The notes under the pieces are model-generated. The model was not told the origin of the DNA. It did no database searches and saw nothing but the letters and a program-made list of their open reading frames with translations. The translations under genes were made by a program, and so were the position numbers. Below are positions 1 to 64,000 of a DNA stretch of 64,000 bases, in pieces (the stretch's first letter is position 1; each line of letters starts with the position of its first letter). The DNA comes from Panopea generosa (lineage: Eukaryota > Mollusca > Bivalvia > Adapedonta > Hiatellidae). The stretch lies in contig CM055912.1 in assembly GCA_029582155.1 (NCBI GenBank), forward strand, positions 1,364,001 through 1,428,000, in the 5' to 3' direction.

Positions 1-97
1 TCATGTAGAATAATAAACAATCAAAACTTCAAAATGATTTTGTTAATACATTTATCTTATCAAAATTATATGCAAAATATAAATGAATTATAATATG

Positions 98-200
98 AAT
101 GAATGAGTGAATGAATGAATATCTTTATTTCCTCCTCTTGGGAGATTTATATACAAAATTGAGATACAATGTGGGTAATTTATAACATATATACAAATTA
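98..200 (-). repeat. 3' tail of a retroposon (ATTC repeat tail)
   Basis: Read on the minus strand this ends in an AATAAAGATATTC-like polyadenylation motif followed by several ATTC/ACTC units, the usual 3' tail of a non-LTR retroposon. The body to the right (200-1000) shows no readable domain, so the family is unknown. Confidence 0.45.
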
Positions 201-1003
201 CATATAGCAAAGTTATATCATGCAATGAAAATGAAAACATTTTATATTATTTTATCTTCATTTTGGCTATGCTGAATAAATATGAATATTCTATGCATAT
301 TTAGAAATTAAATGGACGAATTTCATTCACAGCATACTAACATTTCATTTACACCGGCAAATCAATTATTAGTTGTGTAGCGATCTCTGTTAATAGTTGA
401 TCCCGTTTGCTTAAACCTTTTTTTCCCGAAAGAGAAAAATCGAAAAGGGAGAAGGAAGGGACTAGCCATCCATCTTATTTTGACTCATAATTAAAAAAAG
501 TATTGCTGGCATTCAAGTATGTAAGCCATTTTAAAGAATAACACATTCTCCTCTATATCAAGGGTCGGGCCAATTTCAGCACCTAGAAGCTCAAGTGTTA
601 AATCTTTCGGTTTTATGTTCTTTATCTCGTCAATAACTGTGTGGTTGCTCAAAGTTGTGTATACATTTGTTAAAATGTATTTCTTTTATCAGCTGTGATG
701 AGACAACTTGAAATAATGTGTGAAATGTTGTTATGATTTACTGTGTTTATCGCTTACGGGTTTGGTTTGATATCTGTATGTAACAATTTAAAGTACTCTA
801 AATCGCTGTCAGCGTTTAACCTATTTTTCCACAGTATTGTTTCATGTCTTATTATTGATCTATTAACACTATTCTTCCATTCTTCTTTTGGGGGAAACGC
901 AGAACTGTTTTCAATATACTAAATTGGAAGCTACAAACTTTTTAAACACACTTTCAATGTGAACAGTACGTTGTAACCAATTTAAAGAAAAACGAGAGAT
1001 CCA

Positions 1004-1330
1004 TTATGTGTCAATTTAGGTGTGGCATTTTACCTATAAGAAGATACCTACTGGAAGGTATATTGGTGAAACTCCAGAACAGAGACTATATAGATTCTGT
1101 GACACAGGATCCTTTGAAGACGAGAAACAGTTTCTGTTACATTGTGGACTTTACAATAATATCAGAGAAAATGTGTTTCAAGATATACTTCTTGCTGATA
1201 TGTTTATTAATTTTTAACTCTGATGAAAAACTGTCATATTTACTACAAACATATCCAAGAAAAGTCGCTAGGTATATTGTACAAGCCTACCTTAAACGTA
1301 AAAATATTATATTTTGGACACTTTAATCAT
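1004..1330 (+). mobile_element. LINE fragment: C-terminal end of a reverse-transcriptase ORF
   Basis: The reading contains FRCGILPI followed, in another frame, by TGRYIGETPEQRLYRFC, EDEKQFLLHC and LYNNIRENVF. This is the Cys-rich tail typical of the C-terminus of many animal non-LTR retrotransposon polyproteins (GRY..P.ERLC..C...EDE.HFLL.C..Y...R). At least two frame changes are needed over about 300 bp (near 1040 and again near 1200), so it is a dead fragment. No catalytic reverse-transcriptase motifs are present. The 3' region runs into the CTAC-type repeat near 1600, which could be its tail. Confidence 0.7.
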
Positions 1331-1565
1331 CGACCAAAATCTATTTACCGATCAAGTGGTTCAGATATAAATATCCCATTATGCTATTAACAAGGTGTTT
1401 AAAAATGTCAGCTCAACCCATTCATACCATGCACATATATGTATTTAAAAATGAAATTGATACTGTAATTAATTAAGGAGACTTATAGGCCCGATGGGTC
1501 GGGTGCTCTTTATATTTGTTTTGTGTAATAGTGTATTGTTCGTTACAAATTATGCATATGTCACT

Positions 1566-1626
1566 ATACTTACTTACTTACTTACCTACCTACCTACCTA
1601 CCTACCAACCTACCTACCTACCTATG
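1566..1626. repeat. (CTTA/CTAC)n microsatellite
   Basis: About 15 tetranucleotide units, first TTAC then CTAC, with one CAAC interruption. It may be the 3' tail of the LINE fragment ending about 240 bp upstream. Confidence 0.9.
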
Positions 1627-1629
1627 ACT

Positions 1630-4245
1630 ATAGTACATCCTGTATAAATATTTACTGCAGTGTTCTAGCTTCCAGGTCCATTTGTTCAGATTATAAACAT
1701 TACTGTAAATATGTGTACATAGGCTTCATAATATCGAGTTAGATACACTTCGAGGCACATGTACTAAACATTTACTTTTTTGTGATTTTTTTTTCGGAAA
1801 AAGCTTGGACCGATTGAGGTACATATCAAAAAGGCAGAAATGATCTGACATTTTATAATATATTTCATAAATTCAATACAGAAACAGTCAATACTTTATA
1901 AACGGTACTAGTACTAAATATTTCTCTTGATAGCCACCACTGTGCTATGCAGGGTTGACTTAAGAAATGTTACTTTATATCTTAACATACGTTAACATTC
2001 GTTAAGATGTATCGCCCCGTTTAAAAAGTATCAACCATTCGGAAATATATTTATAAAATAAAATTAACAATGTCTGGTATTTTTTATTCTCATAATGTTA
2101 CCATATTGATCCGGTCTTGTCCGAGAAAATGCATAGATATGTAAATGTAGAGTAAGCAAACTTCACAGGTGTACTATTTGCAATTACTCTGCTATAAAAT
2201 ATCAAATTAAATAGTAAATATGTATGTATTTTACATATTTGATGTCTGGATACACTTGATCATTCGCATTTAAAATATCAAATAAATTTGTTAACTGGAC
2301 AGCCAAAATATGTTTCATGTTACCATCTACATATAATAATCATATACACATGTTTAGCTTCTTATTTATGAAGACATTTTTCAAACGTATGATATGTATA
2401 ATCGTTAATGGCTGTAAAACTAACGTTAGTACAGAAACAAAACAAACATACATACACATTAGTTAAGGCCTTTAAAACTAGCGCTTATTGTAAAACATTT
2501 CAAATTATGTTTTTTGTGAACTGTTCATGGCACAAAAACTGGCGGACGGCAGCATTATCGTCTCGTTTATACTATATAACCCTTCCAACTTGCCCTAATC
2601 ACACTGTACATTAACCTTCAAGATAAGACAAAACCTTCGAGAATAAGTACACGCATTCATTCACATTATTGCCATCAATCACATCTATAAATAAACAATG
2701 AGCTAGAATTCCAAGATCCTTTCTATCATACAGGACTCGTATATTTGGTTCAGTATTATAGCTGCACTATTCTATTTGACGACCTAATGTCTTCTTGTGT
2801 CAGAAAGTACTCATACATATTCAAACAATAGTTTCACATGTTATACTTTTAGTCGTCATTTTAAAAGTGGTTTATATAAGTATTGTATATTGAACTAGTA
2901 CTTTTTACGTTTGTGTAATCGGCATAAAATTTAGATTGAACTAGAATGATAAAAAGCATATTGACTTAGTCCATTTTAACCCAACATATTGAATTATCCA
3001 TTTCAAAAGTTACATTGCGCCTTAATTCATTTAACCAAACTTAATCAATTTCAATACTTCGCCTTAGTTTTTTTCAACATATTTTCTTAAACATTCTCAA
3101 TATGCCTCTTGATATTTTCAACACATTATAGTGTATCTTATTTGTTTTATATTACTTTCTTACATAATTGAAATGTTGGCCTGGGCGTTTGAAATGTTGC
3201 ATTTTACTTTTTTCATCAAAAGTATTTCTGGATAAAATAAACCATTAAAATTTTCAAAGTTTTAACGTATACCACAATTATAGTATGGTGAATAGATGTG
3301 AAAAGTGACAAACTTATGGAACGGACACTTGAAGTATGGGTTCTGTGTATTTATATCAACCTACCTGCCTCACAAAAGTTTATCAAAACATCCAAGGACA
3401 TCATAACTTGTATTTTATTTGAACGAAGGTACATACAAGCTGTCAATGTGACAGGTTTCAACAAATTGTATTACCGTTAAATTTAGTGCACCCATGAAAC
3501 CGAAATAATGTGAAGAAAAACTGCAAGGGAGGAACGGTACAATCAGCAACGAAAGGGTTGTACTAAGTAAGTCAATAAGTATTTAACTTCGTTATGTAGC
3601 GGGCGCTCGTACATAAAACATAACACGATGTGCCATCCTGTCTTATTGGAGGAAATAATGGCATTGGTTACTTTTACGCCTTATAATTTCATTATTTATT
3701 CAAAGATATACTGTACTGTATGGAACGTCTGTGAAGAGTCGAGCTGAACTTTGTAACATGCACATGCCTTCTAGATGTACAAAACGATACTCGCTTTTTA
3801 TAACTCATAAGTTGATTTTTAAAACACGCTACGAAATTCCCTTTTTATTGTACAGTACTCGCTTTTTATAATAAGCTATGCCTACTGGCTTGTACGCAAC
3901 CCAATTCTGCCATTTTATAACACGATTTTTTCTTTAAGAACTCTTGATATTTATATCAATGTTGTCGTTTGTATTTTGTGCGTGTGTAAATAATACTATC
4001 TGTCTATACCAATATTTTAAAAACACACCACTTGCTTAATATAACACGATACTAAAACCTTTTAGAAATTCGAACTTATATTATATAAATTATGACAGGT
4101 ACAACTTTCTCCTTTCTGAAACAATTTAACGCCTGGGAAACAATTCAATCGTCACAACGGTGCTGAAGTAACCTGACGAATATGCATATTTATAATCGAA
4201 GAAAACAAAGGGAAAATAGGAACAACCAGCGTATATTATAGGTGT
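1630..4245. other. AT-rich stretch without a recognisable gene
   Basis: Short ORFs here have no coding-like composition, and I see no convincing exon borders or repeat ends. Confidence 0.5.
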
Positions 4246-4248
4246 AAG

Positions 4249-4465
4249 TCCACAATTGATTTGTTGTTCTTTATTCTATTAAAGTAATTAATAAAACTCT
4301 AAAAGCTTGTTATTCATAAAAAGACCCAAATGAAAGAGGTGAAGCTTAAATCTTATTGTTTGTCAACCTCTGCTCTAACCAAATATGATGAGAAAAGTAT
4401 GGGTCATGTGTGATATAAGAGATTTTTTCTGCTCAGTGTGTACACTGTTAACAAAGTGAAAGTAG
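4249..4465. repeat. Dispersed repeat shared with 21,488-21,602
   Basis: Two blocks, one around 4249-4285 (TTGTTCTTTATTC context) and one around 4400-4465 (AGAGATTTTTTCTGCTCAG context), recur in the same order near 21,500 and 21,540-21,602. Between them this copy has about 115 bp that the other copy lacks. No ends or coding capacity were seen. Confidence 0.7.
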
Positions 4466-5196
4466 ATTTCCGAAATCATGTATTCATATCCCAGTTTCCA
4501 AGCATCATTTGTTTTTTTCTGAATTCCCAATTCAAACATGACAATGGTTTCAAAATGTTCAATATACATCAATAGTGCCATTCAAACAAATATGAGCATT
4601 ACAATAAGGAAAATGCATTCTTGAAGATTATAATAACCGTCATTATGCGACTACCCTACGGAGGCACTTCCTTTTTCCAATTATGGTTCTATGCCTATAA
4701 AATGCCCCTGCATTTATGTATCCATACTTTGTTACGTGCTCCTACTCACTCAAATTGCAGCTATTAAAACTTTTTTATGGACTTTCAAACGTATATGTTT
4801 TTATGCGATTTGTATGAAAATACTGGGTCGGTGCACAGTAAATACATCTTTAAAGATGGCCCAAATCATGATCGATGTCTTCTTGGGTAGAATGTGCGGA
4901 TAAAATGACGTACCCACACAAAGCCGCGGCTAAAAATCGGACCGACTACTCTCCAATCCTGGGTCCGATACTTTACCAATGTACCACGCTCTCAAAATGT
5001 AGGCGTAAATTATCCCAGCAATCACGAGTTTATCAGTTCCTTTGCTAATTAATCTTGTGTTGAATTTTCATGCCATCTATGTTGAATTAAAGTAATTGTT
5101 TTTGTGTAAGCAAGTTATTTATATCGACCTATATATCAATGCAGTGCACAGGACGAGCGAGGTGAAATAACCGATGGCCCTATAGGGATAAGGTTT

Positions 5197-5235
5197 TCAT
5201 TTTTTAACTAACAGCTGTTGATAACCATGAAGGAC
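5197..5235 (-). CDS. Exon 3 (last) of a small three-exon minus-strand gene
   Basis: After a good acceptor (GACACTTTTTCAG) the reading is VLHGYQQLLVKK followed by TGA. It starts in phase 0, matching the phase-0 end of the exon at 5501-5699. With the exons at 5501-5699 and 7353-7462 it closes a frame of 115 codons plus stop. The short size of this exon makes it the least certain of the three. Confidence 0.5.
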   Translation of the reverse strand, partial: VLHGYQQLLVKK

Positions 5236-5279
5236 CTGAAAAAGTGTCAATTTACTCAAATATTTTTTTTTCTCTCCAG

Positions 5280-5344
5280 ACTGATCTGGTAGTGCCACAA
5301 CCGGTTATTCATGACTTCGATAAGTTAAATTCAGTAAAACGGAT
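5280..5344 (+). CDS. Candidate exon, plus-strand gene overlapping the minus-strand gene
   Basis: A very strong polypyrimidine tract and AG (TTTTTTTTTCTCTCCAG) precede an open frame beginning TDLVVPQPVIHDFDKLNSVK. If the donor is the GT after CGGAT, the exon ends with two extra bases, which fits the one-base start of the plus-strand exon at 5794. That donor (GTTTCG) is weak. The same frame could instead run on to a stop at about 5400. The product is not recognised. The exon lies in the second intron of the minus-strand gene described at 5197-7462. Confidence 0.4.
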
Positions 5345-5500
5345 GTTTCGAAAAAAATCTGAATTTTTCACATTTCGATACGAAAAATTGTCAGTTTCTT
5401 AGATTAATACTAAATATTGTTTGAAAATCAGGATATGCTTTTAAGATTAGACGACCACATTATTTAACTTACTATACAACTGTTGATCTACTGCACTAAC

Positions 5501-5699
5501 CTTTCTCAATGCGTTGTCGAATCGAGAAAACTCATATGATAAGGGTTCAGAATACGTGGTAAGTCCGAATACCAGTTTGGCCACATCCTCCAACATCATT
5601 GGACCCAGTACTCTATGTAATTTGTTCACCACCTCTGGTTCATAGTACATTAAATTTTGTTTAAAACCAAGGAAATAGTTAGATCCACTGACCGCCGTA
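5501..5699 (-). CDS. Exon 2 of a small three-exon minus-strand gene, function unknown
   Basis: On the minus strand a tandem acceptor (TTTTAG then TTAAG) precedes 199 nt of open frame, ending at a good donor (GAGAAAG then GTTAGT). The translation runs TAVSGSNYFLGFKQNLMYYE and later LHRVLGPMMLEDVAKLVFGL, ending FSRFDNALRK. Composition is strongly protein-like, with mixed hydrophobic and charged residues and no low complexity. Taking the second AG, the one-base start completes the two-base end (CG) of the exon at 7353-7462. I do not recognise the family. No transmembrane segment or signal peptide is evident. The interleaved plus-strand exons (5280-5344 and 5794-5923) lie in its flanking introns. 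Confidence 0.7.
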
Positions 5700-5793
5700 C
5701 TTAACTAAAATAATGTTGATTAACGGAGTAAAGCGAAAATGAATCAATCATGCAATGAACATTTTATATTATCTGTCAAATTTATCTTTTCAG

Positions 5794-5923
5794 GAATCAC
5801 GCATTTGAAGACCAAGCACGCAAAAGGCCAAAAGGAAGATTCGATTTGGGACAATATCTGCGTCTTCAGCACTATCTCGAGGGCTATTACCAGTCAGACA
5901 ACATCACAGGAAAAACGAGGTAA
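5794..5923 (+). CDS. Candidate exon (possibly last) of a plus-strand gene, function unknown
   Basis: A clean acceptor (TTTATCTTTTCAG) precedes an open frame, entered after one base, reading NHAFEDQARKRPKGRFDLGQ then YLRLQHYLEGYYQSDNITGK. The frame ends either at TAA (5921-5923), making this a terminal exon, or at the donor-like ACGAG/GTAAAA at 5919. Both other plus frames and all three minus frames contain stops, so this strand is favoured. The product is basic and aromatic and is not recognised. It lies in the first intron of the minus-strand gene. Confidence 0.6.
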
Positions 5924-5929
5924 AAATAC

Positions 5930-7340
5930 TCAAGTCTAAAAGACTTGGCATTAAATTTTAAATATTTTAATAGGATTGGTGAGGTTTACTCTGGACTTTT
6001 TTGGGAAAAAATCAGCAAACAAAGACAGTCCTTTTTCCATTTTATTGCAAAAACTGAACTTCAGTAAGATAAAATACGAAATAAATAGCCAATCACATCC
6101 CCTTAATCAACAAATTTATTTGATAATATTTATACAAAAGGGGAACTGACTTTATAAAACATATTGGTGTTAAAGGGACACATGGTAGTGATACAGACTT
6201 TCTGATAAAGAGCACTTTTTTCTAAAGAAAATAATGCAAGTTCTTAGGTAGCAATCATATATGATTGATACCTTTATGGGCCTAATAAGTAGTTGCTGAA
6301 TAAAACTTGAAAACTTGGTGTTGAAATTAATATTTCTCCATGTCTACACATAAGTCAATCTGTAATCCTATGAAAATAATAACCTCCTATCATTGCGATA
6401 CACAACTTAATAGTTTAATAAAATTAGTTATTTATTTTATAAAGCTAGAGCTGGCTTGCAAGTTTTGAAACAATTAGTAAAACATCTTTAAAAATACAAA
6501 ATGGTCGTTACTGTTATTTTACCACACAGTTCCAAACATTTTGCCATTTACGATTTTCAGTCTTTTAACCATTTACTAGAAATTTGCCCTTTTCCAAAAC
6601 CACGAGTGAAATTATGTACTGTGGTATTTTAATATCAAGTGAAATTAATGAAAATGTCCAGAGTGAAATAAAGAAATCTAAACGGTCAATCGTGATTGTT
6701 CGACCTTAGCGTCTAACTTATTAACTACTAAAAATAGCTTTTATAGTTATATACCCAATATTGGATAGAAGAAAAACATAATACAGTCAAACCTGTCTTA
6801 AGCAGCCAGTCATGGGAAGTTAATTAACTTTGAAAGCGTAGAAATAGGAAATAGCAAATGTGGCGATAAATATGAGCCTATTTTATCGTCGTAACATTTG
6901 TAATAGTTTTACATTATATTGGCAATCGAGCAGACTCGTGTTTGTATCGAAAACAAAAAAAAAATGGCTTTTAGTAAATCCACCATCCCCCAGCGTTACG
7001 CAACTTCCAAACATCTCCACCAGTTCCTCAATTATTACGCTGATTTTTCACCATAAAACCGTCACTAAATCAATTTTAAACTAGTAAAAGACTGAATGGG
7101 GTAAAATATAATGTTGTGGAGGATGTTGCTTATAGAAGAAAATTAATATATCAAATTATGTTCGGTAACAAGACAGTTTTCGCAATTTTAAAACACTCGT
7201 GCCAATGTTTACACAGAAAATTCCTTGTATTTCCCCGAATGATCAAGAAAACGGCTACAGTCTGCACATATTTGGTTGCTGTCGACATCATCTTGCTCGA
7301 CTCAGATTTTCCAAAAATTATCAACAATAGTTAAAAAAGA
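5930..7340. other. Intronic/intergenic AT-rich stretch
   Basis: No supported exon. A short segment at 6782-6830 (CAGTCAAACCTGTCTTAAGC) resembles the terminal repeat of the small TA-flanked MITE at 23,526-23,697 and is probably a single-ended remnant. Confidence 0.45.
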
Positions 7341-7352
7341 TAGTTTTCATAC

Positions 7353-7462
7353 CGCTGATCGCGAATCCCACCGTCATCCAACGTTACCTCCACCGCCTCC
7401 TCCGGAAACGTTTGGACACGGTTGGTATATCGCATAATATTATAAGGTTTTATTATTCTCAT
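7353..7462 (-). CDS. Exon 1 (with start codon) of the small three-exon minus-strand gene
   Basis: The minus strand carries ATG at 7462-7460, then a frame reading MRIIKPYNIMRYTNRVQTFP followed by EEAVEVTLDDGGIRDQ, then a strong donor (CAGCG then GTATGA). The exon is 110 nt and ends with two bases of a codon. Joined with 5501-5699 and 5197-5235 it gives a 115-residue product. An in-frame stop lies upstream of the ATG and no better acceptor was seen, which supports a first exon. A second in-frame Met at residue 10 is an alternative start. The opposite strand is also open here and reads as a proline run (PPPPPP), but it lacks a good acceptor. The product is not recognised. Confidence 0.6.
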
Positions 7463-7469
7463 ATCCGGT

Positions 7470-8530
7470 GGATATAAATTTTGGATAAATATTCATTTTT
7501 TTTCTTGAAATAATATTGTTTAATGATTATGCATTATTGAATTATTTTTTTTCACTTCAAAAATATAGGACGGCTGTTACAAAAAAGGGGGACGGATATT
7601 ACATTTTATACTTGTGAGTCGCCATTGTCATTGACCCCTAATTAACTGATAATTAGCCATAGTATGATGTAATGTTATGTCATAAACTGATAAACCCTGG
7701 GGTGATATATGCTATATGAAGTACAGCATGCGCACATAATTTGCACTGCCACGTGTGGTGGTGGTGGAACTAATCAGGAACTCAGAAGCAGATACCGTGT
7801 ACAATAAATCTAGTATAACCCAAGAAAATGACATATGTCTTTATAAACAAGAATACTTTCATGAATTCAAACAATGTTCGCAGAATATGGTTGAAATAAC
7901 GCTGTTCCCCGAGTCCTTATGTTCAATATGCTGTTTATCCAAATTGAGATTGTAGTGAATGTAATAGCAAGTTACATACATACTTTTATGTTACTTCTTT
8001 ATTTTAATACTTATTTTATACAGGTTAAACTAAAAATATTTTTCTACAATTTTCTGCTTAAAAAAACTAAGTTTGTATTTAGTTTTATGGGAATAAGTTG
8101 TAAAACAAAACTTTAAGCAAGGAATTGGGAGAGAAACCTTCTAAAGTTGCTTGATTTAAGTTATTTTATTTTTGTTGAAAATATATTTATTTATTAACAC
8201 AGATATTCGAGATGAATATTTGTACCAATCCTTTCTTGAAGACTTAAAACATGAAACAATAAAGACCATATAAAGCTATAATGGAATATCCTTGTCTACC
8301 AGCCTTGAGAAATATTTTTTCAGTACTGTACATTTCAGTTTAAAAAAAACACGATTAATTGGTACATTTCACGGGATGAGTGTTCATCTACCTGATTACT
8401 CTATTGTTTTTTACTAAAATGTGCAGAAAAAGAAGAAATATAAGATTTTTAAAGAATGAGTCAAAGTTATAGTGTGATAGTTTCTTTATATTAAGGGCTA
8501 CTTCCCTTTGTTACTGGAATATTATGTTCA
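7470..8530. other. AT-rich stretch without a recognisable gene
   Basis: Several runs of T and A. Nothing supported besides weak, unassigned short ORFs. Confidence 0.45.
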
Positions 8531-8535
8531 CAGGG

Positions 8536-8680
8536 TTGTTTCCCTTGATAACTCTTCAACTTTTTATCGTCCTCGAGAATTCCGAGAAAATAAAAGAAGA
8601 AATAATCGTCATTTCCATCGTCATGGTTCGATCACTTCCATGGTCTTATCGCCATCGGAACATTATTTGGTAGCAGAGCG
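8536..8680 (+). CDS. Weak candidate exon
   Basis: An acceptor-like TTATGTTCACAG is followed by an open frame reading VVSLDNSSTFYRPREFRENK then basic residues, with a donor-like GAG/GTTTCA at 8680. The frame stays open to a stop at about 8694. The segment starting GGGTTGTTTCCCTTG resembles motifs common in dispersed mollusc repeats, so this may be repeat rather than gene. Function unknown. Confidence 0.2.
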
Positions 8681-9284
8681 AGGTTTCAAGTGTTAATATA
8701 AAGAACTATGTAGTAAGTTACAGTGGTAAAACTGAATGAACACAACAGTAAAATCAAAGTAAGTGTAGTGGTAATTGGATAATACGCCATTCGGATACAT
8801 TAACAGAAAAATAGAAATAGTGATTATCTGTTTATCTTCCGTTAAACACAGTGACATTAAAGTTTCAAAACATGATGCAGAAAACTACAAGAAATTGGGT
8901 AATGACCTGTGGAAATAATTAAAGAGGGTGTCAATACCAGTTTTTTGATGGAGATATCTTTCTATCTATCTGCCATTAAGTCAAACCCCTGATGGGGACA
9001 TAAACTGACATGTGTCACTGACAAGAAAGTTAATATAAAAAGGGTTGATAGGTTTAAAGGGTTTTAAAGATTAAAAATAGAGGTTTCTAAGGAGAGACAT
9101 GTTCAACTTCGGTTAAGGGCCGGAATTGGGTAACAAAACTCAGTTAAATACTGTCATGAAAAAGTTCATCACAATGCTGGTACATACACTTGCAGAGTTG
9201 TTGTCAAAATTTGGATAATTTGCAGTCGGGAGGAAATTCAAGATTTCAGTGTCAAGGAAATTCGAGATTTCAGTGTATGGAGTG

Positions 9285-9752
9285 TAAAAGGACTCATGCC
9301 ACTATTATTTCCTTGAATACTCTGGACCTACAGATGAAGGAGGTAGTATTAAAACTATTGTTCCCTTTTTCTTCTATTTTCAGGACTTTACATTGCAGTG
9401 ATTTATTTATTCTTATGATGTGTTAAATGGTCAATATTTTAGAAATCACCTCTGAAAATTGATGTGATACCAGGTTTCTAGACATTTCTGTGACATTTTA
9501 GATTTGATGGGTCCAATGGTATTAGTGATGAATTGTTGGCGTATTATTTCTCTGGAAATTGACAGGTCCTTCAAAATCTTTGAATTTAAAAAGACAAACC
9601 TGGTTAACATATGCATTTTTTTGTTTATGTTTGCAGATATTGAACCAGTCAAGAATTTGAGCCAAGACCCATGCTGCAGATTTGGATTTTTCACAGTGTT
9701 GTGGACAATAATGTTACAATGGAGCCCTATGGGAAATTTAATTGTGGTGTGA
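9285..9752. repeat. Direct repeat, left copy (second copy at 13,789-14,335)
   Basis: This segment, from about AGGACTCA to AATTGTGGTGTG, recurs in direct orientation about 4.5 kb to the right with few differences. The right copy contains an additional 79-bp tandem duplication. The two copies bracket the nuclease ORF and transposase remnant. No coding function was recognised; long ORFs on both strands are not protein-like. Confidence 0.85.
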
Positions 9753-9975
9753 AATGTTAACACAATCGGACAGACTGATGTGCCGGATGCAGGGATGCTG
9801 ATTTCTTCCAGAAATGCAGGTAAATGACCATGATTGGAACTTTTTTCAAATTGTTGTGATTGTGTCTGTATTTGAGACCTCCCGAAATGGCTGACGATGC
9901 TGACTTTCAATTTTTTGATAAATATTTAATGATATTGTTTACTAAAATAGCTCCAAATGTCAGTAACAATTTAGG

Positions 9976-10320
9976 ATGCATGTTTTGGGATTCGACTCAA
10001 TTTGCAACCAAGCAGAAAGACATAACTTGTCTTATGTTACTAGTATGTATGGCAGACAGTATGTTAAATATCCAGATGGTTATACTGGCGGAATCCATGC
10101 TCACAGACTTATGTTTATGTGTACAACACAGCAATATTTACCACGTTTGCCCGGTGTAATAGATGTCTCTCATTTTTGTCACAATTCTTTATGTATCCGT
10201 TTTGACCACCTTTCACTGGAAACTCCAATCATCAATTCCCAAAGGAAGATGTGTAAAACAACACAGACATGCTCTGGCCATGCAATTTACAGAGATTGCT
10301 TATTTCCAGGTACTTGTTGA
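9976..10320 (+). CDS. I-PpoI-like His-Me finger (zinc-binding-loop) endonuclease ORF
   Basis: The 114-codon ORF carries the signature of the zinc-binding-loop His-Me finger nucleases (Pfam zf-His_Me_endon; I-PpoI is the type). Visible are AHRLMFM (residues 42-48), VSHFCHNSLC (64-73), DHLSLE (77-82), N87..R90..C93 and C99-S-G-H102..YRDC (105-108). By analogy with I-PpoI, H66 would be the catalytic base and N87 the metal ligand. C68, C73, H78, C93, C99, H102 and C108 would belong to the two zinc sites. The ORF may be incomplete at its N-terminus: a GC-x-x-W-like segment expected ahead of it is in another frame just upstream (about 9960-9990), so it is either interrupted or uses an unseen intron. 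It lies between two direct repeats in a transposon-rich nest, and mobile-element origin is likely. Whether it is expressed is unknown. Confidence 0.7.
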   Translation: MHVLGFDSICNQAERHNLSYVTSMYGRQYVKYPDGYTGGIHAHRLMFMCTTQQYLPRLPGVIDVSHFCHNSLCIRFDHLSLETPIINSQRKMCKTTQTCSGHAIYRDCLFPGTC

Positions 10321-10594
10321 CTATTATTTCCTGCCCCACCCACCTAATTTTTCAGGTAAATGGGGAAATTTCTGTTAGATATTATTATCTGCATATCTGG
10401 ACTGCAGTATGTACTTAAACCTTAATATAGGGATTATAATGATGATAAGTGTTTCTGAAACATTGTGCGAGTGTTTTAATTTGGCGGTTTTAGGTGCCCT
10501 TTTTGTAGGTTTCTATTTGATGAATTTCATCATATTTATTGAAATTTGCTACTCGTCTCATAAATCTTGCATGTTTGTACTGTCGCGTTGATTG

Positions 10595-10957
10595 TCATCT
10601 CTTGTGGTAGTCATTGCTGTCCTGTATACTTTTCAGAGCCCTGACTACCTTGGTACTTGATGGAATTTGAACACCAAGTGCTGTCATTTTCTCCATGTTG
10701 GAGTTGGGTCGACCCTCGTTGATGCGTATACCTGCACTCAACTTACGTGCCTTGGCATTTCTCAGGTAAGTAGTGTCTTTTGGGTTCGAAACATTACATG
10801 CTCTATTTATGCTTTCTATTTTATTTGTGTTGCTGTTAAAGCGTGTCTTTGTCAAACTCTCCTCTCCGTGGCGTAAAGCTGTTACTGCATTTTTGCCCAA
10901 AAGTCTGTCATTAGTGGTCATTGCAAAATATTTGGCATTGCCTGGAACAAAGTTCAT
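10595..10957 (-). pseudogene. Downstream part of a broken Mutator-like transposase region
   Basis: A 120-codon minus-strand ORF rich in Lys, Asn, Ser and Thr (for example NAKARKLSAGIRINEGRPNS). It lies downstream of, and on the same strand as, the transposase-like pieces at 11,100-12,630. No motif was recognised. It could be the C-terminal region of the same element or an unrelated frame. Confidence 0.3.
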
Positions 10958-11079
10958 CTTCCAGTTAAATGGAGGCTTCCCCTAACACACAAATAATTTT
11001 GTGCACAGGTTGTTCCACAGCAGCCAGAATTACACTAATATTGATGTTACAATACCTGGTGAGTACTTTTTCATTTTGC

Positions 11080-12627
11080 TCAACTTGCCATCAAAGACCT
11101 AGTGTAAGTTTGAAAACTCTAAGTTGACCCTGTTGCAAATATCATGCCCAAAGCAGCCCTGAAGGTAGGTACGACGCTTTTTGGTGATTCCCATGAACAC
11201 GTCTTCACTGAAAGTGGTCGACTTCAGTCGATTAAGAAGCCTCCTTGACAGGTGAATTATGTCGGCTAGTCGTTCAGTTGATTGATTGATTAAATATTTA
11301 TGCCATTATTTTTATGCCATTGAGGGCTAACAGACGATCAGTTAACCTAACTTTCACTCTTGAATCATTGGTGAGAGACGAATGATAATGAGACACAATG
11401 TCATATATCAGTCATCACAGAGACTGTTGCTGGGCGGGGATTCGAACTCACGACCCCTGGATTGATAGTCAGACGCGTAACCGACTGAGCTAATCGGGCC
11501 CGGTTCAGTTGAAGCTTCTTTACAGTATTTGTCGTTAGCTATTGACACTCCTTTGTGTTCCTGACTGTCGCCATCTGTCGTCAATTTGTCAACAAGCATC
11601 GGTTGCTCACTCTGTAGGATATTAGACATGAGTCTGTGTGCCTCTCTTTTTTCATCACCTATAACAGCAGACTCATCAATATTGTTTTTCTTTCTTCGAG
11701 TCAGTTTGTTACCAAATGTCATGCCTATGATTTTTTTATGCTTACTGCATTGTTCAACCATAGTTGTGGTCACCTGAGTGGTTGGCTGCTGTAGTGTCCT
11801 TTTACCTGCAGACCACAGAGCATTGTTATACTGACTCAACTGCAGCAGGAATGCCATTGTGTGGCAACAGACCACATGCTTCATTAACTACATGTAAATG
11901 TTTCCTGACTGGGGCAAAACCCTTCTCAGCTACCATCTCTACTGCATCAGCGAATTAATTACTACGTCGCTGCATGCCGCTTTAAGCTGGCGGGACTGAA
12001 TGCAAACTTGTCATAAGGAAACGGATTGCTGAATTTCCAATAGGTGTGTCCATGCATGCAGCAGGAATTGACAAATTTATATTTGCAGCATTTGGTCCTC
12101 TCTTTTCTGACTGTATTTCCTCACACAGGTTTGTAACCTTTGGTAGCAAATCCACAAGATTCACACTTTAAGCACTCCCTCCAAGCAAAACCCCATTTTA
12201 CCTCATAGTTTAGGTCAAATTTCAATTTTGCATTGCATGTTGGTCTATATGTGTGGTGACTGGTGTATGCGTCATAGAACATGTCTTCGGTTTTACAAAG
12301 GACTACAAGCTGGTAAGTGTTTAACTCTGCTTGACTGTCATGATTTGATAGAGTGGCATTCCTTGCCACTTTTTCTGTCAGTGTTGGTTCAATATGTCGT
12401 GGCCGCAGTATAATAGAAGCTGGTACCTGACTTTGAATAGTCCCAAACTTCTGCATGCCACTGTCGTCTAAAGAAATTACACCTTCAAATGTCTCCTTGT
12501 CTAGTTTGATGATTCGTTGTTCAATATGATTATTGGACACTTTATCACTATGTCTTTTACCTTGCTTTTCACAAAAACCACGTTTAAAGTAGTTTTTTTC
12601 CTTGTCAGATTGGGTATACCATTTCAT
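11080..12627 (-). mobile_element. Broken Mutator-like DNA transposase, interrupted by a SINE
   Basis: Minus-strand ORFs in series read, from the N-terminal side: KWGFAWRECLKCESCGFATK (12,121-12,627 frame), then EKRGPNAANINLSIPAACMD and IRFLMTSLHSVPPA in the next frame. After that come a Lys-rich stretch (about 11,520-11,884) and, beyond the SINE, SEDVFMGITKKRRTYLQGCF and HDICNRVNLEF. The C-x2-C-x2-C knuckle followed by a G...AANIN block and a T..MTGI.K....LQ..F..DI..R..LEF block resembles the Mutator-like transposase domain found in many invertebrate genomes. This is recalled by eye and was not searched. At least one frameshift (near 12,135), one stop-containing gap (about 11,885-11,980) and the SINE insertion make it non-functional. 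Confidence 0.45.
11282..11502 (-). mobile_element. tRNA-headed SINE (family A) with 10-bp target duplication
   Basis: On the minus strand the head reads GATTAGCTCAGTCGGTTACG then GGTCGTGAGTTCGAATCCCC, which are clear A-box and B-box pol III promoter motifs of a tRNA-like head. The body ends in repeated TCAA units. The element is flanked by GTTCAGTTGA at 11,272-11,281 and 11,503-11,512, a 10-bp target-site duplication. It sits inside the transposase remnant on the same strand, so it inserted later. Confidence 0.9.
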
Positions 12628-12849
12628 TGTTGATTTATGTTGATTTTCTCCAGTAGATAAATATTTCTCAAATTTCTGATTATTTTATAATAATAATAAT
12701 AACAGAGCATGTGAATTGTCTGTGATTTCACTCACGAATCTTATTTCACAATGTTTGTTTCTATAGTTATAGTGATGTAAGCAATCTCCAAGAACTGGTA
12801 CCCAATTGTACATGACTGAGTTTGGCATATATTTTTCCAGAGAAGAGCT

Positions 12850-13630
12850 ATGCACAGAAGTTTGACATTATGCATGCATGTATATTTTTTTTAAGCCTCA
12901 TTTTGCCATTTCTCTAGGAAATGATGTGATGACATAACATAACAAGTGTTGCAGTTGATTTTGACATCAAACAGTGCCGGTTGGCTATTATTCATGTTGC
13001 TTTATCATGATATGTTAAAATTTAACTTTTAACCAAAAATCCATGGGGGTAATGTCATAGTTTTTTCCTTATTTTTTTTTTTATTATTTATTGATAAGGT
13101 TTTTATTATGCTTTCAGATAAGACAACACTTGAACATGTATTTGTGCAAGTTTCAGACCTGTAGGGCCGCAAATGACAAAGTTATTACAATTTCTAGATG
13201 ACAGGTATAGCAATATCAATATCGCTTTATTTTGCAGGAAACAGCATGCACAGAAGTTTGACATTATGCATGCATGTATATTTTTTTAGGCCTGATTTTG
13301 CCATTTCTCTCTAGGAAATGATGTGATGACATAACATAACAAGTGTTGCAGTTGATTTTGACATCAAACAGTGCCGGTTGGCTATTATTCATGTTGCTTT
13401 ATTACCGATATGTTAAAATTTAACTTTTAATCAAAAATCCATGGGGGTAATGTCATATTTTTTTCTTAATTTTTTCTTTTTATTATTATTTATAAGGTTT
13501 TTATTGTTCATTCAGATAAGACAACACTTGAACATGTATTTGTGCAAGTTTCAGACCCACAAATGACAAAGTTATCACAATTTCTAGATGACAGGTATAG
13601 CAATATTAATATCGCTTTATTTTGCAAGAA
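12850..13630. repeat. Tandem duplication of a ~390-bp unit (two copies)
   Basis: The segment from GCACAGAAGTTTGACATTAT through ATATCGCTTTATTTTGCA occurs twice head to tail (about 12,850-13,240 and 13,247-13,630) with only scattered differences. No coding potential is visible. Confidence 0.9.
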
Positions 13631-13788
13631 ACAGCATGCCTATTGACTGGTACTATTCTTTACTTAAACTTGAATTATTTCAGAATCGGTGCAGATATAT
13701 GCATGAATTACAGTTTTACTCGGTCAGGAATAAATTGTTTTACATATTCCGGTACTTTTAGTGCATTCGAAGACAAAAAAAACTCGTC

Positions 13789-14335
13789 TTCAGGACTCAC
13801 ACCACTATTATCTCCCTTGAATACCCCGGACAGATGAAGGAGGTAGTATTAAAACTATAGTTCCCTTTTTCTTCTATTTTCAGGATTTTACATTGCAGAA
13901 TACTCCGGACAGATGAAGGAGGTAGTATTAAAACTATAGTTCCCTTTTTCTTCTATTTTCAGGATTTTACATTGCAGTGATTTATTTATTCTTATGATGT
14001 GTTAAATGGTCATTATTTTAGAAATCACTGCTGAAAATTTGATGCTGATACCAGGTTTCTCGACAATTCTGTGACATTTTAGATTTGATGGGTTGAATGG
14101 TATTGGTGATGAATTGTTGGCGTATTATTTCTCTGGAAATTGACAGGTCCTTCAAAAACTTTGAATTTAAAAAAGACAAACCTGGTCAACGTACATATTT
14201 TTTTGTTTTTATTTGCAGATATTGAACCAGTCAAGAATTTGAGCCAAGACACATGCTGCAGATTTGAATTTTTCACAGTGTTGTTGACAATAATGTTACA
14301 ATGGAGCCCTATGGGAAATTTAATTGTGGTGTGAG
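13789..14335. repeat. Direct repeat, right copy, with internal 79-bp tandem duplication
   Basis: Second copy of the segment at 9285-9752. Within it the stretch starting GACAGATGAAGGAGGTAGTA is repeated at 13,829 and 13,908, a period of 79 bp. It abuts the BEL/Pao fossil that follows. Confidence 0.85.
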
Positions 14336-15090
14336 ACGAGAAGACGAAAGGCAACAATGGCATCACAGATTATGGCTCCACTTTCAGAGTTTAGAGTCAC
14401 TTTACCACTAAAACATTTAAGTCACATTGCTGTAGAATGGTGGACCACTTGTTCCCATACAGGGCAGGTGCAAACGACAAGAAAACTGTGACTGTGTTTA
14501 TTTATGTGCTTAACAAGCACAGCAGTTCATTTAGAAGTTGCATTTAGTCTGAATACAAGCTCATTTCACACACTTTCTATCGCATGGTTAATAGAAGAGG
14601 ATTACTAGTTATTATTTGACAATGGTACAAATTTTGATGGTGCAGACAGAGAACTGAAGAGCTTGTAAATCAACTATATCCAGAACAAATAGTGGAATCT
14701 ACAGCCAATAAAGGGATTGAATGAAATTTTAATCCTTCACTTGTGCTACATTTGGATGGAGTTCACTAAACAATGATAAAAGCGGCGAACTGGGCAATTT
14801 ACTTGGCAAAGTTGACATTACCGATGAAGAACTTGTGATAACTTTCACTGGTGCTGAAGCTTGTAAACTCTCGACCTTTAACTTATCAATCTGCTAATCC
14901 ATTGGACGATGGACATATTGATGGATGATTCACACCTGATTCACTGGATACAACAGGTTAGTCTGTTAAGATGACGTCGCATTCAGGAACATGTGTGCAA
15001 CGCTGTTGGCAAAGATGGCTACTGTTGGGATGAATAACTGATGTACACACTGGAACCGTGTTCGAGCTGTGAAGGTTTGCGTTGGTTAAA
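14336..15090 (+). mobile_element. BEL/Pao LTR-retrotransposon fossil (integrase part of pol)
   Basis: Fragments on the plus strand read like the integrase core and C-terminal part of a BEL/Pao pol polyprotein: a TRAVHLE-like segment, a DNGTNF-like segment, a GVHE-like segment and an R(P)LTYQSANP-like segment, in the right order. The copy is clearly broken, with several interruptions. No LTRs, gag, protease or reverse transcriptase were seen next to it. It is an old partial copy. Confidence 0.75.
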
Positions 15091-15094
15091 CAAA

Positions 15095-16325
15095 AATTTC
15101 AAGACCAATTAGTCAATTACATAATTGTGTCTGCTAGAACTAGACATTGATTTGTCAAAATCATATTATAGTGAAAATAAAGAAACGTGTAAATAGTGTT
15201 ACCATATCGCTGGGGCATAATAATCCCCATGCCAAAAAAATGTATCTATAAACACGGTATAAGATAAAAAGATACATGGAATCCATTGACTCAAGTTAAG
15301 AATTCTGAGTGTTTTACTAAAGTTCTAAATTAATGAAAGTAAAAGTAGCACTGTGTTAAAGGGCATAATAAACCCTGTGCTACTATCTCACAGAGTATCA
15401 GAATAAACTACTTTATACGTTGTGCTGTAATGCTAAAGTAATGGCTCTGACACAAACAATTGAAATCATGATGACAGAAACTGGCCGAAATGAAGACCAA
15501 GAAGTACAGAAGAAGATAAAATTGTTTATAAATTTGTTAACACTCTATGTATCAATAGTACAAGTACTTTGCTAATGTAACTAATTTGCTAATTTGCAGT
15601 AATTACTCTTCACAAAGATTTTGCATAAAACATAAAATGTATAAAAAAACTTTTTTGCACAGTACAGAGCATTTAAAATTTATAGGTACACATCAAATTT
15701 GTTTTACGTGCATATTTATGTTAAAATCAATTTTTATATTCATATGTAAATTTACATTCTCTAAAAATTGATCTTTATTACACTAATTTCTTGACTTATC
15801 TGCATAAAAAAATAGCTGAATGGTTCCAATGCAACTCGCTTCAGCAGTGAATTTTATTTATGTAGTTATAATGGAAAATCTAGTCTGTATAATAAATAAA
15901 CAATGTCGCTACGATATTTGATTTATCATACAGTGTAATACTAAACCCCGGCCGGGTTGCTGCTAGCTGCAAGGAAAAGGCAAATGTGTTTTTTGTAATC
16001 GTGAAATCTTATGATGTTTAAATGCACTTATCTCAAGCATTATGCATTGCTATTTACACATTTGATGAAAAATATTCAGGGGGTGAAATAAGATTTGTAG
16101 GTATTGAATTTGAAGTTAAACTGTAGAGAAACAGATGGCATATAAGACAACATCTGGACATATTATAAGATAGATTCATAATCTTGTTTTAAATTTTAAT
16201 TGTTTCTTATTTCAGTTATTCAGATTGAAACCACTTGCTTTAATCACAATGTCCTGAGTTAACATCTGTTTAATGTTAATCCGGCTGTTCAGTGAATGAC
16301 CCTATCCTGGAGTTAATGTGAAATT
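15095..16325. other. AT-rich stretch without a recognisable gene
   Basis: Contains two short GGG(G)CATAATAA...CCC(C) palindromes near 15,214 and 15,360. No ORF or repeat ends I can support. Confidence 0.4.
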
Positions 16326-16331
16326 GATATA

Positions 16332-16746
16332 CACTCGGGTCCCGTTATAAGGCGGTGGCCGGGACCCATTGAATGAAACCGCGATATATGCAGAACCACC
16401 TTATAAATATCCAAATATCCGTTCGAAGTACCGTAAACAAACACGTGATAAATATGACAGACAATTGTTTGTTGGCGTAAATCAATTAAAAATAATGTTG
16501 GTTATAACAATAAGAACTTGTTATCATGTCAGTCTGAATTATCAAGGTATAATTGATGCACAAATACATGGTCACAGTCTGGAAAACAGAAAAAGCTCAC
16601 TAACACTTCAAGATTTTTAATCAATTCATCAATTATTATACCGCAAGTTTTTAATGAATCTGGTTGGTAATATCAATTTTAAATTTGGGAGCCATAGAAA
16701 ACGCATTATAACAAGTTTGAGACTGTGTTATAACAGGACCTGAGTG
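16332..16746. mobile_element. pogo/Tigger-like MITE (415 bp, TA target site)
   Basis: The ends are inverted: CACTCGGGTCCCGTTATAA on the left and the complement of TTATAACAGGACCTGAGTG on the right. TA dinucleotides flank both ends (16,330-16,331 and 16,747-16,748). Ends of the type CA(C/G)T(C)G..CC.CGTTATAA with TA duplication are typical of pogo/Tigger-related elements. There is no transposase, so it is non-autonomous. Confidence 0.85.
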
Positions 16747-17915
16747 TACTGGTTCTGCTGAGTCTGCCAACATTATCATTAGCATTAAGATATCTTGTTA
16801 CATTTATAGCACTTACAGTTTTCACGTTTAATAATAATCTCCATGGTGAATTAGTACTTTTACTTTCACTTGTGACATATGGATTATTTTGAGATTTTCT
16901 TCTGGTGTTTCACAGTCAAAGAATATTTCTTGTTCATTCATTATATAAATTTTCAGGATTTTCCGTTGTTTTTATTAAATGTCTCAGGTTTCTTCGTAGT
17001 TCACGTCTGTCTTTTCGTTGTATAATCTTGGTGTATCAACTTTATTTACGACCACACCTTGTTGTCTTCCTGTTGTAATCAACGGAATCTCAGTTTTTCA
17101 ATTCTGGTAATGTCTTGGCATATCTATCATAAAACTTCTTTTAATTTTGCTGCTTTTTATTCAATTTTTGTTTGATTTTACCTGTTTGTGTCACTAGGTT
17201 TTGGTTGTTTGTGAGTTACTGGTAGATTTGATCTGTCTCTCCTGTGTAGGCTAATCCATCTTTATCAGGATCTTTTCATTGATAATGACTAATACATGGC
17301 TAAAAATAAATATAAATAAATTATATTACAACTCTCAAATATTACAAAAATGAAATTCTGCCTCAATTTTGATGAAAGTGATCGATTTTTTGATGTTATA
17401 GTTTAGGTAAGGAACAAATACATTTACATTGGCATCAGCAACTTCCAGCTTCTATAAGAATCAATTCTTGCTCTGATAGAATCTTGAAGGTGGCTGGGGA
17501 AATGATCATTGTCAGCATTTTTCTTAGGAGTCTGTGGAAGAAGGACTTTCACTTTCTGAATGCTTCTGTATTTTGTGGCCCTGGAATACTGTCTGTTACT
17601 CTCTTCATATTCAGTCGTTTTCATTTCGACATGTATCCATTTTTTGCAGTATATTGTAGTGACCATTCCTTCATCTTTATACACACTTGCCTCTGCTGTG
17701 TTCTCTTAATTAACGGCATCTTTCTTCTTTTTTTAAGCTTTTTCGTCTTCTTGATTTTTGATATTTGACCTTTATCACTGTTTCCTGTGATTGTCTACTT
17801 TTAACCTTCTTGGTGTATCTTCTAATTTCTTCTGCTTTAATTTCTCTCAGTGTCTTCAGTTTGTTTTCATTTGCTTGAGCTTTCTACATTTACCTAGCAT
17901 GTCTCTTTCTTTCTC

Positions 17916-18255
17916 AGGGGAGCCCGTGTGGTTCCGGCTAAGAATAGAATCACTGCCAATCTCTGCAGAGGGGTAGGAATCCTCTAAATGGGTGTCATGT
18001 TCATTTTATCTTTTTTTGTCATGTTCATTATTGCGGTTAAATTACCAACCCCTGTGTGATTCCAGGGAGCCATATGAGTGATGGCAAGAATAGGACCACT
18101 GTGGCTCACACATGTCGTTAGAAGCGACAATTTATTAATTTGTTGTTTTTGTACATTTAGAGTGAACCTGGAATCTTCCTTCCTGTTGGCGTCAAATAAC
18201 CTATGTGTCGTTATGCCATAAAACCCTATTCATTTATTCATTCATTCATTCATTC
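17916..18255 (+). mobile_element. SINE-like repeat (family E), ATTC tail
   Basis: Ends with GCCATAAAACCCTATTCATT and a run of ATTC units. The 3' part (GTGAACCTGGAATCTTCCTT) recurs inverted at 27,711-27,760, and the tail recurs inverted at 26,633-26,670. The 5' limit is approximate. Confidence 0.6.
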
Positions 18256-18263
18256 TTTCTCTG

Positions 18264-18495
18264 TGTCCTCCGTGGCTGAGTGGTCTAAGATCACTTACCG
18301 CTCATTGCTAAGGTCATAGGTTCGAGTACCGCTGGCTTCAAAAACTTTATGTGAGAAAGTTTCCAGTTACTTGCCAAAGGACAGTGGTCTGCCCAGTCTC
18401 TCTCAGTCTGAGGTCTTCCTCCACTACCAGGAAAATTGAATATGCCATATATAACCTGAAATGTGTTGAAAATGGCGTTAAACCCCATTAAAAAA
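18264..18495 (+). mobile_element. tRNA-headed SINE (family B)
   Basis: The head GTGGCTGAGTGGTCTAAG (A-box) and ATAGGTTCGAGTACC (B-box) resemble a Ser/Leu-type tRNA. The body runs GTCTGAGGTCTTCCTCCACT and ATATAACCTGAAATGTGTTG and ends with GTTAAACCCCATT plus an A-run. Other copies are at 30,378, 31,492 (minus), 48,435, 51,735 and 52,876. Confidence 0.85.
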
Positions 18496-18499
18496 AAAA

Positions 18500-20590
18500 T
18501 CTTTCTCTGTCTTTTAGCTTTATTTCATTGTGTTTATCATTATCTAACTTTTAGCATTTTCGCCAGTTTCTCACTTTAAGTGTATTTTTCTTTCATTTCA
18601 TTCCTGCATTTCAGCATCTTTTCTCTGTTTTTTTTCTATTTCATCTGTTAATCTTCTATTTATCTTCTGTCTCTCAACTTCATTTTGGAGGCAGTGGGAC
18701 AGTGAGTCATCTTTCATTTCACAAGCGAACACAATATTTAATCATTTATTTACTGATAAGTTTATGACACTATTTACTAAATAACTGTCTTTATTCACAG
18801 GATGCAATTAACTTGTATTGTATTAAATGCAATACCAGTACAGATTTCTGTACAAATTAAATGTTTTTTGTATATAATCAAAGTCCAGTTTTGACCTGAT
18901 ATAAGGATGCTAAAATTATGTAGTGGCCATAACCTTTTTAAGACTACAATAATAATATACACCTTATTACAATTTACAAATCATACTGGTATTATCTTTT
19001 AATTTTGCCTTGTTTCATGTACAATATGTGTATATAATATAAACTTTGAAGTAAATTTTAGCATTTCAGTATTAGATTTTATAACTTTTTTTCACCAGAG
19101 TTTGTCTGACATTTTTCAGTAATTTAAATGTTTAACTACATATAATCGGAATATTAGGTTATTTATATGTGCACAATATTATTTAAAAAGATTAGTTCAG
19201 TCGACGGTCATAAATACCATACCAGACACTTATGCAACATGCAGGTATTCCAATGACCACATTCTTGGAATTTCCATATTGTTCAAAGATGATGCAATAC
19301 AGAAATCAATGTAAACTCAAAAACAGCTTAATATTATGAAAAATAATACCTAATTTGCTAGGTTAACTTATGGCATTTTTTGGTGAACTTCTTGTAGTGT
19401 CGGTAACCACTTAATGACTAAGAAATTAAAAACAAAAACGTATTTGTTTATTTTTGTTTCACCATTGCAACATTTACCAGGACAGGTTTGTGTAATGATA
19501 ATTTCAACACATTCAGTTTACCAAAACTCAAAATAAAATACCCTGGTTACGGACATTACAGAAATGTATTTGTCCGACTTCTGTATAATAATAATTTTGC
19601 CATTTTTTATTAGATAAAACCATTTTTTTTTTATGAATGCATCACAAAATAGGCATATTAAATGCATTTCATTTGATTTAAGTATGTTATATCCATTTTT
19701 CTATGCTGATAACAAACTGGTTATGTCAAGGAATATAAAAAAAGAAGAATCAAATGAATTTACTCCATGAGTAGTATTTTCATTAATCTGACATCGATTC
19801 TTATAAATTTGCTACCATTTTTTGCGTTACTAATTTGTCTACATGTTGGAAAACATTTGGAATGTAAATCTGTACTTTAAGAACGTATAATATTAAGTTG
19901 AAGAATAAGTTTTTTCCAATGAGACAGCATAACGCTAAAAAAAGGCCATATTTTGGTGTCTAGAAATAAAACACGCTTTGTTCCTTACCTTTGATACTCT
20001 GTAATCACAAACTTTGAATGTTTATTTTGAAATCATTCATGGCTTTTGTATCTGTTAGAGAGATATAACATGAAGAAAAATCAAACAGGCCCCATACTGT
20101 GTTTTAGCTTTGTATGGTAGTTCATTAATTGTGGTATTAATGGTTCCTTTTGATTTGAATTTCTAAATTCCAAGCATATACTATAATTGCTTATATAGTC
20201 ATGAAGTTCTCCATTCATTTTTAGCCAAAATATTGTTTCTCAAGCCATTGTTTTTGCTTTTTGAATACCAAAGTGTCCTTTGTGTAGCTTTCTTAACTTA
20301 CTTTTTTTAGTGATTTTGGTATCATTATTTTCTTTTCTTTCATAGTAAGTCTATTCACATATGAAAGTGTATCTCTATAGTTCAGGCTGTAATTCATCTT
20401 TTGTTTCTGGCCAACCATTTATTATTACTTCTTTCAATGCCATCATTGTGTCATCATTTGTTGTGTGATGATTGATTTTCTTCAATCGTTGGTCTGTGAT
20501 TGGTAATTTACTAAATCACATGATGTAAGTGTAACTGAATGTCGAAGCCTCCATTTTCACAGTTATTCAAATAAGCTTGACTTAGTAAAT
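18500..20590. other. AT-rich stretch without a recognisable gene
   Basis: I see no supported exon, RNA gene or element end in this interval beyond the coiled-coil-like remnant up to about 18,720. Confidence 0.45.
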
Positions 20591-20591
20591 C

Positions 20592-21482
20592 TGATAAGAT
20601 AAGATAAGCGACTTTATTTGTAGATGGTGACACATTTAGTTTAAACTAATCTTCCATGTGGCCCTCTATTATAAACAAGCCAATATGCAAAAATGAAATA
20701 CACATATACATGAAATATTCAGTGAAAACAATGTTAAAACATTTCTCTTCTCACATGATATTCACACACACATACACACATTCACTTCAAGATAACAATA
20801 CATGTCAACATTTAGAATGGTTTATTACATTTATATAAGACAGTCGCAGTTTGTTATTATTTATATGATTATGTACACACTTGTACAGAAAACAAATTGA
20901 ATTATGCATTTTTCATCCATCTGATTAGATTGCTTTGGTATGCCATTTCAGAAGTTTTCCTTTGATATTTTCTGGTAGATTATTCCATATTATTGGACCA
21001 GAGTATATTAGACTTTGTTTAAATATTTCTTTGTTCGGTTTAAGTAGTATGAAGTTGTTTAAATTATTTGACCGTGTTACAGGTGCATTTTTATTTCTTT
21101 GTCTGAAGTTAAACATTTCATTGATGTAGGCTGGGGTTATTGACTTTACTATTTTATACATAAATATTGCTTTCCGGAGATATATCCTGTCAAAAACTGT
21201 TAGTATTTTTAACTCCTGCAAGCTTTCTATTAATGTGTTTTCAACATTGTAATCCAAGATGATTTTGCATATACAAGCTATGTTATCATTAGTGGGCGGG
21301 TCTATAATTATACTCATGAATATGTAGTATTTGGTTACCAGGTACATGTTTTTCAAGTATCTTTGAAATAATTGGTAGGACAGAAATGGGTATGTAGTTA
21401 TTTATATCATCTTAAGTTCCACTTTTATGTAAAGGTGTAACTTTACCCTCCTTCCATTTGCCTGGAAATACTGAAGTCTTAA
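20592..21482 (-). mobile_element. LINE copy with large internal deletion
   Basis: The minus-strand ORF at 20,925-21,356 reads TVFDRIYLRKAIFMYKIVKS, then TRSNNLNNFILLKPNKEIFK and SLIYSGPIIWNNLPENIKG. This is the typical C-terminal tail of CR1/L2/Jockey-type reverse-transcriptase ORFs. The 3' UTR (20,592-20,924) matches that of the LINE at 37,205. Just beyond the ORF (21,410-21,482) lies an N-terminal piece of the reverse-transcriptase region (the W..GKVTPLHK block, matching 39,295-39,360). The catalytic middle, about 1.9 kb, is therefore deleted. Confidence 0.85.
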
Positions 21483-21487
21483 TGGTG

Positions 21488-21602
21488 TAATCCCACCATT
21501 GATTTTTGTTCTTTATTCCATAGCACTATCAAAAGTAGGGGTCACGTGTCATATTAGAGATTTTTTTTGCTCAGTGTACACTGTTGACAAAGTGAAAGTA
21601 GT
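21488..21602. repeat. Dispersed repeat shared with 4249-4465
   Basis: Two blocks matching the repeat near 4.3 kb, here closer together. It abuts the 5' side of the deleted LINE. Confidence 0.7.
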
Positions 21603-22001
21603 GGCTGCACTGTTGTACTAATTTATTCATTTTAAAACTTAAGATTGTTATTTTGAATCCCCATTTTAATATTCATAGTTCAATGGTTAACCATTTGGAG
21701 ATTACTAAAAGAGTTGTCACCAATCTTGGTCAACGCGGACAGATTTCAGTTGGTTGCACTCTGTTAATTTTATACATATGGTTATTGTTGCGGCTACCGT
21801 GAACGATTTTGTTTGTACATTTGATTCGAGTGTATCTTGTATTTAACAGCACTATCCTTATGTATATGTGATCTATAACATATAGATATTCTATACCGGA
21901 ATAAATGGAAAGTTGATAACATTGAACTAGTATTGTGATTTTTCATTTATACCAGAACTTAGTTTTAACTTCATAATAATTGTAAATAGTATCAACTCTC
22001 C

Positions 22002-22095
22002 ATTGGAAGCTGGAGCACAACAATATTGTGGATAATTAACTGTTTTATTGGAAGCTGGAGCACAACAATATTGTGGATAATTAACTGTTTTATAA
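22002..22095. repeat. Tandem duplication, ~46-bp unit
   Basis: The unit starting TTGGAAGCTGGAGCACAACA and ending AACTGTTTTA occurs twice without visible differences, which suggests a recent event. Confidence 0.9.
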
Positions 22096-22215
22096 GTTTG
22101 ATGAAAAGATTTTGAATTTGTCAAAAAAACAACTGGAGGTGGAACAGATTTTATCTCAGGGGCACAACTTTATATGTTATAATGTAATAATGCAGATGCC
22201 ACAATGACAACCTTT

Positions 22216-22400
22216 CAGTGTGGAGTGTGTAGTCCAGTGGTAGAGTATCAGACCCAGGATCAGTGTTGTGGGTTTAATCCTCTTGTGAAGTTGAGCAAGA
22301 AACTTTATCTGCATGTGCTTTTACTGATTCTACCTGGGCAGCAAGACCTCGAACTTAATTTTTCCAAGATGTAAGAACTTGTTTCACAATCAAGGTAAAA
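22216..22400 (+). mobile_element. tRNA-headed SINE (family C)
   Basis: Has a head with GTCCAGTGGTAGAGTATCAG and GTGGGTTTAATCC, then TTCTACCTGGGCAGCAAGAC and AACTTGTTTCACAATCAAGG. At least eight other copies or fragments occur in the window: 26,205, 29,585, 34,180, 34,525, 35,215, 40,395, 43,640 and 57,270. Confidence 0.8.
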
Positions 22401-22501
22401 TAGATAAGTTTAAAACAAACTTACTATTTAGCATCATTTTGAAGTTAACAAAATTATATTGATTGTCTGCTTAAGTTCACAGTAATTGTTATTTCCTACA
22501 G

Positions 22502-22572
22502 GCCCATTCCAGTGTCAGTCTCTCTCCTGGTATTCACATAGTTAACTACTCCGACATGTGCATGAAATGGAG
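22502..22572 (+). CDS. Candidate exon of an unrecognised plus-strand gene
   Basis: A strong acceptor (TTGTTATTTCCTACAG) precedes an open frame reading AHSSVSLSPGIHIVNYSDMC then MKW, ending at TGGAG/GTCATA in phase 2. The one-base start of the exon at 24,912 fits this phase. No family recognised. Confidence 0.45.
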
Positions 22573-23525
22573 GTCATAACAGCAGAAGTCACAGTTATGT
22601 CAACTAAGTCTTGGAATAAGAACAAGCGATTAACGAGGGAGCACTTGATGCTTTAGAAAGAGCTGTATTTCAGTTAAAAACTGCCAGATTTTTTAAAAAC
22701 CTCATAAAACTTTCAAAATGCAAATGTTTTGATAATAACAAAAATGGTTGTAATTAAATGTGTTTATAGTATTGCTAGTAGTGACTGTTTTTAAAAAAGT
22801 GAGAAAATAAGTAACTGAGATTTTAACTTTTGTTTTCATTTTTGTAATTCTATAATGACTCAGATGCTTTCCGACTGTACCTCCGCCAGTGTTCGCAACT
22901 ACACAAATAAATACTGCAGTGGTAGTGTGCAGATTAAGACTGTTAGATAAGGGGTTAACTAACAAGATTAGAAAAATTATTGTTTCACTAATATTATGTA
23001 TTGTTATTAGGTTTTCTTTTTTTATTTAAATATATTGATGTCTGCAATAAAACTGCATCGAATGCAGTGCGCATTGTACTATTTATAGCACTGAAAAACA
23101 GAGAGTATGGAATACTAGTTTGGTCTAGTAACTCTTGCTCAGGATCCTTCCTTACATATACTCACGATACTATCGCATGCACTATTGTGTCACAAATCAC
23201 TGTATTGCAGTCAATAATAAGAGGCTCCCAAGGGTGGTTTGTTTAGTAGTTATTAAAAAAAGTAATTTTAGTTTTATATGAACGATTTGTTGCTTATATG
23301 CACTAAATTAGCTTGTGGGTTCCAGTTCATTAATACACTGAGGGGAATAAAGCGGATGTTCTTAAAAATTATTTAAGCTTTTTAAGCAAGCAATTATTTA
23401 AGTATTTAGGTATATGTTGGTGAAACAAGAGCCATATGGATGAAAATAGTTATTGTTATTATATTTGTTTTCTGTATATATACCGGTAATCATGTAAATA
23501 GTAACATACTTCAGCACTGTAAATA

Positions 23526-23697
23526 CACTCGAACCTGTGTAAGTGGTCACCTCTATTGAGCAGCATCTTGTCTTTAAGCAGTCTCATTTGCTTTTTACCA
23601 TTTTTATTCTCTAAGGGCAAATTAACCTGTTTTAGGCAAGAGCTACTTTAAAAATTTGCTCCTTCCATTAACTGGCTGCTTAAAACAGGTTTTACTG
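23526..23697. mobile_element. Small TA-flanked MITE (about 170 bp)
   Basis: The left end CACTCGAACCTGTGTAAGTG and the inverted right end (complement CAGTAAAACCTGTTTTAAGC) form imperfect terminal repeats flanked by TA. A single-ended relative is at 6782. Tc1/mariner- or pogo-type mobilisation is inferred. Confidence 0.65.
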
Positions 23698-24052
23698 TAT
23701 TTTATATAAATTTAATACTATGAACCCACATTGTGATTGCGAAGACGATGCTGGAAACATTTTTCATGGACTATGTTTATATTATTCTGTACATCCTGTA
23801 AATTATAGAGGGCAGCATGGTAGATTAGATTTAAACTAAATGTGTCACTCTGTAAATGAAGTTGCTGACCTTATCTACTGTTGTTAGTAAAGGTCAGCTC
23901 TGTACCAGCATAACTTAGTATATACAATATACAGAACATTTTGGTATCCATTTATTAGACACCTCTTGAAAATATTTGCTCAAAGCTGTCTAAAATACTA
24001 ACGTTACTTTTCTCTGTATTTGTAGTACTTGATTGACTGATGCCACACTTGA

Positions 24053-24270
24053 CACAGATAGCTCCAGTGGAAGTTGAGTCTACCAAACATTTGACACCTA
24101 TGTTACATCAGAAGCACGGAGGATTACTGGTATAGAAATGACAGATTCTGGCACCATGAAAATACATGATAATAGTGTGAAACCAGTCTGCATTCACACA
24201 GTTGTCCAGAAACTTGGCAAATGGGTGGGAAAATGTTCTAATCATATTAGTGGCTCATTGACGGTTTGAT
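24053..24270 (+). pseudogene. Coding-like segment with an internal stop
   Basis: A plus-strand frame reads VYQTFDTYVTSEARRITGIE, then MTDSGTMKIHDNSVKPVCIH and QKLGKWVGKCSNHISGS before a stop. Upstream the same frame (DATLDTDSSSGS) is cut by one TGA. Composition is protein-like, but no convincing acceptor excludes the TGA. It lies between the candidate exons at 22,502 and 24,912, whose phases fit each other without it. Confidence 0.3.
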
Positions 24271-24911
24271 TTTCAAGTGCGGATTTCAATAAGTATTATT
24301 GCATTTATACTATTTCAGTATAATGTTTGAACAACTTTATTTTGATAATATTTATCGTTATAGTTTTTGTTAAAAAAAACATAGAATAATTGACATTACA
24401 ATTAACACGCTCAATGTTTTCGTTAGAAGTGCAAATTGTGAAATTTGGACCTTTAATTCACATCATGCTAAAAAATATTGAGCAAAAAGGGTGATAAAAC
24501 TTCCTAGTTGATTGATAAATGTTATTATTCATTTTCTTCTATGTTAAATAATGCAATGTTATTTTTTTATTGATGTTTCTGAAGTTATTGCAATTTTGAT
24601 AATGAAGTGATTGGTATAGCTTGTTTGGCTGAGTATTTTTTATCATTTATTAACTTGTTTGCTTTAATGTTATAAATCTAACATGTATTGTACCTGTCAC
24701 TTTATAAATTAACTATATATATCTGTACACTAATGTTGATTATTGAGTTAAGTATGTGAAAAAATGAAATAAGACAAGAACATTCAACATTTAAAGTAAA
24801 TAAAAATATTATATGAAGTAAAGGAATTCAACTGTAACATTTTATTTCAACCTACAGCAGCCGTTTGAAATTTTTTGTATGCAACAATCTGTCTTTCTAA
24901 TGTGGATGCAG

Positions 24912-25145
24912 AATTATAAATTTCAAGCCAGTAATTATATTGCCCATCTTTGAACACATGCAATTTTATCTACACTTATTTGATACAGCTGGCAAATTTG
25001 ACATCAATTCCATGTTTTGCAAGACTCAACTGATTATATATGGCAAAGATTTATTAGAGGAACCCCTAGTTTATATACGAGAATGTGAGAAACATGTTTT
25101 ACCACAAGTAACTGCCAGCATCAGTTGTATAGCTACATGTACGAG
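24912..25145 (+). CDS. Candidate exon of an unrecognised plus-strand gene
   Basis: An acceptor (TCTTTCTAATGTGGATGCAG) precedes 77 open codons reading IINFKPVIILPIFEHMQFYL and later KDLLEEPLVYIRECEKHVLP, then QVTASISCIATCT. It ends at ACGAG/GTGTGT in phase 2. The one-base start matches the phase of the exon at 22,502-22,572. No family recognised and no downstream exon found in the window. Confidence 0.45.
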
Positions 25146-25336
25146 GTGTGTTAAAAAAATACATGAACTTCTGTAATATTTTCAACATTTAATATTGCAC
25201 ATGAATAAAAATTATATTGACATAAAAAGTAATATTTCCTCTATACAATTGCCAAATTTCATATTGATATTGAATACCGTTATGTAGCAACATCGCTGGT
25301 AAATAGTGGAGCAGTCCGATGACTAAATCTGGGCTA

Positions 25337-25505
25337 GAGTACATACCAATTGATTTATTAAATATTTAGCATCATTTTAATGTCATTGAGGGCTACCAGA
25401 CAATCCATTAACCTAACCACTCTTTACTGGGATCCCAGAAGGTTAACCAGTACTCCAGCACACCCATCTCTGCAAGCAACTGATAACTTCTCTGCATACT
25501 AGTTG
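25337..25505 (-). mobile_element. Headless SINE (family A) fragment
   Basis: Carries the family-A 3' body (inverted TAAATATTTAGCATC and GTTAACCAGTACTCCAGCAC) but no tRNA-like head. Confidence 0.8.
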
Positions 25506-25614
25506 CGACTCTTTGCGAGGGGTCAGAATAAAATCCTTACCAAGCGATTAAGATGTATTTTACTAGGGCTCAACAGGTCAGCGTAAACAAGGACATGCAC
25601 TATGAACATGAACA

Positions 25615-25904
25615 GCTGGGCCAATTAGCTCAGTCGGTAACCTGTCCGACTATCAATCCAGGGGTCATAATATGAATCACCACCTGGCAACATTCTCCAT
25701 GATGACTGATAAATGACATTGTGTCTCATTATCATTTATCTCACTGCTGATTCAAGTGGAAAAGTTATCAGTTACATGCTGAGATGGGGTGTGCTCGAGT
25801 ACTGGTTAACCTTACAGGATCCCAGGAAACAGTTGTTAGGTTTACTGATCATCTGTTAACCCTCGATAGAATAAAAATGACACTAAATATTCAATCAATC
25901 AATA
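25615..25904 (+). mobile_element. tRNA-headed SINE (family A), full length with target duplication
   Basis: Head CCAATTAGCTCAGTCGGTAA, body and TCAA-type tail are all present, flanked by AACATGAACA at 25,605-25,614 and 25,905-25,914. Confidence 0.9.
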
Positions 25905-26204
25905 AACATGAACATACACTATAATTTCAGCAGACAAAGATTTTCATATATCTTTACCAGAAACGGAATTCTCATCCTACACCCACTTTTCATGCCTTCC
26001 TTGCGCTGATATATTGTCACATGGCGCATTAATTCATAAATACCTCGCAGTATGGCTTTTTTGTTCCTAAAAACATCGCACTATGACATACTCATTCTAA
26101 ATACTATGATATTCTTGCGCTACTATAAAAAATAAACTGGAATAAAAAATCTTGGTAAAAACCGGTAGCCATAATTATTTACAAACATCACATCAAAGTT
26201 TGTT

Positions 26205-26280
26205 GTGAAAATAAAAGTTCTTGCAGCTTCGACAAATCACACTCAAGTCTTCCTGGGTAGAACCAGTACTAAGCAGTTAT
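26205..26280 (-). repeat. SINE family C fragment
   Basis: Inverted CTTCCTGGGTAGAACCAGTA block of family C. The head is missing. Confidence 0.65.
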
Positions 26281-26625
26281 TATACCAAATTTATATAGCA
26301 CTTTTCATGCATGCGTGTTCAAGAGTGCTTTACAGATTACAATGTACAAAATATTTACAAACAGGGAAAAATACTTGAAACAGATTTTCAATGATTTAAA
26401 CAGTTGTTTTAGGGCCATATGAAAGTTGGAACATAGATATGCTCTAACCATTTTGATGTTTGTAAATACACTCTTAAAATTAAGAAATTTTACTAGAGCA
26501 AACATTCATAATGTTGAATGCAGGCTGATTAACCATGCATATGTGATAAACCAATCAACAAATAGTCAATAATATTGTATCATTTAAAAATTAAAAAATT
26601 ATATATGTGTAGACGTTATGGTCTG

Positions 26626-27080
26626 TTCAAAGAAAGAATGAATGAATAGGGTTTTATGGCATACCAACACATTATAGTGTAACGTGCACCAAGCGGATTA
26701 TGCACACAATTACTAATACATATGATATATAAGAGTTTTCCTTGGGCTACTTGCCGTTTGATTTAAGAGAAATGGTGAAATAATTTTCCTCAAGCTACTT
26801 TGCTTTATGATTGGATGACAAATGATTGAACAAATGATTCGTGTTTAAAAAGAACAATCACGTACAATTAACTTCTACATATAAAACCAAATTATAAAGG
26901 TTTTGAACTAACGTTTCAAACAAATGTTTCACACAACACTAAACACTATGCCCTAAACTGTGTTTTAAATAAAACTAGTCCTGCAGCACTCCAAACTCGA
27001 AACTCTGAGCTGCACCAAAGTACTTACGTCTCAAACACTTGCTCAGGACTCTGTTTTAAATAAATAAAACTAGTTCTGCA
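26626..27080. repeat. Inverted SINE family E tail and a local duplicated segment
   Basis: Begins with GAATGAATGAATAGGGTTTT, the inverted tail of family E. Further on, the block CTGTTTTAAATAAA...ACTAGT.CTGCAGCA occurs twice, near 26,958 and 27,052. Confidence 0.5.
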
Positions 27081-27263
27081 GCAATGTTCCAAACCTGTCC
27101 CAACACCTGTCTGAGACAAACAATGGCACCCAACAGACTACGACCCGATGCACTGCTCACAAGTTTCAGAGGGTTCTGCAACTCGGTTCAAAACTGCACT
27201 TCTGAGAATCCCTCATTCACTTGTGACACTTGGTCCAAAGTCCCAGTCTGTATTACCAAATAA

Positions 27264-27320
27264 TAATGATTAATTAATTAATTAATTAATTAATTAATTA
27301 GTTAGTTAATTAATTAATTA
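27264..27320. repeat. (TTAA)n microsatellite
   Basis: About 14 units of TAAT/TTAA with one TTAGTTAG interruption. Confidence 0.9.
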
Positions 27321-27710
27321 TGCAGGGTCTTCTTGCAGCTCCTTCTCTGTCGAGTTTGTAACACCAGACTGACCCAGAATACTAGCTGTCAGCTGCTTAT
27401 ATGGCATAAGTCACATGGCCTAGTCACATGACTTCATCCGGGCATTCTTAGTGTTGTTCGACCACATAATGATGTTCAAGATTATGCGGTTCCATTGCAT
27501 TAGCATCCTTAATCAAATTCAATGAGTGTCTGCCTGACAGTTTATTAACTACGTTTTCTGTACGTTTATTAATGTAACTTAATAAACAATAAGGAATACT
27601 TAGACTATTCATATATAAAAGGTAAATATAAAGTTACCAACCAACAGACAAGTATAACGGCGTAACAAAATACACAGATATTATAGATTTCTATACAATG
27701 CGTTTTTCAT

Positions 27711-27765
27711 CACAATAGGTTATTCGATGCCAACAGGAAGGAAGAAACCAGGTTCACCCTACAAG
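27711..27765 (-). repeat. SINE family E fragment
   Basis: Inverted match to the 3' body of the family E copy near 18,160-18,205. Confidence 0.6.
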
Positions 27766-27905
27766 TACAAAAACAACAAATTAATATACAGATCAAAAAA
27801 ATACATCAACATATAAATATGCAGAATGAACCTAGAACCTTTATACCTGCAGAACTGTAGAGTTTCAGCAAATTCTGTCATATTACTCAGATTGTTGCTT
27901 CTTAC

Positions 27906-27969
27906 CACATGCATGAGCCACAGTCCTACGCCTCTTGACTTTGTGTATTTCCTTAAACTGAAGGAGCAT
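27906..27969 (-). CDS. Candidate exon, minus strand, downstream of the CFAP54-like exons
   Basis: An acceptor (TTGGCTTCCCAG) and a perfect donor (CATGTG/GTAAGA) enclose 64 nt. The most protein-like frame reads MLLQFKEIHKVKRRRTVAHA and is also open upstream (HVEPLASQ). The frame required by the phase of the exon at 28,576 is a different one (CSFSLRKYTKSRG...). So either an exon is missing between them or this belongs to another gene. Confidence 0.4.
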
Positions 27970-28349
27970 CTGGGAAGCCAATGGTTCAACATGGTCGGTT
28001 AATTAAAGAGAGAAAAATTTAACAAAGGGCTCAGCACAGAATGGTTTGGAATCGTTTATGAAAAGTGGGTAAAACACCATAGACGGTATGTTGAGCATAA
28101 CGGAGAATATCTTGAATAGGAAAGACTTTTATGTTGACGTCATGTAAATAACGTCATGACCTGTGCTGGTCGCCGGTATGTTACAGTGTTTAAATTCATG
28201 TAAAATTGTTGTTCATATAATTATATAAACCTTTGTAAATTCGTGATAATGCACAAATATGATGTATAAAATGTATGTGAAAATCTTCTAAAATTTAACT
28301 TATTAGTTTCCAATATATAGAACATGTCGCGTTGTTTTGGGACCACCCT

Positions 28350-28495
28350 GAGGCTCGTACATGCATATAACAATACACACAAACAACAATACACACATAT
28401 AACAAAACACACATATAACAATACACACAAACAACAATACACACATATAACAATACACACAAATAACAATACACACATATAATAACAATACATTA
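28350..28495. repeat. Short-unit tandem repeat (AACAATACACACA...)
   Basis: About eight imperfect units of 16-19 bp. It keeps minus-strand frames open and so creates spurious ORFs. Confidence 0.85.
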
Positions 28496-28575
28496 CAAAA
28501 AAACTTAGCACTGATGCAATCGAACTAGAAAACACTAAACATTTAAGTTTGTTGAACTGTCCTGCTCCTCCTGAC

Positions 28576-28625
28576 CTGGGTAACACGTCTGTCGAGATCT
28601 TCTTCAGGAGGCTGGTCCCCAACAA
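28576..28625 (-). CDS. CFAP54-like gene, exon (28.6 kb)
   Basis: An acceptor (GGCTATTGATCCAACCAG) and donor (TTACCCAG/GTCAGG) enclose LLGTSLLKKISTDVLP plus two bases. The phase-0 start matches the phase-0 end of the exon at 28,772-28,923, so the two join without a break. Another frame of the same 50 nt (VVGDQPPEEDLDRRVTQ) is also open, but its phase does not fit. Assignment to CFAP54 rests on the exon chain, not on this exon alone. Confidence 0.5.
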
Positions 28626-28771
28626 CTGGTTGGATCAATAGCCGAAATAAAGGTAAAGTGCAGTAATTAGTATTTGCATGAATCACATCGCTCTTCACCA
28701 GTTATTATTTTTTATTAATTCTATTATTTATCATTTTTACCTATATATTAACATAAATTTATAATAATTAC

Positions 28772-28923
28772 CTGTACCAGACTTGGAAGATTCTGGCATG
28801 GTATCGTCTTGCTCACGAGGCGAACCTGACCTTCCACGCCGGTGGCCACATTGGACAGGTAGATTATCAATGAGTAGAATGCTGGTGCAACTATAATCTT
28901 AACATTCAGATGTCTGTGCCAGC
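28772..28923 (-). CDS. CFAP54-like gene, clean exon (28.8 kb)
   Basis: A GATTTCAG acceptor and GTACAG/GTAATT donor enclose 152 nt with one uninterrupted frame: WHRHLNVKIIVAPAFYSLII, then YLSNVATGVEGQVRLVSKTI and PCQNLPSLVQ. The two-base start fits the one-base end of the exon at 30,792-30,972. There are no stops or frameshifts, and the helix-rich composition is typical of large axonemal scaffold proteins. Role, if the CFAP54 reading is right: central-apparatus protein of motile cilia and flagella. Confidence 0.6.
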
Positions 28924-28999
28924 CTGAAATCATAGAAACACAAATAAGCATATGATTATGAGCATAAAATCCAAAATTCAAATACGTTTGTGTATTATA

Positions 29000-29110
29000 T
29001 ATGTGTATCATATATAAGTATGATATATACGTATGTGTATCATATATACAAATGTGTATCATATATATGTATGTGTATCATATATATGTATGTGTATCAT
29101 ATATACACTT
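29000..29110. repeat. (TATGTGTATCATATA)n short tandem repeat
   Basis: Five to six imperfect units of 20-22 bp, palindromic in part (TATATGATACACATATATA). Abuts the acceptor side of the exon at 28,772. Confidence 0.8.
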
Positions 29111-29584
29111 TCATTTATTGACTTGCAGAATATGGAATTAAATGAAAATTCATTTAAAATAAGAGTTTACGAGTTATTAAAACAATCAATCCAAACTTGC
29201 ATCTACCAAATATCTATACTGAAGTTTCCTTTTGATCTATGTGTAGTGAAAACGTTACAACATATGGAGAAAACAAGTGATTTAATATATGTTTGGTTAT
29301 GTATCAAAATACTGAGGATAAACTTAAACGTATGAGTTTATCATTAAAGTGTATTATAATATTTTCTAGTCACCAGATAAAAAATACATTGCTATTTTGT
29401 TACATGTTTATACTGCTTAGATACAAGTTAAAGGAAATTATTCACTAATTTAAATTCATAGAATTATTACTTCTTAATGTTTTTGTAGTAGACATGTATA
29501 TATATAAATTTGGAACAACTCTAATAAAGCAGATTTAAAATGAAACCTTTACATAAAAAATATAAAATCATAGACTCATTACAA

Positions 29585-29795
29585 ACCTTTTGTGAAGCAC
29601 ATGGTCCAGGAATAGAGTACTAAACCCAGGATCGGAGGGTCGTGGGTTCGATCCTCCCCCACGGCTATGTGTAGTGTCCTTGAGCAAGATACTTTTTCCA
29701 CATATGCTTAATACTGGTTCTACCCAGGAAGACTTCAAACATGATTTGTATAAGTTGTAATAACTTGTTTCACAATCAAAGTAAACTAATCATGT
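29585..29795 (+). mobile_element. tRNA-headed SINE (family C), well preserved
   Basis: Head with CATGGTCCAGGAATAGAGTA and GGTCGTGGGTTCGATCCTCC (B-box), body with TCCTTGAGCAAGATAC and TCTACCCAGGAAGACTTC, end AACTTGTTTCACAATCAAAG. Confidence 0.85.
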
Positions 29796-30377
29796 TTAAA
29801 CTATTAACCTTGAAGAGATATCCAGATAGGAAGCAGCATTCTGTTCTCAACCCAAGGTCAGAGGTCAAAATGAGCCTGAAAATCAGAAGTTTGTTTCAGA
29901 TTTTATTCTCAACAGGTCACAGACTTAAAATATAAATTTCCTTAAGTCAATACAACAATCAGTCACTGTGTTATCATAATTCAGTTTCATTTTTTAGTTT
30001 TTCTGATGATTTTCAGTTTGTTGTTGAACATACTTTTGTAAGAACTTAAGAAGTGTTTTCACATGAAAAAGCAATAGAATCGTGACCTCAAAGCCCTCTC
30101 ACAGCATAAAGCCATAAATAGTTTGGTAAACTTGTTTAGCTTTTTAAAGTTTTTAAAAAGCAAAATTCAATTTCAAAGATATGTTTACTTAATTTGTTTC
30201 TTTTTTATAATTTGTTAAAAATAATTCAATAAAATAAAAGAAGTCAATGTGAGGAAAACCTCAACATGGTGTACAATCGGAACAGTTCTTTTCAGCCTTT
30301 GATTTACACAATCTAAATTATTGAAGTTTATACTATCTAAAATAATTGAACAGAGCTATGCATCTAAAATCTCAAGT

Positions 30378-30610
30378 TCTCCGTGGCCTGGTGGTCTATG
30401 GTAATGTCTCAAGTTTTACTAACCTCTCACCACTGAGGTCCTGGGTTTGAGCCCAGCTTGGTAAAACAAAACATTATTTGTAAAGGTTTGCCAATTACTT
30501 GTGGAAGGATTGTAGTTCTTCTTCAACACGTTCTGAAGTCATTCTCCCTTACAACAGTTTGATGATGTGGCTCTGAAATTCATCTGGCGTTTTATCCTTT
30601 TAATAGTGAT
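30378..30610 (+). mobile_element. tRNA-headed SINE (family B)
   Basis: Head CTCCGTGGCCTGGTGGTCTA and GTCCTGGGTTTGAGCCC. Body degenerate compared with the 51,735 copy. Confidence 0.75.
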
Positions 30611-30686
30611 TCATTGGAAACCAATTGATGGGCGGACAAACAGACAGACAGGGCTAACACTTAATGCCACATCAATTTTCTTTAAA

Positions 30687-30702
30687 TGGCTGGGGGGGGG
30701 GG
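30687..30702. repeat. G homopolymer
   Basis: A run of about 14 G. Similar runs occur as C at about 40,614-40,634 and as G at about 34,050, 56,904 and 63,450. Exact lengths are likely unreliable in any assembly. Confidence 0.9.
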
Positions 30703-30791
30703 GGGAATAAATTATCCATATTCCTTTCGCTTACTATCAATAACTGTACTTTTACCCATTATTCACTACAGGCAGGACCACAACTGCATAC

Positions 30792-30972
30792 CTATAGCTG
30801 TCTCATGTACTAACTTCCAATCTGTGACCTGGGTATGGGTACTGTGTGTACATCCGAAGGATCAAGGTACTCTTTCCTGCTGATATCTCTGGGCATAGTG
30901 GACTGAGGTCGCACACTGGGTTCAGAATAAAGTCCATGTGCAATGGCTGTCTACTTTAAGCACCTTCTGACA
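30792..30972 (-). pseudogene. CFAP54-like gene, exon with frameshifts (30.8 kb)
   Basis: Good borders (ACCTTCTGACACTGAGGAAG inverted gives TTCCTTCCTCAG; donor GCTATAG/GTATGC). No single frame is open: it starts CQKVLK, continues in another frame as TAIAHGLYSEPSVRPQSTMP then RDISRKEYLDPSDVHTVPIP, and ends in a third as VTDWKLVHETAI. The last frame ends in the phase needed by the exon at 28,772. Intact splice sites with at least two frame changes indicate recent decay or base-calling errors. Confidence 0.55.
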
Positions 30973-31491
30973 CTGAGGAAGGAACATGGACATATCAAAA
31001 ACACTTTCCAGAGACATGATAACCATTACTTTAATTTACTTTTTAAGTTTCGCTGATTATTGTTACTCTTTTACAATTTTATTGATTTACATCCAAGTAC
31101 TTCCAATTTATTATTGCGAATATTTCTTAATATTTTATCAATGTTCATAACAAAAAAATATAACCTAAATTTACAGGTATGGCAATTTATATAGAAATCA
31201 TAATTATGAAGTACAAAATGAGAAATTGATGGAATATTATCAGATTTGTTAAAAAATTGTTATGTGTCCCGACTTTTATTATATATCATTTTCCTGAAAA
31301 GTAAGTATGTCCCAATATGTAGGTAAATACAGTGTATGAATATTTGTGACTTGTTCAAAAGATCATATTTATCTATAACCTGCAAATAACTAAATAGAAT
31401 TTTATTGTCTTGTACAGAAAAAGTGGTAGAGAATCAAACCTGTGACCCTGTCATTATGCTTCAATAATCAATTGTAAAATTCAATTTCCTT

Positions 31492-31722
31492 TTTTTTTGG
31501 AAATGGGGTTTAACAGCATTTTCAACACATTTCATGCTATATATGGTATATCTAGTTTTATTGATGACGGAAGACCTCAGAATGAATCTAAGATGAACCA
31601 CCATCCTTCCGCAAATAACTTGCAACCTTTCTCACATAAAGGTTTAGGCGCAAGCTGGACTCGAACCTACAACCTTAGCAGTGAGAGGTAAGTGATGGCC
31701 CCTTTGACCACATGGCCACGAA
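31492..31722 (-). mobile_element. tRNA-headed SINE (family B), inverted
   Basis: Inverted GGGGTTTAACAGCATTTTC tail, GAAGACCTCAG body and GTGAGAGGTAAGTGATGG/CCACATGGCCACG head. Confidence 0.8.
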
Positions 31723-32017
31723 TATCATCCTCTTGTATACAAAACATACAGTACAGCATCAGACCCATGAACCTGCCATTTTCAATACGATAGTCTTATA
31801 TTCATCAGTTTTTCTAAACACCACTGGTGACTATGTGCACTTACTGTTTTGCTGATTGGTCAGATACAATATCATGAGTTTGCGACTGTGTTGCAGAGCC
31901 CCTGATGTGTACTGTTACTTGTCAAATGCTTCATAAAGAACAGAAAAACTGTACAGCACATCAAGGGGCACTGATATATTTTAGAGAGCATATCCTTGCT
32001 CGTAAACAATCCATGAC

Positions 32018-32094
32018 CCAGGGGATCAATGCCTTCAGTACGTCTACGTTGGGCTTGAACCAGAAGTGGGATGCTTTGTTCTGTATACCTCTCA
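32018..32094 (-). CDS. CFAP54-like gene, exon (32.0 kb) next to the 36-bp array
   Basis: After CTCTTAG the frame reads, from the second base, ERYTEQSIPLLVQAQRRRTE then GIDPL. The RYTEQ..PLLV.AQR pattern is what I remember from the CFAP54 family just after a K.W..LV..A segment. Here that segment is in the preceding exon (34,842-35,069), whose two-base end fits this one-base start. The donor (CCCCTGG/GTCATG) is plausible but not strong, and the same frame stays open beyond it. The acceptor lies directly against the 36-bp satellite, so the polypyrimidine tract is satellite-like. This is the exon that most suggests CFAP54. Confidence 0.5.
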
Positions 32095-33895
32095 CTAAGA
32101 GTAGATACAAAATACAACACTTTACTGTCACTGAAAGTAGAGACAAAATACAACACTTTACTGTCACTGAGAGTAAAGACAAAATACAACACATCACTGT
32201 CACTGAGAGTACAGACAAAATACAACACATCACTGTCACTGAGAATAGAGACAAAAAAAAAATTACTGTCACTGATAGTAAAGACAAAACACAGCATTTT
32301 ACTGTCACTGAGAGAAGAGACAAAATACAACACTTTAATGTCACTAAGAGTAGAGACAAAATACAACACTTTACTGTCACTGAGAGAAGAGACAAAATAC
32401 AACAAATCACTGTCACTGAGAGTAAAGACTTCACTGTCACTGAGAATAGAGACAAAATACAACAAATCAATGTCACTGAGAGTTAAGACAAAATACAACA
32501 TTTTACTGTCACTGAGACTAGACAAAATACAACACATCACTGTCACTGAGAGTAAGAGACAAAATACAACACTTGACTGTCACTGAGAGTAGAGACAAAA
32601 TACAACACTTGACTGTCACTGAAAGTAGAGACAAAATACAACAAATCACTGTCATTGAGAGTAAAGACAAAATACAACAAATCACTGTCACTGAAAGTAG
32701 GCACAAAATACAACACATCACTGTCACTGAGAGTAGAGACAAAATACAACACATCACTGCCATTGAGAGTAGAGACAAAATACAACACATCACTGTCACT
32801 GATAGTACAGACAAAATACACCACATCACTGTCATTGAGAGTAAAGACAAAATACAACACTTTACTGTCACTGAGTACAACACTTTATTGCCACTGAGAG
32901 TAAAGACAAAATACAACACTTGACTGTCACTGAAAGTAGAGACAAAATACAACAAATCACTGTCACTGAGAGTAAAGACAAAATACAACAAATCACTGTC
33001 ACTGAAAGTAGGCACAAAATACAACACATCACTGTCACTGAGAGTAGAGACAAAATACAACACATCACTGCCATTGAGAGTAGAGACAAAATACAACACA
33101 TCACTGTCACTGATAGTACAGACAAAATACACCACATCACTGTCACTGAGAGTAAAGACAAAATACAACACTTTACTGTCACTGAGTACAACACTTTACT
33201 GCCACTGCAAATAGAGACAAAATACAACACAATACTGTCACTGAGAGTAAAGATAAAATACAACACTTTACTGTCACTGAGAGTAGAGACAAAATACAAC
33301 AAATCACTTTACTGTCACTGAGAATAGAGACAAAATAAAAACAAATTACTGTCACTGAGAGTAAAGACAAAATACAAATTTTTACTGTCACTGAGAGTAG
33401 AGACAAAAACAACACTTTACTGTCATTGAGAGTAGAGATAAAATACAACAATTGACTGTCACTGAGAGCAGAGGCAAAATACAACAAATCACTGTCAATT
33501 ATAGTAAAGACAAAATACAACACACCACTGTCACAGAGAGTAGAGACAAAATACAACACATCACTGTCACAGAGAGTAGAGACAAAATACAACACTTGAC
33601 TGTCACTGAGAGTAGAGACAAAATACAACACTTGACTGTCACTGAGAGTAGAGACAAAATACAACACTTGACTGTCACTGAGAGTAGAGACAAAATACAA
33701 CAAATCACTGTCACTGAGAGTGCTTTACTGTTACTGAGAATATAGACAAAATACAACAAATCACTGTCACTGAGAGTAAAGACAAAATACAACAAATCAC
33801 TGTCACTGAAAGTAGACACAAAATAAACACATCACTGTCACTGAGAGTAGAGACAAAATACAGCACTTAACTGTCACTGAGAGTGGAGAGCAGAC
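32095..33895. repeat. 36-bp satellite array (about 50 units) with higher-order duplication
   Basis: The unit is about ACTGTCACTGAGAGTAGAGA plus CAAAATACAACACTTT. Because 36 is divisible by three and the unit lacks stops in several frames, long ORFs appear on both strands (12-residue repeats such as TVTESRDKIQHI), but nothing else supports translation. A block at about 32,611-32,921 is repeated at about 32,922-33,232, including the same truncated unit, which shows a 311-bp duplication. It lies in an intron of the CFAP54-like gene. Confidence 0.95.
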
Positions 33896-34179
33896 ACCAA
33901 TGTTTTACCTCAAAGTGAAAAAGGGGCCATAACTCCTTCATATATTAATTTAATACATAGATATCATCAGAAGTTATTGATTAGAAACCAAACTTTATTA
34001 CTGAATGAGTGGAAAGGGGTAACATTCATCTTTATTTGAATGGGAGTGGGGGGGGGGGTCATAAACAGGAATATTGACATTCTGATATCAAAGACGTAAC
34101 TTCATGTATGTTTCATGTAACTACCGACATTGTTTATTGAATGTTTGTCTAAATTTATCGTTTCAAAATTTTGAGTTTG

Positions 34180-34345
34180 AAGCTGGTGGTGCAGTTGATA
34201 TAGTGTTGGACACTCACGCCCAAAGTCATTGGTTCAACCTGATGGTCTCTAAAACACAAAAACAACACTCAGTACTGATTCTACCCAGGAAGCAGAATCG
34301 AGAGCAATTCATATAAGCTCTGAGCTTTCTTTGCAATCAAGCAAA
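34180..34345 (+). mobile_element. SINE family C copy, degenerate
   Basis: GCTGGTGGTGCAGTTGATAT head, TCTACCCAGGAAG body and TTTGCAATCAAGC end. Confidence 0.65.
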
Positions 34346-34524
34346 AATAAATTATTATAAATTAATAATACTAATAAATGGGCAATTAGTATCTTACCAC
34401 TTAGTGTGATCTCTTATAACTGGAGATGTATGGGTATGGCAACTATTGGTGGTAGGAAGCATGATTAGTTATACTAATTTAATTTAGATGGCAAACAAAG
34501 CTCAGTGTTTACATGTATAAATCG

Positions 34525-34660
34525 CATGGAGTTACTTTCTGGGCTGAACCAGTACTGAGTGTTGTTTTTGAGGCCATCTAATCAAGACTGGAATCAAACC
34601 TGCAACCTCTGGAGTGAGCAACAAACACTTTATCCACTGCACCATTGTCCTACTTGTTGC
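34525..34660 (-). mobile_element. SINE family C copy, inverted, partial
   Basis: Inverted CTGGGCTGAACCAGTACTGA body and CTGGAATCAAACCTGCAACC head. Close relative of the copy at 40,395. Confidence 0.65.
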
Positions 34661-34841
34661 TGGCTGAAGATGAGACAATTTCTAATTAAGGGCAATTTAA
34701 TAAGGACAATGTATGAGAGAAATACTAAAGTATTTACTGTTGACAAAAAGGGATAAATTTGAATATTTGAGTGTAATTTTATACTTTATTATGTACAAGT
34801 AAATATAAAATATATATTCAGCATATAGAAGAATATCTTAC

Positions 34842-35069
34842 TTTGTGAGGTCATTGACTCTCAAGGCTATGTCTACCAGTTTTTCCCACTTTTTCTCATC
34901 ATACAAGACTTCTAGGACAAGCAAAATAAATTGTCTGATAAAACAGGAATCTAGTGGTCTGGTTGTCTAACGGATCCTCAAATAGGCCACTGGCATCCCC
35001 AGCTTCATTAAGCATAGAACCAGTCCAAGATTCGAAATACTCTCTAAACTTCTTCCTATTTGTCTTTGC
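34842..35069 (-). pseudogene. CFAP54-like gene, exon with one frameshift (34.9 kb)
   Basis: A strong acceptor (TTTTACTGTTACAG) precedes AKTNRKKFREYFESWTGSML then NEAGDASGLFEDPL. The continuation is in another frame: TRPLDSCFIRQFILLVLEVL then YDEKKWEKLVDIALRVNDLT, ending at CTCACAAA/GTAAGA. One frame change near 34,960-34,975 joins them. The EVLYDEKKW..LVDIA.R.N block and the following ERYTEQ exon give the CFAP54 suggestion. Otherwise composition and borders look like a normal exon, so an assembly indel is as likely as true decay. Confidence 0.6.
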
Positions 35070-35214
35070 CTGTAACAGTAAAATAAACAGTTGATGCATT
35101 GCAATGCAAAGTACATTTTTCAAAGTCTTTAAAAGTGAATTTACAAAATCAACATGCTGCAGGTTTAGACATCAACTTTTTATAAGCATTTGTAAATTCA
35201 CTCGGTTTAAACTT

Positions 35215-35405
35215 ATTTATTTTACTCTGATTGCAAAACAAGTTATTACAACTTTGAAGTCTTCCTGGGTATAACCAGCACTAAGTATACATGGGAAAAG
35301 TGTCTAGCTCAAGGACACCACACATAGCCGTGACGGAGGATTAAACCCATGACCCCCCAATCATGGATTCAATGCATTACTGCTGGACCACACCTCCACA
35401 TTGTC
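35215..35405 (-). mobile_element. tRNA-headed SINE (family C), inverted
   Basis: Inverted order of family C: GCAAAACAAGTTATTACAAC, CTTCCTGGGTATAACCAGCA, CTCAAGGACACCACACATAG and a GGATTAAACCCATGACC head. Confidence 0.85.
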
Positions 35406-35580
35406 GCCATTATATTTTCTTTGGATAAAAATACATTATTTCCATTCTACTACCAAACTAATAGAAGAATTTCAATCATGAAATGTCTTGTTTCGTATAA
35501 TTGTAATATCATGTAAAGGAACCTTTTACAATCAAATTGATTTCCCATCAATTAATAGTCATTTGTGTTTCAAACTTTAA

Positions 35581-36049
35581 AGGGATTATATTGGCATATA
35601 ACCGTCAATTCCCTTCCTAAATACACATGCCCAGCATGAAGATACACTTATAACTTAGAGATATACGTGTCTAAAGTGTCTAATTGCATAACCTCTTTAT
35701 AACAAACATCGGGTTTCTGAAGCCACGTTTTTGTTTTTGTTTACATTCAACATTTTCAACGAACCCCTTTCCGATTTCCGATCAATCATCAGATAACATC
35801 GTGAAGACTCGTTCCCGATCTCGTTTTCGAGGCTTTGTTCGGGAAGTTTACGAAGTTCAATGTAAACATTGCGCAATACTTTATTGTGGGACGTATTAAA
35901 CTTTTGGCTAATATTCAATTACTGATAATTTGATAACTTTCAAGTAAATAAAGGTTATACGTCAATACATAAGCATTATTTTGCGCACACTGCATACAGG
36001 AAAAGTCTGGATTAACAGCGTGTTTGTGTTACTTGCCAATATAATCCCT
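35581..36049. mobile_element. piggyBac-like MITE (469 bp, TTAA target site)
   Basis: Ends AGGGATTATATTGGCA are a perfect 16-bp inverted repeat (right end TGCCAATATAATCCCT). Both are flanked by TTAA (35,577-35,580 and 36,050-36,053), the hallmark of piggyBac-type insertion. There is no transposase. It lies in an intron of the CFAP54-like gene. Confidence 0.88.
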
Positions 36050-36084
36050 TTAACATTTACTTGTTCAAGGAAGTGACAACTAGA

Positions 36085-36770
36085 AACAAGAGTTGTCAGA
36101 AGACAACAAAACTCGCCGATGGGGAAAAACTCACCACCAATGGAAAGATTGAAATTGGAGGCAAACACCAAAACTTAAACGCATCTAAACGCAAAAGTTT
36201 AACGTGGGTGTCTACAGACGAAAAATTAAGTCTTAAAGGGAATAACTCTGCCAAAATGCAACCCAGAGTTATTGTTCTTGTCTCTGTGTGTTTCAATGAT
36301 GATGGTGAACATACATGCGAAATTTCATTCATATCCAATGAGTGGTTGCATCGATATCTTACGTGATAAAAAGCTTTAACCTGAAATATTAAGTCAAGAA
36401 AAAGGGCCATAACTGTGCCAAAATGCAACCCAGAGTTATGGTTTTTGTCTCTGTGTGTTTCAATGATGATGATGAACACACATGCAAAGTTTCATTCATA
36501 TTCAATGAGTGGTTGCATAGGTATCTTACGTGATAAAAAACTTTAACCTGAAAAATTAAGTTGAAAAAGGGCCATAACTGTGCCAAAATGCAATCCAGAG
36601 ATATGGTTCTTATCTCTGTGTGTTCCATTGATGATGGTAAACACACATGCAAAGTTTCATTGACATTCAATGAGTGGTTGCATAACTTAAATGCAAAAGT
36701 TCAACCTGGGTGTCTACAGATGACGCAGACAATGACGCAGACGACACCGATACCGTCGGGGTCATGACAA
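36085..36770. repeat. ~166-bp tandem repeat, three units, with GACGCAGAC-type end
   Basis: CCAAAATGCAACCCAGAG recurs at 36,251, 36,418 and 36,583 (periods 167 and 165). The right end has GACGCAGACAATGACGCAGA and CGTCGGGGTCATGAC, a terminus style often seen in bivalve dispersed repeats. ORFs on both strands are by-products. Confidence 0.85.
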
Positions 36771-37049
36771 TAGCTCTCCTTGGACTTCTTCCCAGCAAGC
36801 TAAAAATTACTTTTCCCTCTAGAAATCAGCATGGTACAGGACAAACTTTAATCAAAATATTTCCAAATATACCCTTCAGTCATAATTTGATTGGAATATT
36901 TTTTATATACCATTAAAATGTTCCATATATCTTACATGTAAAGATTAGAAGAAAGAGGGATAATTGATGCTAAAATAGTCTAACAAAAATATCTAATAAC
37001 CACGAGCCATGTTGGACATGGCCAACCCCACTGCCGAAACAAATTCTTG

Positions 37050-37204
37050 TACTGTCCACTTCCTGTCAAAGATCTCTATCATTGTACGCAAGGTATGCTC
37101 GAAACAAGGGAAAGTAACAAAGGGGAATAATTCTGCAAAACAGAAGAAAGAGTTATGCTTCCTGCACTTCCTCTCAATGTCCTCTATCATTGTGTAAAAT
37201 ATCA
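37050..37204. repeat. Left part of a dispersed repeat split by a LINE
   Basis: The block CACTTCCTCTCAATGTCCTC with its AACAAAGGGGAATAATTCTG lead is the same as in 39,832-40,190, on the other side of the LINE. Confidence 0.75.
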
Positions 37205-39831
37205 ACTAAATCTCTTAAAGATAAAACAAGACAAGTGACTTTATTTATAGAGGGTGACACATTTAGTTTAAAACTAATCTTCCATGAGGCCCTTTATTAT
37301 TTACAATATATACATTATGAAATACACATATACATGAAATATTCAATGAAGACGATGCTTAAATATTTCTCTTCACGCATTCACTTCAAGATAACAATAC
37401 ATGTCATGTCAACATTCAAAATGGTTTCATACTAAATTATATAACACAATTATTTACAGAGCGTTGCAGTATGTTACTATTTACATGATTATGTACATAC
37501 TTGTACAGACAACAAATTGAAATATGCATTTTTCGTTCATCTGCTTAGATTGTTGTACTATGCCATAACAGTAGTTTTTTCTTTGATATTTTTTGGTAGA
37601 CTATTCCATATTATTGGAGTTATGTTAGACTAATTGTTTAAATATAAGTTTGGTTTAGGTACATGTAGTATAAAGTTATTTGAAGAATTTGACCATGTAA
37701 CAGGTGCATTTTTATTTGTTTGTCTGAAGTAAAACATTTCATTCGACATTGATGTAGGCTGGGGATGTTGACTTTGCTATTTTGTACATAAATTTTACTT
37801 TCTGGAGATATATCCTGTCAAAAACTGTTAGTATTTTTAATTTCTGCAAGCTTTCTAACATTGTAATCCAAAATGATTTCGCAAGCACATTGTTTGAGCC
37901 TAAATTTTCTATTTAAGTTCATTTGACAGGTGCCACCCCATATAACATTACAGTAATCTACTTTAGGTTGAATATAAGCTTTATAAATAGAGAATACCAC
38001 GTTAGCCACATCCTGTTTTTTTTCTAAGCCTCACCTGATAAAGTTGATAATATATTAGATATTCACATGGTATTCTATTTATCATGTCAATATCTCTAGT
38101 TTGTTTTTTATTCATTTCATGTAAGGTTTAAAGTAGTTCTGTCCAGGTTAATATGTATAAATATACATAACGACGTCATGAAGTATACATAATGATGTCA
38201 TGTGCCTGATAATGACTGATTGATTGATTGATCGATTGAATATTTAGCGTCATTTTTATGCCATCGAGGGCTAACAGACAATCAGTTAACCTAACCACTG
38301 TTTCCTGGAGTTAACCAGTAATCAAGCACAACCCGTCTCCGCAAGTAACTGATAACTTTCCCACTTGATTCAGTGGTGAGAGACGAATGATAATGAGATG
38401 CAATGTCGTATATCAATCATCACGGAGACTGTTGCCGGGCAGGGGATTCTAACTCACGACCCCTGGATTGATAGCCAGATGCGTAACCGACTGAGCTAAT
38501 CGGGCCTGGCTGTGCCTGATAAACTTGAAATGATGTGATAAACCTATGTTTATCAGGCAGGCATTTTATCAACAAAAATGAATGCATTAGCATGATAAAA
38601 CTGAACTATATGGTCAAGGGTAAGATATTGTTTAATTCTTGACAAAAGCCAAACATTTGGTGAAATCTTTTTACATATAATTATGATCTACATGGTTTTT
38701 CCAAGTTTTTGTTATCAATAAATATTTATTTTATCTTTAGATATCATGTTGAGATTTTCACTATTAAGATCCAAATTTATGTCTTTGACATCTAAACAAA
38801 TACGTTTTTGATGTGTAGTAATAAGCATGACTCTTGTTCAGCACTCCATTTGAACTACACCATTCTGATAAGATTCAAGGGCACTTTGCAAGTTTTTTTC
38901 AATAGCTGGTAGCTTATTATTTATGTGATACAATGTTGTATCATCTGCATATAAATCAGTTTCAGCAGTAACCGTGTAAAGTGGTAAATCACTTACAAAT
39001 AGAAGAAATAAGAGAGAGCCTAAAATAGAACCTTGAGGTACACCATCTGTCACTGTCTGTGTGTTTGATAATAGGCCATTTAGGGAAGATTTCTTTTTCG
39101 ATTATGTAAATATGAAGAGAACCATGCTACTACATTATCTGAAAGTTTATAAACTTTTAACTTTGGCAAGAGAATTTCATGATCCACTAAATCAAACGCT
39201 TTCCTGAAATTAACCATCACTACACCTAAAGATCCATTATTCATAGCTTCTAGCCATTTGCTGATAATTCAAACTTATGCTGTTTCGCACAAGTGCTTTT
39301 ATGTAAAGGTGTAACTTTACCCTTTTTCCATTTGTCTGGAAATACTGAAGTATTAATGCTATAGTTGCAGATATATGCTATGCTGTCTGCTATATAGTTT
39401 GCTGACAATTTAAGTAAGCATGGTACAATATTGTCACAGCCAGTGGATTTTGTCATATCAATGTTCTTACTTGGTCTATTGATATTTCTGGAATATTGAA
39501 TAATGTGTTTGCAGGTATTTTCTCATCACAGAAGGCATTAAGTTTTCCAAAATTTGGGTTCAAAATAGGTTATTTTAGTTTGGAAGCAATGGAGACAAAA
39601 AAGTCATTGAATTCATTTGCAATATCACTTGAATGTTCAATCATTTTCGCCAATTTTTAAATTTGAAATATTATCTTACATTTTCATTTAGATACATGTA
39701 CATTGAGTTCATTAAACAGTTTCCATACAGTACTCAGTTTGGTTTGATTTTCAGTGACAAATGTTTCATATTTTGATTTTTTAGATTTAAAAACATTTTG
39801 AGTCATGTTCTGGACTTGCATAATAAAATAT
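37205..39831 (-). mobile_element. LINE (CR1/L2/Jockey-type) copy, broken
   Basis: Minus-strand pieces in order from 5': a FVSIASKLK-like segment (about 39,590), KSTGCDNIVPCLLKLSANYI and FPDKWKKGKVTPLHK (39,250-39,456). Then come TDGVPQGSILGSLLFLLFVS with the catalytic YADD box (38,838-39,053), AYIQPKVDYCNVIWGG (37,818-38,009) and a 3' UTR matching 20,592-20,924. These are reverse-transcriptase motifs in correct order. Stops, frame changes and a SINE (38,213-38,510) interrupt it. No endonuclease domain was recognised, so it is 5'-truncated. Confidence 0.9.
38213..38510 (-). mobile_element. tRNA-headed SINE (family A) inserted in the LINE
   Basis: Full family A copy with inverted head (CTGAGCTAATCGGGCC), flanked by TGTGCCTGATAA at 38,201-38,212 and 38,511-38,522 (12-bp target duplication). 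It splits the LINE between its RT and tail parts. Confidence 0.92.
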
Positions 39832-40190
39832 AATAACAAAGGGAAAGACAGAAGAAAGAGTTATGGTTCTTGCACACTACACTTCCTCTCAATGTCCTCA
39901 GTCACTGTGTGAAGATTCAACAAAATCCCTTGAATAGTTTTGGAGTTATGCTCCTGACAAAAGTGTAAATTTAATAAAGGTAGATAATTCATATAGTAAG
40001 CAAGGTAGAGTTATGGCTCTTTTACACTGCACTTCCTCTCAATGTCCTCTATTATTGAATGAAGATTCAACAAAATCCCTTGAATAGTTATGTAGTTATG
40101 CTCCAGACAAAAGTGTTACAGACGGATAGACACACAGACGGACGGAGACCATTACCATATATCCCACTTCGTCTTCAGCAGGGGGGATTA
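39832..40190. repeat. ~150-bp tandem dispersed repeat with hairpin end
   Basis: Two units with GAGTTATGGCTCTT...CACTTCCTCTCAATGTCCTC and GAAGATTCAACAAAATCCCT. Ends with ACAGACGGA units and CCCACTTCGTCTTCAGCAGG. Same repeat as 37,050-37,204. Confidence 0.8.
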
Positions 40191-40394
40191 CAAGATCCCT
40201 TGGAAGCACAGTATACAAAAAACAATAGCTTGGTTGTTAAGGCTGTTCAAGAGCTGTAATAAAATCTGCAATACCTCTAATGTTCCTTAGCAATGGTTTA
40301 GAAGTTCTAATTCTAAAGAATGAGAAGTAATAATTAACTTATTCAGTCAGTTTATATAAAAACTTCTTAGGCCGATTAATACGAAGAAAGCTTA

Positions 40395-40560
40395 AAGGAT
40401 ATTTGAACTTCCCTCGGGTCCACTTCCTGGGTAGACTCAGTACTGAGTTTTGTTCTTTTTAAGAAGCATCTGGTCAAGCTGGTGATCAAACCAGTAGCCT
40501 CCAATGTGAGCAGCCAACACTCATCTACAACACTACTGCTCCACTTAACCAAGTTAAAGT
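40395..40560 (-). mobile_element. SINE family C copy, inverted
   Basis: Inverted CACTTCCTGGGTAGACTCAG and GTGATCAAACCAGTAGCCTC blocks, as at 34,525. Confidence 0.65.
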
Positions 40561-40613
40561 ACAAATTTTATTTCAATTTGATGAAAACTAAAAGCAGTTA
40601 TGCGGAATCATCA

Positions 40614-40634
40614 TCCCCCCCCCCCCCCCCCCCC
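40614..40634. repeat. C homopolymer
   Basis: About 20 C in a row, just downstream of the CFAP54-like exon at 40,684 on its strand. Confidence 0.9.
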
Positions 40635-40683
40635 AACCGTATCAACAGATTTCACTACATTTTAATAAACCACATGCAATCAC

Positions 40684-40752
40684 CATAATACATCATGTTA
40701 GCTGCCTCAAGGTCTGTCTGTAGTTGTAACATCATGTCCAGGAGGCAATCAG
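40684..40752 (-). CDS. CFAP54-like gene, clean exon (40.7 kb)
   Basis: An acceptor (CCCCCTCCATGTCACAG) and a donor (TATTATG/GTGATT) enclose DCLLDMMLQLQTDLEAANMM then YY, in the frame entered after two bases. The other two frames have stops. The two-base start fits the one-base end of the exon at 40,848-40,932. An amphipathic helix is likely. Confidence 0.55.
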
Positions 40753-40847
40753 CTGTGACATGGAGGGGGGTTTTCATGCCATACAGTGAATCTTATTAAT
40801 TGTTAGCAGTCCGTTGTTTTCCACCCCAAGGGTGGGGGTGTAGGCAC

Positions 40848-40932
40848 CAAGCAAAGCTGTGTGAGTGCAGTTCCACAGTGCACTTACTGAGTTCTGCAGC
40901 AATGTCCTGTACTGTTCACTGTGGACTAGCAT
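40848..40932 (-). CDS. CFAP54-like gene, exon (40.9 kb)
   Basis: An acceptor (TAACAATATAATTCAG) precedes MLVHSEQYRTLLQNSVSALW then NCTHTALL plus one base, to the donor TTGCTTG/GTGCCT. A stronger-looking donor (AACTCA/GTAAGT) lies 40 nt earlier, but its phase 0 end does not fit the next exon, so the later one is preferred. The phase-0 start fits the exon at 43,202-43,386. Confidence 0.5.
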
Positions 40933-41096
40933 CTGAATTATATTGTTACATATATGTGTGATCATACAACATTTAAGGAAATATTTTGTTGTAAACAGTC
41001 CTAAATTGACACTCCAGACCATGTGTAACACTACCATTTATCTGTTTTGATTGAGTGGAATTAAACATGATGAAAATGAATATATTATGTTCCATG

Positions 41097-42003
41097 CAGG
41101 CCTTCTAAAATTGCCGGTTTTTTGGTTTTTGGACCGATTTCTGAAGTTCAAAACAGATTTTCGTTTCAAAGTTTAATAAAATATCGGTCCAGATATTTTC
41201 TATCGGTCTTATAAATTCTCATAAATTGCTCTTACCATGCCATACTGACCTGTGAAATACGCCTTGCGGCAATATCATTTGACCCAATAATCTGATTGTT
41301 TTGTCACCTGCTGTGCGAAATGATGTCAATTTTGACTAAACCATTAACAATATTAGGGGGAGTTTATCGGAAGAGTCTATCGCTATGTAGCACGCCTTCA
41401 ATGTGTGATCAGCGACCCATAGCGTTCTGTCGGTTCATCAAAAGATTATGTTTGCGTCCGTAATTTCTGTGATATACGGCTAGCCAAAGCTTGGACGGTC
41501 GGACCGACTATTGTTTGCGTCATTAAAATATTTGATAAAACGTGCAGTGTTACTTGTTTGTTTCATTTTTTTTAAGAATAACTTTAATTATATATCCGAG
41601 CTGCTTTTGGTAATTGTACGTAGTGGCTAGCTACAGCACAACGCATATCAAAAATAAAAAGTTGAATGAACCGTTACATTGGTTTCCAGTGATTATTTCA
41701 CGCAGCTTCCGAAATTTGCGCCACTTCCGGTTTGATCGAGCATTTTTAATATAATGAAAATTATTCAATAAAGCTGAAACATAATGTCAGTACTTAAAAT
41801 GTACACAATGTGATAAAGTATGTTATAAATAATACACAAATAAACTTGAAATAGTTCCCTATTAATGAATAAACGGAGAAAATACATGGTGCAGCTGACA
41901 CGGTGGGTGGGGTATGCATATATCATATAGTGATTTTTTTAAAAATAAGTGCAATTCTTACGGTAGTAAAAAACCTGGACCGATTTGCATTTTAGAAGGC
42001 CTG
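41097..42003. mobile_element. hAT-like non-autonomous DNA transposon (907 bp)
   Basis: A perfect 15-bp terminal inverted repeat CAGGCCTTCTAAAAT (right end ATTTTAGAAGGCCTG) is flanked by the 8-bp direct repeat GTTCCATG at 41,089-41,096 and 42,004-42,011. An 8-bp duplication with CAG...CTG ends is characteristic of the hAT superfamily. Both ends also carry a GGACCGATTT subterminal motif. No transposase ORF is present. Confidence 0.92.
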
Positions 42004-42011
42004 GTTCCATG

Positions 42012-43195
42012 GTGTATGATCACAAAGACGGTGACACCATCAGGAAGAAAAGTTAAAACATGAAAATTGGTTGAACCGATGGATGCGCCCCGGTATAGAT
42101 ATTTCACTAAAAATTGCTATTTTCTTGTATAATGGCAGAAATGATAATGAAGTAATTTTTTTTGAGAAGATATGAACCAATCAATCCATGTAAATACAAA
42201 CCAGCTGGAATTGTAATATACCTGACAACTTGGACAAGGACTTTGTAATGGGCAGAATTAGGGGCCATAACAATCTGTGACAAGCAAATTCAGTGAATTT
42301 ATGTCCCCCACTATTTTCAAAAGATTTGATTCAGGCATTCTTGAGTTATTACACGGAAACCCCCAAAAATATGATTTTTCACAAATAAAGGGGCATAACT
42401 GTAGAACGACAAATGCCACAACCCCTTAAATTGAACTTATCCTGTGTTTTGTTATTATAAACATTGAATTAAAATTTCAAAATATTTGATTCAGGCATTC
42501 TTAAGTTATTGCACGGAAACCAAAGTGTGACAAACAGACAGACTGACAGGCAGACCCAAATAATGTCTTCCACTTTTCGCAAAGTGGGGGACAAATATTC
42601 ATTCAACCGAAACAGAATGACAATATGGACATTTCCAATTGGCAGTGATGTATCCAAGCAATATTCATAAATGTTCAATTATCAATTGTAGAAAAATAGC
42701 GTGGACAAGGATTTGTTAACACATAATGGGATGAACAAAGTGGCAACTGCTGTATATGCTCAGTTCAGACAACATACTAACATAGTGAATGAAATATACA
42801 ATTCATCAACTAAGAAATATGTGTAATAATCCTGGAACCCTGATACCTGTAGATCTGCAGTGTTTGAACCAAGCAACAATTACCATCAGTCGCAGTTAAT
42901 TTATTTCAACCCTCCTTAAAATATGCCTTAGTCACAGTGATCTTTTTTTTTCATGGACTATTAAAGAATTTTTCAAGATTTTTTTTTAAATTTCCCTTTT
43001 ATTTTCAAATTAAAGGAGTAATTGGGTAAAATTCAAGCACAACCCAAGAAGTTTTAAAGGAGTACCCTGGAATTTAAGGACCATGGTCACCCTATCACCT
43101 GCAGATTGCACAGTTATGACTTAATTACATTTAATTGCATAATCCATATTACAAACTGAAATAATTCTACAAATACTGTGTTAAATAATACTTCC
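42012..43195. other. Intronic stretch with degenerate dispersed repeats
   Basis: At 42,250-42,600 a two-unit repeat (AAAATTTGATTCAGGCATTC, CACGGAAACC) ends in GACAGACTGACAGGCAGACC and CCACTTTTCGCAAAGTGGGG, a hairpin like other repeat ends in this window. Nothing else supported. Confidence 0.55.
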
Positions 43196-43201
43196 ACTCA
43201 C

Positions 43202-43386
43202 TATAGCCTTTCTGGAGAATGTGGATGATTTATTTATAATGTCCTGGGTGGTCAACATGATTTTCTCTGCCACCTGTTCTTGGGTCTTCTGTACCTGGAG
43301 GTGGGCGGCGCTCATATCTGACCTGTATGTGTGAGGTGTGTCCTCAATAATGGACTATTCTGTGAACATCAGCAGGGGTGGGGCAT
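43202..43386 (-). pseudogene. Minus-strand exon with one in-frame stop (43.2 kb), probably CFAP54-like gene
   Basis: Acceptor GTATATTACAG and donor GGCTATA/GTGAGT enclose 185 nt. The best frame reads APPLLMFTE, stop, SIIEDTPHTYRSDMSAAHLQ then VQKTQEQVAEKIMLTTQDII and NKSSTFSRKAI. Only one TAG interrupts 61 codons. The other frames have several stops. The phase-0 end matches the exon at 40,848. The stop may be a true lesion, a polymorphism or an assembly error. Confidence 0.55.
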
Positions 43387-43639
43387 CTGTAATATACAAT
43401 AAATCAGGTCAGACTAGTAAATACAGGCATGGTCCTCTGTAGAAACCAATCAGCATCAGAGAAAAACAATAAATAATTGTTCACTGTTTAAATTCACTGT
43501 AACACTTAAAAAGAATGTTAATACATTAAACACCAAAGTACAATTAAATAAAGTTTTAATGCAAAAATAAACCAAATGTGATAGCAGTAATTGGAACATA
43601 TTCAGAAAGAATTAACGACTAAATTTTTTGAAACTTATA

Positions 43640-43830
43640 TATTTAACATTGATTGTGAAAAAAGTTCTTGCAAATCACGCTCAAAGTGTTTCTCAGCAGA
43701 ACAAATACTAAGCATATGTTGATAAAGTGTCTTGCTTAAGAACACTTCACATGGCTGTGGCAGAGGATCAAACGCACATTTGGATCCTTTGTCAGATGCT
43801 CAACCACTAAACACAGGCGCTCTACCAATA
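43640..43830 (-). mobile_element. SINE family C copy, inverted
   Basis: Inverted CTTGCAAATCACGCTCAAAG, CTTGCTTAAGAACACTTCAC and GAGGATCAAACGCACAT blocks. Confidence 0.7.
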
Positions 43831-43847
43831 ACAAAACATATCATGTA

Positions 43848-46505
43848 CACACTGTACCAGTCTACATATATTATTTACATACTGCAGTACCAGTCTACAT
43901 ATATTATGTACGTACTGTACCAGTCTACATATATTATGTACTTACTGCAGTACCAGTCTACATATAATATGTACTTACTGTACCAGTCTACATATATTAT
44001 TTACATACTGCAGTACCAGTCTACATACCGCGGCGTGGTCTAGTGGTAGAGCATCCGCCTCGCATGCGGAAGGTCGTGGGTTCAATCCATGGCCGGGTCA
44101 TACCAAAGACTTTAAAAATGGTACTTGAAGCTTCCTCGCTTGACGCTCAGCATTTAGAGTAGAGTTCTAGGTCTGGTCGGCCTGGTGTCAGTATAATGTG
44201 ACTGGGTGGGGTATCATACCATGTGTCTGCGGCATAATACTCAAGTGTGACAGCGCTCAGAATACTGTCTCAAGTAGACACCGTCGCGATATGACTGAAA
44301 AATTGTTGAAAGCAACGCTAAACACCATACAACAACAACAACCAGTCTACATATATTATGTACATACTGCAGTACCAGTCTACATATATTATGTACGTAC
44401 TGTACCAGTCTACATATATTATGTACACACTGTACTAGTCTACATATATTATGTACTTACTGTACCAGTCTACATTTATGATGTACTTACTGTACCAGTC
44501 TACATTAATTATGTACTTACTGTACCAGTCTACATATATCATGTACTTACTGTATCAGTCTACATATATCATGTACTTACTGTATCAGTCTACATATATT
44601 ATGTACTTACTGTATCAGTCTACATATATTATGTACATACTGTACCAATCTACATATATCATGTACTTACTGTACCAGTCTACATATATGATGTACTTAC
44701 TGTACCAGTCTACATATATTATTTACTTACTTGACCAGTCTACATATGATGTACTTTCTGTACCAGTCTACATATTTGATGTACTTACTGTACCAGTCTA
44801 CTTATATTATGTACTTGCTGTACCAGTCTACATATATGATGTACTTGCTGTACCAGTCTACATATATGATGTACTTGCTGTACCAGTCTACATATATGAT
44901 GTACTTACTGTACCAGTCTACATATATTATGTACATACAGTACCAGTCTACATATATTATGTACTTACTGAACCAGTCTACATATAGTATGTACTTGCAG
45001 TACCAGTCTACATATATTATGTATTTATGTACCAGTCTACATATATTATGTTTTTACTGTACCAGTCTACATATATTATGTACATACAGTACCAGTCTAC
45101 ATATATTATGTACATACAGTACCAGTCTACATATATTATGTACTTACTGAACCAGTCTACATATAGTATGTACTTGCAGTACCAGTCTACATATATTATG
45201 TATTTATGTACCAGTGTACATATATTATGTATGTACTGTACCAGTGTACATATATTATGTATGTACCAGTCTACATATATTATGTACTTACTGTACCAGT
45301 CTACATATATTATGTATGTACTGTACTAGTCTACATATATTATGTATGTACTGTACCAGTCTACATATATTATGTATGTACCAGTCTACATATATTATGT
45401 ACTTACTGTACCAGTCTACATATATTATGTATGTACTGTACCAGTCTACATATATTATGTATGTACCAGTCTACATATATTATGTACTTACTGTACCAGT
45501 CTACATATATTATGTATGTACTGTACCAGTCTACATATATTATGTACTTACTGTACCAGTCTACATATATTATGTACTTACTGTACCAGTCTACATATAT
45601 TATGTACGTACTGTACCAGTCTACGTATATTATGTACTTACTGTACCAGTCTACGTATATTATGTACTTACTGTACCAGTCTACATATATTATGTATGTA
45701 CCAGTCTACATATATTATGTACTTACTGTACCAGTCTACATATATTATGTACTTACTGTACCAGTCTACATATATTATGTATGTACTGTACCAGTCTACA
45801 TATATTATGTACTTACTGTACCAGTCTACATATATTATGTATGTACTGTACCAGTCTACATATATTATGTATGTACCAGTCTACATATATTATGTACTTA
45901 CTGTGCCAGTCTACATATATTATGTATGTACCAGTCTACATATATTATGTACTTACTGTACCAGTCTACATATATTATGTACTTACTGTACCAGTCTACA
46001 TATATTATGTACTTACTGTACCAGTCTACATATATTATGTACTTACTGTACCAGTCTACATATATTATGTATGTACTGTACCAGTGTACATATATTATGT
46101 ATGTACTGTACCAGTCTACATATATTATGTACTTACTGTCTACATATATTATGTATGTACTGTACCAGTCTACATATATTATGTACTTACTGTACCAGTC
46201 TACATATATTATGTACTTACTGTACCAGTCTACATATATTATGTATGTACTGTACCAGTCTACATATATTATGTACTTACTGTACCAGTCTACATATATT
46301 ATGTATGTACTGTACCAGTCTACATATATTATGTATGTACTGTACCAGTCTACATATATTATGTACTTACTGTACCAGTCTACATATATTATGTACTTAC
46401 TGTACCAGTCTAAATATATTATGTATGTACTGTACTAGTCTACATATATTATGTACTTACTGTACCAGTTTACATATATTATGTATTTATGTACCAGTCT
46501 TAAAA
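43848..46505. repeat. 30-bp satellite array (about 80 units)
   Basis: Consensus TACCAGTCTACATATATTAT plus GTACTTACTG. Common variants replace CTTACTG by TGTACTG or drop part of the unit. Since 30 is divisible by three and the unit has no stop in the plus frames, ORFs of up to 410 codons result. They consist only of YQSTYIMYLL-like repeats and are not evidence of a gene. A block at 44,932-45,035 is duplicated about 179 bp downstream. A SINE (44,028-44,340) is inserted near the left end. Confidence 0.97.
44028..44340 (+). mobile_element. tRNA-Ala-like SINE (family D) inserted in the 30-bp array
   Basis: The head GCGTGGTCTAGTGGTAGAGC then CGCATGCGG and GGTCGTGGGTTCAATCCATG folds like a tRNA: anticodon stem TCCGC/GCGGA around CTCGCAT, anticodon CGC. 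The body ends in GCTAAACACCATACAACAAC. Flanked by ACCAGTCTACATA at 44,015-44,027 and 44,341-44,353. The array itself could supply that match by periodicity, but the left unit being cut at exactly this point supports a target duplication. The intact head keeps pol III A- and B-box motifs. Confidence 0.9.
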
Positions 46506-46879
46506 CACAGACTAATGGTTTGTTAAGTTGGTCACTTTTTTACAATAACAACTTTAATAAATGCATTACCTTGATATAATATTTCTATTATTTTTGGAAA
46601 TATCAACAGAATTATGCCCAAATAAATTGGACGAAAACTGATAATATTTGACGTTTGTTAATATTGACATCCCACTTATTTTAAAGTCATTTCTATCAAA
46701 CAACTCACCGGTAGTATCTCTAGGTATCTGTCAATCAACAAGTCTGATTAACACTTCACTAAACATTAACTATTAAATAACACTATTACAACATTTGGCA
46801 ATTTTTACCAAATATTTATCTAGCCAAATCATATCTGAAAACCTTAAGAAACTTGTGTCACCTAAAAATAAGTAGAAAT

Positions 46880-46884
46880 GCGTG

Positions 46885-46924
<40 letters not shown>

Positions 46925-46925
46925 A
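46880..46925. repeat. (TCTG)n microsatellite
   Basis: About ten TCTG units. Followed at 46,973 by AACAAGAGCTGTCGGAAGGA, a motif resembling the start of common mollusc dispersed repeats. Confidence 0.9.
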
Positions 46926-46939
46926 ACACAAATGTCAGA

Positions 46940-48100
46940 AACCATTTTTTTTTAAATACTGGTACTAAGTTAACAAGAGCTGTCGGAAGGACAAAGTGCC
47001 CAACCATTTCGATGCTGTTCTAAAACAATAGCTTTTTCAGGAAATAAGTACCAAATGGAAGACAATTTATATAAAACTCAGGGGTGGTAAGATAAAGCTT
47101 TAATTATTATATAATGCTTGTCTGTTAAAATTAAATTAGCAAAAGGATTCAACAACAATATTTATTTCATTATCCACTGTTTGTTTTTTAGTATCTAGTG
47201 AGTTCATTAAAAAGGATTTTTTAAACTTGTCTATTTTACATCTTACAACTCAGATAAATCATGCTAGGATGAACCAGTACTAATCATTTTCGGATAAAAA
47301 ATTTTAATTTACAGTAATTAAACAGGATAGGTCCATTCTTGATATATTGTAACTATTTTCCTCCTTAAAAACTGCCTAAACATTTACTGTAAATACCTGT
47401 ATATATCTTTGAGAAATGTCGCCAATCTTTAAACATATGCAAGCCCATTGCTAGCATTTAATAACAGCACCCAAACAAACAACAACATGGGCAGAGGAAA
47501 AGTTGAAAATATGTCATTGGTGTATCACAGGGGATGACATCTTTTGGTTCCGTCTACAAGTGGAAAAATCAAAGTTTCAACTTGCAAAACTTTGTAGTAA
47601 TACCAGTATGTTAGAATTACAGTATGTAAATATCCCTACATTAAAACATAAACTGAGCATAACGATCATTTTGTAAAACATTACAAAAGAAAACCAGTTA
47701 CTTTATACCAATTACATTTTGCATTTAAATGAAAATAAAAATTGAGTTATTTCCCTTCCTTTACAAAATTCAGACTATATTATCCAAATTATTTTAGTTA
47801 AATGGTAGCCACTTTGGAATTCAGACATCCTGAATTTGAGTTTCAACATCTCAGTAAACTTTAATGAAAATTAAACAAGTAATTCAGGAAGAGTAGTGGT
47901 CATGAGTAAAAGTTTACGGACATACGGTTAGCTGCTTCTGCTGGTTTTTTATCAGTTAAGCTGAAATTTGAGATAAATAGGTAATATGAATGAACATAAA
48001 TAGACTGGAACCTCACAAACAGTAAGAAAACCTGAAATACTAACTGTGTAAAATATACAATATCAACTCCTGGTCAATCTGTCTATTTTATCGTTCTGTA
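46940..48100. other. AT-rich stretch without a recognisable gene
   Basis: No supported exon. A possible tiny minus-strand exon ending at a GTGAGT donor lies just before it (46,700-46,735; LLIDRYLEILP) but is too short to trust. Confidence 0.4.
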
Positions 48101-48114
48101 TTGCGGATCCTCAC

Positions 48115-48164
48115 CACAAACTTCAGTTTATTTGTCTCTGTAACCTTGTATGTTGCCTTAACTC
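48115..48164 (-). CDS. Candidate minus-strand exon
   Basis: Acceptor (CATCATCATACAG) and strong donor (TTTGTG/GTGAGG) enclose VKATYKVTETNKLKFV in the frame entered after two bases. No family recognised; which neighbouring gene it belongs to is unclear. Confidence 0.4.
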
Positions 48165-48434
48165 CTGTATGATGATGAGATTACAATCGCTCATGAGTAG
48201 AAAATCTCTGTAAATATCATTTAAACAGATAATGGAAAACAAAAAAATTAATTCAATTTATTCAACCTATATGAAATACAAGGAAATACAAAAAGTAAAT
48301 TCTTCAAGCTGCTAGCTACCTGAAAAAGAAACAATTTGGAAGATATTGTGAATTTAAAATAGCGTATTGGTACTCATACCAGGTTTCACCAAAAAACAAT
48401 AACTAAAAAACAGAAAGTAGTACATTTGAGTAAT

Positions 48435-48657
48435 CCATGGCCAAGTGGTCTAAGGCACTGTCTCATTTCACCTCTCAGCACTAAGGTCATACGTTCGATC
48501 CAATGCAAAAAAAATTTGTGAAAAAGCTTGCCAATTATTTGTGGAAGAATGGTGGTTTACTCAGATTCAATCTGAGGTCTTCCTCAATCATTCAAACTGG
48601 ATATACCATAATATAACCTGCAATGTGTATAAAATTGCATTAAACCCCATTCAAGTA
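48435..48657 (+). mobile_element. tRNA-headed SINE (family B)
   Basis: Head CCATGGCCAAGTGGTCTAAG and GGTCATACGTTCGATCC, body with CTGAGGTCTTCCTC and tail TTAAACCCCATTC. Confidence 0.85.
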
Positions 48658-48899
48658 ATATATTGTAAGAATCCTATTTTATCGGTAGTATTTATATTAG
48701 TGGTTTTATTAAGGTGCTGCCATTTAATAACGTATACATGTATATATTTAGTTGAGTAGTTTACATAACAATTGTATCTAACTCGATATCAACACGCATT
48801 ATTGACATCATTCCCAGCAACCATCAAACACTAGAATATTAGTTAGATTTTTAAAACATATTTAGAATATCAAAGTCATGACTAAACCTACTAGATGAC

Positions 48900-48984
48900 C
48901 TTGCCAGTTGTAGTAATTCTGTAGATTTGGTCAGGCATTGTGTGTATTGGGTACATTCATCAATCTCTGTGCCACAATGTAATC
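48900..48984 (-). CDS. EGF-like exon (48.9 kb)
   Basis: Acceptor TATCTGCTTTCAG and donor CTGGCAAG/GTCATC enclose LHCGTEIDECTQYTQCLTKS then TELLQLA. The C-x-TEIDEC-x4-C pattern is the junction between two EGF-like domains, the second being calcium-binding (D-x-DEC type). It is uninterrupted over 27 codons. EGF domains are extracellular. The gene identity is unknown; two more degenerate EGF-like pieces lie upstream on the same strand at 53.1-53.9 kb. Confidence 0.55.
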
Positions 48985-49054
48985 CTGAAAGCAGATATGT
49001 ACCATATTTACTGGCAAAGACAATTGCTTTAACCAAATAACCAGTTACAAGAAT

Positions 49055-50530
49055 TGTTCATTTCTAGACAAATGTTCTACAGAAAATCTGATTATATTCA
49101 GGCCAAATTTATAATGTTCAATACAAATATTGTCTATAAATTCAGCAACTTCAAGAACCAATTGTATAACATCAGGGGTTCTGCAGGGTTCTATATTAGG
49201 TCCATTGTTATTTTTACTGTTCATAAATTATTTCTCATTGTTTATAAATAACGCTTCAACAACTGACCTATTAGTGCAACATATTGCATGTCTCTAAGGA
49301 GCCTTTTCAAGATATGTTATTTTGCTTCTACCAAGCCAGCGTTATGGACAGCAGATCGGATATCCAAATAATAAAAAAGCTGTCTATTCACACCTTATTT
49401 AATCAGGCTACTGACCTATGTGGTGCATTCAACATGGTATGGTATTGAATACTGACAACATCAGAGTAATGCTAATCACCTCTCTTCAGAAACCATATCA
49501 ATTTACAACTTACGTACAACAGTACAGAATTAACAGCTACAACAGGCGATAAAATCCTTGGAATATGTGTTGATAATTGCAATACGATGGAATAAACAGT
49601 TACAAATTCTCTCCAAAAAAGTTTCATCAATTAAATATGGCTATTATCAAATGTAATTTAAAACATTACCTTTCTTAATCAACCATAGAATGTTGTATTA
49701 CAAAGTTTATACACAATCACATTTCAATTATTGTTGTACAAATATTTCAAATAGAAATATAAATAAGTTAATTAAACTGCAGAGGCGAACATGCAAATAT
49801 ATTTTAGAAAATGAATATGAAAGTCTATATTTTTATTCGAAAGACTGAGTACTTTGTCTATAAATCAAATTGTATTTATGTAAACTGTAAAAATCATGTG
49901 TAACATAGCAAATGGTACAGCTCCGCCATATTACTGTTAACTATTCATCTTAGGGGAGTTAATTAATAATGAATCCATCTATTATATTCAAGCTCAAATA
50001 AAAAAAAAATTTTTTCCCCGAGATCTAAAGTAGAACTGTTTAAAGGTAGTCTATCATATTCAGGTGCATTTATGGAATAGTATTCGACTTGTATAAGTAA
50101 CGCTGTTAGTTAATTGTGTAATTTGGATAAAAGGAAACTTAAATTAGAAATGCATGTACCTCCAACAGTTATATATGCTTAATAAATACCATACCTGTCT
50201 ACAGTTACTAGTTTTTGTAAAGATATTTGCTTTCTGTTTCTGTTTGTTTTGATTTTATTATTGTTGTGTTTTTTTACCATTATATTCAAGTTGCATGTGT
50301 ATCAGAATTGAAATACCAATACAAAAAGCGAGAGTATGTGTGTGTGTAGATGAGAGATGGTATCATGTGCATGTTGTAAGATTTTTGGTTATCTATTATG
50401 TGTGATATATGTAGAAGATGAATGTAAGTTATTTCTTATCATTTTGATTTGTACTTGTTTGTTTATACGAGGGCTTCAGGGAAGATTGGTTTACCAATTG
50501 AGTTACCCTCTTTAAATAAACTAACTAACT
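49055..50530 (+). mobile_element. LINE copy, plus strand, heavily broken
   Basis: Begins in the reverse-transcriptase domain (VLQGSILGPLLFLLFINY-like reading near 49,170-49,230). It continues through KILGICVDN (about 49,550) and a YK.YTQSHFNYCCTN-like block (about 49,700), and ends with GGGCTTCAGGGAAGATTGGT and an (AACT)n tail. Many stops and frame changes. 5'-truncated at the RT domain. Confidence 0.8.
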
Positions 50531-50547
50531 AATTTACTTACTAAGAA

Positions 50548-51340
50548 ATGACTGGGTGGAGTATCATACCATGTGTCTGCAGCATGATACTCCGGAGTGT
50601 CAGTATAATGTGGCTGGGTGGAGTATCATACCATGTGTCTGTAGCATGATAATCCGGAGTGTCAGTATAATGTGACTGGGTGGAGTATCATACCATGTGT
50701 CTGCAGCATGATACTCTGGAGTGTCAGTATAATGTGGCTGGGTGGAGTATCATACCATGTGTCTGCAGCATGATACTCCGGAGTGTCAGTATAATGTGAC
50801 TGGATGGGGTATCATACCATGTGTCTGCAGCATGATACTTCGGAGTGTCAGTATAATGTGACTGGGTGGGGTATCATACCATGTGTCTGCAGCATGATAC
50901 TCTGGAGTGTCAGTATAATGTGACTGGGTGGAGTATCAGACCATGTGTCTGCAGCATGATAATCTGAGTGTCAGTATAATGTGACTGGGTGGAGTATCAT
51001 ACCATGTGTCTGCAGCATGATACTCAGGAGTGTCAGTATAATGTGGCTGGGTGGAGTATCATACCATGTGTCTGCAGCATGATACTCCGGAGTGTCAGTA
51101 TAATGTGACTGGGTGGGGTATCATACCATGTGTCTGCAGCATGATACTCCGGAGTGTCAGTATAATGTGACTGGGTGGGGTATCATATCATGTGTCTGCA
51201 GCATGATACTCCAAAATGTCAGTATAATGTGACTTGGTGGGGTATCATACCATGTGTCTGCAGCATGATACTCCAAAGTGTCAGTATAATGTGACTGGGT
51301 GGGGTATCATACCATGTGTCTACAGCATGATACTCCGGAG
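50548..51340. repeat. 62-bp array (about 13 units) amplified from inside a SINE
   Basis: The unit GTGTCAGTATAATGTGACTG plus GGTGGGGTATCATACCATGT and GTCTGCAGCATGATACTCCGGA is the same 62 bp that occurs once in the family D SINE at 44,189-44,250. Unit spacing is 62 bp in almost all copies. Directly after the array comes the 3' part of the SINE. Confidence 0.95.
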
Positions 51341-51425
51341 TGGCTCAGAATACTGTCAAGCAGACGTAGTCACAATATGACTGAAAAATTAATAAAAGTT
51401 ACGCTAAACACAATACAACAACCAA
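51341..51425 (+). mobile_element. 3' part of SINE family D following the 62-bp array
   Basis: GGCTCAGAATACTGTCAAGC, ATATGACTGAAAAATTAATA and GCTAAACACAATACAACAAC match 44,255-44,340. The tRNA-like head is missing to the left of the array. Confidence 0.9.
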
Positions 51426-51734
51426 ACAAGAAATGAAATACTTAAACTATGGAACCACTTTCAGATTTATAATATAAAATATGAAACTCACAAAATAGTA
51501 ATAAGACACAACAACTCTGCAACTATTGAAAATTAATGAACACTGGATTTCCTTTTTTAAATTAAATATATACAACACATATTTAAATTGGTTGACAATT
51601 TAAATACATTCTTCAGAAATAACTATATCTTTTTCGTGATAAATTCAACAGAAATACCAAAACAACAATTACCAGTAGTTTACAATGGAGAGCTTCATCT
51701 TCACAAGAACATCTCATGCTTTGTAAACTAACAG

Positions 51735-51995
51735 TGGATCCTTTTTGGCTGAGTGGTCTAAGGTACCATCTCAAGATCACTTACCTCTCACCACTAAGGT
51801 CATAGGTTCGAGTTCTGCTCGCTCCAAAAACTTTATGTGACAAAATTTACTAGTTACTTGCAGAAGGACGGTGATTCAATCTACTCAGTCAGACTCAGTC
51901 TGAGGTCTTCCTCCACCAGTAAAACTAGATATATGCCATATATAACCTGAAATGTGTTGAAAATGGTGTTAAAGCCCATTCCAAAAAAAAATTGT
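51735..51995 (+). mobile_element. tRNA-headed SINE (family B), well preserved
   Basis: Head TTGGCTGAGTGGTCTAAGGT and GGTCATAGGTTCGAGTTCTG, full body and GTGTTAAAGCCCATTCC tail. Confidence 0.9.
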
Positions 51996-51999
51996 AAAA

Positions 52000-52870
52000 T
52001 AACATAAAGGGGGGTAACAAATACTTTCACTGAAACCATAAAACCACTACTAGGCTTATACTTCTCATGGATATGAATGTGAGACTATACACAACATTTT
52101 ATCATATAAGTTGACCATCATTATTAAGATATCAGTAATTAAAAATACCAGAAGTAAAAATCTTAAAATATCTTCTTCTCATAATGAAACTGCAAAACAA
52201 ATTTTGAAAATATTCAATTAGAAATCATCACCAAATACAGTTCTACTAGATCTGTTGACATGGCACATTTGTCCATTGGGTTAAAATGACACCAGTTTTT
52301 TCTCCAGATTCAGATTTGTTAAAATGACTTGGTTCAACTGTCTTATGAGGAGGGGTCCCAAATACTGATCTGTTTCAAAATCCTTTTTCTCAAAAACCAG
52401 TCTGTCAAATTTGTTCTTATGTGGCACAGATGTGACCAATAAGTAGGGGATTCAAGTCTATATGAATCGAGGGGCTCATATTTATAGGGGCCTTACTATG
52501 GGGAATTCAAAGTTTTACATAGGGATACTATATTATTGGGGAATGGAAAATTCTCATTTCTTCATCCATTTTTGCAAAAAAAATATTATTCAGTTTAAGA
52601 TCTGAAGCATCATCTAGTCATAGCATACAAGATTTGGGTAAAAAAGAGTTTCAGGTAGGTTACCATTTAAATATATATTACAGATTGAAATATCTCCAAT
52701 AGAACTGAAGTTTTTCTTAATAAATGGTTCAGTCAATTTTTGTTTGTAGAAAGTATGAACTCATAGGCAGATCTGGGTCTACACTGTCTGCAAATGGGGC
52801 ACCATTGCTACAGAAAGCCAAGAACACTATCTCATGTCAGCATGTAAACGTTAATTCTTTATAACAAGAA
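52000..52870. other. AT-rich stretch without a recognisable gene
   Basis: No exon, RNA or element ends that I can support. Confidence 0.4.
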
Positions 52871-52875
52871 GGGTT

Positions 52876-53085
52876 TCCCCATGGTAAAGTGGTCCAAGAT
52901 GCAAATCAACATCACTTTCCTCTCAACGTTGAGATATTGGTTACAACCCTGAATGACCCAGAAACTTTACATAAGAAAAGTTTACCTGTTACTTGCAGAA
53001 GAATAGTGGTTTCTACTTCCTCCACCAATAAAATTGGATGCAAAACAGAACCTGTTATGTGTTGGAAATGACACTGAACAATATT
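52876..53085 (+). mobile_element. SINE family B copy, degenerate
   Basis: CCCCATGGTAAAGTGGTCCA head and CTTCCTCCACCAATAAAATTGG body with TGTTATGTGTTGGAAATGAC end. Confidence 0.7.
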
Positions 53086-53101
53086 AAAACAATACTCTCA
53101 C

Positions 53102-53310
53102 CTGGTACACACTGGCATGAGGGAGGACAAATCTGCACCATTCCACTGTCTTAGTACATCCCAGTTGTTGCCGGCCCAGTACACCACAAATACAAATATG
53201 TAGGTTCTAGCCACATCTTATGAACTCAGCGTCCATCATTCACACTCATCCATGTCATCCTGGCACATGTCACCTGACCAACCCATTATACAGATGCAGG
53301 TGGGACAGAC
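53102..53310 (-). pseudogene. Degenerate exon with EGF-like start (53.2 kb)
   Basis: Between CACTTTAAG and the strong donor ACCAG/GTGAGA one frame reads VCPTCICIMGWSGDMCQDDM then DECE, stop, a short stop-ended piece, and then VARTYIFVFVVYWAGNNWDV and LRQWNGADLSSLMPVC. The first part fits the end of an EGF-like domain (C-x-C-x2-GWSG-x2-C) plus a DMDEC start. The second part is protein-like, with a hydrophobic stretch, but unidentified. Two in-frame stops make it a pseudogene or wrongly assembled. Confidence 0.5.
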
Positions 53311-53723
53311 CTTAAAGTGCCACAATGATAAACTATTATATAAGCAAACTGATATTTGTTTTACTGTTCTATAAAAAAACATATTATGATAGTAAATCAA
53401 TAAAGATCGATACAAATATAATTTTCTTGACACATTAAACAGATTCGTTGCAAAGATTTTCATAATTTTACTTTAAAAAAAAATCCAAGATGAAAAAGAA
53501 AACGGTTAGGGTCAGGACTCAATTTTAGGGTTGGTCGGGTAAACAGTCAGGTATGTTTTGGTTTGGCCTTATAAATTTATGTTTAACATCTGCACTTCTT
53601 GTTTGATAAATATTATTGTATTTGACTATTATATTATACATCACATGGTTATCTATCTATATCAATAAAGAATAAGCACATATTCGGATGTTGCATTTGT
53701 GACAAAAGATGTTTTGTCTCAAA

Positions 53724-53925
53724 CAATACCTCTATATATCTGAACACAGCTTCCTCCATTGTCACCTCCCATCACTGTGCATTCATCATTCTGACTGTCA
53801 CATGTGACTCCCAGGTAGATGCCTACACACTGCCATGTGGAACCAACTGTATTGTATTCTCCACACATGTACCTTCATGTAGCCAGGGCAATGACAACAG
53901 TTGGCTATCTTCACACCTGTCTCCT
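53724..53925 (-). pseudogene. Degenerate EGF-like exon (53.8 kb)
   Basis: After an acceptor (TTTGTTTGTAG) one frame has DRCEDSQ and LHEGTCVENT. Another has STWQCVGIYLGVTCDSQNDE then CTVMGGDNGGSCVQ, and a donor-like ATAGAG/GTATTG follows. Cys spacing and G-x-T-C-x-D fit an EGF-like domain. The frame must change inside, so it is broken as read. Confidence 0.45.
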
Positions 53926-53940
53926 ACAAACAAATCCACA

Positions 53941-53962
53941 GATATATATATATATATATATA
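53941..53962. repeat. (TA)n microsatellite
   Basis: About ten TA units. Confidence 0.9.
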
Positions 53963-53999
53963 TACATTCGTACATCAAGGACTTACATAGATATTGACT

Positions 54000-54285
54000 A
54001 TTGATGGACTATTTAGCATTATTTTAATGTCACAGACAATCAGTTAACCTAACTACTGTTTCCTGGGATCCCAAAAGGTTAACCAGTACTCGAGCACACC
54101 CCATCTCCACAAGGAACTGATAACTTTCCCACTTGAATCAGCAGAGAGAGAGAGAGAGGACTGATAATGAGATGCAATGTCGTATATCAATCATCACAGA
54201 GATTGTTGCCATGCAGGGATTGAAACTCTTGACCCCTGGATTGATAGTCAGAAACATTACAGACTGAGCTATTGGGAAGCAATGT
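54000..54285 (-). mobile_element. SINE family A copy, degenerate
   Basis: Inverted family A: TATTTAGCATTATTTTAATG tail side, GTTAACCAGTACTCGAGCAC, an inserted (GA)n run, and CCCCTGGATTGATAGTCAGA head. Confidence 0.85.
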
Positions 54286-54289
54286 TGTG

Positions 54290-57140
54290 TTTTAATTGTG
54301 AATTTAGAAAACAATAACTGGGGTATAAATACATTACTTTCACTTTGTCTACAGTGTGAATAGAAAAAAAAAAACTAGTGAAACATGACCCCCATCATTT
54401 CTAATTACATTTTAGCTCTTTGGGTGTCAAGAAACAATAAAATGTTACTGTCTGTCCATTTTAAACATTATGTCCATTGTAGAAATAAGAAGGAAAACAA
54501 TTGTGGCTTACACTACAGCTGTACAGGGGCTAGTATCAATATACGTGTCATTTCCCTATATAGTACCAGTGACACATCTGTTATTTAGTCACTGATGGTA
54601 TGCTGTATTGGGATATAAACGAGCACATGTTCTTGTTCTTCCTGGTAAAGTGCAGGTCCCACTCTGGGGCATAAACGCACTTTGTGTATTACATATAACT
54701 CTTTTGAATATAACAGAAAATATTAATAAATAACCGTTAACTTAAAATTGTTATATAATTACAGCTCTGCTATTGTACTCTTATCGTTATAACAAACAGA
54801 CAGGCACGAAATGTTGAATTGATGATGCTGGTGTTTTATCGCGAATACACATGACAAAAGTTCTCGACATTACATTTTATCTAGACTCGTATGTTTACAG
54901 AGCTATTTTCTATCTAAAATAAAATGTGTTAAACAACCTGGAATATCAAGAGTTCATGCTATGTTTTTAATACTAACTGCCTGGCTCTCGTTTCTGAATA
55001 AATCGAAGATTCAACAATTAAGTTCCATTTGTCATGTGCTTTTTTGGTTTTAATAATCTTGATCACCTGCGACGCTTACTTGTGTTTTTTCCTTGTGTCA
55101 CATGACTTGCACTCATCTTCATAATGCCAAACCGAGGCAAACCCCTCCTGGGGACCTGCGTCGTCATACCGACAAAGACTGTTAATATTTGGTTTAAACA
55201 TACTTATTCATTCAAATGTACCTATATACACATAAGTTTAGGTATAAATATGGATTAGAACGGAAGATAAAATCTTATAAAGTTCTTGTCCATGACATAT
55301 ATCAATTGTGAACAAATTTGGCAGATTATCAACAATTTGATTTATGGCATTTATGCTCTTACCATTACGAATATGACATAGTTCAAAATATATTTAATAA
55401 AAATGTTTAACATACTTTTAAGAATATTGTTTCTGATATTATAAGAAACTTAGAAAATGAAGTGAGTAATTAGAAAAAAAAGAAAGGTGATTAAAATGAT
55501 TAAAGTAATGGATAATTATGTGAATTCACATAATAATAACGGTTAACATTAAAAATATAAATTAAAAAACTGGCCCGTGGCTACTCTGAGGCCAGGGAAG
55601 TCGTTGCCTGTCTGTCTTTCGGGGCGCAACAAACGGTACGAAACAAAGAGGCACTATATTTAATATCCTTGTTGCATTTTAAAACTAAATAAATTTTAAT
55701 ACTGTACTAATTGAGCATTCACTAGTACAACAGAACCACAAGAATCTGAATCCATGTGAACGCTATACTGTCACAGACGGAGTATACATATATAAGTAAC
55801 CGGGCGGAATATTCCGTGCATCCGATCAGCTTTTTGTTACCCTTTGAAAACAAACGAGTGGTACTGTAGGGCTGTCCAGATGAAACCGAACCAAATATTT
55901 CTATAACTGTTGAAAACTATACCATACATGCTGTAAATACAATTTGTGATTTGCAATGTGTTGAAATTTGAAATTAAAAGAAAAAAAGCAATAAAATATT
56001 GTTGCACGTGATTTAAAAAAAAAACAGTGAGTGATTTATATAATAAGTGGATTTGCAACTAGGGCGGAAAGTAAAAACAAATTTAGTAGCCCAAAAACTA
56101 CTCTTTATAAAATGATATTGCCACTCCCATTCCAATCCACTATAGTATAACTGGCCATGAATGCGCATATAATACTATCTTTACGTTTACGTTTTCAGGA
56201 AAGTCAATAGAAACAATTTTCTTATGAATCGATGGGAATAAGATCTATGTTATTTTCAATTTTATTTTTTTTTTCTAAAATCCTCAGAAAGCTGTGTTAA
56301 AACATTAACAGCATTTTTAATAGGACGAATGTTGATACTGTAATTTCGGCCTCGAATATTAGCCTATATTGTTGGATGCTGCTACATACTTGAATGTAGC
56401 TTATATGTCACCAAGCTTATCAGAATTGTTTTAACTCCCAGAATATTTTAGAAACTGGGCTGCGTTCAGCACCGTTAAACAGCAAACACGTTTTATATCT
56501 GGTTCCCTAAAAGTGTTGCGTGTTGTGTGCTTATCTGAGATTGAGCCAGTGTCCAAAAAAATATGTTAGTTAACGTTAAACCGAACTGACCGCAGCCTTG
56601 AAATTTGTTACACTATTTGTAATATTGGACGGATAATCAAAACACGATTGTAGTAGTGAAGTTTATATAATTAGTGCATCAATAATTAAAGCTTATATTT
56701 CATACTGACGCATACATGGATATAAACGACTTCCTGAAGGCCCCGCTTAGATACGTGGGGTTAACAAATATAGAAAATAAACACATCTTATCATATTGTT
56801 AATATGAAATTTATTTTTATATTAAAATACAAAAAATAGAACAGTGCATACATAGCATTTATTTAAGATAAAAACATGCATCATTTTTAATACGTATGAT
56901 ATGGGGGGGGGGGGGGAGTTCTCATATTTACAATCAGCATATACGATATTGTTATTTTCAGTTTTGAATCACGTATATTTGTCATCAACAACATATACAT
57001 GCAATGTCGCCATGATTCTTAACTTCCGTGATATATCATTTTTGAATGCGTGCATGGATGCGTGATACTTGAATGTGTATTGCAAATGCCACCAAGCTTA
57101 TCTGATTATTTTCCAATTCCAAGAATATTTTACAAACGGA
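54290..57140. other. AT-rich stretch without a recognisable gene
   Basis: Scattered homopolymers, including a G-run at 56,904-56,917. No exon borders with protein-like frames and no element ends that I can support. Confidence 0.4.
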
Positions 57141-57149
57141 CCCATCATA

Positions 57150-57258
57150 ACATTATAGATAAAACACCTGTTTTTTATAGATAAAACATCCTGGGTTTTT
57201 TTTAGGATAAAACATCCTGTTTTTTTATAGATGAAACGTTCTGTTTTAAAATTTTATA
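57150..57258. repeat. Imperfect ~31-bp tandem repeat
   Basis: Four copies of ATAGATAAAACATCCTGTTTT with variable T-runs. Confidence 0.8.
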
Positions 57259-57269
57259 GACGGAAGAGA

Positions 57270-57465
57270 AAATTTGTAATGTGAATATTTTGTACACATC
57301 ACGCTCGAAGTGTTCCTTGGTATTACCAGTACTAAGCATATGCGGCAAATGTTATCTTGCTCAACGGCACAGCACATGTCGGTGGAGAGGATCTAGTTCC
57401 AGTGCCCAGGATCGAATGGTCCTGGGTCCGGTGCTCTGCCACTGGAACACGCGCCTTACGGAGAT
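57270..57465 (-). mobile_element. SINE family C copy, inverted
   Basis: Inverted ATCACGCTCGAAGTGTTCCT, CTTGCTCAACGGCACAGCAC and a head with CCGGTGCTCTGCCACTGGAA. Confidence 0.75.
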
Positions 57466-57739
57466 TTGAAGGAGATATTGGTGATATATTTTAACTAAAA
57501 AAGAAAAAGTAAATATTCAGTTTGCGAAGAAATAAAATCTGGGACTTCGTGGTTTTCAGTTGCTGTGCTGGCCCAGCAATCATGTAAGTGTTGCGCCTGT
57601 AAACGCTTATATAATATTTGTCTTGTTTTACTATGTGAGTTTACAGTGCAAAAAAATCTTCGTTTATATCTTAGTCTTGGAATAAAGTTGGGTAAGATTC
57701 ATAGAGTATTACAGTTTGATGAAAGTTTTTGGTTAAAAG

Positions 57740-58545
57740 AATAAGTATATCGATTTTAATACCAGAAAAAGAAGTAAAGCAAAAAACGCATTTCAAAAAG
57801 TTTTTTTTAAATTAATGAATAATTCTTTTTTTGGAAAGACGATGGAAAACTTAAAAAAAAAAGAAGAAATTTAAAATTTACATCAGATGAAAAGGTGTTA
57901 GAAAAACATGCCGCTAGACCAATCTTTATATCGGAACACATGTTTAACAATTTTTTTGGAATTAATAGAATAAAAGACGAGTTAGTTCTTAACCGACCTT
58001 ACTATTTTAGAATTAAGTAAATTTTTAATGTATGATTTTCATTACAATTACATTTGAAAAAAATACAAAAAGAAAAGAGCAAAACTATTATTTACAGACA
58101 CAGACAGTTTATGTTATGAAATAAAAACAGAAGATATTTATAAAGATTTGGAAGTGGATAGAGATCGTTTTGATAATAGTGATTACCCGAGAGACAGTCC
58201 GTTCTTTTTTGATAATAACAAAAAGGTTATTGGGAAAATGAAAGATGAGGCTGCCGCGATTCCAATTGCTGAATTTGTTGGTTTGAGGAGTAAGATGTAT
58301 TCGTATAAATTAGGAAGCAGAGATATTAAAAAATGTAAGAGGTTACTAAAGGTGTTAAAAATATAACTCACGAGGATTATAAAGACAAATTATTTAACGA
58401 GAGTAAAAAAAATACACGCGATAAAATCAGATGAATATCGAGTAAAAAGTTATGAAATAAATAAAATTTGTCGTGTTTCGATAATAAAAGATATATTTTA
58501 GATGATGGGATTAACACAAATCTGTATGGTTATTATTCTCAGTAA
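57740..58545 (+). mobile_element. Polinton/Maverick fossil: protein-primed DNA polymerase B, C-terminal part
   Basis: Plus-strand pieces in order show an NNSFFGKTMENL-like block, a DTDS catalytic-type block (TDTDSLCYEI), GKMKDEAAAIPIAEFVGLRS with MYSYKL, and a final DDGI(N)T-like block. This order is that of the family B polymerases of Polinton/Maverick elements. The copy is broken by several interruptions and is only the C-terminal part; capsid, ATPase and protease genes were not seen. It is an old partial copy. Confidence 0.8.
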
Positions 58546-58599
58546 GAGTGAAATTGGAGTGATTTTTTTATAGATTAATAGTAGTATAAGAAAGGCAGG

Positions 58600-58750
58600 T
58601 TACAACAAACTTTTCCACGGGTGTGAATGACCAGTGAGCCTGGGTGAGATATTGAGACGCGATTACAAGAGGAAACAAGCATATGTAAAATGGAGTGGTT
58701 ATTCGAATGATTTCAATTCTTGCGTTCCGTTTAAGGATTTGGCTGTCTAG
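58600..58750 (+). mobile_element. Chromodomain fragment, probably Polinton integrase C-terminus
   Basis: A short frame reading RKQAYVKWSGYSNDFNSCVP then FKDLAV has the core of a chromodomain (VKW.GY...F.SW.P...L). Chromodomains occur at the C-terminus of Polinton and some LTR-element integrases. Its place just after the polymerase fossil favours the Polinton. Partial copy. Confidence 0.6.
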
Positions 58751-58797
58751 CGAGTTTGGGTGTGGGTGTAGTAGTATAGAGTTTGTTCTACCACCTA

Positions 58798-58834
58798 AAA
58801 TGACCAGCGAGCTTGGGTGAGCTGGTCATTTTTG
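58798..58834. other. 12-bp stem inverted repeat (hairpin)
   Basis: AAAATGACCAGC, a 12-nt spacer, then GCTGGTCATTTT. A related single arm (AATGACCAGTGAGCCTGGGTGA) occurs at 58,628. It could be a terminator-like or end-associated structure of the Polinton remnant. Confidence 0.8.
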
Positions 58835-58869
58835 AGTGGTGGGAAATTGCTATGAAACTGGCGTCTACT

Positions 58870-61040
58870 ATACTACTCAAAAACTATTAATTTTGATCCG
58901 TCATATAGGTTTATACGTTGTGAACTTTGTTTCATCTTAGAAATTCCTGGTTACGATGTGAAGGCTATCGAGCAGTATTAAGGTATTGTCTATTTTAGAA
59001 TTGGAATTGGAATTTCATTTCAAGTTTGCTATACTCCTATTGAAACATCGATTTTGTCACGTTTTTTGGAAGATTTGATATACCAGACCATTCGGATTTA
59101 TTAGTTTGCAGAAATGAGATGCATTTTATCCATTTTAAATAGAATGTTAATTTTTAAGATATTTATAGCGTTTTTCCCCCTGATATACTCCCTTTAAAAC
59201 AATACTAGTTATACAATTATTCAATGTATATATGTATGAGTCCCTTTATTTAAAGTAATTACTCCGCAAACTCTCACATTTACCTTGTGATAATAAACGA
59301 AATATTCCTAACATACACACATACGCACATGCGTATCATTTGAATTCCCTACAGCGATTTTTTAAAAAAAGAAAAACAAATGGAATATGCAATAAGCTGA
59401 TGCTCAAGTGGGGTAAGGGCCTTAGGTGTTTATAAAAAATATATCAAGCAACGTTTTTATCTTTTAGATCTAGATGGTTATATTTTTTATGTACGAACGG
59501 TCTGTATAACATTATTCCGCGTAATAGGCAGACCTTGCAACAGTCTATCTTCGTGTGTTTTATTTAAGTTTGTTAACTAGACAGTCTACGGATTTTGACT
59601 TCGTTCATTTTTTCCGAACTGGAAATAGAGCGAATCTGTTCCGCGGAGTGTGTAAGTTTGTAAACGCGGAAAAACATGTTGGGATTTTCTAATTCTATCG
59701 ATCTAAAGGGTCTATTTAGTACTAGTGTGTTTTGTTTGATAGCCGTGGTTAATAACTAAATAGTAAAATAAACTTCTCCATTCTCAATGATAATAGCAGT
59801 GTAGTTACAAATTTAAATCCTAAGCAGTACTAGTATATCAGTGAATACATTTACTAGGTATAAATTTAAATTTCAAAAACACATTAAGAAATGTAAATTA
59901 AAAAAAAATATTACCGCATATAATAGTAGGTGATTCATGATATCCATGTAGCCTTCATCACATATGTGACTGATGATATAGAAGAGTTTAAGAACGGATA
60001 TAGAAGGTGGAACAACGATGGGAGTTGATCAATGGACGAGAGAACGGACAGTTTGACGGAATCAATTTCTTTGGCTAATGTTGACCTCTATCCCAGTGTG
60101 AATCAATAAACATACAATTAGACATATCGATTCAGTAAAATATATAAAACATACGGATCGTACTGATAAACAGTACACTCTGCAGGGGCGTACCTGAACG
60201 GGTTTGAACTGTCCGCCAGAAACAAATAGCAGCGATGTTGCAAGTAGAGATATTTGTTGGAGAGGGTGTTTGGGAGTCTCCCCGAAGACAATGTAGGAAA
60301 TTAGAAGACAAATGATGTGTTCGTATGTTATATTGCAGCACCGCCTTGGATTTTGTTTGTCACTTTGTATACTGCACATAAGCATTGTTTTCAAAAGCAT
60401 AGTTTATCACGCCTCTCACGCTGACAGACAAGAGTAACCAGTAACAATGTATCACTACGGTATATACTTCAAACAAGGAAAGGCGTATATATACAGTGAT
60501 CGTACTTAGCAATAATTACTGCGGGAGAAAAAGGTAAACTTCCACTGATATATTCGGAAGAAATTAGCATGTTACCCTCTCAGTTTTTAGTTGTTATGCA
60601 CAGTTTAGAGTTCATGTTTTCACTTTTTGCTGACGAATAGTACACAATAGTACTGCTCTGTGTTCACTTCATATCAATATACCATTCAACGTATAATCGA
60701 ATTCCCGATTATGCTTTTGTCGTTTCACACCCATCTAGCTTAATATAATCTCACGAATCCGCTCCTGGTCCCCTGTACTTGATGTGACTTGTATGATATA
60801 GTGATGTGTTACATGCAGGCATTTGTATTGTGTAGCATTGAACTTGAAATGTATAAACCTTACAACTTAATGTATCGATTAAGTATAATATTTAAACTTA
60901 TTTTATACTAGTATATCATGGACATAACGCTGTGTGTTAACATTAAATCAATTTTATTCCCAGTCTTGAGAAATCTACTTTCGTTTTCGTTTACGAGAAA
61001 TACAAATCAGGTCAATGTGTAAACTGTAATAAAAACAAGG
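58870..61040. other. AT-rich stretch upstream of the B-box gene
   Basis: No supported exon. Minus-strand frames at 60,062-60,400 are open but not convincingly protein-like. No clear TATA/initiator arrangement can be assigned to the gene at 61,049. Confidence 0.4.
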
Positions 61041-61048
61041 TAGACAAA

Positions 61049-61377
61049 ATGGCCACGTCAATTTATTGCGAATCGGATGAAACATTTGATTTCACTTGTT
61101 CGGTATGTAAGAAGGAGAAAAGGACCAGAGAAGCTACGAAATATTGCGTGGAATGTAATGATTATTATTGTAACAAATGTGTAGAGGTTCACGGAAAAGT
61201 ACCATTTATGGAAGGTCATAAAATCCTAGGAAAATCAGAGTTTCCGACGAACGTCTCCGGGAGTTTGGTGACAGTGCCGACGGACAGATGTCCACTACAT
61301 CCGTTAAAATTGCTGGACATGTTCTGCCAGAACGACGACGAGATTGGGTGCACCGTATGTATGGCCGTTAAACACAG
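61049..61377 (+). CDS. First coding exon of a B-box (TRIM-like) protein
   Basis: The ATG (ACAAAATGG, acceptable Kozak context) opens 109 complete codons to a donor at CACAG/GTACAT, leaving two bases. Two B-box zinc fingers are visible. The first is C17-x2-C20, C33-x2-C36, C41-x2-C44, H48 and H57 (B-box1-like). The second is C81-x2-H84, C93, C101-x2-C104 and H109 (B-box2, its end lying in the next exon). There is no RING finger ahead of them, so this is a RING-less TRIM-like protein or a family of bivalve B-box proteins that usually continue with coiled coil and NHL or other C-terminal domains. Reading through the donor gives 21 extra residues before a stop. The intron starts with a 56-bp minisatellite; later exons are not in the window. 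Confidence 0.85.
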
Positions 61378-61800
61378 GTACATTTGTGTATTTGTAATCG
61401 TAAATAGAACCGTTATAGATGATAAACTAATAATTTACTTGTAAAATATTAGATTTAAGGACTTTAACATTTACCGTTAGAGACTCCTTAGGCATAGGCT
61501 GACCCAGGCCAGGTGGGTTCCACAAGGTGGGGGTATAAGATAGTAAACTATGCTGTCTGTAACCAATATTTCAGGAATCCCAGTGGGGTTGGACCCCGTG
61601 ACACCACCCCCTCCCATACACACCCCACCCCCAAACACGCCTATATGAATATACACTATGTAATGAATGTTGTTTTTCTGTTTATAAACACAACATATAG
61701 TATATGTCACCAACTAGAATGTGCATTCCAGGCTCACTCCATGTGTACAATGACATGACGTTTACATACAGAGAGAAATGAATCGTCAACAAATGGAGAT
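61378..61800. other. Start of intron 1 of the B-box gene
   Basis: Contains short open frames on both strands (for example at 61,513-61,758), but they have low-complexity, C/A-rich composition and no borders. Confidence 0.5.
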
Positions 61801-61855
61801 AACACATTGATAATCTCATAATTATAGTGCCATTGTTGACGACAGGGCATATCCA

Positions 61856-62925
61856 CAGTTATCCAAGTATTACGGCCACTCCTCTAGCTCCCTGGAACCT
61901 CACAGGGTCTCATAATATCCAAGTATTACTGCCGCTCCTCTAGCGCCCTGGAACCTCACAGGGGCTCATAATATCCAAGTATTACTGCCGCTCCTCTAGC
62001 GTCCTGGAACCTCACAGGGGCTCATAGTATCCAAGTATTACTGCCGCTCCTCTAGCGCCCTGGAACCTCACAGGGGCTCATAGTATCCAAGTATTACTGC
62101 CGCTCCTCTAGCGCCCTGGAACCTCACAGGGGCTCATAGTATCCAAGTATTACTGCCGCTCCTCTAGCGTCCTGGAACCTCACAGGGGCTCATAATATCC
62201 AAGTATTACTGACGCTCCTCTAGCGCCCTGGAACCTCACAGGGGCTCATAATATCCAAGTATTACTGTCGCTCCTCTAGCGCCCTGGAACCTCACAGGGG
62301 CTCATAATATCCAAGTATTACTGCCGCTCCTCTAGTGCCCTGGAACCTCACAGGGGCTCATAATATCCAAGTATTACTGGCGCTTCTCTAGCGCCCTGGA
62401 ACCTCACAGGGGCTCATAATATCCAAGCATTACTGCCGCTTCTCTAGCGCCCTGGAACCTCACAGGGGCTCATAATATTCAAGCATTACTGCCGCTCCTC
62501 TAGCGCCCTGGAACCTCACAGGGGCTCATAATATCCAAGTATTACTGCCGCTCCTCTAGCGCCCTGGAACCTCACAGGGGCTCATAATATCCAAGTATTA
62601 CTGCCGCTCCTCTAGCGCCCTGGAACCTCACAGGGGCTCATAATATCCAAGTATTACTGCCGCTCCTCTAGCACCCTGGAACCTCACAGGGGCTCATAAT
62701 ATCCAAGTATTACTGCCGCTCCTCTAGCGCCCTGGAACCTCACAGGGGCTCATAATATCCAAGTATTACTGCCGCTCCTCTAGCGTCCTGGAACCTCACA
62801 GGGGCTCATAATATCCAAGTATTACTGCCGCTCCTCTAGGGCCCTGGAACCTCACAGGGGCTCATAATATCCAAGTATTACTGCCGCTCCTCTAGCGCCC
62901 TGGAACCTCACAGGGGCTCATATTT
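61856..62925. repeat. 56-bp minisatellite (about 19 units)
   Basis: Unit ATATCCAAGTATTACTGCCG plus CTCCTCTAGCGCCCTGGAAC and CTCACAGGGGCTCATA. It is GC-richer than the surroundings, with very high similarity between units. It lies in the presumed first intron of the B-box gene. Confidence 0.97.
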
Positions 62926-62929
62926 TAAC

Positions 62930-63765
62930 CATTAAAATGAATCTGACATTTGGAATATATAGTGATATATAGTGGCTGTTTTCGTACCTTTATCTATACA
63001 GGCCAAATACATGCACACTAAAATAAATGTATAAATATCTGTCGATATGAGTCTGTATATATATGATTATTGATAAACTGATAACTACCCGGCTGACTTC
63101 TACATATATATGTATATGTCAATACATAGATCTATCCATGCCGCAGCCAGTTTGTTTTATCAGTGACTGAGTTACCTACCCATGACTGGTGAAAACATGG
63201 AAGTCAAAGGGAAGGAAATACGGACAATTTTCATTGAACACTTTTATGAAAAAAAAAATTTATCTGTGTGACTCAAACATTTCATTATATATGCCAGTAC
63301 ATAGGCAGACTGATAATTTCAATATTTTGAAAATGGGGTATAACTCTGGTGAATAGTTGAACGGCATTATAGTTAGAAAAGTTGTTGCATATATGTACAT
63401 GGGCGTCAATGCATTTGAATTATTGGGTGTGTGTGTGGTGGGTGGGGAGGGGGGGGGGGGGGGGGGGCACCATGAGGAGAGAGTGTATGAGGATGTACTT
63501 CCAAACCACAAAGTATATGCTAAACCTGAATATTGGGGTCTCCCCTTGGCCCCTTCGGCTCCTGCCCCTATGATGTATGACAGAAAATGTAATGCGTATT
63601 ATTTCCATTTGTTTTTCAACATTTAATTATATCTTCAAAACCAACCAACTAGTTATTTTGTATAAATATTCACCGTTTCTTAAGTCTTAAGTTTCATTTA
63701 GAAATATTTGGACATTCATATCTATATGTAATATACGTACATATCTCCTCATGATTATACGTTCG
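62930..63765. other. Presumed intron; no exon recognised
   Basis: Open frames around the G-run have glycine- or proline-rich artefact composition. No B-box2 continuation or coiled coil found. Confidence 0.45.
63445..63470. repeat. G-rich run
   Basis: A GGGGAGGGGG... run of about 20 G. G-quadruplex formation is possible, and the exact length is doubtful. Confidence 0.9.
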
Positions 63766-64000
63766 TTTCACCTTGTGATTAAACGTTTGTATCTCCTCAT
63801 GATTATACGTTCATATCTCCTCCTAATTATACGTTTATATCTCCTCATGATTATACGTTCATATCTCCTCATGTGTATACGTTCATATCTCCTCAAGATT
63901 ATATGTTCATATATCCTCATGAGTATACGTTCATATCTCCTCATGATTATATGTTCATATCTCCTCATGAGTATACGTTCATATCTCCTCATGAGTATAC
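63740..64000. repeat. 24-bp tandem array running off the window end
   Basis: Unit CGTTCATATCTCCTCATGAT plus TATA, about ten copies with GA/GT variants. The 24-bp period keeps a minus frame open (RYERI-M repeats) without meaning. Confidence 0.95.

Follow-up and report, generated by a model that had tools for sequence, protein, structure and literature searches.

A probable SINE-derived satellite in Panopea generosa, and related arrays within other copies of its parent SINE

A 62-bp tandem array in the genome of Panopea generosa is very probably a SINE-derived satellite: the central segment of a tRNA-headed SINE would have expanded in place, the array would have travelled as the passenger of a larger duplicated segment (the duplicon), and the same segment would have expanded independently in many other SINE copies. 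The array lies in the window analysed here, a stretch of 64,000 nucleotides (contig CM055912.1, positions 1,364,001 to 1,428,000). What is observed, and what this explanation draws on, is SINE sequence at array edges, a graded series of unit numbers, periods, joints and units that are specific to individual loci, and flanks common to the duplicon copies. The finding belongs to the SINE-derived satellites, and the series of births seen within this one genome is unusually complete. Satellite origins tend to be obscure, since arrays of great age no longer have their parents beside them. In the present case a single genome holds the parent SINEs together with a copy of two units, short arrays that retain both ends of the SINE, and longer arrays, with different joints as the marks of separate births, and the birth of satellites from a jumping element, by separate head-to-tail copying at many genomic places, can be seen clearly.

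The array was called by Tandem Repeats Finder with a period of 62, 94% matches and a score of 1392; its position and those of the related features are collected in Table 1. The initial annotation took the unit to be identical in content and length to one internal segment of the SINE some 6 kb upstream. Homology with that segment holds and identity does not: BLASTN of SINE 44033-44345 against the array gives one alignment of 152 columns (84%, E = 3e-36) that spans the junction of the last unit and the SINE 3' end, the remaining units align over 55-73 columns each at 85-97%, and the best match between a unit and the SINE segment is 56 of 58 bases. The equality of length depends on register, as the GTGT spacing in the consensus is 60 bp and a cut at CAG gives 62. 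The further claim that the SINE's own 3' end follows the array is confirmed by the alignment from last unit to tail, and the right edge at 51343 has an edge test score of 55, with none of 200 shuffles as high. At the left end of the window's array a SINE head was looked for by BLAST and by the edge test, and is absent. What is found there instead is shared by 17 of the 20 places of the duplicon, counting the window, for which the fetched sequence takes in the left edge of the array.

Table 1. Coordinates and supporting details of the array, its parent SINE, the duplicated segment and the loci with SINE sequence on both sides of an array (slashes mark the boundary between units).
Feature	Position in window	Strand	Details and basis
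62-bp array	50549..51342	+	12.8 copies; commonest joint CCGGAGT/GTCAG; TRF, unit listing
SINE 3' end, directly 3' of last array unit	51343..51429	+	BLAST, 84% to SINE over 51278-51429
Non-SINE left flank of array, without SINE head	50480..50548	+	Common to duplicon copies
5' part of single-unit parent SINE (tRNA-like head and spacer)	44033..44186	+	Rfam tRNA, 27.4 bits; BLAST; consensus
Central segment, once in parent SINE, homologue of array unit	44187..44246	+	BLAST to array units; coordinates from sequence
3' part of parent SINE, CAA repeats at end	44247..44345	+	Sequence, BLAST, consensus
Duplicated segment with array, minimum extent in window	40000..55900	+	End probes, SINE and array tail in same order at four other places
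Two-sided loci, 2 to 7 units			L097, 2; L076, L089 and L101, 4; L074, 5; L092, 6; L084, 7
Two-sided loci, 11 to 30 units			L080, 11; L078, 13; L086 and L087, 14; L082, 15; L091, 21; L095, 23; L002, 30

The head of the parent SINE scores just below the gathering score of 29 for the Rfam tRNA model (E = 0.025), and ARAGORN called no tRNA in it. An Rfam scan of window positions 43000-53000 with E up to 1 returned only this tRNA-like head and two weak matches to miRNA models in a 30-bp array. That the array unit is a known RNA was rejected, since the unit has no match in that scan. Members of the MetaSINE superfamily have in common a 66-bp central Meta domain, and the parent SINE may be one of them; a literature text search with four pieces of the unit of 17-19 bases each found no match.

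Across the 1.474-Gb genome the joint between SINE head and unit occurs 409 times exactly and at least 17,694 times with up to three mismatches, a count that takes in the heads of array-bearing copies too; the reversed control gave 0. All 30 SINE copies fetched with the whole-SINE query (L009-L038), which were drawn from the 40 best-scored candidates, have a single unit at the match. Target site duplications were found in five of six single-unit copies, with a chance of at most 0.004 for L015, L016, L020 and L088 and 0.032 for L085; the sixth, L081, has none. The single-unit SINE of the window sits within a 30-bp array of unit ACCAGTCTACATATATTATGTACTTACTGT (43838-46500), so its insertion probably split a pre-existing 30-bp satellite; other copies of the segment, for example L011 and L012, have the same array. 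At L024 and L035 (both on contig C12), a SINE copy is nested in another copy of its own family.

Outside the window's own family, 25 fetched array loci consist of the SINE with 2 to 30 units; this count leaves out L079, which is L075 copied in inverted orientation, and no flank is visible at L098 and L099. Over 26 loci including the window, SINE sequence adjoins all 20 right and 19 of the 21 left array edges in reach, each beyond all 200 shuffles, in a sample biased in that most loci were found by queries holding the SINE head or tail. A SINE match is missing at two left edges, those of the window locus and of L094, where the test was anchored 63 bases before the true edge. The bases before the true first unit of L094, CCTGATCGGCCCGGT, resemble the end of the SINE head by eye. 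The left edge of L100, whose array runs past the fetched stretch, is counted as not reached. Six loci were picked by the joint pattern of the 60 class alone; four of them have an edge in reach, with SINE sequence there in every case. Arrays that are widespread without SINE ends, the pattern that would have spoken against the initial annotation, were not found among the fetched loci. All searches were seeded from the central segment, and arrays of other SINE parts lie beyond their reach.

Both sides of the array are SINE sequence at 15 loci (Table 1), among them L097, where an otherwise complete SINE has two units and no more, with a joint of 60 bp. With the single-unit copies, the series runs through 1, 2, 4, 5, 6, 7, 11, 13, 14, 15, 21, 23 and 30 units; a three-unit copy was not seen among the fetched loci. 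The proposal that a satellite was born from inside a SINE finds its support in this graded series of otherwise ordinary copies. The expectation that array-bearing copies carry target duplications is supported in part, by three of the nine tested (L002, 10 bp; L080, 12 bp; L086, 8 bp), the other six having no significant duplication. At least 64 array places were listed outside the duplicon, from searches yielding 12, 23, 7 and 22; for most of these only the coordinates are known, a few were recognised from one joint each, and some may be mutual duplicates.

The periods of the arrays differ from locus to locus, with values of 54, 59, 60, 62, 64, 66 and 74. Loci of period 60 (L084, L086, L089, L091 and part of L092) have the joint CCAGT/GTCAG or one close to it, and those of period 62 (L076, L087, L095 and L073, for example) have CCAGTGT or close, followed by GGCAG, GACAG, AGCAG or GTCAG. 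The period is 64 at L075, 66 at C3:48730535 (from match spacing) and 74 at L080, and L092 starts with 54-bp units; the units of these last two loci include the end of the SINE head. Joints of the 60 and 62 types occur together in the four-unit array of L101, and L002 is layered: nine 59-bp units next to the head are followed by seventeen of 62 bp, most of which belong to the CCGGAGT type, and then by four of the type proper to the tail. When up to three mismatches are allowed, the joints between units number 4,501 for the 62 class, whose pattern also catches the CCGGAGT type of the duplicon, and 1,198 for the 60 class.

Unit sequences were compared within and between 20 loci, with the number taken from any one locus capped at its first 15 units. 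Of these 228 units, 205 have their closest match exclusively within their own locus (shuffle mean 5.9), and for another 18 there is a tie. Within loci the mean number of edits per unit is 1.4-5.6 in 18 of the 20, and 10.1 in L080 and 9.0 in L092. Units within a locus are more alike than SINE copies are, the heads of array-bearing copies being mostly 74-88% to the consensus over their aligning parts (98% over 49 bp in L078), although unit edits and head identities were measured on different parts of the element. Because periods and joints differ by locus and units are most like those of their own locus, the arrays arose repeatedly, most likely in place after insertion, and the combination of different joints with private variants points to separate primary duplications.

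Not all of the array sequence need have been born at its locus, since the CCGGAGT unit type is present at three unlinked places with different flanks: the duplicon, L002 and L078. Among the loci read, no other sharing between different flanks was seen. Units 10-26 of L002 and 12 of the 13 units of L078 have the GGAGT-type joint of the window's duplicon (one as GGAAT), and at both loci the unit adjoining the SINE tail is of another type. The change to the CCGGAGT type makes a perfect palindrome, ACTCCGGAGT. Because L002 has this type in common with L078 and the duplicon, it is likely either that some array sequence was transferred from locus to locus or that template switching produced the palindrome more than once. 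If such transfer were the rule, arrays would have passed between loci as DNA, by way of gene conversion or of circular molecules, and homology would have directed them into SINE copies, with few births and many transfers. The units of L002 and L078 just described fit that picture, which we consider unlikely overall, as most loci have joints and variants of their own and the palindrome could arise more than once by template switching. A derivation of the CCGGAGT joint from the 60-bp joint plus GG was dropped in favour of substitutions in the 62-bp joint.

The initial annotation also likened the array to composite VNTR-bearing retroposons. This likeness is not supported: periods and units are mostly locus-specific, and the window's array was multiplied in a DNA-level duplication. 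An SVA-like element, in which the array-carrying SINE is itself mobile and arrays are spread by retrotransposition, could account for the array-bearing copies with target duplications (L002, L080 and L086) and for the CCGGAGT type at places with different flanks, L002 among them. It is nevertheless highly improbable: besides the locus-specific units and periods, the tail-side unit of L002 and L078 differs from the CCGGAGT type, which a retrotransposed sister would not need, and both sets that have whole arrays in common, L075 with L079 and the duplicon, also have long common flanks (compared by reading). Since these long flanks are shared along with whole arrays, both sets are attributed to DNA duplication. 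According to the relevant portion of PMC4432496, the internal VNTR of the SVA and LAVA composites is likewise remodelled at the DNA level, with microhomology at breakpoints; there, however, the VNTR is part of the mobile element and common to its subfamilies, whereas here units belong mostly to single loci. That a satellite came first and the SINE captured one of its units is the least probable reading of all, for although the SINE's central domain needs some origin, head-to-unit joints exceed the unit-to-unit joints counted (17,694 versus 4,501 and 1,198), and one old array could hardly give rise to arrays of several registers that are bordered by the head or tail of the SINE.

Expansion of the SINE's own central segment in place is thus the preferred reading, and for the window it is combined with segmental duplication. 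The window's array is one headless SINE copy that expanded during the multiplication, often close to chromosome ends, of the larger segment carrying it; in the window this segment measures at least 15.9 kb. Probes from 40.0-40.4 and 55.4-55.9 kb both match contigs C24, C17 and C11 at 93-99%, and the left probe additionally matches C19, C13 and C12 at 92-93%. Left probe, SINE, array tail and right probe are collinear within 12.9-16.2 kb at C24:2.51 Mb, C24:3.39 Mb, C17:52.9 Mb and C11:66.4 Mb. The array tail and right flank are the same at all 30 duplicon array places (L002 excluded), and the flanks of the duplicon array copies align to the window. On the left side, 17 of the 30 have the window's left flank (window included), three have a part of the window at 47.66-48.18 kb, and in ten the array continues beyond the fetched edge. 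The common tail and right flank, the flanks aligning to the window and the collinear probes argue that one headless SINE copy grew an array and that the larger segment carrying it was copied.

Unit numbers vary among the duplicon copies, with 4, 5, 6, 8, 10, 13, 14, 16, 17, 19, 21, 22 and 24 or more (up to at least 25) by BLAST unit matches. Of the 19 array places of the duplicon that are on contigs of chromosome size, 9 are no more than 2 Mb from a chromosome end, where 5.3% are expected (P = 2e-7), with the extents of C4 and C8 taken as lower bounds from size order and with four of the 19 assigned without fetched flanks, C2:69119250 and C18:445786 by unit similarity and nearby probe matches and C1:4754124 and C10:70809252 by tail matches. 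Among single-unit SINEs, 1 of 31 lies near a chromosome end. To arrive at these 31, which include two within the duplicon, nine of the 40 candidates were set aside: the copy in the window, a neighbour on C14, two copies on C20 and C21, and five on C24.

Several features of the duplicated segment may be recorded here. Copies of about 16 kb have end probes matching at 95-99% at four further places, with older partial matches of 83-93% elsewhere, and several segment copies are on the 4.3-Mb contig C24. At L058, L059 and L060 (C23) the left edge of the array is joined to the sequence from 47.66-48.18 kb of the window, as if a deletion or exchange breakpoint lay inside the array. Array and tail are themselves doubled in two places on C24; the tails of L040 and L042 are 1,084 bp apart on that contig, the array plus SINE tail being tandemly doubled in what amounts to a higher-order step.

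A sequence of events can be proposed. The starting point would be a tRNA-headed SINE whose central segment measures about 60 bp; it would have left a copy here, one that is headless today, and this segment would have been duplicated in tandem at the DNA level. The array would have grown, after insertion, by further slippage or unequal exchange, with homogenisation; the locus would have been multiplied as a passenger of the larger segment, with its enrichment near chromosome ends, and independent expansions of the same central segment would have taken place in many other SINE copies. For the first duplication, short matches beside the hairpin of the segment may have been joined by replication slippage or microhomology-mediated repair, candidate matches being GTGT 60 bp apart, GTCTG 54 apart, CAG or GTG giving 62, and a looser match for 74. 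In the consensus SINE, GTGT flanks the centre on both sides at a distance of 60, and GTCTG recurs at 54. Such microhomology was rejected as a statistical outlier, the best direct repeat at offsets 30-110 scoring 7.5, which is within the shuffled range (median 7, 95% 9).

The consensus unit can form an 11-bp stem, and its fold leans towards greater stability (z = -1.65; 9 of 200 shuffles as good), while the DNA folds of two window stretches are no better than shuffles (z = 0.47 for the rotated unit and 0.63). A hairpin kept by selection was rejected, pairing being equal to shuffles (90.8% of cells pair, versus a shuffle mean of 90.9) and covariation support being absent, with one pair only changing on both sides. 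More speculatively, and with some doubt on our part, the conserved centre of the SINE could be expandable by its own nature, as a segment that forms a hairpin and has short matches at its side. Retrotransposition would then sow satellite seeds by the thousand, and a small fraction of the ageing copies would turn into arrays, each adopting one register out of a few. Were this so, the SINE family would be a self-renewing satellite library. With parents and arrays side by side in one genome, the model of seed, duplication and expansion becomes measurable, in terms of birth rate per SINE copy, choice of register, and growth with age.

SINE-derived satellites (sSats) have been described in squamates by Vassetzky, Kosushkin and Ryskov (2023; PMC10702118), whose section 19 leaves it uncertain whether such satellites are restricted to that group; if the present genome is that of a bivalve, as its source Panopea generosa implies, the kind extends to molluscs. 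Like the sSats, the arrays here repeat a piece of a SINE that also exists as single copies scattered over the genome, and their terminal unit continues into the SINE on one or both sides. As far as the available sections of PMC10702118 go, further likenesses are a tandemly repeated unit that covers part of a tRNA-SINE (67 nt in snakes), a longer terminal unit reaching the SINE end, independent variants, and the presence of short loci of low copy number alongside long homogeneous ones. The same sections describe a snake unit made of box B and part of the body, whereas the unit here is central; major sSats that keep one SINE end, whereas both are kept here at 15 loci; and a preference for subtelomeres, a property reported for sSats though it does not define them, whereas of the 64 places listed outside the duplicon 3 lie within 2 Mb of a chromosome end, which is no enrichment.

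The nearest mollusc case found in literature listings is PcH-sat of the limpet Patella, a satellite derived from Nin-SINE (PMC11121367). It too is a mollusc satellite containing SINE sequence, but is a single pericentromeric satellite with a 118-bp SINE segment, and a graded unit series is not described in the available parts of that paper. An expansion of an internal SINE motif from 1998 is alike in kind, with a hexamer, (GGCAGA)n, and not a 60-bp domain (as cited in PMC9659126 and PMC6947457, which in the parts available also list B1-, Alu- and other SINE-derived tandem repeats).

The window has further arrays at 31875-33889, 61860-62922 and 63732-64000, with units of about 36, 56 and 24 bp, in none of which BLAST of the SINE against the window found a match. 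Pieces with weak matches to a Mutator-like transposase lie at 11411-12684 on the minus strand (PF20700; E = 7e-5 and 1e-3, both below the curated cut-off), and an open stretch at 60947-61441 on the plus strand has TRIM-like B-box zinc fingers (Pfam PF00643; E = 6e-9).
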